64,000 nucleotides of DNA from Labyrinthula sp. Ha (lineage: Eukaryota; Sar; Bigyra; Labyrinthulida; Labyrinthulaceae): contig JAALGZ010000074.1 of NCBI GenBank assembly GCA_015227615.1, forward strand, positions 47,893-111,892, given 5' to 3'. Made by a program: the position numbers and the translations under genes. Numbering within the stretch: the first letter of the stretch is position 1; each line of letters starts with the position of its first letter. The notes under the pieces are model-generated. The model did no database searches. It saw only the letters and a list, made by a program, of their open reading frames with translations, and was not told where the DNA came from. This document shows positions 1 through 64,000 of the stretch, piece after piece.

Positions 1-2551
1 TTTAGGGAAATCAAGTAAGAACACGCATGTCACAAACGAAGTGGACAGAAATACCAGTATTAAGATAGAAATTTTTGAAGTTTATAGATTATTTTTACAA
101 CTAATAGTATACAGCCATCAAAATAGGAATAATTTTATCATAAAAGATACATAGCGATAATAGATGTCATATTGTGTTTCCGGGGAAAACTTGGTTAATT
201 ATAAAATCCAAATTGAGTTTAACTTAAAGCAACCAGGTTTATCTTTGTAAAGTGTATTGACAAAAAATAGATTGGTCATATATAGCATACTTTTTGTGAT
301 TCATCTCTCAGACTATTAGTAGAGTCTCCTTCTTGAGTTTCTGAATACAATAATGAGAAATATAGTTACCTCATTTATTAATCTGAACATGTAGAAACAG
401 TGGTTCCTGGACTTAGTATGATTTTGTATGAATCAGGCGCAAAGTTTTATGTGTAGTTCTTACTTTCCCGCAAATAATTAATGTTTGGCAGAAACCATTA
501 TGAATATGGAGAATTCAGAAAGCTTATTGCAACATCCTCATGATTGTTGGTGGTAGATATATAATATATATGTACTTTGGATACATTCAGAACTAGATTG
601 GGGTCTGCATCGATTATTATCCGCTTATTATGTCTTTGTAAAAGAGAAGCAACAAAAATTTAAAATACTTTCAACGTATCATTTGGCCAATTATCTTCTT
701 TGAGATTTCTGTCTTCGGTTGAACGCAACAAATAGATTTAGGCCACTATCTTGGAAAACTATCCAGGTAGTATTAAAGGTTAATGAAGCTACATAATAAT
801 AAGAAACAGTTCCCTAGATCAAAAACAGTTAGAGTTTGTTGACAAAAATCATTAAGCTCGAGTTATGAGCATGTAAGAATACCCCGTACATTTTTGAATT
901 GTCAGCCCCCCCCCCATATACAAAAGCAACAAGTAGTAGAATATACGAAGTGGCTTTATTTAGGAAGTAGTTATAAACAAGTATGTACAATTTTTGGCAT
1001 ATTTGCACCTTCCTAATCTATTGAGCCATCTTATGTATGCAGTTACAATAGTATGATCATATATATCTCGATATTAGCAAGAAATCAGAGGGATAAGTTG
1101 ACCGAATAGTTGGCAACTGATATAACTACTTTTTGCATTAATATAAAATTTACTTTACTTTGGAGAGAGAGTCTTTGCACAATGTTGATTACAAGAATCT
1201 GTCACCTCTCCTTTGCGTCAAAAATATCTTGAAGGCTCTTTCCCTGCGAATATAACTCCTTCTTACTTCATAGAATACCAATAAAGCAAAGTATTCTGGG
1301 GTATCTTAGCTAAATTTGCTTACTGGAATTAATTGAAACTCGTTGAATTCATAGTTACATTAATATCTCTCTCATGCATTCGGTAGTTATTATTTTGTAT
1401 TCGAAACAGAAAAACTGTAGTTTCATTATTGATTTCATTTTATTACTTACAAGAATTGGTAGTAACGTGAAAATAGAGCATGAATTCTAAGTGAAGGTTA
1501 GAAAGTATTCAGGCATTAATAATTGACTATGTTAGGATAGAGAAATTTAAAAGAGCGCATTTTCTTGTGAATAAGTCCTAAGATAAAAAATACTGGTTCT
1601 TTTCTTGGCATCACATATTTCTTGAAACATAAAATATATAATAAAAAAGTTCAAGGTTTTTGAGAATTAAGAAAGATTAAGATTATTCATAGAAAAACTC
1701 AGTTGCTCAAGAATTACTATGAATAGAATATAGACAACATTTTTATGTAATATCAAATGGATATTTTCCTTCTTAAAGAAAAACTCCAACTATAATACTT
1801 CACAGGTTAAGAAAAATAGGTTAGTAAGTCCTTTACCAATGGCGCTTCTATTACCAAGACAAACAATATTTCTTTGGTCTGTAGAATGTCATTGGTGATT
1901 TTTACAGACCTAGTCATCTGATACATTTTGAATAGCCTAAGAAAATAGAAGCACTAAACATATCTTCCAATCAATTAGGTTCTCAAATTCTTATTCCTTT
2001 ACGGATACATTGATAACAGTGAGAGTATCATCGTGCGGAGCACTTCTTCTTTATATATAGATACCTCGACATAAGAACCAACTCCAAATAGAGTAATAAA
2101 CCTTTGAGATGACTACATCAAAAACTTCTTACATTAGAACTGAACCTTTTAAAACAAATATTTGTCTATTTCAATGAATATAATCAGACCAAGGTAGAGC
2201 TAGAGTGTGGTCATGGCCAATGAAGTTTAAAATATTAAAAACTTCCAGCATATACTCTCTCAGCATTAGTGTCAAAACTAAGGATGGGTCTACCAAGATA
2301 TAACTCAGTAGGTTTGAAATTACACCTACAGTCCAGTTGAGATAAAATGCATTCCAGTTGCTTCGAGGAATCCAAATCAAATGGGTTGCAGAATACTCTG
2401 CAACAAAAACCTGTTGGCTCACCTCAAACTAGTAGCAGAATAAAGGTTGACCACTTCATGGTTTCCACCACCTTATAAGTATTTGTGTCATTGGCTTGAT
2501 CCAAAAGATAGGAAAAGTTTGGAAAATTGAACAAAAAAGAGTCTAATTCCA
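1..2551. other. Gene-poor outer part of the left arm
   Basis: I see no gene here. The stretch is AT-rich, with stop codons in all frames, and holds a run of ten C at 906-915 that is mirrored as ten G at 58324-58333. The only open stretches are short (under 85 codons), and those that stay open in one arm are mostly broken in the other. For example, a 107-codon frame at 56708-57031 (-) is interrupted by stops in the matching left sequence around 2200-2520. This looks like non-coding or long-decayed sequence. Confidence 0.5.
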
Positions 2552-2749
2552 TCAGGCTGATTCACAAAGCTTTGACTCATCTTCTGTTTCTATTTTATTA
2601 AAAGGTATCACTTTATTTATAGTAGCTACTTGCCCGCAATGAAAGCTTGTTGTGGCCGGAACAAAGAGGTTTCTTATGTTTTTAATATTGGGCCTTCTTT
2701 TTATTATATCTGCATTTTTCCATGGAAGAGCTCCACTGTAACAAGCCAT
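2552..2749 (-). CDS. Small hypothetical ORF, 65 aa (left copy)
   Basis: An ATG-started frame of 65 codons is kept open in both arms of the inverted duplication (partner at 56489-56686). The two proteins share the first 41 residues almost exactly, including one -CHCG-like stretch around residue 37, and the last 11. A cluster of changes lies at residues 42-54 with no change of length. No signal peptide, membrane segment or known motif is visible. The open frame may simply reflect recent duplication. It matches no family I know. Confidence 0.2.
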   Translation of the reverse strand: MACYSGALPWKNADIIKRRPNIKNIRNLFVPATTSFHCGQVATINKVIPFNKIETEDESKLCESA

Positions 2750-3322
2750 GATTCGTCAACTAATTACTAAAGAAAATAGTATATTTGGAACAAATATGAA
2801 ACTAGAGTATGATTATTTTATTTCTTAAACATTTGTACTCTTGATCTTAACTTGGACCACAGCTTCATGCATGAATGAAGAATCAACTCACAAAACAACA
2901 TCACACCTTTATTTTTTATTAAAAAACTTACCAATTTTGTTGCATTTTCTTATGTTATGACTTCTTATGAGTTCAAGTTTCTTCCATGCAGTTGAAAATT
3001 TTGAACTAAATAGGTGCATGGGCTTCAAAAGTATTCATATTCTGTGGAAACTTTATTTATGAAGTTAAAGAATGGTAAACAATCTTGGCATTTTCTTACT
3101 TTGTTTAGTTTTTATATTATATTTCTTCAAACTATAAAGAATTCAATCAGATTATATATAAGTGAATAAATTTGAATTCATAATTAAATATTTGTCCAAA
3201 TCTAAAATTAGAGAGAAATAAATATCAGACAAAAAAAAATGAGAAAATACAAAAAAAAACGGGATATTTAAAAAATCTCGTCTCGAAATAATCAAAATCT
3301 AAAAACGAAAAAATAAAATAAA

Positions 3323-5909
3323 ATGTCATTTAAAGCACCCTCAATCAAACAACAATTTGAAAACAGAAATGAAAGCATTGAGTTCATCATTCAATGGTTA
3401 TTTTATTTCGCTTTTTTATGTCTAGGTCAAATGATGATATTCATAACCCCATTGAAGGTGAAAGGTTTAGAATAGAAGCACAAGAGTTTGTTGAAGAAGT
3501 GGATGTGCACGAAGAGATTGAACGTTTGGCGTATTCATATCTATATTATTTAACTTTATAGTTTTTATTGCTGTCCTTTGAATTTAATTGGACATCAGCT
3601 TTCTGTTTGGTTAGTGAAGTTTCCAAAGATTAAACAGCTTCAGTATTTTCTCCTCTTGTTCTTATTTTAGGTTTGTTTATTGTCATTTAAATAACTTGAA
3701 TATTATTGCAATGGAAAGAAATCAACAAAAAATGAATATTCTAGTACTAAAGTATATTCATGAATGTTTTTATGCTTTAGCTTTGCTTATTGCAATATTC
3801 CGGATGATAATTCTCTTTCTAGGTTTTTAAAAGGACAAAAAATAAAGTCAATTAGGTAAAAATTTGCTTATGTTAATATTAGTTTTCGTAAAACTAACGT
3901 CAAAGAAGAAACACTTGTTAAATTATTGGAAGAAGTTTCGAAAATGGAAAGCTTGATAAGTGTTTTGTATTCTCTGTTGTTTTATTTATTTTTAGTATTC
4001 AAGAAGATAATTTGAGCATTGATAAAACAGAAATTACCGATTTAACAAAAATCTGTTTGGAAAACTTGCCTTCATTATTGAATTTTATGTTTATTTTTGT
4101 TTTGTTTTGACTTTTAGTTTGCGAATTGGTGAAATAAATATTGAAGAAAACGAAAATGAAATTCAATATTTACTTGATAATCATTCTTCTCTTATGACAT
4201 TTGAACTAGGAAAGAATAATTTCAATACTAAATCATTAGAAAATAAACTGAAAAAATATGTTTCAACGAAGCTGCAAGATGACTACGATGGACTAACTGT
4301 TTTGAATGAGTGTCAAGTTCTTTTTATGGGTGATGGAAGGGTTGGGAAAACTTCTACCATAAGAAGTTTATTTGACAAGAGTTTTTTACTTGAAAATAAT
4401 TCAACTTTAGTTTTGAATGATATTGATATTTTTTCAATAAACCCAAATAGTTATAACTGGAAAAAAATATCTAAATATGAACTAAGTGTTCAGAGAGTCA
4501 AAAATAGTCTTCCTGCTGTTGTTTATTCTAATTTTGATCCGAATCAAGAAGTTGAAACGAAATATAGACTTGATTTTGAAAAGGAACTTCTTTCAAGAAC
4601 AGTTTCTGATGAAAAGTTTGTTGAAAATATGAAGACAACTGGTTTTGATTTTGCTACAAATGATATTTATTTTCGTGTTTATGATTTTGGTGGACAAGAA
4701 ATATTTTCTTCTGTTCATCATATTTTTATGAACTCAAATTTACTTTATTTTCTAGTTTTTAATATGAATAAAATATCTGAAATTGATTTGTTTCGATTAA
4801 AATTTTGGTGTGAAAGTATTTTAAGAAATACAGAAAAAGCTCCAGTTATTTTTATTGGTACTCATTTAAGAAGATATAAAAGAAAAAATATTGGAGACCA
4901 AAATCTAGAAACAATCCAATATGAAATTGAACATTTTGTTGAAAACCTTTCTTCTGAGTTAAATGTATTGAAAAATGATATGAATTTTTTTTTTCCTATT
5001 GAGAATTCAAAGTTAGATTCTCAGGAGAAAAAAGATATAAAAGATAAAATAAAAGGTCTTGTTTCTGGAGCTGCTGGAATAAATAAGGAAAACTTTCTTA
5101 ATTTTGAAATAGGAACTGCTTGGCTTCTTTTCCTGGATAATTGTCGAGAACAAACAAATATTATGACTTTGATAGAATTTGAAGATAAATCTTATTCTTG
5201 TGGTTTTGAATATTGGGAAGTTGAAAGAATGCTTGAAATATATTCAAAAGCTGGTTTAATTTCTTATTTTCCTGATTTAGATTTGGAAGAACATGAAAAT
5301 TTTATATTTCTTGCTCCTTCTTATCTTGCTCAAGCTTTAGGAAGATTTATTCGTGATCCAACTTTTCATCAACTTGCTTTTCGTATTCCAAGTGATATAT
5401 TTCCTCTATATAGAAGTTATGTTGATTCAGGAAAAATCAGTATTGAAATCTTTAATATTTTATTAAAAGAATATTCTGACAAAGAAAAGAAATATATATT
5501 TGAACTATCTATAAAGAATCTTATTTTACTAAGAGTTGAGAATGAAGCTGATAGATTTATTCTTCCTGAATTACTTCCACCTATTAATAATAAAATAAAA
5601 CCTATTTTCACAAACGATATAGAGTTTAGTTTTAACTCTTTGCTGAGATTATCTGTATTTGTTAAAGTAATCACTTTTCTTCAAAAAGAAGATAATATAT
5701 CTGAATGTATTATTTATAAATATTTCAGTCGTTTTATTTTCAATAATAATAGAATAGTTGATATTTTTGTTAAAAGTGAAAAGAGTATTGGTTTTAGTTT
5801 AGTTCAAGGTGGAAGTTTTGATTGGCTAAAAGAAATAATTGGACGTGTTTCTCTGGATTTGATACTTTTGGATAATAGTTTTATTCTTGTTCAAATAAAT
5901 AATGTTTGA
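3323..5909 (+). CDS. LRR-Roc-COR (Roco) family GTPase, 8 exons, left copy
   Basis: Roco proteins are multidomain GTPases in which a Ras-like Roc domain is followed by a COR dimerisation domain. The long frame starting at a TTG at 4107 is only the last exon. Splicing 3323-3396, 3426-3530, 3562-3642, 3671-3751, 3781-3855, 3883-3966, 3996-4088 and 4118-5909 gives 794 residues from a true ATG. All seven introns are GT-AG, 27-31 nt long and phase 2. Exons 3-7 each encode about one leucine-rich repeat. The P-loop GDGRVGKT lies at residues 269-276, the G3 motif DFGGQE near 387, and a G4-like THLR near 446. The rest resembles COR and no kinase domain follows. The stop is TGA. An identical-architecture copy lies at 49675-52261. 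Element A inserted 100 bp beyond the stop codon. The role is probably signalling, but the partner is unknown. Confidence 0.87.
3397..4117 (+). other. Seven ultra-short spliceosomal introns of the left Roco gene
   Basis: The introns are 3397-3425 (29 nt), 3531-3561 (31), 3643-3670 (28), 3752-3780 (29), 3856-3882 (27), 3967-3995 (29) and 4089-4117 (29). Each begins GT and ends AG after a T-rich stretch. Removing all seven joins the exons into one open frame with LRR periodicity. Without removal, every frame is stopped. The same sites are kept in the inverted copy between 51467 and 52187. No cDNA was available, so the splice sites are inferred from frame and motif only. Confidence 0.85.
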
Positions 5910-6008
5910 TAATGGTTTTTTCTTTATAAATTAAATGGGTGAAGTGTATTTATTTATTGTGTGAAATTTTTAAGGTTAACTAAATAAACTTTATCTCAAA
6001 TTGGAAAG

Positions 6009-6202
6009 TGTCGTCCTACCGACACGCTCTTGTTCCCCGACTCCCGGAAATGTGTTCCAAGTGTTCTAGCTCTATTTATATTTGTAATACCTGATATATA
6101 TACGCTTATTGCAATATAGCCGTTGAGAGATGTAATAACTTATCGGTTAAGCACTTCAAATCGACATCTAATCTTTGAAAAAACACTGTACAGAAATTGA
6201 CA
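6009..6202 (+). repeat. 5' LTR of element A
   Basis: 194 bp, starting TGTCG and ending TTGACA. It is identical to 14074-14267 except for one G/T difference near 6053. An AT-rich TATA-like stretch lies around 6075-6110. Confidence 0.95.
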
Positions 6203-6217
6203 TTATTCGAATAACGT
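6203..6217 (+). promoter_or_regulatory. Conserved palindromic motif at the primer-binding-site position of element A
   Basis: Directly after the 5' LTR comes TTATTCGAATAACGT, whose first 12 bases are a perfect palindrome. The same motif follows the 5' LTR of B (identical) and of D (one or two changes), although the LTRs themselves are unrelated. It lacks the TGG expected for pairing to a tRNA 3' CCA end. By position it should be the minus-strand priming site or a packaging/dimerisation signal. Which of these it is remains inference. Confidence 0.6.
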
Positions 6218-6228
6218 CCTGTTATAAG

Positions 6229-8175
6229 ATGGATAACACGGATAATGAAGGAAATATAGGTCACGAGGAGACTGAGGAGGAGCGGCAGCGCACAGAGGAT
6301 ATAGTATCAGTAAATCCGGAGAAGCAAGCGTCCCCCGAGGATCAAACTTCGTCGAGCCTAAGTAAGATACAAACACGGGTAGAACCTGTCACTAAACCCA
6401 TCAAGGCACACTCAGAGACGTCCCCAGACGAACTCCAAGGCCAAGGCCCACAAACCAGAAGCCAGGGGACCCAGTCCCTTATAGGGCTGGGAGCTTTGGA
6501 GGGAATGAACAGGATGCGTCTGGAACGGAAGAAAATGGAGAAGCTCGTCAAGGATATGGAGTATAAAAAGGAGGAGCTACAGAACATGGAAAGCCAAATA
6601 TTCACTCGTGTTCAGGATATGATCACGCAGCAGGTAACGGCTACAGTGGCGAAACACGAAGCACCAAATCCGCAGTTGCCAGTCTTCAAGAATAAGAGTT
6701 CGCAAAAAGTACCGGAAATAAAATCTGAAACAGCGGGAAGCGGCTCGAAGCAGAAGATCCCTAACCAACCTAACAATCGTGAGGAACAGGAAGGAAGCGA
6801 TGCAGAAGAAACAATTTCGTCAGCAGACAAGAGTAAGGGGACAGCCAAGTCCAGGACTCGCAGCCGGATAACCACTGTATCGGTTCCCAAAGAGAAACCG
6901 TTCCCGGAAAACATGTCCATTTCAACTATGAGTTATTCCGACCCATGGTCTGAAACCGGAAGCGAATATGTAGATAAGGCAGCATGGAAAAGGAGACAAG
7001 ACAAACCACTGTGGGAATATACACCGCCAGTTGGAACGGTGGGAGGCTTCCCTTTAGTCCAATTCCCTCTCCCAGAAAGACTAGCAAACCTGTCTGAGAC
7101 GGCAATCGAAAGTTTCTTACACGAATTCGGGGCCATTGCACCATGCGTCCCCACACTAACCATACAGAGCCTTTTGACGAAGAAGGTTTCTGATGCACTT
7201 AGATTGAGAGGGGTTAACATAAAAGACGGCAGAGCAATTGTGAGATACCTCCAACACCACTTATCGAAGTGCGAAGCTAGAAAGAGGTTCAGCTGCCTTA
7301 GTGAAATGGAAGCCAAGTTGGTATGGCCAGTGGGTACGCTGACCCAGGAGGATCAAGTCTATCAGTTTTTTGACGACGTTCATGCATTCTTAAAGTACCT
7401 GGACGAAGGTGAAAAGAAAACACATCGAAAAAGAATAACAAAAATCGTATTTAAGAAACTTCCGAAGGAAATCAAGTATAGCATGGACCAGTTCCTGCTC
7501 ACCTCTAAGTCGCAGAGCCTTTCGTCATTGAAGAGGATAATATTCAATAGAAGACATAACCTACCAACAAAGGCAATGGGCGAGTACAATACCAACAAGA
7601 ACTATAAACAGTTGCACAAGCCTAGGCCGAACTTGAGAAGAATGGAACATAGCAACCACGAACCTCCTACACCGAGGGATATCTATATTCAGAACACAGC
7701 CAAGACATACGCACCAAAGCCGACAAGCCAACCCCCGCAGCAGGAGAGGAAAAGCGAAGCCGCGAAAACGGTCGCGGATTTAAATAGGCTGGGGGATGAT
7801 GCAACTTCAATAAAACTGCAAATGTTTGACATAAGCAAGAAGAAATTCTGCCCAGTTAAGGGAATAACCGACACAGGGTCGGACCTTAACATGGCAAACC
7901 TGCAGAAATTGGAGCCATTCATCATGTCCAGCGAAGAGCCCCGTAAGATAAAGAACATAAGATTCCCGAACAACGCTCTAGTAGAAGTTATCAAGGTTTG
8001 CAGAGCAAGAGTCCAGCTTATTCAAGGTGCGTTCAAACTGAACCTGGGAGAAATACTTTTTTTCGTCGTCGATTCTCCAACATGGAACAACGTAATAATT
8101 GGGCGCAACACGCTTAACGCGCACGGGGTTAGTTTGAGTCTTAAAGACGCACCGAAGACGGAGAAGTTGCAATAG
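6229..8175 (+). CDS. gag-pro: Gag-protease polyprotein of element A
   Basis: Structural Gag protein fused to an aspartic protease. I take the ATG at 6229, 27 bp after the LTR, as the start. The frame is open further upstream to a TTG inside the LTR, which is unlikely to be used. From the ATG the protein is about 648 residues. The first third is charged and glutamate/lysine-rich with a probable coiled coil (around residues 85-135). A conserved PWSETGSEYVDK patch and a capsid-like helical region (about 265-440) follow. The C-terminus has the retropepsin signature DTGS (about residue 550) and the later IIGRN segment that packs against it. No zinc knuckle is visible. The stop is TAG at 8173, at the same place as in element B, and conserved coding sequence continues beyond it. 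Confidence 0.85.
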   Translation: MDNTDNEGNIGHEETEEERQRTEDIVSVNPEKQASPEDQTSSSLSKIQTRVEPVTKPIKAHSETSPDELQGQGPQTRSQGTQSLIGLGALEGMNRMRLERKKMEKLVKDMEYKKEELQNMESQIFTRVQDMITQQVTATVAKHEAPNPQLPVFKNKSSQKVPEIKSETAGSGSKQKIPNQPNNREEQEGSDAEETISSADKSKGTAKSRTRSRITTVSVPKEKPFPENMSISTMSYSDPWSETGSEYVDKAAWKRRQDKPLWEYTPPVGTVGGFPLVQFPLPERLANLSETAIESFLHEFGAIAPCVPTLTIQSLLTKKVSDALRLRGVNIKDGRAIVRYLQHHLSKCEARKRFSCLSEMEAKLVWPVGTLTQEDQVYQFFDDVHAFLKYLDEGEKKTHRKRITKIVFKKLPKEIKYSMDQFLLTSKSQSLSSLKRIIFNRRHNLPTKAMGEYNTNKNYKQLHKPRPNLRRMEHSNHEPPTPRDIYIQNTAKTYAPKPTSQPPQQERKSEAAKTVADLNRLGDDATSIKLQMFDISKKKFCPVKGITDTGSDLNMANLQKLEPFIMSSEEPRKIKNIRFPNNALVEVIKVCRARVQLIQGAFKLNLGEILFFVVDSPTWNNVIIGRNTLNAHGVSLSLKDAPKTEKLQ

Positions 8176-8234
8176 GAAAAAGGCAAGGGGGAAGTGAACA
8201 AACTCACCCTGGAGCCGGTCCAGAGAACGCACAA

Positions 8235-8726
8235 ATGGTTAACCCGCTACACAAGGTCCAGGTATTCATGGACTGTTGGGATCTAATACAGAATAAGGAG
8301 GCCTTTTTACTCAGAATGAAGACGTACACTTTCATAATGGTTATAGTGCCGCCTTTCTTATGGCCAAGAGTATTCACACTTTGCTGTGGAAACGGGTACA
8401 GGCTAGGTGACTCGGTGTTATTCTCTCAGAAATTCACTCCGACTTTCTCCGACAGAAGTTTAGTATTCCAGACCAGAGGATTTAGGGCTCTAATATTTTT
8501 CAACAATAAATATAAGGGCGGCAGCTTCAACTTACAAAGAAACTGTGATGTGGCGGAGGAGAACGTAGACGTGGAGCAGACCCTAGTCAGTATTACAGAG
8601 GCTCTTTTGGGAAGAGAGCACGCTCAAATAGAATTCTCTCCCACACCTCTCTCCCCAGGGGGGAACCCGTATTTCGGAAGCAAAGATGGCAGCCAAAGTA
8701 GCAAACCTGAAGGTGATACCCTTTGA
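8235..8726 (+). CDS. Conserved region between protease and reverse transcriptase of element A (unknown)
   Basis: A 163-codon frame, -1 relative to gag-pro. This frame is also open upstream across the gag stop, so it overlaps the end of gag-pro. It has a counterpart in element B (25087-25504, minus), where a related peptide continues in the gag frame behind the TAG. The best-matching part reads GYRLGDS here and GFRLADS in B, followed by a hydrophobic strand. It is not a domain I recognise. It may be the N-terminal part of Pol, reached by -1 frameshifting or stop readthrough. Confidence 0.5.
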   Translation: MVNPLHKVQVFMDCWDLIQNKEAFLLRMKTYTFIMVIVPPFLWPRVFTLCCGNGYRLGDSVLFSQKFTPTFSDRSLVFQTRGFRALIFFNNKYKGGSFNLQRNCDVAEENVDVEQTLVSITEALLGREHAQIEFSPTPLSPGGNPYFGSKDGSQSSKPEGDTL

Positions 8727-9294
8727 GGAAGTCGAGGACGAGCACTTTGCTAAGCTAGAGAAGGATGAAGCCCCTCATAAAGCCCTACCTATATTAATCT
8801 CCAACATGGTGGATAACATACCTGAGGAGTTTAATGAAATAGGGATAGGCGAGGGCAATGTTGGCGGAAAGGAAGAAGAAGAGTTGCTATCAAAAACTAT
8901 ATCAGAAAAAACGCAGGAGTCAGAGTTGTCGGAAAAGGGAAGAATGAAGCTGCATCTGCTACTTGCCGAACACACAGGATCACTGGGTCTCAAGCAGAGT
9001 AACGCCCAGATGAGTTTAATGACGCCAATAGAGGTCACGCTGAAATCGGGCTCTAGAGTTTTGCGAGCCGATGGATATCACCTCCAGCCGGAACAGGAGA
9101 AGTTTTTAGAATTAAAGTTCAAGGCCTTGCAACAAGCGAGCATAGTGGAGCCAGCTAAAAATCCCATCTGGGGCCACCCCGTGTTTGTGGTCCCAAAGAA
9201 GATGGCTAAACCAGAAGGATGGGCAAGCATGTCAAGTCAGCAGAGAGAAAGATGGAAGGCGGACAATATCCTCAACCGCCATCGAATGGTCTAG
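8686..9294 (+). pseudogene. pol: Pol N-terminal segment and start of reverse transcriptase, element A
   Basis: This 202-codon segment is in the same frame as the long pol ORF beginning at 9298 and ends at a TAG at 9292-9294. It holds a conserved acidic patch (NIPEEFNEIGIGEG), also present in B and D, then the entry to the reverse transcriptase fingers (NPIWGHPVFVVPKK). The TAG stands where B has an ordinary codon, and a CAG-to-TAG change would explain it. Start uncertain. Confidence 0.8.
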
Positions 9295-9297
9295 AAT

Positions 9298-12200
9298 ATG
9301 GTAAGGCTTAACAAAATAACTGTGCCCACCAGTCTATCTCTTCCGAACCTGGAAAGACAGTTACTATCTGTCCGTGGCTCACGTGTATACGCAACGTTGG
9401 ACATACTTTCGGGTTTCGACTTTTTAGAAACCGAGGAAAGGTCCAAAGACATCTTCACGCTGGTAACAAGAAGGTCGGCCTGGCGACTCAGAGGTGCGCC
9501 AATGGGGTGGATGAACACCCCGGCCTTATTTTGTGAGCGAGTAGTCAACGAGGTAGTAGATGGAATTGAGGTTTTATTCGGTAGAGAAACCAACGGAGTG
9601 ATATGTTGGCTAGACGACCTATTAATATACGCGGAGTCTGAAAACAAGCTGCTGGGAATGCTAAAGCTGCTGTTGATAAGAGCAGAGCAGAAAAGAGTTC
9701 GTTTCAACTTGAGAAAATGCGACTTTGCAGCGCCGAAGACAATATGGTGCGGTCGCGAGATCAAAAACGGATTGTGGAACTTTTCTCCATCCTTCTACGA
9801 GAAGGTTTTGGAAATGGAGAAACCAGTATACAGACACCAGATAGCACAAGTTGTTTACTTAGCAAATTGGCTAAGCCCCAACATACCAAAGTTGGCGGAA
9901 CTGAGGAAGCCATTTGCCGACTTTGCTAACCTAGGTGGCAAGAAACTGGTGGACATAGAAAAGCTAAAGGAGAAGATAGTTTGGACAGATGCACTAAACG
10001 AAGCACACGAATTGCTAAAGGAGACGATAGCGCAGGCAAGCAACCGGTTTTTAACATCGTACGACCCAAGGAGTCCGCTGTTATTTTTCACGGATTCATC
10101 CTACGACGTCTGGTCGATGGCGATTTTTCAGGACGACCACAATAATATAACAAACGACATTCGTACACTCAGACCAAAGCCAATGATGTTTTTAAGTGGA
10201 ACTTTCACGCCCAGTGAGCAGCGCTGGCACATTGCCAGTAAGGAGTTGTATCCCATAATCTACTCCTTTGAAAGAGTGGGATTTTTACTCAGAACCCATA
10301 GTGGTGGTCTGTACGTTTACACAGACCACCGGGCATTATTATCGATCCTCAGAATAAAAGAAAATGAAAAAAGGATTTATTGGGATCGCCTATATAGATG
10401 GGCGATCCGGCTGCAGACCGTAGACTTCACGGTCTTTCACATACCCTCGAGAGACAACTTTGTCAGCGACCTGTTAACGAGGTGGGCAGTAGAGGAGAAA
10501 GCTAATGTAGCACGGGTCACGGCTTTTGAGAACCTTCAGGAATACTACGAACAAGGGAAGGAGGAAACCATCCAGTTAAGGGCGGACCTCGTAACTGACG
10601 AGGACGAGCCTCAGGAAGCGGATAAAATGCCCGAGGTCTCATGGCTCGACTCAGGGGCCAGACATCATTTGGAAGCAGTTTATTTTGAATCAGCAATAGA
10701 AGGGTTGGAATACGAACGCGAGCTGGCATCCAGCTTCGGTAACATCCGCAGCACAGCCGCGGTCCCAGCGCAAGCCAGCAGCAATGGAACAAGCAGGGGC
10801 GATAACAATGATGAAGGAACGTTGTTGGACCCGAGAATAGTATACCCAACGGACGAAACAATACCGAGCGCGTATAACAGCGTGGTAGAGGAGCTGTTTC
10901 AGGAACACATCGCGTATCTCTCGCCTTTCTACCACAAGAAATGGGAGGAATTTGACGAGAGGGTTTTAAAGAGGCGACAGGATAAGCTCAGCCAGGAATT
11001 TAGAAAGGAATGCGAAGAAAAAGAAGGCCTTCTATATAAGGAAGGGAAGTTGGTAATTCCTAGGTCATTGTGTTCGAGATATATCGTTACAAATCATATA
11101 AATAAGGCTCACCCGAGCAAAACAGCGGAGAACAGATATCTGAAAGCAGTTCATTTTGAAGGGGTAGATCGCAAATCCCTCGACCTGTTACTAAAAAGCT
11201 TTAGAAGGCGATGTCTCCACTGCCAGAGGGAACCCTTCCTCATACGGCGGCCATATAAGATGACGCCACTGGCAAGAAGAACACGCGAGATTATCCGCGC
11301 CGATTATTTATACATAAATAAGGCCGGATACATCCTCGCGGTGATGGATTCATGCTCCCGGAAAATAATGTTGGAACACGCGGAGAAGTGCACAGCTGGA
11401 AAGATGGTGGATACCATCCTGAGGTGGAGAGTCGACTTAGGCCTAGCAGACCAGTTCTGCGTCATCACTGACAACGGGTCACATTTCTCCAACAAGCTTG
11501 TAACCCGGTTATCAAAGGCCATAGGATTTGAGCAGACGTTCACCGTTGCCTACTCCCCTTGGTCAAACGGGAGTATTGAAACGGTGAACTCTCAGATCCT
11601 GAGGATAATTAGGTCTCTCACCTCCCAGTATGGGCTGCATGAAACAGAGTGGCCTGGCCTGCTACCAGTAGTCGCTTATGTACTGAACAATAGACCAGTT
11701 AGTAGGAGGGCAAACCTTACACCGAACGAGATTTTTATGCACTTCAGGTTGGAGGAGCCCCTCATACAAAGATCTATGAAGCACTTTGCGATCAGGATGC
11801 AACAAGACCTGTCAATGCCAGACAACACGGGAGATTTGCTCGAGAGCATAGATAGGTTCCGAGCAGAGCTAGGCGAAATACAAGAAAAGGTTTACAATTC
11901 CGCACGCCTTAAGCGAGACTTGGATCTGTCCAGGAAAAATAAGAACAGGAAAGTCCTTTTGCAATACGCTCCCGGAGACTATGTAATGATCTCGGAATGC
12001 GGGACGCAGAACGCGAACGAAAAGACTAAGCTCACGTGGCTGGGCCCGTACCAGGTGGTACGGGTCATATCGAATAGCGTGTACGAGGTGGAAAGTGTCA
12101 TGGCGAAGCTGAAGATTGTACATGCATCCCGCATGTGGTTTTATTCACACCGCCCGCCCACGCGGCACCCGCAGCTTAAATCCCTGTTCGTCCATAACTA

Positions 12201-12312
12201 CAGCAGCCTTGAGGTAAGCAAAATAAGGGAGATAAGTATTTCCGAAGGTTCCAGGCCAAGATACAAGGCCAAAGTCAGCTGGATGGGCTTTGAGAGAAGT
12301 AGGGATACATGA
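9298..12312 (+). pseudogene. pol: Pol core: reverse transcriptase, RNase H, integrase, GPY/F and chromodomain-like segment, element A
   Basis: 1004 open codons, copying element RNA into DNA and inserting it. The reverse transcriptase has the first Asp in ATLDILSGFD and the catalytic pair in WLDD (9607-9618), where most relatives have Y-x-D-D. RNase H shows FTDSS, a Glu in SKELYP and YTDHR. Integrase has a zinc finger of H-x4-H and C-x2-C form (about 11090-11225), the catalytic Asp near 11300, TDNGSHF and NGSIETVN. The GPY/F motif is LGPYQVV. A chromodomain-like VSWMGF...DT then runs into a TGA at 12310, where B has Trp. Gene order is that of Ty3/Gypsy chromoviruses. It continues in frame after the stop. 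Confidence 0.93.
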
Positions 12313-12363
12313 CAGGACCTGCAGAAACTACATGAAGACGTCCTGTTACTAGTCAGGAACTTT

Positions 12364-12708
12364 GTGGAAAGCAATTTAAAGGACGCTGAAGTAAAAACCA
12401 ATCTGTTGATACACCTGGAGCAGTGGGACACGGAAAAACTGGATCGCCTAAGAAAAAGGGGGAATAAACCTAAGAGAAAGAAAAGGAATAAGGTGAATAG
12501 GGTGAAAGTGCCGGGCAAGGAAGCCAAGTGCAGCTACTTGAAGATAGCTCCATATGGAAAGGAAAAGATGCCGGCAACAAAGGGCTGGTATGACGCGGAG
12601 AAAGAGATACTTGCGGCCCTGATATATAAATTCGGGTGTGGGAACTACGAGGGGTTCAAGTCAAGTAGCGACCTGCCGTATAGGACAAAGCAACAGCTTT
12701 CGACATAA
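12364..12708 (+). pseudogene. Chromodomain tail and Myb/SANT-like segment, element A
   Basis: In frame with the pol core upstream and the methyltransferase downstream. It starts in the helix after the chromodomain-like W-x-G-F motif, then has a very basic linker. It continues into a helix pattern W-x3-E-(x)-ILAALIYKFGCGNYEGF...R-TKQQL that resembles a Myb/SANT-type three-helix fold (about 12580-12710). It ends at TAA (12706), where B has Gln in the same context, consistent with CAA to TAA. The SANT assignment rests on the aromatic/Glu/Gly spacing, which is weaker evidence than the domains on either side. Confidence 0.65.
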
Positions 12709-12837
12709 ACTCAGAGGTTAATTGGAATCCAGTCCGTTGGTATTTTCCATGGCCTCCATTTCAAGCCAGAAAAAGCGAGAGAGTTTTTAGCGGAGAACTT
12801 TGGTATAAAAGAATTCCACCGCAACATACCGGGGAAA

Positions 12838-14064
12838 ATGAACCTCCTTAAGGAAAAAGAGCAGATACTGAAACAGTTCAAGGCTGAAATATGCGTCTCA
12901 CCAGAAGAGGCAGCAAAGGTCCCAGTGCCTTATTCCAGACGCCTGACACAACTGGACCACGTTAACCTGCTCATTAAGGAATTCAATGAACCAGAGTGCA
13001 AGAAGTTTTTGCGGAACACAAGTTTTACGAGCAAGAGAAAACTGGAAAAGCTGGCTGAACAATTCAGCACCGTCAGATCAGCGGGAACCAGGGAAAACGA
13101 AGAATACATTGAACTAGCCTACCGCCTGATGGTCGAAGTACCCGAGATTTGGAATGATTTATCGCTGCTTCGCACAGAAGTTATTTGCAGGATCGACGTG
13201 GAAATACCGCCTCTGCCTTTTGACTTGCCATTTACCTATAAACATGAGGCGGCGACGCTTTCTATCGACCTTAAAGGAAATAGAATAGAATTGACCTTCC
13301 TAAAGTTTGACTCACTGGATCAGATGCCCTTTAGGTTTTACTGTATAGGTGGAAACCGATACCAAGTGGCAGGGGCGACAGGTACCTTTTATTTGGAACC
13401 GCCGAACACGAAAATTATGATGGGTAATGTCTTCGACTTGAAATTCGACCATCATATGGCTAAGAAGAACATCTACACGCTTTTGGTAACGGATCCCCCG
13501 TGGAGGGCTGGAGTAGGTGACCCTACCAGAGGCGTCACTTTACCATATCCTACCGTCTCATCGCAGAAGTTTTCGCAAATGCAGTTACCTTTGAACCACT
13601 TCCCCTATGGCACGTTTTTATTCATTTGGGTTACGAACCTTAGTTTTAGTGAGGTGTTGGTTTGGGCGGAGAAACAGGATTTCTATATTAGTGACGAAAT
13701 GGGATGGATCAAAAGACACCCCTCCGGGAAGTTACATAAGTCCCTGGGCTATTTCTTGCAGCATAGCCAGGAGACCTGTTTGGTGTTTGAACGCCGATCC
13801 AAGCCGGAAGTGGTCTACCAGAATACCTTCGAAGAAGATAACCTGAAGTCTTTTTCTAACTATTTCTCTACCAACCCCTTGGATCCTTCGGTGAAGCCTG
13901 ACTTATTCTATAGAATGCTTGAAGAGACATTTCCTACTAGGAATAAAATCGAGTATTTTGGTAGGTGGAACAACATACGCTATGGCTGGACTACGTGTCG
14001 TCTGGATTTGGTTGCTCCGGCCCAACTGTCTTTTTTACAACACAGCCGTACCTCTACTTTCTAA
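12838..14064 (+). CDS. MT-A70 family N6-adenine methyltransferase module, element A
   Basis: MT-A70 enzymes transfer methyl from S-adenosylmethionine to the N6 of adenine in RNA or DNA. In this 408-codon C-terminal piece of Pol, the catalytic DPPW is at residues 219-222 (13492-13503). It is preceded by an NVFDL strand. The family's other blocks follow in order: LPYPTVS, FLFIWVTN, an aromatic WIKR, LQHSQETCLVFERR, KPDLFYRMLEE, and IEYFGRWNN...GWTT near the end. All MT-A70 core blocks are present and complete. Upstream, about 150 residues of a helical region are shared with B and C. The frame runs from pol through three stops. Whether it is expressed as part of Pol or from its own initiation is not visible. 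Substrate unknown. Confidence 0.93.
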   Translation: MNLLKEKEQILKQFKAEICVSPEEAAKVPVPYSRRLTQLDHVNLLIKEFNEPECKKFLRNTSFTSKRKLEKLAEQFSTVRSAGTRENEEYIELAYRLMVEVPEIWNDLSLLRTEVICRIDVEIPPLPFDLPFTYKHEAATLSIDLKGNRIELTFLKFDSLDQMPFRFYCIGGNRYQVAGATGTFYLEPPNTKIMMGNVFDLKFDHHMAKKNIYTLLVTDPPWRAGVGDPTRGVTLPYPTVSSQKFSQMQLPLNHFPYGTFLFIWVTNLSFSEVLVWAEKQDFYISDEMGWIKRHPSGKLHKSLGYFLQHSQETCLVFERRSKPEVVYQNTFEEDNLKSFSNYFSTNPLDPSVKPDLFYRMLEETFPTRNKIEYFGRWNNIRYGWTTCRLDLVAPAQLSFLQHSRTSTF

Positions 14065-14073
14065 AAAGGGGGA
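14063..14073 (+). promoter_or_regulatory. Polypurine tract of element A
   Basis: AAAAAGGGGGA directly abuts the 3' LTR. The equivalent tract in B (19379-19391 on the minus strand) has the same A-run then G-run form. It is the expected plus-strand primer. Confidence 0.85.
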
Positions 14074-14267
14074 TGTCGTCCTACCGACACGCTCTTGTTC
14101 CCCGACTCCCGGAAATGTTTTCCAAGTGTTCTAGCTCTATTTATATTTGTAATACCTGATATATATACGCTTATTGCAATATAGCCGTTGAGAGATGTAA
14201 TAACTTATCGGTTAAGCACTTCAAATCGACATCTAATCTTTGAAAAAACACTGTACAGAAATTGACA
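14074..14267 (+). repeat. 3' LTR of element A
   Basis: 194 bp, preceded directly by a purine-rich tract (AAAAAGGGGGA, 14063-14073) and followed by the AAAG target duplication (14268-14271). Confidence 0.95.
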
Positions 14268-14271
14268 AAAG

Positions 14272-15342
14272 CAAGCAAAACCATACAAAAAATTTTCGTC
14301 TACAAAATAAATTCTTCATACTTTATATTGAAACTGTTCAATAATAGAATAGATTAATATTTTTCACTTAGTGTTTATTCCACTCCTTTATATTCATCAT
14401 CCTATTTTAAAGGCTTGATAAAACTTAAAAACATTTGTGACTAAATAAACAACTAAAAAATTTTACTATTGCAGCAGTGAAAACTGAATATATATACCAA
14501 AACATGAATATATTGTTACTTTCTTTGCAATTTAGTAAATTGATTCTCTTTATTTATATGTTCTATTTCATAGCCTTAAAACAGAACTTGGCAAGAAAAA
14601 ACTAAGCTTTCTAACCCAATGCTCGAAAGTAATTTATCCCATTCCAATCCCTAAAATTATATGTTTGTAAATTAATAGCACTCCTTAAAAATATCTGTTG
14701 AGTTTAGAATTTCATTGAACAATAGATATAAAGTTTATTTTCGACCGCAAACTGAAACCATTTTTTGATACCGGATATTTGATGTTGTGTTATTAGAGAA
14801 AGAGCTTTAATAATTATTTGTCATTTTAATAGCCTAAATTTTGATTTCCAAAAGCTAATGAGGATATGATGTTAATTAATCATACCATAATAAGAGCAGG
14901 AAATACTCAAGCATTAAAACTAGAATAGAATTAGTTTAAAATCTATCAAAATATTTTAGATAAAACTATTATATTAAACAAAAACTAAGTAAAAATTTTC
15001 CATTTAGTTTTCGCTTTCTCATCAGTTGAATATAGACTGCCAGAAATAAACTTGACCAAGTTCATAAACACATGGCTTAATCAAGTTTTCTAGAAAACTT
15101 TTTCTTATACTTTTCAAGTTCATCTTATTTTCCTTGATGAATTTAAGGTCAGTACTCTGCAAAAACGTTTCTGTCTAGTTATTGGACAGTAGTTTTTCCC
15201 ATATCACTTTTTTTTCCATAAGCAAACAGAATTTTGTCCTCCTTAGTTCATAAAACTTATATTTCCTAATTTTTATCAAATCAATTATTCAATTCAAATT
15301 TTCTCTCTCTTTATTCTTCAACATTTTCAATTTTTGTATAAC
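14272..15342. other. Non-coding inner end of the left arm
   Basis: AT-rich sequence matching 48502-49575 in reverse. No frame stays open in both arms and no RNA gene is recognised. Confidence 0.5.
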
Positions 15343-15600
15343 TGTACACAAAGACTTCCTTTGATAGTTATATATTATTATATCACAGTATGACATTACT
15401 GTAAATACCGCCTAATAATTAATCTATCAATCAAAGACACAAATTTACAAAATATTCATTGACTCGTATCTCTACAAATACTGCGAGTTAGAAGACATTA
15501 TTTACATCATTTAAAGCTCTAAAGTTGAACTTTAAGCTTCTGCGATTTTCTCACTACTTATCTAAATCTCTACTTAGTATACGCCTTTTCTTTTCTCTCA
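15343..15600 (+). repeat. LTR-like sequence at the inner edge of the left arm
   Basis: Begins TGTACAC exactly where inverted-repeat homology ends and finishes TCTCTCA, just before a candidate tRNA primer site (TGGTTGCGA, 15603-15611) and a Gag-like frame. No second copy is seen in the window, so the LTR call rests on position, the TG...CA ends and the adjacent primer-like site. Confidence 0.4.
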
Positions 15601-15610
15601 CTTGGTTGCG

Positions 15611-16985
15611 ATGGAAACGACGACGCCACAGGAGGAAGTGCGTGAAGAATCAAGTTCTCAGGTAAAAGAAGCTTTTTTTAGCGAGGAAAGTACCCTAAAA
15701 TCAAAGACAATTTTGTTTAAAGGGGATGAAGTCGGTTTTGACGGCTACAAGCTAGCCGAAAAAGACTTGAGAGCCTCATCGAATCAACTGGAAAATACAG
15801 CTCTTCTAGCTTAAAACGAGCCGTAGTACTTTGCCTTCTAATGCTACCTCTAAGAGTAGAAGTGAGATCCTTAGAAAATTATTTAAAAAATTTTAAAGGA
15901 TCCATGATTAACGAAATAATCAAAGCTTACGATCCCGCGTTTCCTAGTTCTAGCACAAGAATCTACGAACTGGATGAAGATGTGGACGACAACCTGAGCG
16001 ACGACCTAATTTCAATCTGGCAAAAAGACATTGAGTTTTTGTCTACAGTTAGAACACCACATCGATTCAGCAAGTTCTTAAGAAGAATCGGCGCAAAACA
16101 TTTTCTACCTTTAGAAACAAGAAATCGTGTTGCTTTACAGAATCTCTTACAACTAACATGGAAAGAAGAATCCTCCATCACTGATTTCATCAAAACATTT
16201 GAGAAGTTACTACATAAATGCAATGAAGTAGAACTTTTTCAAAACATAAAAGATCAAATGATTCTGTTTCAAACGAAGGTTCTGCAACAACGCTTGAAAA
16301 ACACTGCAGTCTTTAATCTGGTGAAACATCTCGATCGAAGCAAACCAGAATTACTAATGGACTACATGACTGAGTTTCAACAAGGAATCCTACAAAAAAA
16401 CCAGCGGTTTGATTACGTTTGTTGTTTCATTTCAATCAGTTGCAGCAACATCAACTAACTCAGCAGGCAAGAAAAGATCATCCAAGGTTTGTGGACATTG
16501 TGGTGAGATAAAGTCTCACAGCAACGAGCAATGTCCAGCCATTGGTTACAGGTACAAACTCTGTTCAAAGATGAACCGCTACAAAAAGATTTGCTAAACA
16601 AATCCAAAAAGCCCGTTTTACGGACAAAGATCTTTTAGGAAATCAGCAACCATTACTAGCACATCACAGCAGAGTAGCTTTGATCCTTTTCCCTTTATAA
16701 ACTCACTCTCAACATCACTTCCTGAAAATTTTGCTAGACTTGACTCATGCAGCAATGTCTTTATTTTCAAAGACAAAAGATTTCTTAAAGAACTAAATCC
16801 TGATTCAACTACCTCACAGCAAACAGTTGACTCTGCACACAGCGCCAGTTCGGAAATTGCACGTTTTTCATTTAAAGAAGCACCTACAATGAAATTTGAA
16901 GTTAACGCATTGTACATCCCTGAATGTGCTTCTAACATCCTGTGTAATTTCGATCTCAAAATTAGAAATACCAAAGTTCAACATG
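15611..16985 (+). pseudogene. Decayed Gag-protease of a second type of LTR retroelement
   Basis: Three frames together give a Gag. An acidic N-terminus (ATG at 15611) is followed by a capsid-like helical part (15841-16458) with the pattern W-x4-SITDFIKTFEKL. A Cys/His region (16475-16595) then has the spacing of two zinc knuckles, though the second has lost its His. After that come LDSCSNVFIFKDK and ALYIPECASNIL, which match the protease-to-pre-integrase layout of Ty1/Copia-like elements, with the catalytic Gly of DSG replaced by Cys. Reverse transcriptase and integrase are missing. At about 16990 the sequence switches to a 3' part of the element A family. Broken by stops and frameshifts. Confidence 0.55.
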
Positions 16986-17444
16986 GACCCAAACAAACGA
17001 AGCAGACAGACTTCATGATGAATAGCAATATACCCATTCAAATGGCTTTATGGGATGATCACAAATTTAGCAGAGCAACAGCGAAGAACAAAGGTAAGAA
17101 AATTTCTAAGTCAACCGGAGGGGTGAACGGGAACACTAAGGAAACCTTGGTATCTTAAGGAGTGAGATGCCTCTAATCATGAAGCTCAAAAAATTAAGGT
17201 TGGTAAAGAGATGAAAAGCAGATTGTAAAAACACTGATATTAAAGTACGTGTGTCAAAATTAGGAAAGCTGTCCAAATCAACTCTACCTCCCAAATCGAT
17301 TAGACTAACAACTTTAGCCACAGATTCAAAATTTTATTTTCTCATGGTCTATTGCAGTTTTTATGACAGGCATTTCTCAGCAGAGGAGCTGCGAAGCTTG
17401 CTGTAAACTAGCTTTGAATTAAAAGATTTTCATACCCGCGCCCC

Positions 17445-17753
17445 GTGCCAGGTGAGTCTTCTGAAGGTAAGAGAAGAGCTTCTTGGCAGCCGAAGAAAGG
17501 TCTGTCAGCATCAAATGAAGAAATTAAAGTTGCGGTGGATCATTACATTCGACGAATGGATAGCCGCGGGTACATCAATCTGGTTTTACATGAGTTTCAA
17601 GTGAAAAAGTGCCAGAGATATTTGCAGAATAGTAAACACAATGCCAGAAAGAAGGTGTCGAATTTTTTGGAGAAGTTAAAGGAAGAGAAGGTTGCAATCC
17701 TGAAGGAAAGTGTAAGATGGAAAGAAAGCTGTTACAGCTTCATGCTCTGTTAG
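17445..17753 (+). pseudogene. Remnant of the helical region before the methyltransferase, copy C
   Basis: About 100 open codons. HYIRRMDSRGYINLVLHEF and KCQRYLQNSKHNARKKVSNF align with the YSRRLTQLDHVNLLIKEF region of A upstream of DPPW. The stop at 17751 is a decay lesion. Confidence 0.6.
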
Positions 17754-18386
17754 CGAAAGCCTGGACTGAAGTATCTAAAATGAATACGGCCATTACTTCA
17801 GTGTTTTGTTATGATGACGTTGGCGTAGCAGCCTGACTTCCACTTCGTTTAAAGAAGGTAGTTTCAACCTAACGAAGAACTACAAGAACAACAGGCTGCA
17901 GATGAATTTTTTGAACCTTTCGGTGAAAGAATATTTTTTGTTACGATTTATTTCTTTTGATGGTAACTCATTTATGATGCATTTGCAGAGATAAAATTCT
18001 TGTTTGGAGCCGCCGGATACAAGTCTTCTTTTTGAAAATATTTTAGCCTTAATATTCGACCGCCCGAGAAAAAAAGAAATATTTACACGTTGATTTTAAA
18101 GGATTCTCCACGGCATGTTGGCATTAGAAATCTTAAACGAGGCGTCATATTTCCTTATCCTACGATTTCTAGAAGTAAGTTTTAAACCCTGGATTTACCT
18201 TTCATTCCCTTACCGTTCTGTACTTTTCAATTTGTCTGGGGGACTAAGCAGAGTCTGGAAAAGGTTTGGATTGGCAAAAATATTAAAATTTCTTTCTAAC
18301 CGATAAAGTGACTTGGCTAACAATTAATATGTCTAGAAAGTTATAACTCAACCCGTTATTTCTTACAACACAGTCAAAAGACTTGT

Positions 18387-18575
18387 TTGCTTTTTCAGAG
18401 ACGTACAAGACCAGATATAAACCATCAAAATACTTTTGAAAAAAACAAATTGCAATTCATTAACAACTGCTTCTACAGAAACCCATTTGGGTTTTTAGTT
18501 AAGATCAAACTGTTTTGTCTGATTTTGCAGCGAACTTTGGCGACGCACCGTACCACAGAATATTTTGGAGGGTGA
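18387..18575 (+). pseudogene. Remnant of the C-terminal methyltransferase core, copy C
   Basis: FQRRTRPDINHQNTFEKN corresponds to FERRSKPEVVYQNTFEED of A, and TTEYFGG to KIEYFGR. The frame is interrupted directly after. Confidence 0.65.
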
Positions 18576-18878
18576 AACAACATAAGGATGGCTTGGACGA
18601 CTTGTGAGTTGGAGCTTACAGCACCTGGCCAAATTTCGCTTGTATAACCGAGCCGTAAAGGCTTTCTCTAGAAAGGGATGGCAACGTTTGACGCGCATTT
18701 ATTCTACTACACACCTTGGTATGTAATCCCGTTTCGCGTTCTAAATTCCTTGCGGTTTACTTGAATTCTTTTAGTGTGAAATTAGGTTATGTATCATATA
18801 TCTAGAATAATTAACAATACAACCGTTTATGCCTTAACTAAGATTCCTAAATTTCATTAAAAACTGTACAGTTGAAGA

Positions 18879-19196
18879 CACACGGAACCAAATTAAAATT
18901 CTTCCCAAACTAAAGACTCATCTCCCCCATCGACCAATAGGTCGATTCGCAACAGAGTTCGTCCCAATGAGAACAAGCCCATAGAAACCAAACAGCCCAC
19001 GCAAGGTCAATTTTTGTGAACGTACTGACGTACTGAAACAGCAAGTACGATTTGATAGGGAGCATCGTGCATGTAACTTACGTCATATATGTGTAAGTTC
19101 AAATAAGCACAAAATGAATAATAAAAAAGATAAAGCAAATGAATATATTTTTTTTTCTTTATTTGAAAATAATTATCATAACCAACAAGTTATTAG
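18879..19196. other. Short intergenic stretch between copy C and element B
   Basis: No gene is seen. It contains a small palindrome (GACCAATAGGTC, near 18938) and ends in TTAG, the 4-bp target duplication of element B (19193-19196). Confidence 0.4.
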
Positions 19197-19378
19197 TGTC
19201 TTTCTTCCTAGGATAGATAAAAAGTTAGTGTAAGTGTTAAGCGTTAACGGTAAGGTCGATATTATGTCAAACCGACAATAAAGTGTTTGTATTTCAAACT
19301 ATGTTACAGAATATAGCAAGGGACTATGATAGTCGTGTAATCCAGGAGTACACACGTCAGTCCAGTATTGCATGGACA
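19197..19378 (-). repeat. 3' LTR of element B
   Basis: 182 bp, bordered inside by the polypurine tract (19379-19391) and outside by TTAG. Confidence 0.93.
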
Positions 19379-19391
19379 TCCCCCTATTTTT
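19379..19391 (-). promoter_or_regulatory. Polypurine tract of element B
   Basis: AAAAATAGGGGGA on the element strand directly abuts the 3' LTR. Confidence 0.8.
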
Positions 19392-22002
19392 AGGAAGACT
19401 CTCTGCGGTTCGGAGACAGGTAGGCTAAGTGCGTCTTCGGTTCCAGATCCAAGCCAATCGCAGTCCATTGAGACCTGACGTTGTTACTTCTGGAGAAAAT
19501 GTCAACTTTGTTAGCGAAAGGATAGAGTTCATCGAGAATGTAATAAAACAGTTCGGGCTTTGTAGAAGGAGTAGCAGTGTAGGTTCTTAAAACAGAATTG
19601 AATTTTTTCTTGTCGACTTCGTTAAAAGTATCGGCGTATTTTAAATGAGGTGAGGATCTTCTTTCAAAAACCAAACATGTTTCCTGCGAGTGCTGCAGAA
19701 AGTGACCCAGACTTTTGAAAAGTTCACCGTGTTTAGTGTATTTGATCCATGTGATGTAGTCGAATAAATAATATTGCTGTTCTGCAGCCCAATTCAGAAC
19801 ACAATGATAGCTAGAATTAGTAACCCAGACATACAAATGAAAACCAAAAGGAAAATGCGACAAAGGTAATTTGATCTTTTGAAACTCATGTAAAGATAGC
19901 GTAGGATATTTCAAAGCCACACCACGAGTAGGGTTTTTACTACCAATAGCCCATGGAGGATCCATGACAGCGACTTGAAAAATGCTGTTTTTAGATTTAG
20001 GTTTGTAAAATTGAAGGTCGAAAATATTAGTAATGTAAATTTGTTTGCAAGGAGGTTCAAAATAAACAGTAGCTTCACTTCCATCAATGAGAAAAATATT
20101 TCCTCCAAGATATTTTAAAATAATTTTCTTTTGTGTTTCAACTTCGAGATAAACAAGTTTGACGGAATCAGCATCAAGAGAGATGACTAATAAATTACTG
20201 TAATGTTTAAATCTAGTTAGTAAAGGTTCAGAATCAATCTGTGAAATATCTTCTTCAAAGGGTAAAGTAAGAATAGAATACAAAGAACTAAGCGTGATCC
20301 ATATTTCTTCATTTGAGAATAAAAATCTATTTAAATGATCCAATAATTCTTCGTTGTTAAAAATAGTTTCACGAACATCTTCATTAAAACTTTTAATAGA
20401 ATCTTGTATTTCTTGAAGAGAATAAATATTATTGTCAACCAAAAAACGTTTAGCTTCTGTAAGTTCAAACTCTTGTAATAATAATCTTAAATGTCGTAAG
20501 TCATCCAATCGTCTGAAGTACGGAACAATTGTAGATGATCCATCAAATAGAGTAACTTCTTGTCGAAAGAGCTGTAAAATATGTTCCTTTTCTAAAAGCG
20601 TATTAAAAGAACCAGGGAGATTCTTGTGAAAATGATTTATACCAAAATGTTTAGATAAAAAGTTTCTTGCATCTTCCAATTTGAATTTTAATCCATGAAA
20701 TATTCCAATTGCTTGAAGATTTAAAAGTCTTTGGAGCTGCGTTGCGATCTGCTGTTTGCTCCTAAAAGGAAGAGCATTTGACTTCAGATAGTCCATGTAA
20801 CATCCACAACCATATTTAAGAACGAGAGCTTCTAAAACAAGTTTTTCTTCCGGGTACCAGCCTAAAGTATTCCCCTCTGGAGATCTGTCAATATATCTAA
20901 GTTTGGTAAATTTAACTTGAATACGCTGAATATTTATATTTCTTCTTCGATTTGGTTTAGTGTCGTATTTTTTCTTATCTATTTTTTCCATCAGAACTAA
21001 TAAATGTAATCTTTTTCCTTGATCATGAACTTCTTCTTCAACATATTTTCTAACTAGAATCGGAAGATCTTGGTACATCAGCTCGAAATCTTGCCATGTG
21101 TCTTCATTGGCGTCAAAGCCTAACCATCGGGTCCTAATTTCGTAATGAGCTTTGATGTCCTGAGAGAAACGTATTCCAATGAATTTTTCTACTTCTAGAG
21201 ATTGAAAATTATGAATAAAAAGAGCTTTTAATTTTTTGTTTCCTAAAGGTCGGCTGTCAGAATACCACCAAAGTCTGCTACCATGAACTAATCTTATTTT
21301 GTTCGTAAGAGATTCGACAGAATAAACATTTTTTGAGAAAATATCAATGATTTGGTATGGACCTAACCATGTCAGTCTCGTTTTCTCCTTGGCACTTTGA
21401 GTACCCTCTTCTGAAACAAGAACGTAATCTCCAATGTTAAGTTGGAGTAGTAAATTGTGATTTGGATCCTTTAATTTATTATCTGCTTCTCTTTTAAGTA
21501 GGACGTTACTATAGATTTTAGAATGTAAATCTTCCATGAGTTTAGAAATATTATCAGCCTCTTCTAATAAAGTGCTAACTTGATCCAGTTCTAATATTTT
21601 ATCCGCGAGATGTATAGCGAAATGTTTAGGATCTTGTAAATAAAGAGGTTCTTTGATACGAAAATAGAGAAATAGCTCATTGGAAGTAGCATTTAATCTT
21701 CTTGACATTGGTTTATTATTGATAAGGTAAGTGATCATGGGTAACAGAGTCGGCCATTCTGCTTCCTGTAATCCAAACTGAGAAACTAAGCTGCGCATAT
21801 AGCTTAAAATTGTTGAATTAACAGTTTCTATTGCCCCATTAGTCCATGGTGAATAAGCAATAGTATAACTTTGTGAAAACCCAACTGCTCTTGAAAGTTT
21901 TGAAAGCAGTTCATTTGCAAAATGAGAACCATTATCTGTGACTATTAGAAAGGCTTGAAGAAAACCATAGTTTGATCTCCAAGTTAATAGAGCATCAACC
22001 AT
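19390..22002 (-). CDS. pol: Integrase core, GPY/F, chromodomain-like, SANT-like and MT-A70 methyltransferase, element B
   Basis: 870 open codons. Begins in the integrase core (TDNGSHF, NGAIETVN), then GPY/F (LGPYQII), and a chromodomain-like segment with the full RWLGF...EDTW (about 21090-21150). The basic linker follows, then the SANT-like WYPEEKLVLEALVLKYGCGCY...R-KQQ (about 20750-20870). The helical region leads to a complete MT-A70 domain: DPPW near 19955, LKYPTLS, FHLYVWVTN, LQHSQETCLVFERR, KPELFYYILDE, VDIFSRSNN. This is the intact version of what A carries in three broken pieces, and proves that integrase, chromodomain and methyltransferase share one frame. The first Met here is not a true start. 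Confidence 0.93.
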   Translation of the reverse strand: MVDALLTWRSNYGFLQAFLIVTDNGSHFANELLSKLSRAVGFSQSYTIAYSPWTNGAIETVNSTILSYMRSLVSQFGLQEAEWPTLLPMITYLINNKPMSRRLNATSNELFLYFRIKEPLYLQDPKHFAIHLADKILELDQVSTLLEEADNISKLMEDLHSKIYSNVLLKREADNKLKDPNHNLLLQLNIGDYVLVSEEGTQSAKEKTRLTWLGPYQIIDIFSKNVYSVESLTNKIRLVHGSRLWWYSDSRPLGNKKLKALFIHNFQSLEVEKFIGIRFSQDIKAHYEIRTRWLGFDANEDTWQDFELMYQDLPILVRKYVEEEVHDQGKRLHLLVLMEKIDKKKYDTKPNRRRNINIQRIQVKFTKLRYIDRSPEGNTLGWYPEEKLVLEALVLKYGCGCYMDYLKSNALPFRSKQQIATQLQRLLNLQAIGIFHGLKFKLEDARNFLSKHFGINHFHKNLPGSFNTLLEKEHILQLFRQEVTLFDGSSTIVPYFRRLDDLRHLRLLLQEFELTEAKRFLVDNNIYSLQEIQDSIKSFNEDVRETIFNNEELLDHLNRFLFSNEEIWITLSSLYSILTLPFEEDISQIDSEPLLTRFKHYSNLLVISLDADSVKLVYLEVETQKKIILKYLGGNIFLIDGSEATVYFEPPCKQIYITNIFDLQFYKPKSKNSIFQVAVMDPPWAIGSKNPTRGVALKYPTLSLHEFQKIKLPLSHFPFGFHLYVWVTNSSYHCVLNWAAEQQYYLFDYITWIKYTKHGELFKSLGHFLQHSQETCLVFERRSSPHLKYADTFNEVDKKKFNSVLRTYTATPSTKPELFYYILDELYPFANKVDIFSRSNNVRSQWTAIGLDLEPKTHLAYLSPNRRESS

Positions 22003-22601
22003 AGCACTTGCTGTTGCCCCCTCTGAAAAGACATCTGTATCTTTCTTGTTGCTGAATCTAGAATAACAAGAATATAACCCACTGAATTGACATAGAGATA
22101 ATCAGCCCTTAATATTTCTCTGGGCTTCTTTGCCAACTTGGTAAGATTGTAAGGTTGTCTAATTAAACGAGGTGATCGATTGCAATGAAGACATTTATTG
22201 CGAAAAGTATTTAGAAGACTTGTAACATTCTTTCTAGGTAAACCATGAAAGTAAACTTCAGACATATATCTCTTTTCTGCCTCTTTACTAGGATGACCAC
22301 GTTGAGTGTGGTTAACAATAATATATTTAGTAAAAAACTTCTTTGGAATAACTAATCTTTCACGAAAATATAATAAATCATCCTTGACCGAACATTTATT
22401 CTTGAATGAAATAGGTAATTTCTTTTGTGATCTCTTAATTTCATCTTCATCAAAGTGCTTCCAATCTTTCTTAGGATAAAAAGGTGAAAGATAAGAAATG
22501 TGCTCCCCAACAAACATATTTTCCAACTCAGAAACGACAGCTTCTGGCTGTTCCTCTTGAGGATCCAACAAAGAATAATTTGAATCTCTAGAAATCTGCA
22601 T
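21984..22601 (-). pseudogene. pol: Integrase zinc-finger segment of element B
   Basis: Contains H-x4-H and C-x2-C (NHTQRGHPS ... CLHCNRS) and the first catalytic Asp (RADYLYVN). The next frame takes over after an indel near 22017. Confidence 0.88.
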
Positions 22602-22621
22602 TATAGTACTGCCTCTGACCT

Positions 22622-23461
22622 TTATTTTCCCATAAAAATATCTTCAACGTGCCTGCTTTCATCTTCTAAGACTGTCTGCCAGTCCTCCCCAGATGAAATA
22701 CACACATCGGCATCATTAGTCATATTAAATGGGGTAGATTCTTCTTCATGATTGATTTCATCTTCCGAATCGCCGGAAAAATAATCAATGTCAGACTCAT
22801 CTTGATTGCAGCAACTTAAATCTAGAGTAAAAAAGCATCTAGCTGTTTTTAAACTTTGTCTATTACCCCATCTTGTTAGCAGATCACTAACAAAATTATC
22901 TCTGCTACTAATGTGAAATACTGTCATGTCGACTGATTGTAAGCGGATCGCCCATCGATAGAGGCGATCCCAATATATTCTTTTTTCATTTTCTTTGGTT
23001 TTGATAACTGATAACAAAGAACGATGATCCGTGTAAACATAAATACCTCCACTGTGAGTTCTAAGGAGGAATCCTATGCGCTCAAATGCGTACACAATAG
23101 GATATAATTCTTTACTAGCGATGTGCCAGCGAGTTTCAGAAACAGAAAATGACCCAGACAAAAACATCATGGGTTTAGGTTGTAATGTGCGAACGTCATT
23201 AGTAATAGTCTGTTCATCATTTTGAAATACTGCCAATGACCAAACTGAATTACTTGAGTCCGTAAATAATAAAATAGGTTTTGATTCATCGTAAGTGCTT
23301 AGAAATCTCTTAGATGCAGAAACAATGGCTTCTTTTAGACGGATGTAAGCATCATCTAATTCTTTAGTCCATTTAATTTCTTCTTTTTCTTGTTGTACTT
23401 GAATAAGTTTTTTACCCTTAAGATTTGCAAAATCAGCGAAGGGCTGACGAAGAGATGCCAA
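22622..23461 (-). pseudogene. pol: RNase H segment of element B
   Basis: In frame with the reverse transcriptase segment. Shows FTDSS, SKELYP and YTDHR, with spacing as in Ty3/Gypsy RNase H. The C-terminal part is an acidic linker toward integrase. It ends by a frame change in a T run near 22620-22640. Confidence 0.88.
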
Positions 23462-23482
23462 TTGAGGTATGTTTGGTGAAAG

Positions 23483-24166
23483 CTAATTAGCTAAATATAC
23501 TAATTGAGCTGCTTCAAATCGATAAACGGGTTTAGGCATAGAAAGAATGTTTTCAAAGAAAGTAGGAGAAAAGTTCCAGAGACCTTGTTTGATCTCCCGG
23601 CCGCACCAAATAGTACGTTCAGGTCCAAACTCGCATTTGCGTAAATTGAATCTAACTCTTCGTTTAGCTGCACGATCCATTAAGTCTTTGATGATTCTGC
23701 AAAGATCGGAAAAAGTGGTGGCGTAGACTAGTAAATCATCTAGCCATGCGATCACTCCATTGTTTTCAGCAGTAAAATATTTGGGTTCCCCCCAATCAAT
23801 GATTTCGTTAACTACTCTATCGAAAAATAGTGCAGGGGTGTTTTTCCACCCCATGGGTGCACCTAACATAATGTAGGCACTACGTCTTGTAACTAATGTG
23901 AAAATATCCCTATGATCAGGGTTAGTTGGGAGAAAATCAAACCCACTAAGTACATCTAGAGTTGCGTAAAATGATGGATTTTTTATTGACAAAAGTTGTC
24001 TTTCTAAATTTGCTAGATTTAATGAAGTAGGAACCGTAATATTATTGAGTCTTATCATGTTACTAACCATTCTAAATCGATTAAGTATATTTTCCTTTTT
24101 CCAACTTTCCTTTTCTTGATGAGTAAAACTTGAATAATTTGAAGGTAATTTGATCATCTTGCCCAT
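23483..24166 (-). pseudogene. pol: Reverse transcriptase segment of element B
   Basis: The catalytic residues are present: ATLDVLSGFDF and WLDD (23735-23746), the same Trp variant as in A. It ends at TAG (23480), where A has Trp in LANWLSPN, i.e. TGG to TAG. Confidence 0.88.
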
Positions 24167-24262
24167 AACAAAGACGGGATGACCCCAAACTGGGTTCTTT
24201 GCTCTGGCTACAATACCTGCCTTAATTAAAGCTTCGAATTTTAACTCAAGAAATTGTTCTTC

Positions 24263-25087
24263 TTATTTTGTTTGATGATAGCCATCTGAACGTAAAATAG
24301 GATGATCTTTGACTAAATCAACATCAATGGGTGTTAAGCTGCTTATCCTAGCATTGGACTGTTTGATTCCCAAAGCTGGAATACCATTCAATAGAATTGC
24401 TTTTAGATCCTGTTTTTGCTCAGCATTAAAAATACTCTCGTTTAGCTTTTCCTGAATCATTTGAATGAGAATATTATTTTCCACTTCTTCTTCAATGGCA
24501 CCTTCCCCGATACCCACTTCATTGAACTCTTCGGGAATATTGTCCACCAAGTTTTGAATAACTAACGGGGTAACTTCTGATGGGGAAGGGTCATCATCTA
24601 ATCGATCGAAGTGTCCTGAGTCCACATCTTCTATTGGAATGGGATTAATGGCTGCAACGAGTTCCTGATGAGTGTTTTTATTTAAGACATCGCCAGACTT
24701 AGAAAATAACTTTTGATTAGAATGTGAAATTGAATCGGAAATAAAAAGAGAATTTGAATTTGTAAGAGAATTAGAATTAGATTTTAAAATAGAAATTGGT
24801 TTAGGATTAAAAAGAGAAATAGAATTTGAAGTAGATTGAGAGATTGAATTTGAAATAGATTGAGAAGTAGACTTTGAATTAGAAATAGACTTTGAATTAG
24901 AAATGTAATTTGAATTAGAAATAGAATTTGAATTAGAAATGTGATTTGAATTAGAAATAGAATTTGATTTAGAAATGCGATTTGAATTAGAAATAGAATT
25001 TGATTTAGAAATGTAGTTTAATTTTGAAAGAGAAATAGTATTAACCTTGGAAAGAGAAATAACTTTAACATCTGCTAGCGGGATCAT
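24263..25087 (-). pseudogene. pol: Pol N-terminal segment of element B with Ser-Asn-Ile repeats
   Basis: 274 codons. Residues about 28-130 are a low-complexity run of SISNSN-type six-residue units, absent from A. It is followed by the conserved NIPEEFNEVGIGEG patch and the approach to the reverse transcriptase. It ends at TAA (24260), within the segment where A has an uninterrupted PEQEKFLELKF. The reading frame itself continues beyond. Confidence 0.75.
24690..25010 (-). repeat. 18-bp tandem repeat encoding SISNSN units, element B
   Basis: Imperfect repeats of an 18-bp unit (element strand TCTATTTCTAATTCAAAT) coding for alternating Ser-Asn and Ser-Ile pairs. They lie in the Pol N-terminal region of B and are not in A. 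Probably a slippage expansion. Confidence 0.75.
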
Positions 25088-25504
25088 CCTTTGTAAAATA
25101 ATAGAGATATAGTTGTAAAAAGTAGGACCGATAAAATGAACATCTGTGTTTGATTGATGTATTAAACCAGGAACCTTAGTTGACCTTTAGACAAATATGA
25201 AGCATCTACAGTCAGGATGTAAAAATATGACTTGATCCTGCTGCTTAGAACTGCTGTAATGAACTGCATCTATTATTGAATCTGCAAGGCGGAAACCCTT
25301 TGAATATAAAATATTAAAGTTTTGCATCCAATTAGAAATATTTGACTGAAATAAAATGAATAGAAAGTCTTGAATATTTATTTGAGAGTGCTGAGAAAGT
25401 AAAGAGCGTACATCTCCATTATGAATAAAAAGAACCTCGAAACTGTCCTTCTCTTGGATGGATGTAGTTGGCCCCAGAAGTTTAGAATCTTTCTTGCCAG
25501 CTTC
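25088..25504 (-). other. Conserved region between protease and Pol of element B
   Basis: Directly behind the gag TAG the same frame continues for about 100 codons to a TAA near 25200. It includes FLFILFQSNISNWMQNF and GFRLADS, which correspond to the 163-codon frame of A at 8235-8726. After the TAA the frame runs on into the next ORF. Function unknown. Confidence 0.5.
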
Positions 25505-27157
25505 CTATTTTTTCTCTTTAGATCTATCTGCATTCGTAAGATCCAGCGTAATCTCAAAGTAATCTAAAGTTTTCTTGCCAATTATATAATCTGACCAAGT
25601 AGGAACGTCAACACAGAAAAATCTCTGCACTCCTAAATTGAATTCTGTTTCCCCTTGAGATAATTTGGCTCTTGCGGTAATTACCTTTTTGATTGGTAAA
25701 ATCTTCCCATCGAGAAGTTCAACTTGTTTAATGTATCTTGGTTCTTCTTCTTTTATAGAATAGTTCCTCATTAACTTCAGACTTGAAACATTGCGCGATG
25801 CACCAGTGTCCACTATGCCTTGAACACTTTCGAAATTATTAGAATGAATATTTTTCAAACTCAAACTGATGTCTTGACGTGATGCACCTATTTTCCCTAC
25901 TTTAATCGAGAAGACTCTGTTATTCTTGTTTCGCCTATTCTTTGAAGGTTCTTGCTTATGTACTACAACTTGCTTCTTAGTAAATGATTTTAATCCAGAA
26001 CGATTATTCATAAAAGCTTGTTTAATTCTTGGAAGGTTGAGGTGTTTAGCCCCTAGCATCAGCTCATCCAACTCTAGATGGATAGATGTTGGAGCCTTTT
26101 TCAATAAAATCTTTACAATTCTTTTACGATGTTGATCCATTTCACTTTCAGTAAGGAATCTCAATATTTTATTTACACTGTCGAAGTAAAGGTATATTTG
26201 TTCTTCTGGAGATAAAGATCGTGATGGCCACTCAAGCTCTTCGGCAAGATTGGTTAAACATCTCGCACGATTTATTCTATCAAACTTAGAGACGTGCTTC
26301 TTTAAATATTTGTAAATAGAAAAAGAACTGGTAACATCGACACCTCTGTGTCTTAAACTCGAAGTAACATCTTCTGTCAAAAGAGCCTGAATATTTAAAT
26401 TTGGAACATTTGTGGCGATTCCATCAAAATCATGAAGAAAATTAATAATTGATTTCTGTGTAAGTTCCCTTAACTTAGGAGGAAGTTGAAATTGAACCAA
26501 TGGAACACCAGAAGGTCTGCCTTCAGAGACAGTGTGCTGCCTGTAGTTGTATTTGTAAGCTTTTTTGTTCGCGTTTTTATCCACATAGGAGCTACCAGTC
26601 TCACTCCATGGGTCGAGTGATCGATAAGACATGGCACTTCCTGCATATTTTTTAGGTCTTTCTTCTTCTTTAGGATGTTCTTGATGTGCAGGAGCTTCAT
26701 TTTCAGCAGCATTTTCGTAAGATTCAGGAAGATTAGATAGTCTTTCACCTTGTTGAGCTTCTTGTTCATTGAAATATGCTTCCCTCTCTTCTAATTCTTC
26801 TTGTCTCCTTCTAAGAACATCCTGCAGTTGATCATTAGCTTCCTTTTGCTCCATGAGACTAGTCCGGAGATCCTCATTAGCCGCTTCGCGCTCAGCAAGT
26901 TGCTTAGAAATGCGCTCCAGACGGCTTCTCTCCCTTTGCTGCCTCAAAACTTCAGAAAGAACTTCGGATTGAACTAAGTCATCGGTCCCAGTGGCACGCG
27001 TCGCCATTCTCGCAGGGAAATCTTGAGCTTCGTCCGCAGACGTAGGAGGCTAGGGAGTTTCGTCTATAGGTGAGTTATTCGAATCGGTTTGTTCATTTGT
27101 GGGAGAAGCCTAAGAAACTGGATTTGAAATAGTTTCGGAGGTCCCTTGATCTGTCAT
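25505..27157 (-). pseudogene. gag-pro: Gag-protease of element B with two nonsense codons
   Basis: The ATG at 27157 lies 23 bp inside the LTR, as in A. The frame has TAG near 27110 and 27052, both in contexts where CAG would continue, and is then open for 500 codons from 27007. The N-terminus has a long Glu/Gln/Arg coiled coil. The PWSETGSSYVDK patch and capsid-like region follow A closely. The protease active site reads DTGAS and the C-terminal segment IIGKK. The stop TAG at 25505-25507 is at the same position as that of A, and related coding sequence continues after it in the same frame. Confidence 0.85.
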
Positions 27158-27164
27158 TTCTTCG

Positions 27165-27179
27165 ACGTTATTCGAATAA
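27165..27179 (-). promoter_or_regulatory. Conserved palindromic motif at the primer-binding-site position of element B
   Basis: On the element strand the sequence after the LTR is TTATTCGAATAACGT, identical to that of A although the LTRs are unrelated. No TGG start is present. Confidence 0.6.
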
Positions 27180-27361
27180 TGTCTTTCTTCCTAGGATAGA
27201 TAAAAAGTTAGTGTAAGTGTTAAGCGTTAACGGTAAGGTCGATATTATGTCAAACCGACAATAAAGTGTTTGTATTTCAAACTATGTTACAGAATATAGC
27301 AAGGGACTATGATAGTCGTGTAATCCAGGAGTACACACGTCAGTCCAGTATTGCATGGATA
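27180..27361 (-). repeat. 5' LTR of element B
   Basis: 182 bp. Its outer end reads TATCC on the element strand instead of TGTCC, a probable C-to-T change on the + strand at 27360. Otherwise identical to the 3' LTR. Confidence 0.93.
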
Positions 27362-27482
27362 TTAGTAATTGTATAAAAATGAGTTCGTTTCCCTTCGAAA
27401 AAATATTAACCACCTATGTCTCTGTCACAAATTGTGAATTTGCCCAAAATGTCAAAATACGAGGAAACTCCACATCTGCCAA

Positions 27483-29948
27483 ATGTCATCTGCAAAAGAA
27501 AAGACTATAAGAAGATATCCATCTCCATTCTCCTTACATCCCTCTATTCCATTCTTCCTTTTATCTTTCAGCATTCCTCTTGCAATAATTCTTACATATT
27601 CTATCCGTACTCATGCATTAGATACATATGGCTATGTAATCCATGAGTTTGACCCCTGGTTTAATTTCAGAGCAACAGATTACTTATCAAAACACGGATG
27701 GAATAAATTTATCCATTGGTTTGATCATAGAAGCTGGTATCCTATTGGAAGACCTGTTGGAACAACTATTTATCCAGGTATGCAAGTTATTTCAGTTTTC
27801 CTATACGACTTTTTACAAAGCAATACTTTCAATTTACCTAAATATACACTGAATGAAGTTTGTTGTCTTGTTCCAATCTGGTTTGCTTGTATTTCAACTA
27901 TTTCTACAGGCCTTATGTCAATAACAACTATTAAATCAGACTCGATCTACTCTAAAATTGCTATCTTTGCTTTAACAAGCTTGATTATGAGCCTCATTCC
28001 AGCGCATACTATGAGATCTGTAGGTGGTGGATTTGATAACGAATCAGTTGCACTTCCTTTACTTTGTACAACTTTTTTATTATATACGAAATCTCTTGGT
28101 GCTCAAAGTATCTTCAGCGCTGTTTTCTGGGGAGTTCTTACAGCTGCTAGTTATGCTGCAATGGGTGCTTCTTGGGGAGGTTTCATCTTTGTTGGAAACT
28201 TAATTGCTTTTCATGCTTTATATTTATCTTTTAGAAGTGTTAACTTTTCTATTTTTTCTCCTTTGGAAAATAAGTATAGTCCAAATTTAGTTTATACTTA
28301 CTCGACATTCTTTATTTTTGCTACTTTGGGGTTAATCCAAGTTCCTGTTGTTGGATTAAGTCCTTTGAAGTCTTTGGAACAGTTGTTTTTACTTGCTGTA
28401 TTTGGATGGATAAATTTACATCACTTAGCATATAGATTAACACCTAGATTCAAAGGTAGAGGTGCTGAAGATAAGTATAAAGAAGCATATACAAAACGTT
28501 GTTTTTTTGTTTTTTCTATTGCTGGTGGTATTGGTCTTGTTGTTTGTGCATATCTATTGAATCAAGGTTATTTTGGCCCACTTGGTGCAAGAATTAGAGG
28601 CCTTTTTGTTCCACATACGAGAACTGGGAATCCTTTAGTCGATTCAGTAGCTGAACATAGAAGTACTCATCCTTCTGCTTATTACAGATACCTTCATCTG
28701 AACGCATTTTCTACGATTATTGGTTTCTTTATTATATTACAGAAACCAATGGATAAAGAATGGAACCAAAGAAGTTTTTTAATTATGTATGTTTCAACTG
28801 CGTATTATTTCAGTACAAAGATGGTCAGGTTGATTCTTCTTCTTGCCCCAATTGTATCAATATTGTCTGCGGTTGGAATTGATTTTTTGATAAGATGGAG
28901 TTATACTCAACTATTTTGTCAAGATGCTGATCCTTTGGAACTTCCTCCTAGAAACCCAAAGAACGAAGATTTAAAAAAAAAGAAAAAGAAAGGAAAGAAA
29001 CAACAAGAAAAAAATGAACTTGATGAAATAAAGGAAGAGATGCAAGCTACATATTCCTCAGACACTTGGAGGTTTGGGAGAAAAGCAACAGCAGGAGCTT
29101 TCATATTCATAGTTACAAAGTCTATGATGAATTTTTATTTTCATGCAAAGTTGATGGGGATCAGAAGTTCGCATCCAAGTATAATGTATCAAACTCGTAT
29201 GGGCGGTGAAACAATAATAGTAGATGATTACAGAGAAGCATACTGGTGGTTAAGAGATAACACAGATGAAGATGCAAGAGTTTTATCTTGGTGGGATTAT
29301 GGATATCAATTATCTGGAATTGGAGAGAAAATAACTTTGGCGGATGGAAATACTTGGAATCATGAACATATAGCAACCATAGGGAAAATTCTTGCTAGTC
29401 CAGTGGATAAAGCACATGATATGGTTATTCATTTAGCTGATTATATTCTTGTTTGGTGTGGAGGTGGAGGAGATGATTTAGCTAAATCACCTCATATAGC
29501 TCGCATTGCTAATTCTGTGTATCGAGATGTTTGTGGCGAAGAAGATCCACTTTGTAGAAACTTTGGGTTCAAGAATAGAGATCGAAATGCGCCAACTGAT
29601 ATGATGGAAAAGTCACTTGTTTATCACTTGGTTCAAGTTGATGAAAAAAAAATAGAAGATATGTTTGAAGAAGTTTTTGTTTCAAAATTTGGAAAAGTTC
29701 GAGTGTGGAAAATAAATGGAGTAGATGAGGAAAGTAAAAAATACACGTTTAGTTCAGAAAGTAAGGTTTGTGATCAAGGAGGAACAGGTTGGATATGTCC
29801 AGGAAAGTATCCACCAAAATTCTTGCCATACATTGAATCACAAAAAAATTTTCAACAACTTGAAGATTTCAATGCAGCCAAAGTTGATGAAGAGTATCAA
29901 AGAAAATATCACAGTGCATTTACGCAAAAAGAAAAACAAAAAAAGTAG
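27483..29948 (+). CDS. STT3: STT3, catalytic subunit of oligosaccharyltransferase
   Basis: STT3 transfers the lipid-linked oligosaccharide to Asn in N-x-S/T sequons in the endoplasmic reticulum lumen. 821 residues without introns, a usual length for the family. The N-terminal half is a multi-pass membrane domain starting at about residue 21. The first luminal loop has the acidic motif EFDPWFNFRAT (about residues 56-66). The external-loop motif SVAEH is near 388, and the WWDYG substrate-recognition motif is at about 603-607, followed by DGNTWNHEH. A lysine-rich stretch of about 20 residues (near 497) precedes the last luminal part. The ATG at 27483 gives a short cytosolic tail before the first helix. 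The stop is TAG. Element B's 5' LTR lies 121 bp upstream. The seipin gene faces it 103 bp downstream. Confidence 0.96.
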   Translation: MSSAKEKTIRRYPSPFSLHPSIPFFLLSFSIPLAIILTYSIRTHALDTYGYVIHEFDPWFNFRATDYLSKHGWNKFIHWFDHRSWYPIGRPVGTTIYPGMQVISVFLYDFLQSNTFNLPKYTLNEVCCLVPIWFACISTISTGLMSITTIKSDSIYSKIAIFALTSLIMSLIPAHTMRSVGGGFDNESVALPLLCTTFLLYTKSLGAQSIFSAVFWGVLTAASYAAMGASWGGFIFVGNLIAFHALYLSFRSVNFSIFSPLENKYSPNLVYTYSTFFIFATLGLIQVPVVGLSPLKSLEQLFLLAVFGWINLHHLAYRLTPRFKGRGAEDKYKEAYTKRCFFVFSIAGGIGLVVCAYLLNQGYFGPLGARIRGLFVPHTRTGNPLVDSVAEHRSTHPSAYYRYLHLNAFSTIIGFFIILQKPMDKEWNQRSFLIMYVSTAYYFSTKMVRLILLLAPIVSILSAVGIDFLIRWSYTQLFCQDADPLELPPRNPKNEDLKKKKKKGKKQQEKNELDEIKEEMQATYSSDTWRFGRKATAGAFIFIVTKSMMNFYFHAKLMGIRSSHPSIMYQTRMGGETIIVDDYREAYWWLRDNTDEDARVLSWWDYGYQLSGIGEKITLADGNTWNHEHIATIGKILASPVDKAHDMVIHLADYILVWCGGGGDDLAKSPHIARIANSVYRDVCGEEDPLCRNFGFKNRDRNAPTDMMEKSLVYHLVQVDEKKIEDMFEEVFVSKFGKVRVWKINGVDEESKKYTFSSESKVCDQGGTGWICPGKYPPKFLPYIESQKNFQQLEDFNAAKVDEEYQRKYHSAFTQKEKQKK

Positions 29949-30051
29949 TTTTCTAGCTGTGTAAAACAGAGCCTTATTAAAGAGCTTTCATGTAGAACAA
30001 TATCTTGTTGTGCGAAGAGAACTAAAGTTTAATTTTATGTTCATAAAAGTT

Positions 30052-31551
30052 CTATAAACTCGGGTCTTCATTTGACTGATATAAAAAAAATAAGACTATA
30101 CTAGATATCATAGTTGTAGAAACTTCCAACCACATTGCACTTATCATATATATAATAAAAGTTGTATATCTATAATAATATGCAAAATATCTTAAAGTAA
30201 AAGGTTTTAGAAGAGCATGAAAGTTTATTTTAGCTTCAATAACACTCAAATTTGGTTCAGAAATTTCCAAATGAATAAACCTACAAGCTTCTAAATACTT
30301 CTTTTTTTCTTCATATTCTTCAAATAGAGTTATTGATATTTTTTCACCAAATTCATTTTCATCTGAACCACATAAAAAACAAATTTGTTTTAAAAAATAC
30401 CAAAGATATGAAAAAGGATTAAAAAAACTCATAATATAGAGTAACAACTCAATTTGCGTACGTATAAAATAATATAGTTTAACCATAATATAATAAGTTA
30501 AACTTTTTAGCGCGTTGTTTTCAAGTTCATGATCTATAAAAGCTTTTTGCGTTGGCAAAATTGATGGTCTTTTACTATAAGCAAGAACAGATTTTCTTCC
30601 ATTCAATAAATTGGCAGTTACCATAAAATTTGAAGCTTTATAATTATCCTCATTTGGTCGAAAAAGAATTTCTAATTCAACATGATATTTTTCCATTGCT
30701 TCTAAAAATCGAACATGATCAAACTCATCTTTTATTTCCAATGTTTTTTTCTCTTTATTCTGTGTGTTTATACTTTTTTTCTTCATTTTTGGTCTTGAAG
30801 AGTTACTTTTTCTTTTTTTTCCTTTTGTTTTAGGAAATGGTTTCATTTTTAGTTTTGGTTTATGTTTTCTAGAAGATATTTCTGATATTGTAAATGTTTC
30901 AAATTGTGAATCTTTCTTAACTAAATCAACAAAAGCAACAGGTCCATGAAAATCTTTTATTGAAGGACAAAAATTAGTTCTATTACATAAAGAAATAGAA
31001 TCTGTTTTAAAATCTAAATAAACTGGTGCTTGAAATAATATTGTTGGTATATTATAATAATAAATAACCAAGTACAAAAATATTGAGAAGAAAAAACATA
31101 AAGAAACAACTAAACAAAAAAAATATATAGAACCAGTCAAAATTAATAATCTTCGAATAGCTGCTTTTATAGTTTGAATAATATAATTCTTCAACTTATG
31201 AATCTTTTCAATAACTTTTTCTAAGAGATATAGGAACCAACGAGTGAAGAAAAAACGGTTTCCAAAAGTATCATCCTTTTTGTCTTTTTCATCATCTTTA
31301 TTATTATCTAAATGTATTCCAAAATATTTCATTAAATCAACATAAGATCTTTGTGAAGAACTTGAAACATTTGATGAACTTCTTTGAATTCCAATTGAAG
31401 ATAAACTTTGTGTTCTTTTCTTAGCTGGATATTTTTTTCCAGGGTCAACTTTGCGTTGCTTTACAGGGATTTTACGCTTTTTTGTATATCTTTGTCTTGA
31501 ACCTTCTGGAATTGGTTCTAGCTTAAAACTTCTGACATCTCTCCTTGACAT
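30052..31551 (-). CDS. Seipin (lipid-droplet biogenesis protein of the endoplasmic reticulum)
   Basis: Seipin forms ring oligomers in the endoplasmic reticulum membrane and organises lipid-droplet formation. The 499-residue protein has a basic, Ser-rich cytosolic N-terminus (to about 100), an amphipathic stretch, and a first membrane segment at about 136-166. The luminal domain is split by a Lys-rich insert (about 230-280). The seipin core follows: YHVELEILFRPNEDNYKASN, FMVTANLL, and ISITLFEEYEEKKKYLEACRFIHLEI then the ALLKPFTLRYFAYYY turn. The second membrane segment is near 462-490. The fold order and the paired membrane segments fit seipin. The luminal insert and long N-terminus are not usual. 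Single exon, tail-to-tail with STT3. Confidence 0.85.
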   Translation of the reverse strand: MSRRDVRSFKLEPIPEGSRQRYTKKRKIPVKQRKVDPGKKYPAKKRTQSLSSIGIQRSSSNVSSSSQRSYVDLMKYFGIHLDNNKDDEKDKKDDTFGNRFFFTRWFLYLLEKVIEKIHKLKNYIIQTIKAAIRRLLILTGSIYFFCLVVSLCFFFSIFLYLVIYYYNIPTILFQAPVYLDFKTDSISLCNRTNFCPSIKDFHGPVAFVDLVKKDSQFETFTISEISSRKHKPKLKMKPFPKTKGKKRKSNSSRPKMKKKSINTQNKEKKTLEIKDEFDHVRFLEAMEKYHVELEILFRPNEDNYKASNFMVTANLLNGRKSVLAYSKRPSILPTQKAFIDHELENNALKSLTYYIMVKLYYFIRTQIELLLYIMSFFNPFSYLWYFLKQICFLCGSDENEFGEKISITLFEEYEEKKKYLEACRFIHLEISEPNLSVIEAKINFHALLKPFTLRYFAYYYRYTTFIIYMISAMWLEVSTTMISSIVLFFLYQSNEDPSL

Positions 31552-34500
31552 GATTGATCAACAAACAGTTGGATAAATTTACCAAATTTTTCTTCTTCAG
31601 ATTGATATTTGTGTCTAATGGAATTGAAATCTATAGTAATGCAACATTGGTATCTCATATTAGTTTAAGTCAGAATTCAGACAGAATTCTGGATTCGGAA
31701 CTTCAATTCTTGTTATGTTAAAGTTAAAGGATATTTGATCAACCTTTAAACAAATATTTATACTATCAATTAGTTGAAATTTCCTTTGTTTCTAAGGATA
31801 GACTGATGAGAGCATCAGATTTTAGTATATGTAGTAAGGTATCGCATAGCCCCGACTTCGACAAGCCAGGAGAAAGGTCAACGACGTTTCTCTCTAGGAA
31901 AATTTTGATTTAAACCTTGAAAGATACGCTGGGGATTAAAAATAAGATATTCTTTAGTTTTTTGCTGATAATCATTTAAATTAATTGCTATTTATCGTCA
32001 TTAGATCAAGTAGTCCTAACTTAGCCATTGCGCCTCAACTTGTCTGACGAGGGCCTTGGTAGAAGATAATTTGATTTCTGTACATGATTTCGTTTTAGCT
32101 GTTTTCTTCAAAGGCTTCATTAATACAATATATTTGGCATGGTTTAATCCCTAATTAAATGCAACTTGGAACTAAGAAAAGGCATATCATAGTATCTGTT
32201 CTGGGATGGAAAACATTATTCAGTTCATAGATTAGGAATTAAATTTGGTGTAAATTTTGAAAATAGAGGTATCTTTTTTTTGGTAAACTTTTATTGGTTA
32301 GGATATGAGTGAAGTTGGTTATATATGTAGGAGGTCTTGATTAATATTGTGACTTCTCCTTTGGCAGCCAAAACACGACAGTTGTATCAGGTTAAAAGAG
32401 AACGGTACATCGAGGGAATATCAGCTCCTTGATTGTTGCTTTCTAACTTTGAAGTGTTCTAGAGATAAATTCTCTCATAATTAAATTATAAAAGCGATGA
32501 CATGGAAAACACAGTTATATAAGACTGCAAGTATAGAATACTGAAATAGTACAGGGTTAATTTTGTTGTTTTAGTGAGTTATTTAAAATATTTTTAAAGT
32601 TTTCGTATATCTTAATTAAATCTATGAAAGGATTGAAACAGCACCTGTAAAAAAACTACTAAGCTAAATTTTATATAGGAGCATAAAGCCTAACTCTAAT
32701 CAAATAAGAGAAAAATAATCGCTAAAGATGTTTTCATGTAGATAATAAAAAAAAAGTCAATAAGAAATCTAATATTATAGTTCCATTTGCATTCCTCAGG
32801 TGGATGCTTAGCTATGTTTGTGTACCTTCATTAATGAATGCTTCATCAGTTATTCTCCTGGTATATTTGTTTTTATTATAGTGGTGCTGCAAGCAATCCA
32901 AATCATCATTTCCTTGGACTGTAAAATGCTGTATTCACATCAGGCATATATATATAGTCTTAGGTTTAGCTTTATAATAAATAAAAATAGAGAGTGGGTT
33001 TGATTCGTCCAAAATAAAAATCAAATTAAACCAAACAGACAAATAGCATGATCTTTTTGTTTCTTAATTTCTTTTAGAATTGGTCGATTCTATACTTTTC
33101 TTTTCAATAGAGATCATGGATAAAGTTTATTTTACTGTATGTCACTGGGCATTTACTTCATCATTCAGAATATTTTAAAGTAGCAAATGTGTTCTGCAAG
33201 AAGACGAGACCAGAATCTTTAAGTTTTAACTCAATCTAAATCCTAGAGAATTGTTTTTTCTACTTGCTGTTGTCGCAACCCTATATCTAATTCCGTGATC
33301 ACACTAATGTATGAAGATTGAAAAAATCTAATAATTTAAAATTTTCGTGTACTAATTTACATAATCTGATTGGAAATGTAATTAAAGTGATACAAGTAAT
33401 ACTTTTCAGCTCTCAATATTTACTGAAATGTGTCTTATCTAATGATTCGACATATATATTTGTTTGCTAGATTCTTCTAGTCTTAAGTTTGGTGAACTTA
33501 TACAAATTCAGAACATCGGTAATTCAGGTTGGTCGCAATGACCAGTCAATGTTTTAATTCTACTCCAAGTGCCGAAACAGCACTTTCCATCAATACATAA
33601 CTCCTTCTACTTAATACTAAAAACGTAAAATAAATGAGAAATTTTTCCATATTAAACTCTATTATTAGCTGTTCACGACTTTATTTCTAAGTAAATGAAA
33701 GTACTACGGCTCTTGCATATATTTGTTGAAAAAATAGTTTGTATGAAAAGACTAACAAGTAACTGGAATCAATAATATATTTCATCTCAAGCTAAGAAGT
33801 TAACGTTGCTCAACCCTGTGCAAAATATGGAAGGAAACAGATTTTTCTTCAATAAAGAGTGGGGTGCAGATGAACTGGTCTAAATAATTTTCAGTGATAT
33901 GATATTAACACAATAATTTTTAAAAAATTTTAGAGTATTATTATTAGAATGAGATATACGTAAAAGGTGAAAAAAGCACCTTAACCCGGAGAACCACCAA
34001 GATTAGTCTCAGCGGGAGGTGTAATATGAAATAATGATACTCAAATTTAAGATGTAAACTAAAGTTTTGAAAGAGTACGATAGCAAATTTTTTGCTTCCT
34101 TCAGTCTAATTTTATTCCAAGATCTTAAGAACTAGCGTCTTACCATCATAATATATATACTTTTTTAATTTTCCTCGATTTAATATGAAATTAATATATA
34201 TATAAGATAATACAGTAGATATTTTATTTGAAGTTGCCAATCATATTTCACACAGTTACAATCTTGAAAACTCAAGATTAAAATATTATTATTTATGTTT
34301 TGCAATAAAAAGAGGTATATAAAACTGATAAAAGCAATTTAGCAGAGTAAATGAACATAAAGATATAGGTGTTTCATCTTATGCTCGATCCTATACATAG
34401 GATTTAAGAATACATATAACTATATAGATTTTATGTTATATGTTGTTAACCATTGTATTGCTAAAGGATCAGTTTAGAAGGTATTTGTTACATTGTACAA

Positions 34501-37500
34501 AACGTTGTAAACAAGAAACTCCATTCATTAGCTTCATTTGGATGAAACTGGGGTAGTTACTTATCAGATAAGTAAGTTAAGAATTCTGTTATTCTTCTCA
34601 CTTAGTAAGTTACATATAAGCACTAATTATAGGCCTACGCCTAACAAAAAACAATATTTTTTTATTTAAGTTTTTTCTCCAAATTTTCTAAACTATATAA
34701 ACCAAAAAAAATCTAGTTTTAGACTGAAATAAGAACTGTTAAAACCGTATACGAAAAAAAATAGTTTGATCATATTTGACTTTTGAGTCTGTCATTGATA
34801 CTCAAGAATTATTTATGTGGTGGTTATTTTTGAGTTTAATTTTTTATAAATCTAGTTTCATCTATTTAAATTGTTTCAACATGAGCTTCACATTCAAATT
34901 TATTAAAATGCTATGTTTGTTTTCTTTCTGAAAACTCTGAAACGTTAGATGAGATATATATATATAACATCACGGAATCTTTAATACTGACTTTTTCGTG
35001 AAATATTCTTTCTCTTGAATTGCCAAAACCTATCAGCTTGAGTATCATAGGTAATAACGAGATGAGTTCTATTACATGTTGAAGGGTCATTGGTGCATAT
35101 TTGGCGACCAACTCTATTTTTTAATATCATTGCTGAAATTCTCAATGTTGCCTTTGTCTGTCCAGTGATTCTTAGCCTTTTTATCTAGAGTTTATCATCA
35201 CTAGCATCCATTAGAGCTACCAAGTTTACTCTCGATTGTCAAAATTTAGTTTTAAAAGATATATTCCTTTGGCTTCAGATCGGAAGCTCTCCTTATTTTT
35301 TTCAACGATGAAGGACATGTTAACGCTGAAATCTGTCACACCATCTTATGTAATCCTACTCTTCATGTTTACATCCTCACGTAAGAATAAATTTCATTCA
35401 AGCTTATAAATTATTTAGCAGACTGACTTAATACTTGCTAATTAAACTTTGATATGTATCTTTCTTTGTTTTGAATTTATTAATAATTTCTAAAATTTTA
35501 GTGAATTGAGTCGTAGAAGGGAGAATCTACCGTAGCGACATAAAAATAAATTTCTTAGTCTTTTATATCCAAATTGATGTTTAAAAAATATTTTGATGCT
35601 GCTACTTTTTCATCCATTGCATTTTTAAACAATACAAACACCCAAAAGTTATATGTTTTAAACAAGTATATACGTATATATCTAAATTTACTTAATCTTT
35701 CGTAATCATTGAATAGGGAATATTTTTACTCCAGCTATATGAGAAGATATATAATAGTAGATGCGGATTTAGTAATGATGTGGTTTATATACGGAGAATA
35801 AATTATTAAGCCTAAGTAATTTATGAAACTTAAGAAAGGTGATAAAACTCAAGGCTGAGTGCTTCACTCTAAATACAGACAACTGAAGGGATTAAATGCT
35901 GAAGTTATTTAGCTGTTGTTATAGAGCTACGTGCATCTGTGGACTACAGATGAAGGCATTAAACTCTCCATCATTGTAAAATAATTAGTGATTCTTAAAC
36001 GAATTTCTAAGAACTAAGTACAGGTTTTAAATCTTACGATGGATTCTTATTCTTGACCTGAATATTAAGCCAATTAAAATACCTAAATAGGTTTCGAACT
36101 ATATTCATAACATTAATTGTAACCATAAGTATTATTGATGACTTTCAATTTTATTTCAATCCCTATGAACTGTTCTCTGATTCCACGGTGTATTTTTACT
36201 TTTTCCCATAGTGTTGTTTCTTCTATGTTCCTTAATATTTAATTATACACTATAAGAACCTTAAAGAGGCACTCATTGCCTAAATATAGTACCTTAAATA
36301 ATGAATGTTATTAATAGTACTTCTATGTTACAATTCATATAACCCTGGGGAAAGCTTCACATGTTGCATTATATGTGACAACGACCGTATTTTCATTGAA
36401 ACTAGAGAGATCTTATAACAGACAGTCTTATGGTTGCACCTACTTCAAAGCATATAATGAAAAATAGATTGAACCGGGTTAGAATCGAATATGGTGATAT
36501 CCGTTGCTCCCTGTTCTGATTGGTCCTGGAATGTACCTTCATTGCTCCGTTCGACTAGAACAATGAATTTTTTTCTTTCAAATCCCAAGAATAAACTACT
36601 TATGACAAATTTTTAGGTTGATTAGTACACCGAGGACTCTCAACAATATGAATTCTAAATAATTTAGGGAAAGTTATTAAAAACTGACCGTAGAAGTGTT
36701 TTTAAAATAAAAAAATGACTAGATTAAAAAATATCAGTGGAAAAACTTTCTATTTATAACTGAATGTGCTCAAAGATTCTAAGAAGCTATTGGCACTCCC
36801 AATTTAATAGAAAAAGTCGAAATTATGAACTAGGAAAATTAATAATATATATGAAGTTGAAGTAAAAAATATATCAGAAACCCCGAATTATATATTTCTT
36901 GTTTCAGGAGATGTGTGTAGATTCATACAGCTAAAATTTATTACTAGATATTGGAATTGATAAAGGAGAATTGATCATGACAGGAAATGATGTGAAAGAA
37001 AAAAATGCTCAAAAGAAAGGGGTTGGTTTCAAGAAGTAAGGGCTTGGCATATGTGTCCCTTTTATTCCTAGAAAACTATTCCAAGTTAAACGGAGCGCAT
37101 GGTAATCTCCTAGAGCAATTAACAATAAAGAACTTCAAAATCAAATGAACTTCTAATAAGGAAATAAATCAGGGTCATTAAACGAGTGTAATTGAAAATT
37201 AAAAAAGGGGACTGCATAAGGATATCCTGTGTTTCTATACATAATTAACTAAAATTTAACAAATAATACAATTGGTTAATAAATGTTAATATTGTGTATG
37301 TATATAATTAATCAAGATTAGTTCAAATTTGGAAAGGTATATATTTCTTCCGGGGACGTCAATACGGATCACAGTTATGAAATATTAGTATTTGTTAAAG
37401 TATTAAATCTCTTCAAACTACATTTAAAGTCATTATGAGTTTCAATCTAAGCGATGCTTAAGAAGAGAAATTGAATTATGTACTTTTCAATAAAATCTCT

Positions 37501-38521
37501 TTGTTATAACAAACAGTATTTCATATATGTTTTTACATACATTTCAGTAATACAGCTTATTGGAGATTTCTAATTAATAAAGAGTAGAAAAAAGGTAACT
37601 ATATAGTAAATTAGATAATGAAAAAAAACTAAGATATAAGTGTCACATGATATATCTCAGAGCCACAAAATATTTTATGAAAGGGTAATCTGGTTATTTT
37701 AATAAGGAACTCTTCTAGTGTATGATTAATCTTTAAAGGTTTGTTTTAAAATTTTTGATGAATTTAAGAAAAAGAATAGATAGTTGGCATGCATAACTAT
37801 GCGGAAGTTTTTCTAATACTTTGCATTAAAAAACGTATTTTCTTAAACCATTTTAACTATGAAACGTTGTCTTTTCGATGTCACTTCTTAATTTACGACC
37901 TCATCTTGACTATCAACCAAAGTTAGCTAATTTAGTTCTTTTTTTGGGTTTTCATTTAGTAAGTTTTTCTATTTGTGTTTTCCAACTACCCAAAAGAAGC
38001 TAATGTTTGCCTTTATGAGTATCGGTTTCGTAAGCCCGAAAGAAACCATTAAGAGGTACATGTATTAAATTTATAGAAAGTAAAATTGTATTCTTGAAAT
38101 AAAATATAGGTTCTATGCAATCAAACCTTTTTAATTTGGATATGGTGTTCAAAATAATATTTTTTAAAAAGAAACTAAAAAAACATGCGGTATTATTCAT
38201 TTTAATCTTACTAAACAGTTCTTTTTCTGTAATTAGTTTTAAATTTTCCCTAAATAAAAAAAGTAAAAAATCATAATAAACAATATTTTATCTTACGAAA
38301 CTCTGCTTCCCTAAGATTCAAATCCAATATTTACTGTCATATATTTATTTGACATTATCAGAACTATAACTTCAGTTTCAGCACACGAATATTTTCTCAC
38401 TTGTTGAGGTAACTTTGCTTAGCTGCATTTTGTCTAGATACTCTCAATGTAGAAGAGGTTACTCTGAATCAGTCAATTAATCGAAGAGGAATTCTTTAGA
38501 GCTAAGAATAAATATGATTAC
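31552..38521. other. Seven kb without recognisable genes
   Basis: AT-rich sequence with no open frame above about 70 codons and no tRNA, rRNA or clear mobile-element motif that I can support. Slightly GC-richer patches (31830-31900, 33960-34025, 36470-36560) may be remnants of old elements, but I could not align them with anything in the window. Confidence 0.45.
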
Positions 38522-38725
38522 TGTATCAATCATTAATACGTATTTATTTTAATACATACACTGATGCGTATTCATCTTCCATGTTATATTTTAATTGCAG
38601 TTTACGAGGGTTAAAATACTATGATATTAGGTTACTTGCCATATGGTCAAAATACGTGATGTTTTAACCATTAATACCCTAGCGCAAATTAAGGAGTTTT
38701 GTTAAAGGATATACAACTGAAGAAA
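38522..38725 (+). repeat. 5' LTR of element D
   Basis: About 204 bp, aligning with 46346-46545 at perhaps 65-70 percent by eye. Ends just before the conserved TTATTCGA motif. Confidence 0.75.
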
Positions 38726-39639
38726 TTATTCGAGTAACATATTTTATTTGAAATCGAGCAGGAGAACAATTACAAGGCACCTTCACCGGAAGACATCTTC
38801 CCATTGAAAAAAAGAATTAGAGATAAATTGCATATGGGAGCGATGATATCACGATTCTTTCTGATTCAGAGGATAATGTAGAAAATCAATTTGACAGAAA
38901 ATCTCTATCACCTGAGATATCTTCCAATTAATTCAAAAATATCCTTACATATATGCAGCAAAGGCACCGCGTAAATTTTGTAGTATGTGTCTTGGAGAAC
39001 ACGAATCGAGAAACCAAGGGGGTGGAGAAGCTCCTGGCGAATTTTCATAGCGGGAAACAAAACTTTTAGATGTTTCAACCACTGATAACCTAGAAGTATG
39101 GTGTCTTCAAGTGAAATTGATATATTGTATGTACTCCTCTGGATAAAACAGTTCTTCCCAGTTTGAAACAAAATCTTGGTATAAAACCAACTGGTACATC
39201 TTTATTAACACAAAATCACCTGAGGGTTAGAATAAGCCTTCTGTTTCCATTGAAATAACATAAATTGAGAAACCGAGAGATAATCATACTCACCAGCAGT
39301 ATATATGGCATCCCGATGTTGATAAGACAAAGAAAGAAGAAAGAAAAGCAAACGAGCAAGCACTAGAAAAAAGTGGTAAACTTCAACATATAGTAAAAAT
39401 ACCAGGGCTAGCAGAAAAAATATACAGAATGATTGAAGTCAATAAGAAGCCTAACTCCACGGGTTTAACTTCTTTGGTTGAGATCCTTGATCTTAAATAG
39501 GTAGTTATATCCTAGAGAAGACCTATGATAAATATATTGTGGACGTTTTTTGTCTATGACTCACCCCAATTAAATCTCAGAAGTGCTCTTGTTACTGTAC
39601 TTTTGTTATCAACACAGTTAAAAAAACATAGAGTCTTCT

Positions 39640-40640
39640 CTTAACACCTTTCTTCATGAATTTAAGGATATCTCCCAATGTATCCCTGCGTTAACAGTAA
39701 AAGGTTTATTAATCAAGAATGCTGTAAGTTCTTTGCAAACTAAGGGAGTCAGCACTTCTACCGGGTAAGACATTATTGTATATCTTAAACATCAGTTAGA
39801 TTTGACTTAAGCACCTAAGGTATTGACATACCTAGCCAATATAGACAAGAAGCCAAGGCAATCAAATGAATAGATGCCAATCGAACACTTAGTTTAAAAC
39901 TTCTTCAAATATATATATATATATATATATCACGGACTGAAAATTTTGAGTGGACAGAAAATGAAGATAAACAAAGAATAAATACTTAATATAGTACTCA
40001 AAAGGCAATTTTATGTGTTAAAATACTCTTTAGATAAATTTATACTTGTTTCAGGAAGTGATGTTTATCTACTCTGGAGAAGATTTTCTTTTTTAGACGA
40101 CACGGTTTGTCGATTCAAAGAAGCACGAAAAAACTGGGCATCAAAGGGCAGTAAAAAAACTACATGCATAAAAGTCTTGGAAGAAAACTTAAAACATCTA
40201 TAGTTTCAAATAATCTATTGAAAATGAGCCCATAAACCCCTTCTAAATCCGAAAGCAATGACAAGGCTCGTACATTTAACCATCTAGGCGACAATGCCAC
40301 TGTGACATATGTTTAACTTCATCATATCAGGGTGAAAAGAAGAGTCCCTATGAAAGACCTTCCTGATACAGGCTCTAAATTAAAGCCAAAGCCCGAAGAA
40401 ACTTGAGTTTTTATTCTGAGTATCAACCTCCGGCACAAGATTAAAATAACTAAATTCCAAAAAATGTGGTTAATCTTATTTTTAGGCGAGAAAGTTAACT
40501 TCCTTCCAAAAAAATAATCTTAACCTTGGAAAGGTTATATTGGTTCTAGTACACTCCCAGATTTTAAACAATGTGATAGTCGGAATGAATACTATAAAAA
40601 CGAGTTGTGTAGCTTTGCAATTGAAACTCATAAACAAGAA
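39640..40640 (+). pseudogene. Gag-protease remnant of element D
   Basis: Three frames together align with the capsid and protease of A. The active-site DTGS is still readable near 40360 and the NNVIVGMNT segment near 40570, with intervening stops. Confidence 0.7.
39910..39933. repeat. (AT)n microsatellite
   Basis: Twelve or so AT units inside the Gag remnant of element D. Confidence 0.85.
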
Positions 40641-41284
40641 ATAAAAACAAAAACAACGTTTAGGCGGGAGCAGAATAGATATAATTATTCTATAGAAACT
40701 ATACCAAAAAACAGAAGACCCAGAACCACATGTAAAAATTAGAGTTCTTATGAACAATTGTGTTATATCGGTCAACAAGGAAAACTTCAAGAAACAAGCG
40801 GCAACTTATACAGTCCTGTTTCTTATAGCTCCAACTTTAAAGTGGCGGGGGATTATGATGCCCTTAATTAAGAAAAGGGCTTTTTGGTTTGCAAAATTAT
40901 TCATATTTATTCTGAGAATTACCCTACCTTTGCATTCTGGTCTATTATAACAGACCCTAAAGAATATAAAATGATCAGGTTCTTCAAAGATATGATAGAA
41001 CTCGGGAAGTGGGATTATCATAAAAACACTGCTGTCGCAGATATTAACGTGGATACAGCTGAGATGAAAACGAAAATTATTCAAGACAACCCAAGGTAAG
41101 TAGCTTACATTTGAATGGACCCTAATCTTATTTCCCGAGCTTAACGCTCATTTTACAAGCTGCATAGCAAACTTAGGTGGAAGGCATTAGAGGTATAGCC
41201 CTAGAAAAAAATAATCATTCCTTAGACCTAAGTGATGGCAATGGTGGTGCATATATACTCTGAATTCTCGTCTCCAATTTGTTA

Positions 41285-44200
41285 GGCAATATACCCGAGG
41301 AATTTAATCAAACATGAATAGGATAGGGTAACATTACAGAGGATGAAGAAAAGTTATTACTTACATCAATGATAGCATAAAATATCAAGGAATCAAACAT
41401 AACAGAATACTCAAAAATCAGTTATCCACCTCTCTTAGCAGGAAACAGTGGGCACAAGGACTTAAGAAGTCCGAAGTGCAGATATCACTCACCACACCCA
41501 TTTTGGTTATTCTCAAGGCCGGGTTATATATTCCCATTTCCGGGAGATATCGACTAGTTATAGAGCAAGAAAACTTGCTAGAGTATAAATTCGTAACGCT
41601 TCGGGGTGCTGGGGTCGAAGAAATTGCTAGAAACCCGTCTCGGGCACTGTGTTTTTCGAGTTCTAAAAGAGGATAATAACCGAGATTTGGAGAACAATCT
41701 TCAGAGGAGGAAGATAATTGGAAACCCCAAAACATATTGAATTTATATCCAATACCTTCCAACATGGGTACAATCAGTAAAAAATCATATCAACGAGTTT
41801 GAGTTCGACATATTTGGAGTATCAGTTGCTACCTGTGGGAGCTTCATAATTTTATGCGATACTGAATAATCTCCAGTTTTAATGTTTGGAAAACAAAGCA
41901 ATATCTCATGGATATATTCGTGGTTTTTACCAAAAAATTGACATGATGTCTAAGCGGTGTCCTAATGGGATGGGTTAATACACCGATCTAATTTTGTGAT
42001 GAAATGGTAAATAAGGTTATTGACGGCTTTGAGACCCCTTTTGCTGTAGATATAAACGGCGAAATTCTTAACCCATATTATTTAATTATTTATGTAGAAT
42101 CTGAAGGGAATTTATTTTAATTTTTGGGCTGCTCTTTGTCCATGTGGTTAAGATACAGATGAGATTTAATCTGCGTATATATGACTTCGCCGCAGAAACA
42201 ACATTATCGTGTGATAGACAGATAAAAAATGGGTTATGGAACTTTTTACCAACTGTTTAATCAAAATTTTATCGATGCAAAACTTACAGTATCGACATAG
42301 TATTGCTCAAGTTTTCTTTTTCACAAAATCACTCAGAAAATTTGTTTCCAGAACTGCAGTGATAAGGAAACCATTCGCAGTATTTGCGAATTTGAAAGAG
42401 AAGGAACTGAATAACATAGAGAAGCTTAATAAGGAAATATTTTTCCTCAATGTAAAGGTTGTGACAGCTACTTTTCGTTGATACATAACCATCAAAGAGT
42501 TCTATCCTGATATGTACACCTTTAAGTAGCTCGGGTTTCTTTTAAGAACCAACCCTGGTAATATATTTAGTTAAATTGATCATCGCCCTCTTCTTTCAGT
42601 TATCGGAGTTAGAGAAAATGAATAGTTAATCTGCAGAAATCAACTATATAGATAAATAATCCGTTTGCAATCGTTGGACCCTAAAGTCTTTCATATCCCT
42701 CTAAGGGTAACCTTGTTAGCGATTTAATAACCAAATGGGTGCTAGAGTTGAAGCCTCAGCTTACCATGCTAACTGGAGCCTTTGATGAAAAAATGAAATT
42801 TCAGGAAGAAGACGGGTGATTAACCTTTTTTTTATAGATTTGAATGATGAGGAATAAAAAATGTTTTATAAGCTTCCAGAAGATATGCTACACAGCGCAG
42901 ATGATGTTAGAATGAGGATCCTATTTTGATAAAGCGGATTTCAAAAGGTTAGGCAAATGGGTGGAATATGAAATCCGGATCTGGCGGCTCTTTCATAGCT
43001 AAAACAATGGTTTTGACAGATTTGACACACGGTTGGTCAACATACATGCAATAAGCAGTAATCAGCTGTAGTATTCGTGAGTGAAAAAGAATATCAACAG
43101 CAATCCGAGTCGGCCAGTGTAAATAAACGGGTTAAAACTGTCGACAAAACTATTCACAGCAAGTTGAATACTGTAATTGGGAAGCTCTTTAACAATTATA
43201 TTGCTTATTGCTCTCTTTTATATTACGGAAAATGGTCGCAACTGTACGACAAGATTATAGTAAAATGTCAGAAAAGATTTTGCGAAGATTTCAAAAGTTC
43301 ATCCTCGTTGATTGAGGAGCTGACGTATTCTCAAGGAAACTTGTCATTGAAAGAAGAATTTCCACATGATTTGCGGTAATAAATCATACCAAAAAGGTTT
43401 ATATGAGAAGAGCAGCGGGTATGAAATTCCTGAAAGGGGTTCATCTCCATGACATAGATCCTAAAAATCTCAAGCTGCTCAGGATTAATTTTTGAAGAAC
43501 ATGTCTATATTGGCAGGGATAACCTACCCTAATTATAAGATCCTACAAATTGGTATCATTAGCTTGGAAATTTTAGAATGTTTCCTGGGGAGGTTACCTT
43601 TGTGTAAACTCCACCAGGTATATATATGTATATATATTGACTTTAAAGGATTTAGATTGACTGACAGTTATGCTGAGGTCTCCACAGAAGCTTACAACTC
43701 AATCGATATTAAAATTGTTATTGAGATGACGGGTAAACCTAAGTTTTGCAGGGAAACCCTGTATAATAAGCGACAGCGGATCGCATTTCACCAACCAGAT
43801 AAAAAAATGGTATCCAATATAGTATTTCAACAAAATTTCACCGCCACCTTCTTCCCATGCTCCAGTTAAATTTTGAAATCTACAAACTCGCATATTCTAA
43901 AAATTTTTAGATCACTAACCTCCGAACTCGAACCCTATGAAGAGGATTGGATTAAATTTTTTCATACATAGCACACATTCTCAACGATTTACCTGTTTCT
44001 CTCCACCCGGATCTGATATCAATGAAATATTTCTAAGTTTCGATCTCGACATATTGTTAATCCTGAAGTGAAAAAAATACTTTCTCTTCATCTGAAAGGG
44101 GACTTTGCTTATCTTCAAAATATGGAGGGTATGATGCAAGAAATCGAAGAATTACGGAAGGTAATAAACGCGGAGCGGGAGGTTATCTACAATTCAGCGC

Positions 44201-44450
44201 AATTGAATCTACAAGTGTAATTATAGAGAAAAAACAACGCAAAGAGATTGATATTTTAATCTAACCCTGAAAACTATGTAACGGTGGCAGAGCAAGGAAT
44301 TCAAGAGACTAATACCAAGACAAACTTAACGTGGCTTCAACCTTCCCAGGTGTTCAGTGTCATTTCACAAAGCGTCTATGAGGTAGAAATCATTATGGGA
44401 AGATGAAAGATAGACTATGAATCCAGACACTGACACTATTGGTCTAAATT
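41285..44450 (+). pseudogene. Pol remnant of element D (reverse transcriptase to GPY/F)
   Basis: Fragments of the NIPEEFN patch, reverse transcriptase, RNase H, integrase and GPY/F are recognisable by order and by matches to A. The WLDD site and integrase Asp residues are lost or unreadable. The longest open pieces (43077-43379 and 43492-43869) are decay products. Confidence 0.65.
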
Positions 44451-44639
44451 AGTGACTATAGTAACGATGTTAAAATCTTTATTCACACTTAATCTAAGAG
44501 AACTGAAGGTAGAAAATAAAGAAGATTCTACCGGTAACATATCCTTAAGTTACATATGAGGTGCAATTACGCCGGAGAAGGTTCGAATACCCGAAAAACA
44601 CAATGTGGAGTTTGAACCAACTGTATGAAAACTTGGTGC

Positions 44640-46330
44640 AGATGATGTGTGGGTTTGTTGAAGCTAGATTAACGGATTCCTCGATGAAAAGAAATATACT
44701 TGTTCAGATGGCTCTGTGGAATGAGGAGTAAATTAGCAAATAAAATGCAAAGAACTAACCAATAAGAATCAATAGACCAAAAATAAAAGGGAAACAATGT
44801 TCCAGCCGTTAAAAATATCATTATTTGTAAGAATAGAACATATTGAGTCATGAAGTACAGAAAAAAAAGAAATGTTTGAAGAGGAGATACAAATCCTGAA
44901 GACTCTAATTGTAAAATATAGATATGGAAATAATAAAACTTACCTTAGACATCCATATCTCCCAATCATTCAAAATAATAGATTTCATTCCAGATTCAGG
45001 GGCTGCTGGGTCTGCAATTAACCGGGATATTCCACGGGAGGGATTTTCAAGTGGAAAAAGCTCACAAGTTTCTCAAAAGCAACTATGGGTTAAAAGGGCT
45101 TCAAGAGAACAATCCTTGCAGAGTGATTTTTTCAAGGAAAGGAAAAGGTACTCAAACAGTTCGATAAAAAATATAGCCCCCTCAGCTTAGGTAGATGCCA
45201 TTTTTAATCTATATTTTCGTAAACTGAATAATCCCAAAGATGACAGACTAACTTTACAAGGATTTTAGAGCAGCGAATACTAATGCTTCTTCCAAAATAC
45301 TTTCCATAATACAAGAGCGTGGCTAGAAATACTTTTGAACAAATTTTACGAAGCAGAAGTGTCTTTACTTAAGGAGAGTGAAAACTAGCTTGAAAGTTGC
45401 TAAGAACTGGTCCTCGAGGATAAAGAGGTTTGGAAAGATATGTCTAAGATGTATTTTACTCCTACTGCAGTTTTTGATTCTGAGTATTTTGATGCATCAA
45501 CTAAAATAACTATTTATTTCAAGCAGGTAAGCTCAAATATTATATTGTTTTCCAAGGACAAAAAGCTAGAACTTTCTTATCTGGATCTCACATCAAAGAA
45601 TATATCCCCTCTAGCCATTTACTTATCCTGGAGGTAATCTATTTACTATGGATAAACAGAAAGGAACTTATTATGAAGAACCAACAGATAAGCGTTTGTT
45701 GTTTGAGTTATCCTTGATCTCAATTTTGATACTCCTGCTGCAAAGAAGAACATCTGTACCATTTTCATCACGGATTCCCCATGGAGGACTGGAAGTAAAA
45801 TACCCAATTAATATGTTACATTTTTTTTGTACCATGATTTCAAATGCTAAGTTTAACACTTCGAACTTTTCATTTAATTATTCTCCATTTGATTATTTTT
45901 TATTTACATGAATTACGATTTAAAGTATAGGGACTGTTTTGGAATGGGGTAAGAATCAGAAGTTCTCTTTAAAATCTGACTCAGGTTGAATCATAAGCAA
46001 TAAGCCAGAGAATGTACATAAGTGGAACGGCTATATTCTGCAACATAGTCAAGAGACTTGCATTCTGTCTGAGCGTCGCACAAGTCCCAAGATCAAGCAC
46101 GAGAATACTCTAGAAGAAGATAACCTGAAGCTCTTCGAAATTGCTTTTACTGCAATCCCTTGGGTCTATCCGGTAAGTCTAAACTCTTTCACCAAATTTT
46201 TGAAGAAACGTTTCCTACCCGTAATGCTAACAAATATATTGGGCGTTAAAACAATATACGGATGAACTAGATTACTTACGGATTGGACCTTGCTGCACCT
46301 GCGCCTCTAACTTTCTACAATATAGGCTTC
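44640..46330 (+). pseudogene. SANT/MT-A70 remnant of element D
   Basis: From the helix after the chromodomain (QMALWNEE) to the end of the methyltransferase. The catalytic block reads TDSPWRTG (DPPW to DSPW), then LQHSQETC and NTLEEDNLKLFE. It shows that the module was already part of the family when this old copy inserted. Confidence 0.75.
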
Positions 46331-46345
46331 TTCTAAAAGGAGCTA

Positions 46346-46545
46346 TGTCAATCTTTGGCACGTACTTAGCCTAGTTCATACATTAGCGTGTAGTCACCCT
46401 TCGAGTTATATTGTCATTGCAGTTTACGAGGGTTGAAGTAGTATTATATTAAGTTACGTGTCATATAGACGAAGTATGAGATTATCTAGCCGTGAATAAC
46501 TTATCGCAAATTTCTAAATTTTGTTTAAATCTATATGGCTGGAAC
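46346..46545 (+). repeat. 3' LTR of element D
   Basis: Starts TGTCAATC after a purine-rich CTAAAAGGAGCTA. The outer end is blurred and no target duplication is evident. Confidence 0.7.
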
Positions 46546-46555
46546 CCAACTTTTG

Positions 46556-47408
46556 TACGCCAGCGTAATTTACGCCACTCTTCCGTTAGGGATTTTAGGC
46601 GGATTTCTACGATGCGTACTAGTAACGATTTTTAGTGGAATTCCATGAAACTTAACGATAACTTAATAGTAGAACCCCAAAGTCAAACTCTATGAACTCC
46701 AACCCATAAACGAAATATAGAGGGGGCGCGGAAAAAGTGAAGTGAATTAGAAGGTAGTGAGTAAGTAGCTAAGCTTAAAGAATAGCTGAATGTGCAGCTG
46801 TTTTACTGTTGTATAGCGGGGAGCCTTTAAGAATGGCCCCCATGACTCGGCCCTCCCTCCCCACTTGGCCCTCGATGAAGGTGAGGATGAATTTAAATCA
46901 TTTTCCATAGCTTGAACACAGAAGCATTAAAATATGTGTAGACAATAATGAATAGATATTTGAACTAACTAAATTAGAGATTTAAAACAATTAATTTTTA
47001 ATACTGAAATTGAGAAGATTTAGATTTTTGTTAAATTTGAAATTTAAAACTTAAGTGGTTTAAGGCTAATACAAAATATTTTTGGATGTAGAAATATATA
47101 TTTTGAATCACTTTTCTTTGAAAAACTCAAATCCCCAAACACCACTTCTAAATCAGGAAAGATTTTTGTAATGTTCTTTGTCGTGAGCTCTTGCTTGAAC
47201 TATCATCTTGCAGCAGTGTTAAATCTAAATATATTTACAGACGTTAAAATGTAATACTGAACTTGAAGATTGAATTTAAGTTGTAACTTTTACATTGAAA
47301 AACATGAATTTAAATTTTATTTATTTGTTTCATTGGTTTTTGATTATTAATTTTGGGAAATTAAATTATTGGTGCAATTACAAGAGTGGCGTAAAATACG
47401 CCAGCGTA
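46556..47408. mobile_element. Non-autonomous DNA transposon (MITE-like) with 27-bp terminal inverted repeats
   Basis: The ends at 46556-46582 and 47382-47408 are inverted repeats matching at 24 of 27 positions. Both outer ends begin TACGC, and a TA could be the target duplication, as in Tc1/mariner-type elements. The 800-bp interior has no coding frame. It lies directly beyond the 3' LTR of D. No transposase is present, so the superfamily cannot be assigned with certainty. Confidence 0.7.
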
Positions 47409-47622
47409 GATAAATACTATCCCTATATAGCTGAAAACAAGAGAAAAATTATTACTTGAGCAACTACAGTAATGCAGCACTGTGTAATTCTACTAAAGAT
47501 AGAAGTTTGAACATCAAAGCAGTTCTTTGAGTCACAAATGCAAACAAATAAGATCTCATAAATACTATATTATTCGACCAAAACAAAATAACTTTATTCT
47601 TATTCGTTAATATTTTTTTACT

Positions 47623-48312
47623 TTAATTAATATCTTTTATCATACTTGTAATACTTAAATCTGCTTGAGATCCCAATAAAGAGTCATCCAAGTTTGTTTC
47701 ATTTTCAACCATATCCAATAAATTAGGTTCTCGAACTACACCAGTTGAAAGAATAACATCTTCTTTCTTCTGTGGTAAAGCATAAGCTATAGGAATATCT
47801 CCATCTTTTTTTTCATACAATCTTCCTTCTCTTTGTTTAGCCTTGAATAAAAAACAAAAACCAACTGTGATCAATATTGTTGCAACAAGAACTAAACCAA
47901 TAGTCATCAGTGCTGTATCAACTATATCTTCTTCTACATTTTCTTCTGTTTCTTGTGGTGCAATTGTTGGATTTAGTATTAGAACAGTTGGTTCTTGAGA
48001 AGGAACAGATGTTGGAGATTCTGTAAACACATTTGGAGAACAGTTTGTACTAAGTTCTCCATTTGCAGAACAACAAAGACTTTTTTCGTCAACTATAACT
48101 GGTTGGTTTTCTACAATCGTAAAGTTAAAGCCAAGTAGACAAGATTCATCTTCATTACAAACAAGTTCAACATCTTGTTCTGTTGTTGTACATCCTTGAC
48201 CACACGCAGATTGACTTAAGGTTTCGATTCCATTATCTCTCAAATCGTTACAACACGAAGAGCAGCAGTCTGTATTCTCTTCTGGACTATCAAAAGTTCC
48301 ACAAAATGCCAT
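47623..48312 (-). CDS. Cys-rich single-pass membrane protein, unknown function
   Basis: Taking the ATG at 48312 gives 229 residues. The frame is open 23 codons further to a GTG, but no ATG exists there. The first half is Cys-rich with paired Cys (DCCSSCC, CGQGC, LCC) and looks extracellular. Next is a Ser/Pro/Thr stalk (SPTSVPSQEPT) like that of diatom surface proteins, then an acidic strip. One membrane segment (TALMTIGLVLVATILITVGF) is followed by a charged cytosolic tail of about 80 residues. No signal peptide is visible at this start. An upstream exon joined by a tiny intron is possible. I do not recognise the family. Confidence 0.6.
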   Translation of the reverse strand: MAFCGTFDSPEENTDCCSSCCNDLRDNGIETLSQSACGQGCTTTEQDVELVCNEDESCLLGFNFTIVENQPVIVDEKSLCCSANGELSTNCSPNVFTESPTSVPSQEPTVLILNPTIAPQETEENVEEDIVDTALMTIGLVLVATILITVGFCFLFKAKQREGRLYEKKDGDIPIAYALPQKKEDVILSTGVVREPNLLDMVENETNLDDSLLGSQADLSITSMIKDIN

Positions 48313-49674
48313 ATTTACCTTTATTTTATTCTTTCTTGATAAGGGTATTTTTTTTACGTGAAAATAAAGTATTCTTCCCACAAAATTCTAGGTTTTACGA
48401 ATGATTATTTGATATAATGGAAAGTTCCGGTAAAAATTGGAACTATATTCGATCTATTACCGGATTCAAAATAGGTTAATTTATAGATACTTATTATTAT
48501 ATATACAAAAATTGAAAATGTTGAAGAATAAAGAGAGAGAAAATTTGAATTGAATAATTGATTTGATAAAAATTAGGAAATATAAGTTTTATGAACTAAG
48601 GAGGACAAAATTCTCTTTGCTTATGAAAAAAAAAGTGATATGGGAAAACCTACTGTCCAATATCTAGACAGAAACGTTTTTGTAGAGTACTGACATTAAA
48701 TTCACCAAGGAAAGTAAGATGAACTTGAAAAGTATAAGAAAAAGTTTTCTTGAAAACTTGATTAAGCCATGTGTTTATGAACTTGGTCATGTTTGTTCCT
48801 GGCAGTCTATATTCAACTGATGAGAAAGTGAAAACTAAATAAATAATTTTTACTTAGTTTTTGTTTACTATAATAGTTTTATCTAAAATATTCTGACAGA
48901 TTTTACACTAATTCTATTCTAGTTTTATTGCTTGAATATTTTCTCCTCTTATTATGGTATGATTAAATTACATCATATCCTCATTAGCTTTTGGAAATCA
49001 AAATTTAGGTTATTAAAATGACAAATAGCTATTAAGGCTTTTTCTCTAATAACACAACATTAAATATCCGGTATCAAAAAATGGTTTCAGTTAGCGCTCG
49101 AAAAAAAACTTTATATCTATTTTTTAATATAATTCTAAAATCAACAGACATTTTTAAGGAGTGCCATTAATTTGCAAACATATAATTTTAGGGATTAGAA
49201 TGGAATAAATTACTTTCGATCGTTGGCTTAGAAAGCTCAGTTACTTCTTGCCAAGTTCTGCTTGAAGGTTATGAAATAGAACATATAAAGAAAGAGAGTC
49301 AATATACTAAATAGTAAAGAATGTAACAATATATTCATGTTTTGGTATATATATTCAGTTTTCACTGTTGTAATAGTAAAATTGTTTAGTTGTTTATTTA
49401 GTCACAAATGTTTTTAAGTTTCATCTAGTCAGGCCTTTAAAATAGGATGATGAATATAAAGGAGTGGGATAAACACTAAGTGAAGAATATTAATCTATTC
49501 TATTTTTGAACAGTTTCAATATAAAGTATGAAGAATTTAATTTGTAGACGAAAAAGTTTTGTGTGGTTTTGCTTGCTTTCTATTTTGCGATAAAGTTTAT
49601 TTAGTTAACCTTAAAAATTTCACACAATAAATAAATACACTTCACCCATTTAATTTATAAAGAAAAAACCATTA

Positions 49675-52261
49675 TCAAACATTATTTATTTGAACAAGAA
49701 TAAAACTATTATCCAAAAAAATCAAATCCATAGAAACACGTCCAATTATTTCTTTCAGCCAATCAAAACTTCCACCTTGAACTAAACTAAAACCAATACT
49801 CTTTTCACTTTTAACAAAAATATCAACTATTCTATTATTATTGAAAATAAAACGACTGAAATATTTATAAATAATACATTGAGATATATTATCTTCTTTT
49901 TGAAGAAAAGTGATTACTTTAACAAATACAGATAATCTCAACAAAGAGTTAAAACTAAACTCTATATCATTTGTGAAAGTAGGTTTTATTTTATTATTAA
50001 TAGGTGGAAGTAATTCAGGAAGAATAAATCTATCAGCTTCATTCTCAACTCTTACTAAAATAAGATTCTTTATAGATAGTTCAAATATATATTTCTTTTC
50101 TTTTTCTGTATATTCTTTCAAAAGAACATTAAAGATTTCAATACTAATTTTTCCTGAATCAACATAACTTCTATATAGAGAAAATATATCACTTGGAATA
50201 CGAAAAGCAAGTTGATGAAAAGTTGGATCACGAATAAATCTTCCTAAAGCTTGAGCAAGATAAGAAGGAGCAAGAAATATAAAGTTGCTATCTTCTTCCA
50301 AATCTAAATCAGGAAAATAACAAATTAAACCAGCTTTTGAATATATTTCAAGCATATCTTCAACTTCCCAATATTCAAAACCACAAGAACAAGATTTATC
50401 TTCAAATTCTTTCAAAGTCATAATATTTGTTTGTTCTCGACAATTATCCAGGAAAAGAAGCCAAGCAGTTCCTGTTTCAAAATTAAGAAAGTTTTCCTTA
50501 TTTATTCCAGCAGCTCCAGAAACAAGACTTTTTATTTTATCTTTTATATCTTTTTTCTCCTGAGAATCTAACTTTGAATTCTCAATAGGAAAAAAAAAAA
50601 TCATATCATTTTTCAATACATTTAACTCAGAAGAAAGGTTTTCAACAAAATGTTCAATTTCATATTGGATTGTTTCTAGATTTTGGTCTCCAATATTTTT
50701 TCTTTTATATCTTCTTAAATGAGTACCAATAAAAATAACTGGAGCTTTTTCTGTATTTCTTAAAATACTTTCACACCAAAATTTTAATCGAAACAAATCA
50801 ATTTCAGATATTTTATTCATATTAAAAACTAGAAAATAAAGTGAATTTGAGTTCATAAAAATATGATGAACAGAAGAAAATATTTCTTGTCCACCAAAAT
50901 CATAAACACGAAAATAAACATCATTTGTAGCAAAATCAAAACCAGTTGTCTTCATACTTTCAACAAACTTTTTATCAAAAACTGTTCTTGAAATAAGTTC
51001 TTTTTCAAAATCAAGTCTATATTTCGTTTCAACTTCTTGGTTAGGATCAAATTCAGGAGAAACAAAAGCAGGAAGACTATTTTTGACTCTCTGAACACTT
51101 AGTTCATATTTAGATATTTTTTTCCAGTTATAACTATTTGGGTTTATTGAAAAAATATCAATATCATTCAAAACTAAAGTTGAGTTATTTTCAAGTAAAA
51201 AACTCTTGTCAAATAAACTTCTTATGGTAGAAGTTTTACCAACCCTTCCATCACCCATAAAAAGAACTTGACACTCATTCAAAACAGTTAGTTTATCGTA
51301 GTCATCTTGCAGGTTCCTTGAAACATATTTTTTCAATTTTTTTTCTAATGATTTAGTATTGAAATTATTCTGTCCTAGTTCAAATATCATAAGAGAAGAA
51401 TGATTATCAAGTAAATATTGAATTTCATTTTCGTTTTCTTCAATATTTATTTCACCAACTCGCAAACTAAAAGTCAAAACAAAACAAAAATAAACATAAA
51501 ATTCAATAAAGAAGGCAAGTTTTCCAAACAGATTTTTGTTAAATCGGTAATTTCTGCTTTATCAATGCTCAAATTATCTTCTTGAATACTAAAAATAAAT
51601 AAAACAACAGAGAATACAAAACACTTATCAAGCTTTCCATTTTCGAAACTTCTTCCAATAGTTTAACAAGTGTTTCTCCTTTGACGTTAGTTTTACGAAA
51701 ACTAATATTAACATAAGCAAATTTTTACCTAATTGACTTTATTTTTTGTCCTTTTAAAAACCTAGAAAGAGAATTATCATCCGGAATATTGCAATAAGCA
51801 AAGCTAAAGCATAAAAACATTCATGAATATACTTTAGTACTAGAATATTCATTTTTTGTTGATTTCTTTCCATTGCAATAATATTCAAGTTATTTAAATG
51901 ACAATAAACAAACCTAAAATAAGAACAAGAGGAGAAAATACTGAAGCTGTTTAGCCTCTGGAAATTTCACTAACCAAACAGAAAGTTGATGTCCAATTAA
52001 GTTCAAAGGACAGCAATAAAAACTATAAAGTTAAATAATATAGATATGAATACCTCAAATATTGAATCTCTTTGTGCACATCCACTTCTTCAACAAACTC
52101 TTGTGCTTCTATTGTAAACCTTTCACCTTCAATGGGGTTATGAATATCATCATTTGACCTAGACATAAAAAAGCAAAATAAAATAACCATTGAATGATGA
52201 ACTCATTGCTTTCATTTCTGTTTTCAAATTGTTGTTTGATTGAGGGTGCTTTAAATGACAT
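49675..52261 (-). CDS. LRR-Roc-COR (Roco) family GTPase, 8 exons, right copy
   Basis: Inverted copy of the gene at 3323-5909 with the same 794-residue architecture. Exons: 52261-52188, 52158-52054, 52022-51942, 51913-51833, 51803-51729, 51701-51618, 51588-51496, 51466-49675. All seven introns keep length, phase 2 and GT-AG borders. The P-loop, DFGGQE and THLR are unchanged, and about 30 of the 600 residues of the last exon differ from the left copy, with no stop or frameshift. Both copies therefore look functional. Upstream, the Crypton-like insertion begins 143 bp before the ATG and replaces 145 bp of the ancestral upstream region, so regulation may differ from that of the left copy. Confidence 0.87.
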
Positions 52262-52444
52262 TTTATTTTATTTTTTCGTTTTTAGATTTTGATTATTTCG
52301 AGACGAGATTTTTTAAATATCCCGTTTTTTTTTGTATTTTCTCATTTTTTTTTGTCTGATATTTATTTCTCTCTAATTTTAGATTTGGACAAATATTTAA
52401 TTAACCGGAAAAAGTATGACAAAATTACCCAAAATTGGTGTTTT

Positions 52445-52472
52445 GCATGACAGAGAGTCATACGAATTCCGG
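52445..52472 (+). promoter_or_regulatory. Left dyad recombination-site candidate of the Crypton-like element
   Basis: Half-sites GCATGAC and GTCATAC surround a short spacer, followed by GAATTCCGG. The same sequence class recurs at 56166 in direct orientation and at 52540 in inverted orientation. Paired half-sites around a short spacer are typical of tyrosine-recombinase targets. Confidence 0.55.
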
Positions 52473-52539
52473 TAAGTCATAATTTTTTTTCAAAATTTCG
52501 TGCTAGAATTTCCCTAGGTAAGAATTAAGCCATTTTTAA

Positions 52540-52566
52540 CCGGAATTCGTATGACCGCTGTCATAC
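52540..52566 (-). promoter_or_regulatory. Second, inverted dyad site near the left end of the Crypton-like element
   Basis: CCGGAATTC followed by GTATGACCGCTGTCATAC. On the minus strand it matches the site at 52445, so the two form a head-to-head pair about 70 bp apart, upstream of the recombinase gene. It may bind the recombinase for regulation or accessory structure. Confidence 0.5.
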
Positions 52567-53005
52567 TTTTTATAAAGAACCAATGAAAAGGCCCTTTGGT
52601 TTTGCGAACCTTTGCAGAAGAGAACACCTGATAAAATCACAGTGGGGGATTACCATACAATTCTAATTTGCTGAAAACAAACACAAATCAAACAAAGAGT
52701 GCTCAAAAAAAAAGAAATAGGTAAAACTCGGCGAATATTTCGTCTTTTTTAACGATTTTTGGCTTGTTGGAAAGCTCTTTTGAAGCTGCTTCTTTTTATT
52801 TATTTTACTTTGTGATATCTTCTGTATTTTTTGACGATACGCGATTTTACTATTTGCCTAAATTGCGAGCAAAAGAAGAGAAAACAATGGGTTAAACTTT
52901 GTTGCTTTCCTTGTTCATGTTAGGGAAAAGTAGTTTTATGTTTCACCTAACATCTAAATTGTTGCTAGAACCTGTTTCCTACTTAATTTTTTAGTTTGAA
53001 GAAAA

Positions 53006-55162
53006 ATGGACGATCGTTTGAATGAAGAGGATTGGGCAGAGATTTCACAACATGTTTCTGAAATCAGAGCAAACACAATTGCCAAAAACTCTCAGAGCTC
53101 GTACGAGGGTTCTTACACCCAATTTCTAGCTTGGTGCTTAAGAAACAAACCCAATGTTTTTGCTGAAGATTTTCTTAACAAGTTGAAGGAAGGAAGTGAT
53201 GCTGAAGCGCCAATGAGTTTAAAACTCATTAGGAAAACAATTAAAACCTTTCCGAATTTACCACCTTTGAAATTTGATGATCTTGATGTAGAAACCTTCA
53301 TGTCATGGATTGTAACTAAGAAAAGAAGTGATGGGAGCTTTTTCAGTTTTTCTAGTTACTCAACTCACCGTTCTGCTCTTTACAGTCTTTACCGTCAACA
53401 CAAAGTTCGTTTTAGTTCTGAGTTCGAGAACGAGTTAAAAAATCATTTTAGAGGTTTAAAAAGAAAAATTGCTTCAGAAGAACAAGCAGGTCAAGGTGTA
53501 ATTAAACGCGGGAAAGATCCTCTTACAATGCCTTTGTTCAAGATCCTCAATTTAGCAATGTTGCACACTGAGAAAAAGGATTTTGTTTTCTTCAAGACAT
53601 TTTTAACAATCACTTGGAACTTAATGTGTAGAGCTGTTAACACTTTTAGCATTCATTACAGGCATTTAACTTGGAAAGAAGATGCCCTTTGCATCATTTT
53701 CTGCCATCAGAAGAATGATCAAGCAGGTGAAAAAGCTAGAGATCCTAGACACGTTTACGCTAATCCGCTACAACCTGAAATTTGTCCAGTTTTGTCCCTT
53801 GGCATGTACTGGTCAATCTTTGGGTTTGGAGATGGCACCTCCCTTTTTGGTGGAAACAATCAGTACGACAGATTTAGAAAAGGTCAGAAAAGAATTTTTA
53901 GTCTCGATGAAGTTGAGAACGAGCTTAGGAGAAGAGGTTTGACTCCTGAGGAGTTTGGAACTCATTCACTAAGAAAAGGTGCAGCAACTTTTTGTGCTTC
54001 AGGTCACACTAATGCACCTCCAATTGCTGCAGTTCAGTTACGTGCTGGATGGTCAATGGGCACTGTTTTAAACGTCTACCTTCGCTTTGAAGCTGCTGGA
54101 GATCAGTACGTGGGACGTACTGTAAGCGGTCTACCAATTAGTAGCTACAAGTTTTCTACATTACCACCAAGATTTACGTTTGCTGATGACCAGGTAGAAA
54201 GAGCTAAGCAGTTGATGTTTCCAAGCGCTCCAAAACAAATCTCTTTGATTCTGGAGTTTTGTTTAGCATCAATGGTGTACCATGAGAATTTTTTAAGAAA
54301 AGAGCTACCAGAAAATCATCTTCTTTTTAACACCCCAATTTTTCAGGAGAAAAGCCTAATTCAAACTCTTAGAAAAAAAGTAATTTGCGGTGTTTCTAAC
54401 TCTGATGGAAGTGGTCTCCAGGCGACAGGAATTCCCGCACACGTAGACATCCTTACAAAACTTCATCATGTGGGTAGAGTTGTAGATGAGTTGGTTCAAC
54501 GAAATGAAAGATCTAGAATTGAGGACAGATCAATCATTCTTACTCAAATTAAAGATGTTTTAGAGGAACGTGATATTGGATCTGGAGTAATCACACATGC
54601 TGTACTAAAAAAGATGTTAGATGAAGCGTTTGCAAAGCATGAAACAGAATTTCTCTTAGAAAGAATGAGAACCCTTACAGGCAACGATGGTAATGAAGAG
54701 GAAGGGGTTGAAAACATGGTAAGCTCTAATCCTCCATCCGCCTTAAACCTTTGGCCAGATAATGTTCTAAGACGTGTTCCTGTAGGGTTCTCATTTCCAA
54801 AAGGAACTGCGCGTTCTCTCTGGTTAATTTGGAACTGTGGGAATGCTGAAAAAAGCCTACCACCATTGAAAACTTGCACGCCAATCGACATGCCTAATCG
54901 TAATTGCCGAAAAAAACTCAGTGATTTAAAATTCTTGATGAACTTACTTGAGAATGAAGCAAGCAAGAAAAACCTGTCTCCATCAATTAAAAGTCTTCAG
55001 GATGCTCAATTTTGGTTTGATGAATGTAAAAAAGTTCTTGAAGTGAAAAAAGTTACCCCAATGAAGAGATCTAGAAGGACAAAAGAATTAAGCTGGCAAA
55101 CGGTTGTAAAATTAAAACGAAAAGAGTTGCAATTAACTAGAACGGAAAATCACAGACTCTAA
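53006..55162 (+). CDS. Tyrosine recombinase of the Crypton-like element
   Basis: 718 residues, intact. Tyrosine recombinases cut and rejoin DNA through a covalent phosphotyrosine. The N-terminal part (about 18-150) resembles a helical core-binding domain (SYEGSYTQFLAWC...YSTHRSALYSLYR). The catalytic pattern is R209 (MCRAVNTF), possible K236, H320-x-x-R323 (HSLRKG), W349 in the second His position (RAGWSMG) and the nucleophile Y358 (NVYLRF), in the standard spacing. The C-terminal 300 residues are unassigned and end in a basic tail. Start chosen at the only ATG before the conserved part. A T-rich stretch ending TTAG just upstream could be an intron acceptor. No reverse transcriptase accompanies it. 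Confidence 0.85.
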   Translation: MDDRLNEEDWAEISQHVSEIRANTIAKNSQSSYEGSYTQFLAWCLRNKPNVFAEDFLNKLKEGSDAEAPMSLKLIRKTIKTFPNLPPLKFDDLDVETFMSWIVTKKRSDGSFFSFSSYSTHRSALYSLYRQHKVRFSSEFENELKNHFRGLKRKIASEEQAGQGVIKRGKDPLTMPLFKILNLAMLHTEKKDFVFFKTFLTITWNLMCRAVNTFSIHYRHLTWKEDALCIIFCHQKNDQAGEKARDPRHVYANPLQPEICPVLSLGMYWSIFGFGDGTSLFGGNNQYDRFRKGQKRIFSLDEVENELRRRGLTPEEFGTHSLRKGAATFCASGHTNAPPIAAVQLRAGWSMGTVLNVYLRFEAAGDQYVGRTVSGLPISSYKFSTLPPRFTFADDQVERAKQLMFPSAPKQISLILEFCLASMVYHENFLRKELPENHLLFNTPIFQEKSLIQTLRKKVICGVSNSDGSGLQATGIPAHVDILTKLHHVGRVVDELVQRNERSRIEDRSIILTQIKDVLEERDIGSGVITHAVLKKMLDEAFAKHETEFLLERMRTLTGNDGNEEEGVENMVSSNPPSALNLWPDNVLRRVPVGFSFPKGTARSLWLIWNCGNAEKSLPPLKTCTPIDMPNRNCRKKLSDLKFLMNLLENEASKKNLSPSIKSLQDAQFWFDECKKVLEVKKVTPMKRSRRTKELSWQTVVKLKRKELQLTRTENHRL

Positions 55163-55318
55163 ACTGAATACCTTTGGGAATAAAATAAACCTCACCTGAT
55201 TTCATGGCTTCAGAAATAGCTAGTTCAAGTTTAGCTAAGAATGAACCAAACTATTTTTGTACAAATTCAGTTTTATTTCTTTGCAAGTCAACTAGCCTCT
55301 TTTCAGCTAACCCAGAAT

Positions 55319-56072
55319 CTAATAACCTTCTACATTTTGAATAATAAGACCTGCTCTGTTCTCTCTCATCATTGAGTTATCTCTGTCTGTACAGTTAAAC
55401 AAATCTTTTCCCAAAGGTTTTCGAACAAAGTTAAATACATCAGAAGATAAACAGATTAATTGATCATCCTGGAGTTTTGTGTTTAATAAATAATTTTCAA
55501 CTATAGTCCCAATTCTATCATTGTCCAAAAGTAAAAGTCTTTGTACCCGTTTACTTCACAAGTTGAATACAGAAAAACAGATTCTGTTTCAAGTGGCTTT
55601 AATTAAACATGACAGCTGATATTTTCATCCAAATGTACTTCAGAGAATAGATTGCGATTCAAGAAGCATGTATCTAAGTTGATAACCTGATCAAGATTAA
55701 AACCAAGAGCTAGAAACCAGTCAAAGATAAACACTTGGCCAAGTTCGATTGATGTTTTCAGGAAGCCATTCTTATTCAGCAGACCATGATTTCCTGCATG
55801 GTTAAAGAATTGAAATGTTTTACCCATTAGGAAGTGAAAAAGGTTTACGAAGGAGTTTTGGTTTTCTTCATTTTCCACATTCTTCTAAAATGTATACAGA
55901 ACACCAGTGGCAACTTGATCCTTTGGATCTAACCTAAGTCCAGTCAGTACATCAATTATGTGAGTTCATATCTTTCCTCGAACGAAGCATCTATATCCAA
56001 TTCTCGGCTCCACTTGTTATGTCGCAGAATATGATAGTTCTTTGTTTCTACTGCAAACTCCAAAGTACTCAT
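55319..56072 (-). pseudogene. Broken second gene of the Crypton-like element (unknown)
   Basis: On the minus strand from an ATG at 56072, a sensible peptide (MSTLEFAVETKNYHILRHNK...) runs about 38 codons. It then shifts frame (DVLTGLRLDPKDQVATGVLYTF), hits a TAG, continues into the 91-codon piece 55878-55603 and later the 69-codon piece 55528-55319. The pieces lie in order on one strand, convergent with the recombinase. Either it has decayed or it contains introns that I could not place. I do not recognise its family. Confidence 0.4.
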
Positions 56073-56165
56073 TTCATTTTGAGTGTTACTTTTTTTTTCA
56101 CTTTCGGTTTAATTCCTGTTTCCAGAGTTCAACCAATGAAATTGCGCTACTCGGTATTGGAAATC

Positions 56166-56192
56166 GCATGACAGCCTGTCATGCAAATTCCG
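56166..56192 (+). promoter_or_regulatory. Right dyad recombination-site candidate of the Crypton-like element
   Basis: A perfect 9-bp inverted repeat around one central base (GCATGACAG C CTGTCATGC), then AAATTCCG. It lies 10 bp from the point where homology with the left arm resumes. Confidence 0.55.
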
Positions 56193-56488
56193 ACCACAAG
56201 TAAATACTTTTGAAGCCCATGCACCTATTTAGTTCAAAATTTTCAACTGCATGGAAGAAACTTGAACTCATAAGAAGTCATATCATAGGAAAATGCAACA
56301 AGATTAGTAAGTTTTTTAACAAAAAATAAAGATATGATGTAGTTTTGTGAGTTGATTCTGCATTCAGGCATGAAGCTGTGGTTCAAGTCAAGATCAAGAG
56401 TACAAATGTTTAAGAAATAAAATAATCATACTCTAGTTTCATATTTGTTCCAAATATACTATTTTCTTTAGTAATTAGTTGACGAATC

Positions 56489-56686
56489 ATGGCTTGTTAC
56501 AGTGGAGCTCTTCCATGGAAAAATGCAGATATAATAAAAAGAGGGCCCAATATTAAAAACATAAGAAACCTCTTTGTTCCGGCCACAACAAGCTTTCACT
56601 GCGGGCAAGTGGTTACCATAAGTCAAGTGGTATATTCTAATGAAACAGAAACAGAAGATGAGTCAAAGCTTTGTGAATCTGCCTGA
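56489..56686 (+). CDS. Small hypothetical ORF, 65 aa (right copy)
   Basis: Counterpart of 2552-2749 in the other arm, same length and start. Residues 42-54 differ strongly while the rest is nearly identical. It may be coding or only a by-product of the duplication. Confidence 0.2.
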   Translation: MACYSGALPWKNADIIKRGPNIKNIRNLFVPATTSFHCGQVVTISQVVYSNETETEDESKLCESA

Positions 56687-56699
56687 TGGAATTAAACTC

Positions 56700-59238
56700 T
56701 TTGTTGTTCAATTTTCCAAACTTTTCCTATTTTTTGGATCAAGCCAATGACACAAATACTTATAATGTAGTGGAAACCATGAGGTGTTCAAGTTTATTTT
56801 ACTACTAATTTGAGGAGAGCCAACAGCTTTTGTTGCAGAGTTTTCTGTAACCCACTTGATTTGGATTCCTCGAAGCAACTGGAATGTATTATATCTCAAC
56901 TGGCCTGTAGGTGTAATTTCAAACTTACTGAAATATATCTTGGTAGACCCATCCTTTGCTTTTACACTAATGCTGAGAGAGTATATGCTGGGAGTTTCTA
57001 ATATTTGAAACTTCGTTTGCCATGACCACACTCTAACTCTACCTTGGTCTGATTATATTCATTGAAATAGACAAATATTTGTTTTAAAAGGTTCAGTTCT
57101 AATGTGAGAAATTTTAATGTAGTCATCTCAATGGTTTATTACTCTATTTGGAGTTGGTTCTTATATCGAGGTACCTATATATAAAGAAGAAATGCCCCAC
57201 ACGGTGATACTCTCACTGTTATCAAAGCATCTGTAGAGGAATAAGAATTTTAGAACCTAATTGATTGGAAGATATGTTTAGTGCTTCTATTTTCTTAAAC
57301 TGTTCAAAATGTATCTGATGACTAGGTCTGTAAAAATCACCAATGACATTGTACAGACCAAAGAAATATTGTTTGTCTTGGTATCACAAGCACCATTGGC
57401 AAGGGACTTCCTAGCCTATTTTTCTTAACCTGTGAAGTATTTTAGCTGGAGTTTTTCTTTAAGGAGGAAAATATCCATTTGATATTACATAAAAATGTTG
57501 TATATATTCTATTCAAAGTAATTCTTGAGCAACTGAGCTTTTCTGTGAATAATCTTAATCTTTCTTAATTCTCAAAACCCTTGAACTTTTTTTTTAATAT
57601 ATATATTTCATCTTTCAAAAAATATGCGATGCCAAGAAAAGAACCAGTATTTTTTATGTTAGGACTTATTCACAAGAAAATGCGCTCTTTTAAACTTCTC
57701 TATCCTAATATAGTCAATTATTAATGCCTGAATACTTTCTAACCTTCGCCTAAAAATTCATGCTCTATTTTCACGTTACTACCAATTATTTTAAGTAATA
57801 ATATGAAATTAATAATGAAACTACAGTTTTTCTGTTTCGAATACAAAATAATAACTACCGAATGCATGAGAGAGATATTAATGTAACTATGAATTCAACG
57901 AGTTTCAATTAATTCCAGTAAGCAAATTTAGCTAAGATACCCCAGAATACTTTGCTTTATTGGTATTCTATGAAGTAAGAAGGAGTTATATTCGCAGGGA
58001 AAGAGCCTTCAAGATATTTTTGACGCAAAGGAGAGGTGACAGATTCTTGTAATCAACATTGTGCAAAGACTCTCTCAAAAGTAAAGTAAATTGTATATTA
58101 ATCCAAAAAATAGTTATGTCAGTTGCCAACTCTTCGGTCAACTTATCCCTCTGATTTCTTGCTAATATCGAGATATAAATAATCATACTATTGTAACTGC
58201 ATACATGACATGGCTCAAAAGATTAGGAAGATGCAGATATACTGAAACTTATACATACTTGTTTATAACTACTTCCCAAATAAAGTCACTTCATATATTC
58301 TACTATTTGTTGCTTTTGTATATGGGGGGGGGGCTGACAATTCAAAAATGTACGGGGTATTCTTACATGCTCATAACTCGAGCTTAATGATTTTTGTCAA
58401 CAAACTCTAACTGTTTTTGATCTAGGGAACTGTTTCTTATTATTATGTAGCTTCATTAACCTTTAATACTACCTGGATAGTTTTCCAAGATAGTGGCCTA
58501 AATCTATTTGTTGCGTTCAACCGAAGACAGAAATCTCAAAGAAGATAATTGGCCAAATGATACGTTGAAAGTATTTTAAATTTTTGTTGCTTCTCTTTTA
58601 CAAAGACATAATAAGCGGATAATAATCGATGCAGACCCCAATCTAGTTCTGAATGTATCCAAAGTACATATATATTATATATCTACCACCAACAATCATG
58701 AGGATGTTGCAATAAGCTTTCTGAATTCTCCATATTCATAATGGTTTCTGCCAAACATTAATTATTTGCGGGAAAGTAAGAACTACACATAAAACTTTGC
58801 GCCTGATTCATACAAAATCATACTAAGTCCAGGAACCACTGTTTCTACATGTTCAGATTAATAAATGAGGTAACTATATTTCTCATTATTGTATTCAGAA
58901 ACTCAAGAAGGAGACTCTACTAATAGTCTGAGAGATGAATCACAAAAAGTATGCTATATATGACCAATCTATTTTTTGTCAATACACTTTACAAAGATAA
59001 ACCTGGTTGCTTTAAGTTAAACTCAATTTGGATTTTATAATTAACCAAGTTTTCCCCGGAAACACAATATGACATCTATTATCGCTATGTATCTTTTATG
59101 ATAAAATTATTCCTATTTTGATGGCTGTATACTATTAGTTGTAAAAATAATCTATAAACTTCAAAAATTTCTATCTTAATACTGGTATTTCTGTCCACTT
59201 CGTTTGTGACATGCGTGTTCTTACTTGATTTCCCTAAA
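56700..59238. other. Gene-poor outer part of the right arm
   Basis: Mirror of 1-2540. No gene is seen. Includes ten G at 58324-58333. A 107-codon frame at 56708-57031 (-) is not kept open in the left arm and is therefore not called. Confidence 0.5.
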
Positions 59239-62200
59239 ATGCATAAACGTGCGACTAGATATCCGAGATCTGATACATCTTTACCTACAGACATTCATCT
59301 GAGAATATAAAGCTTTTGCTAGAAAAGTCTTAGAGGTATCTAAGCGAAACTTGAGATATAATTCTCTTCAATAATCCAATCAAGTAAAGTGACATGTTTA
59401 TATTGCAATTACAACTTAACTCCGCAGAGACCTCATAAAATCATTTTTTCTTTCAATGGAGTATTTAGCAATATATTTTTTATAATTCCACAAAGCATAT
59501 GTAAGTATATTAATTCTTGCTGTTGACAAAATCAATGAGTTAGTGAAAACGCCACTAGGAAAATATCGCCTTGAATTTTCCAAAGAAGAGCCTCTTATGA
59601 AAAAAGAATGACATAAGCAAATTTAATTGCGAAACCTGTGTTTTTTTTAATTCAAGACCCGGCTCTACGTAGATTGTCTCATAGAATTTTGATTATACAT
59701 TAATTCAAAACTCAGAATGGCAGTATCCTGTCTCTAGAAAACCCAATCAACATAGGATTAACAACTGTGTGAACATAAACTTACAACAGCACCTGCTTAT
59801 TTTAATAATTTTTTATTTAATACAAAGAGATGTCTTCAAAAAGTTCTAAAACTGTACGATTCTGTGTAAAGTAAAGCTATTGTTAGATATCTCATTGGGA
59901 AAATTAAATAGATGTCAAACGGAACGTGCATTATCGCGGCTATTGGCATAAAGAGTGTTGATTATAGCACTACTGGTATAGTCTCCGTAAAATTTACTTA
60001 AGTAAAGGATTTTCACGATATTGATTGTTTTAGTAACTTGGGGTAACATATATTCAGCAAATGCACCATAGTGCACACTCAGATGATTGGATGGTATGTC
60101 GTATCTCTAGGCAGGTTTCTTAAGCTTGAGCCTATTTATCTCAAAAACTTCAAAGTTAATTGAATCACTCAACGGCTAGGTCATATATATTATATAACGG
60201 CTAGGTTTTACAGCAGACTAGTTCACGTAGAAGGGACAGTTGTGAACTTAATTTATATAACAAATTTAAGAATAATGAACAACTTTCCTTGTCACAGGAT
60301 AGCATCGAATACTTTATCTCAATTCATTGAGATAAATAAACAAGAAGCAACAAAAGTGATTATATCTTTTATATTTTGGTTCCTGATGGACCGTTTGTGA
60401 ATATGAAGTTTTAAAATTATGAATATCAAGTAGGAGATTAAACCTATCTAGTCATAAAGAAAAATACTACAAAGTTAAATTTCAAATTTTCTAATGGCGA
60501 GCATATACTTGTGTTAAGTCTTAGTAATCATTTCTGGGTAAATATAACTTCTGTATTGGGTTCTGTCTCTACCAAAGAATACAATGTACTGGTAGATTTT
60601 AAATTTTTGTTAAGGAATTTAAACTAGTCTAGTTACTTGAAAAAGTTAGTTCAATAATGTGAAATGACTTGTTGGAAAAATGAAAACTCTTCATTCTCAT
60701 ATTTATTAATCGAAAAGAAGACAGCATACTAATAGACCACTTGAAGAGAGCTCTAAAGCTATTGAAATAACATGTTACTTATTGGCCTGGTAGAAATATG
60801 CAAGAGGCAGTTTCAAGTTCGTGGTACTTTTTGATAAGTTGAATTGACCAACCATTGTGCTCAAGCAGTTTATGGATCCTATTGATATGCATGAATTTCA
60901 AGTATCTGTAGGTGTTTCTTGAAAAAATTGCCGCAACCCCTTTTTTATTTCCTCTGGAATGAATATCTTTCCCAGATCATACTTTTCTTGGTTAGGATCA
61001 TTCTAGATGCTGCATTTCAGTCAAATATCACACGCAGAAGGTTTAACAATGTAGTTTTCATCTTTTTAATTAAACTCTTAAGAAATATTTTTAATTGCAT
61101 CATGAAATTCCATATTATCTTCAACCTTGAAGTTATAGGTGAAATACAGCTCTAGTTAATGGAAAAGAGGAAAGAGAATGTTATGAAGATAAGATCTGGT
61201 ACTACCATTGTGTTCAGATGAGGCAAGATTGGGAGCCATGACATTTATAACTACCTATTTCTCAAGATTATGTATTTGAATAGTAGTACGAACTTTTTAA
61301 CATTTCCATATATTTTAACCCATATTCTCAGGAAACTTTTCTTGTTTCTGTTTCAATAAAGGAATAACAGCTTATTCTAACTACCCAGGACATATTCTAG
61401 ATAGAAGTATATCATAACTAAGAAAGTCTGTTTATGTAATTATGAGGTTTTGTACCCATGAATTCCCTTATAGTAAAATGTTTCTTATTTGAGCTTTTGA
61501 GTGATGCCCATCCATTAGTTGATACACAGAATAGCTATTGTCAACGCCTCGAAATTTGCTCTTATGAAAGTAAGTAAACATAATTCTTTAAACTTTCTTT
61601 TCAAAGCATTAAATCAAAATATATCAAATTGATTAAGAAGCTAATATTCTGTCTAAAGGTGAACCCAAACTTACTTGTTCCACTCTAGGTGTTTAAAGAA
61701 AAACAGGAATCCAAAAAATTCAATTCCCTAGATTGTTTGTTAACTCTTACAGGTAAGTTTTTAAGAAGAGTGTATCCAATTTTTATCCTTTAGGTAAAAT
61801 AAACAGGAGATCACAGAAATAAAGGCAGAGTGGTCTCCAAATAACTTATCCTGTTGAGGAAGTTAAAATGCTCCAACCCCATTGCATGAAAAAATGAACC
61901 AAGTAAGTTTTTTTAAGCAATGATTGCTGTCCATTATACTAGAAAAAGTTTTCCTATCTCATTATTCAGGTGATTCAATGGGAGAAAAAAAAATCGAAAA
62001 GATAGTTTTGACTAATCCTGCTTAAACAAGTTTAGAAGCATTACTAATAGTTCATGAAAACTAACTATCGAGTTCCTAGGAAAAACATAAAATGATTACA
62101 ATGAAACATCCTAATTTTCATAAATCTCTTATATTTATATCACAAATAATATATATTATTTATCTTTTTTAATAATTTAGAAAAACTAATGACATCATTA

Positions 62201-62411
62201 AGATTTAATATTTTTCAATATAAAATTATAATTTTGTCCTTTTACTCCATTTTGTTTAATTAAATTGCCCAAAATTAATATATATATTCAATCTTGCGTT
62301 TATATTATAATGAATAGTTTGTGAATCCAAAACAAAGATGGCGTGAAATAAACCGCCATCTTGAATAAAATCTCAAACAAATCAAACATAATTAAAGAAT
62401 AAATATCAGAC
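59239..62411. other. Gene-poor stretch with a possible retroelement remnant
   Basis: Mostly featureless AT-rich DNA beyond the point where the left window edge ends the comparison. Around 60735-60830 (+) the translation HLKRALKLLK-stop-HVTYWPGRNMQEAVSS resembles the zinc-finger and YWPG segment found in Ty3/Gypsy integrases. Nothing else of such an element could be recognised. The 78-codon frame 60919-61155 is probably chance. Confidence 0.35.
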
Positions 62412-64000
62412 ATGTTCTTTAATATACCATATCTCTTTACCCTCACTCTTCTTCCCTTTATTAAAGCAGATATAGATGAAGTATGTGGATACGCTCCACT
62501 TTGTGGTTCAGAAGCACAAGTTTTTGAATGGGATAGAACTCCATCTTCTGGAGCAGACACTTCTGGAGAACTTCTTACTACAGCTGAGATAGACTTTGTA
62601 GATTGCTGTTCTTTAAGAGATACTGTACCGGAAGAAGATTGTCAAATAGTTAATCCCTCTGGTGAATCTGAACGATACATTGAGTCTTCTGAACCTTTAT
62701 GTGGTGAAGATTTTGAATACTGTCCAGAAATTGATGATCCAACTTGTTCTGAGTTTCAAATTGTCATTCGTCCAAATTTTATTCCAGCAGAAGAAGACGG
62801 ATGTTGTGATAGTTGTACTTGTTATGGTGATCCACAATGTATATCTTTCACAGGAGAAGAAAAAATGTGGTTGCTTTGTGATGGTCGTGAAATTCCAGAT
62901 GAAGATTCTATCTTTGATTTATGTAGGATTACTGAGAGAAGATGTTCGAAGGAATTAGATCACACTGGTAGACAATGTCAATATTTGGCTGACGATCCAC
63001 GTGGAGTTGGATGGACAGTTGGTATGTTAGGATCACCTTGTGTTCCCAATCCAGAGTCAGAACCAAGTGTAATTACTATGTATAGTGCACCAAGTGTAAA
63101 CTATGAATTAAGTTTACAACAAGGAGAAAGAGGAATTATCACAGATGTATTCTTGGAATTGAATTGTGGAAGGTTTGAGTTAAATGCAAGAACTTGTTTG
63201 GAAGAAGGTCGTGAAGCTTGGAGTTATGATGAAGATGAATTTGATTCACTTCCAGAGTTTTTTGTATTTGAAGATACAGTTCATGGAAGAGATATATTAT
63301 GGAGTATAGTTGATCCAGATTCAGGTATTGCGCATAGTATTCGATGTCATGGAAATTATTATGAAGATGATCCAGAAGTTTATGTTGCAAGGATTAATGT
63401 AGAACATTTGAGTGAACCTGTTCCTAATAGACCTGATACAGATGGATTTTGTGTTTCTTCTGAGTTTGATGTTGGTCAAGCAACTACTGCGCATACTGAT
63501 AAGATTAATGATGGAGATTTATGTGATGATGGACTTCAGAATTCAGAGGAAAGAGAGATTTATAGAGCTATTTGTCAAAACCCTGGATTACCACAAAGTG
63601 GACAGGAAAGTTGTGTGTATCACTTCTGTAGTAGAAATTATCAACCACTATTTGAAAGCGTTGAATCCTGTGAAGAAGAGTTTGATGAGAGTTTAGCAGA
63701 AGGGTTTTGTAGAGGAATCACGTATAGTGAAACAGAAGCTACTAAATGTATTGATCAGTGGTTTGAGTTGGGTGCTTTGGAAACTATTCAGCAGTATTAT
63801 GATGATAATGAAGGATGTACAACTGAATGGCAAACTTCTCTTGAGAAGTGTCAATCTGGTATTGTTATCCAGTATTGGAGAAGTGATCAGTGGAATGACG
63901 CAGTTGCCTTTCCTTCAAACTTTTGTGGTGGGGATGAAAATGGAGAAGTAAGACTATCTTATTGCGATGAAGAGTTGAGAAGATTATTCAGAAGAAGGAT
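62412..64000 (+). CDS. Long secreted Cys-rich acidic protein, 5' part (runs off the window)
   Basis: From the ATG at 62412 one frame is open to the window end (529 codons and counting), without introns. It begins with a likely signal peptide (MFFNIPYLFTLTLLPFIKA, cleavage probably before DIDEV). The mature part is rich in Asp/Glu and has dozens of Cys, often in short pairs (DCCSL, GCCDSCTC), so it is probably disulfide-bonded and extracellular or in the endomembrane system. No catalytic motif is recognised. Repeating phrases such as GREAW, DDP and CDDGL suggest a modular surface or matrix protein. The shorter frames overlapping it are shadows. Confidence 0.8.
   Translation, partial: MFFNIPYLFTLTLLPFIKADIDEVCGYAPLCGSEAQVFEWDRTPSSGADTSGELLTTAEIDFVDCCSLRDTVPEEDCQIVNPSGESERYIESSEPLCGEDFEYCPEIDDPTCSEFQIVIRPNFIPAEEDGCCDSCTCYGDPQCISFTGEEKMWLLCDGREIPDEDSIFDLCRITERRCSKELDHTGRQCQYLADDPRGVGWTVGMLGSPCVPNPESEPSVITMYSAPSVNYELSLQQGERGIITDVFLELNCGRFELNARTCLEEGREAWSYDEDEFDSLPEFFVFEDTVHGRDILWSIVDPDSGIAHSIRCHGNYYEDDPEVYVARINVEHLSEPVPNRPDTDGFCVSSEFDVGQATTAHTDKINDGDLCDDGLQNSEEREIYRAICQNPGLPQSGQESCVYHFCSRNYQPLFESVESCEEEFDESLAEGFCRGITYSETEATKCIDQWFELGALETIQQYYDDNEGCTTEWQTSLEKCQSGIVIQYWRSDQWNDAVAFPSNFCGGDENGEVRLSYCDEELRRLFRRR

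Follow-up and report, generated by a model that had tools for sequence, protein, structure and literature searches.

Capture of a eukaryotic DNA methyltransferase by retrotransposons has been described for KnitGypsy-Dnmt3 from Klebsormidium nitens, in which the methyltransferase is found inside the Gypsy Pol ORF, SymbioDIRS-Dnmt3 and SymbioLINE-Dnmt (PMC5890265). According to the portion of that report available to us, these retrotransposons have Ka/Ks values below 0.2 and self-methylation of the cDNA was proposed for them; in yeast, SymbioDIRS-Dnmt3 was found to methylate CG sites de novo, and the result for KnitGypsy-Dnmt3 was inconclusive. For adenine methylation, a related described system is the Tetrahymena MTA1 complex, of which MTA1, MTA9 and p1 likely accommodate the substrate DNA (PMC9852454, available part). 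As stated in the accessible sections of PMC12695648, p1 and p2 co-occur exclusively with AMT1, and 6mA is located in permissive chromatin and at ApT sites of AMT1-bearing eukaryotes. In the open-access literature searched, with subscription papers outside the search, we found no title or abstract reporting an MT-A70 enzyme in an LTR element; the only paper in that literature combining MT-A70, reverse transcriptase and integrase concerns, in its available part, bdelloid rotifers and 4mC (PMC8885841).

The window analysed here is a stretch of 64,000 nucleotides from Labyrinthula sp. Ha (contig JAALGZ010000074.1, positions 47,893 to 111,892), in which an earlier note had recognised an MT-A70 domain at the C-terminus of a Ty3/Gypsy Pol. 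This was borne out: the domain lies within LTRs and in the frame of the integrase (Table 1), and the Pfam MT-A70 model (cut-off 23.9 bits) matched positions 12838-14061 of element A with 53.9 bits (E 2.8e-14) and positions 19393-22002 of element B with 67.2 bits (E 2.2e-18). The Pol region of A (9295-12309) matched RVT_1 (2e-12), RT_RNaseH (3.5e-15) and Integrase_p58_C (7.6e-7), as well as rve at 3e-7 (31.1 bits, slightly below the Pfam cut-off of 32.6), and the segment 12313-12705 taken alone gave no meaningful Pfam match. In B, the frame 19393-22101 matched MT-A70 (2.3e-18, approx. 19450-19980), with the Myb segment at approx. 20566-20865 and with rve (0.015) and chromo (0.028) both below their cut-offs. 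The earlier note had the Pol frame running on into MT-A70 in both elements, which is the case without interruption in B, but not in A, where TGA at 12310-12312 and TAA at 12706-12708, together with TAG at 9292, separate same-frame Pol segments and the methyltransferase (MTase). A further frame change is located in A between 8172 and 8632, and B is broken upstream of its open frame. Both window copies are defective.

The window possesses an inverted duplication, in which parts of 1-15340 without element A correspond to parts of 48502-59238. Because the duplicate arm keeps the empty site with a single AAAG, the 8.26-kb unit A, MTase included, was inserted as one piece. The target duplication of B is CTAA. 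The MTase stop codon is separated from the 3' LTR by 9 bp in A and by 10 bp in B, and purine-rich tracts adjoin. What the earlier note had missed are a p1-like Myb segment preceding the MTase, and the remnants of two further copies, C and D; a gag-like ORF at 15841-16458 (Retrotrans_gag 0.018, below cut-off) may belong to copy C.

Table 1. Features of the MTase-bearing elements and their remnants in the window (window coordinates)
Feature	Position	Strand	Details
Element A	6009-14267	+	LTR-bounded Ty3/Gypsy-type element; unit of 8.26 kb
A 5' LTR	6009-6202	+	99.5% identity to 14074-14267; 1 difference in 194; K2P 0.0052
A 3' LTR	14074-14267	+	Partner of 6009-6202; 9 bp separate it from the MTase stop codon (last base 14064)
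A target site duplication AAAG	6005-6008 and 14268-14271	.	Flank reading; single AAAG at empty site
A empty (pre-insertion) site	49576-49579	.	In inverted duplicate; gap-free alignment to the joined flanks, 198 of 207 nt identical
A 12-nt palindrome	6203-6214	+	Just inside 5' LTR, primer-site position
A gag-like open segment	6205-8172	+	34.7% identity to B segment; without Pfam family
A RT, RNase H, integrase, integrase C-terminal domain	9295-12309	+	Pfam
A last part of chromo region and first part of p1-like Myb	12313-12705	+	35.9% alignment to B 21093-20740; terminated by TAA 12706-12708
A linker and MT-A70	12709-14064 including stop TAA (domain approx. 13474-13995)	+	Pfam MT-A70 3.4e-14
Element B	19194-27362	-	LTR-bounded Ty3/Gypsy-type element
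B 5' LTR	27177-27362	-	98.9% identity to 19194-19379
B 3' LTR	19194-19379	-	Partner of 27177-27362
B gag and protease-like segment	25508-27049 (protease approx. 25661-25828)	-	Asp_protease_2 0.011, below cut-off
B reverse transcriptase segment	23486-24166	-	RVT_1 4.6e-13
B RNase H segment	22625-23461	-	RT_RNaseH 2.3e-16
B N-terminal integrase segment	21987-22601	-	45.6% alignment to A integrase region; alone without Pfam match
B single open frame: integrase C-terminal part, chromo-like, p1-like Myb, linker, MT-A70	19393-22101	-	Pfam
Copy C, decayed third copy, MTase part	17445-18656	+	tblastn 30.8%, E 1e-47
Copy D, decayed fourth copy	39631-46315	+	tblastn; remnants run from gag through RT and integrase to MTase

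In the whole assembly (50.8 Mb, 153 contigs), the MT-A70 profile search yielded 354 candidates, the best 150 of which were scored and were all over the cut-off; these include the host AMT1, and the window's own copies, with lower scores, lie outside them. None of 14 control genomes searched gave a match. Among the best 150 of 354, open frames reached at least 1000 aa in 53 cases, at least 1700 aa in 33 and at least 2000 aa in 19. Twenty genomic stretches were chosen largely by frame length and score, and 12 of them, on 12 different contigs (L009-L013, L015-L018, L020, L021 and L023), have a single stop-to-stop frame of 2107-2655 aa with MT-A70 at its end, a count that is no rate because of this choice. 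Three frames are split in two by one in-frame stop (L014 by TGA, L022 and L024 by TAG), four (L025-L028) are otherwise broken, and the L019 stretch was misplaced.

Eight elements were scanned with Pfam (L009, L013, L014, L015, L017, L020, L022 and L024). The order reverse transcriptase, RNase H, integrase was observed in all eight (in L017, RVT_1 at 709-872, RT_RNaseH at 974-1092 and rve at 1276-1367), with rve over the cut-off in four, and MT-A70 was matched in every one with E values from 3.5e-17 to 1.3e-36. The scan covered five of the twelve intact frames, and all five possess RT, RNase H, integrase and MT-A70. The chromodomain-like segment, also claimed in the earlier note and weak in the window, is over the Pfam cut-off in three of these eight relatives (L017, L020, L024) and below it in three more (L009, L013, L014); no Chromo match was found in L015 and L022. 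A CCHC knuckle was present in two of the three separate gag frames.

LTR pairs with 93-100% identity were detected in 17 of the 20 stretches, in addition to A and B (that of L016 lies only partly inside its stretch); none was found in the L015, L019 and L022 stretches. Their K2P distances range from 0 to 0.05 (15 stretches measured, A and B). Since the LTR pairs of L010, L021 (ends trimmed) and L024 are without any difference, these insertions are recent. Target duplications of 4 bp, read by eye from the flanks, were present in 14 of the 17 assessable LTR-paired elements and were not seen in L011, L023 and L024. All 17 elements tested have a palindrome of 12-18 nt at the primer-site junction. 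Self-priming by the LTR was considered and rejected, the primer region having no LTR complement longer than 8 nt in the eight elements tested.

The broken window copies and the existence of a separate host AMT1 gene might be taken to indicate a chance adjacency, an assembly-error join or independent host genes beside dead elements. We give this practically no credence in view of the LTR-bounded unit with its duplication and empty site, the one-frame fusions on 12 contigs, the fusions in two polyproteins from other public contigs, and the identity of only 31-39% between host AMT1 and the elements. An assembly or gene-model artefact is rejected on account of the LTR pairs, the duplications, the empty site and the repeated one-frame fusions. 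In its genomic half, the objection that the MTase could be a separate host gene never joined to Pol fails as well: the domain lies between LTRs, moved with A, and is fused in the Pol frame in 12 of 20 stretches.

For METHYLTRANSFERASE identity, a profile of 11 elements scored 241.6 bits against MTA1, 157.8 against METTL3, 89.7 against METTL14, 67.4 against METTL4 and 45.4 against MTA9. Compared singly with three AMT1, one METTL3 and two METTL4-type references, all 17 element MTases had their top score against an AMT1 (Tetrahymena, the contig-derived P0012 or host), with margins of 17 to 80 bits over the METTL3 and METTL4-type references; if Tetrahymena MTA1 is the only AMT1 considered, its margin over METTL3 is only 3 bits for the L009 and L010 MTases, and a separate comparison of these MTases gave 110.6 bits for MTA1 and 108.2 bits for METTL3. 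The top PDB match of the MT-A70 segment of A was MTA1 (2.2e-24). The AF2 model of B (19393-20865; mean pLDDT 65.1, pTM 0.47, 18 sequences) had MTA1 (7yi8_B, 1.5e-16) as its top Foldseek match, and for the L009 model (72.9, pTM 0.46) METTL3 (2.5e-17) and MTA1 (7.4e-17) were about equal, METTL3 being first. Since the MTase (366-556) fills the VIA list of the L009 model, nothing on p1 or the protease there can be taken from it.

The catalytic Asp (D209 in MTA1 numbering), R357 and N360 are kept in all 17 element MTases and S332 in 13, and N370 and E371, each kept in only six, are both absent from A and B; in MTA1 the latter two are SAM-ribose contacts, according to the residue roles given in the available part of PMC9852454. 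The catalytic motif is DPPW in 12 elements, DPPY in three (L020, L021, L023) and DPAW in two (L013, L014). An AMT1-like PxRG insert is present in 17/17 elements and in both AMT1 rows, and in none of the three METTL3/METTL4-type rows. In a small MTase tree, a clade of AMT1 and elements was absent from the best tree and was not rejected (AU p 0.226 and 0.203), and in the tree of the host-AMT1 set METTL3 and METTL4 rows fell among the elements on weak branches. As judged from sequence, the element MTase is AMT1/MTA1-like, of the predicted DNA 6mA class, rather than METTL3.

The MT-A70 family also includes METTL3, so a module methylating the genomic RNA of the element, with effects on stability, packaging or escape from sensing, has to be weighed. 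The nearly equal scores of L009-type MTases against METTL3 and MTA1 and the Foldseek ranking of L009 speak for such an RNA m6A writer, and so does an m6A RNA demethylase in another Ty3/Gypsy lineage (PMC9289625, as far as its text was available), from which RNA methylation may matter to some elements. Against it stand the closest match of 17/17 MTases to an AMT1, the PxRG insert, and a fused relative of p1, which in the accessible part of PMC12695648 is reported to co-occur exclusively with AMT1. A further point against it is that no Pfam RNA-binding domain adjoins the MTase in the eight scanned elements. METTL3 has RNA-binding zinc fingers. We regard RNA methylation as unlikely, and the earlier idea of RNA or DNA methylation is narrowed: the AMT1/MTA1-like enzyme and the p1 relative favour DNA over the element's own RNA.

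Between chromodomain and MTase, a Myb-like segment is present in 21 of 23 aligned sequences, the exceptions being L027, with a later frame start, and A, in which a stop interrupts the segment after its beginning in 12313-12705. Its top PDB match was the DNA-binding protein p1 from the MTA1 complex of Tetrahymena, with E 2.3e-17 when L009 was used singly, and a profile of 14 elements matched p1 residues 24-219 with E 3.5e-25, the next Myb protein following at 2.9e-8; these comparisons were made with L009 alone and with the 14-element profile. Because the L009 match extends beyond the Myb domain, to p1 residue 157, the segment is p1-like and more than a generic Myb. The Pfam Myb model matched only L015 among the eight scanned elements, and K44, K46 and K47 of p1 are partly kept among the elements, with none of them in window B. 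The match of p2 to the Myb part of L009 was weak (E 0.14), and the eight scanned polyproteins have one MT-A70 stretch each, with no second stretch of the AMT6/7 kind. Of the four subunits that make up the DNA 6mA writer, Pol thus carries relatives of two, p1 and AMT1, in a single chain.

In the groups of L009, L013/L014 and L015/L016, a retropepsin-like segment (LDSGA ... G) is located between p1 and AMT1, with RVP over the cut-off in L016 (8.1e-7) and L015 (1.3e-5) and weaker, below cut-offs, in L009, L013 and L014. The N-terminal parts of L009, L013 and L015 gave no protease match, and a weak one precedes the reverse transcriptase in L017 and in window B. The moved retropepsin-like domain may cut the module apart.

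Both the chromodomain and the p1-like part suggest targeting, and the module could serve mainly as a tether to chromatin or DNA, or compete with the host AMT1 complex by binding host AMT6/7 and p2; catalysis would then be of secondary importance. The DPAW and DPPY variants and the variable N370 and E371 would fit this, as would the L009 model, in which the alignment to MTA1 also takes in the stretch preceding the MTase (chain residue 135 onwards), where we place the N-terminal helix that binds p1 and p2. Against it, the catalytic Asp is kept in 17/17, and dN/dS of the MTase part, in the seven pairs near enough to assess synonymous sites, is 0.06-0.27, with 4 to 9 replacement changes per pair; for the gag-integrase part upstream of Myb it is 0.07-0.14 in these pairs. 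Twelve pairs were compared, five of them saturated in most parts, and some of the seven close pairs include broken copies. A role mainly in tethering or competition is, in our opinion, quite unlikely.

The pol and MTase trees share groups (L017/18/20/21/23, L009/10, L013/14, L015/16 and P0003/4), so Pol and the module have long moved together. Two polyproteins from public contigs (source 'ena'), P0003 of 2015 aa and P0004 of 2013 aa, list RT, RNase H, integrase and MT-A70 among their Pfam domains, show a Myb segment by alignment and follow the same order of parts as the elements; their C-terminal part shares 25% identity with window B. No relatives of P0003 and P0012 were found in viral_contigs. 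A protein search with profile A1 returned mostly fragments from the same genome.

The host AMT1 gene was located at L029:2318-3277, and the seven best element matches shown in its 5-kb stretch all concern the MTase part. Its product shares 60.9% identity with P0012, 54.5% with Tetrahymena AMT1, 39.9% with METTL3 and 31-39% with the element MTases, being as close to METTL3 as to the elements; a recent capture of the host AMT1 is not supported by these values. Grouping of the host AMT1 with this genome's elements alone was rejected (AU p 0.0035). As the host AMT1 is nearer to other AMT1s than to the elements, the capture is old and not a recent one from the present host. With regard to one capture or several, a single clade of elements gave AU p 0.126 in the first MTase tree and 0.0527 in the tree with the host AMT1, the deep order being weakly supported.

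We consider it probable that these copies represent a large, partly recently active Ty3/Gypsy-type lineage, the Pol of which ends in a captured 6mA module made of a p1-like Myb part and an AMT1/MTA1-like MTase. Its likely function would be 6mA on element DNA. Pol products travel with cDNA, and the p1-AMT1 tail would thus be placed to methylate the cDNA or a new insertion. Since the host has its own AMT1 gene, a 6mA pathway is probably present in the cell. The module, packaged with Pol, would methylate adenines, presumably at ApT, in the double-stranded cDNA or in the new insertion, and the new copy could thereby gain a mark of transcriptionally permissive host chromatin and either stay expressed, or look native and escape recognition as foreign. 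A second MT-A70 subunit would probably be needed, either host AMT6/7 or the element MTase pairing with itself, and none is visibly encoded by the element. To the full reading, in which an old lineage, present here and in other contigs, writes the host-type 'active chromatin' 6mA on its own cDNA or insertions as an anti-silencing tool, we would assign about an even chance.

If this is true, 6mA around element copies would be written by the element and not by the host. 5mC often silences transposons. The capture of an enzyme from a 6mA system of permissive chromatin (according to the accessible part of PMC12695648) opens to test a novel step in the arms race, in which a parasite would write the 'on' mark of its host. 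As a natural fusion, p1-AMT1 is a candidate 6mA writer simpler than the four-subunit ciliate complex and could help to ask which subunits are required. Furthermore, the elements are a mobile source of AMT1-like genes and a trap for counts of MT-A70 genes per genome.

Chromoviruses are Ty3/Gypsy elements with a chromodomain. The elements described here have the order of reverse transcriptase, RNase H, integrase and chromodomain in common with them, and add approx. 400-600 residues (p1, linker and AMT1, counted from the Myb start to the end). With the Tetrahymena MTA1 complex (MTA1-MTA9-p1-p2; PMC9852454, available part) they share the catalytic AMT1 and the p1 Myb-like parts; the ciliate complex consists of four separate host proteins, whereas in the elements p1 and AMT1 form one chain, with a retropepsin-like domain between them in one clade. 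The Gypsy AlkB elements of orchids are likewise a Ty3/Gypsy lineage with an acquired enzyme of adenine methylation; as described in the accessible part of PMC9289625, that enzyme removes m6A from RNA, is active in vitro, and is encoded by an additional ORF of 25-kb plant elements. The Dam-like enzymes of DIRS elements (PMC5890265, available part) are also adenine methyltransferases encoded by retroelements, whereas ours are of the eukaryotic MT-A70/AMT1 class, have a DNA-binding partner and reside in an integrase-bearing LTR element. The KnitGypsy-Dnmt3 group differs in its cytosine DNMT3 enzyme, for which no p1 partner is named in the available portion of the report, and in repeats described there as DIRS-like, compared with the MT-A70 and p1-like part, ordinary LTRs and 4-bp duplications of our elements. 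The capture of a methyltransferase by a retrotransposon is a known type of event, differing here in its chemistry and in the two-subunit module.

A perfect palindrome of 12–18 nt was found at the junction between the 5′ LTR and the internal region in all 17 of the elements tested, at the position where binding of a tRNA primer is expected. In the background control, 0–1 of 145 windows per element contained a palindrome of that length. Besides element A, examples are seen in related elements from other stretches of the genome (L013, L014, L018, L020 and L021). The palindrome may act in priming or in RNA dimerisation, both being candidate roles.

Features located in the window and in L029, a further stretch of the same genome
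Feature	Position	Remarks
Junction palindrome, element A	window 6203-6214	5′ LTR/internal junction
Host AMT1-like gene	L029:2318-3277	
STT3-like host gene	window 27483-29948	single open frame
Seipin-like host gene	window 30052-31551	single open frame
Inverted duplication	window 1-15340 and 48502-59238	~6.9 kb common to both arms, 93-97% identity
718-aa ORF	window 53006-55162	phage-integrase SAM-like N-terminal match, weak, below cut-off

The organism has an AMT1-like gene of its own, and a 6mA pathway is therefore likely to be present in it. Each arm of the inverted duplication carries a 600-aa Roc/Ras-like ORF, and the 718-aa ORF lies within ~3.8 kb restricted to one arm, a region that is a possible tyrosine-recombinase element.

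As to the coding organisation of the elements, the gag-side and pol-side frames of L014, L022 and L024 are split by a single in-frame stop (TGA or TAG), which might either permit readthrough or have arisen by mutation. In one clade (L009 and L013–L016), the C-terminal part comprises the p1 module, a retropepsin-like domain and the AMT1 module, in that order; unlike in the usual arrangement, the retropepsin-like domain does not occupy the pre-RT position.
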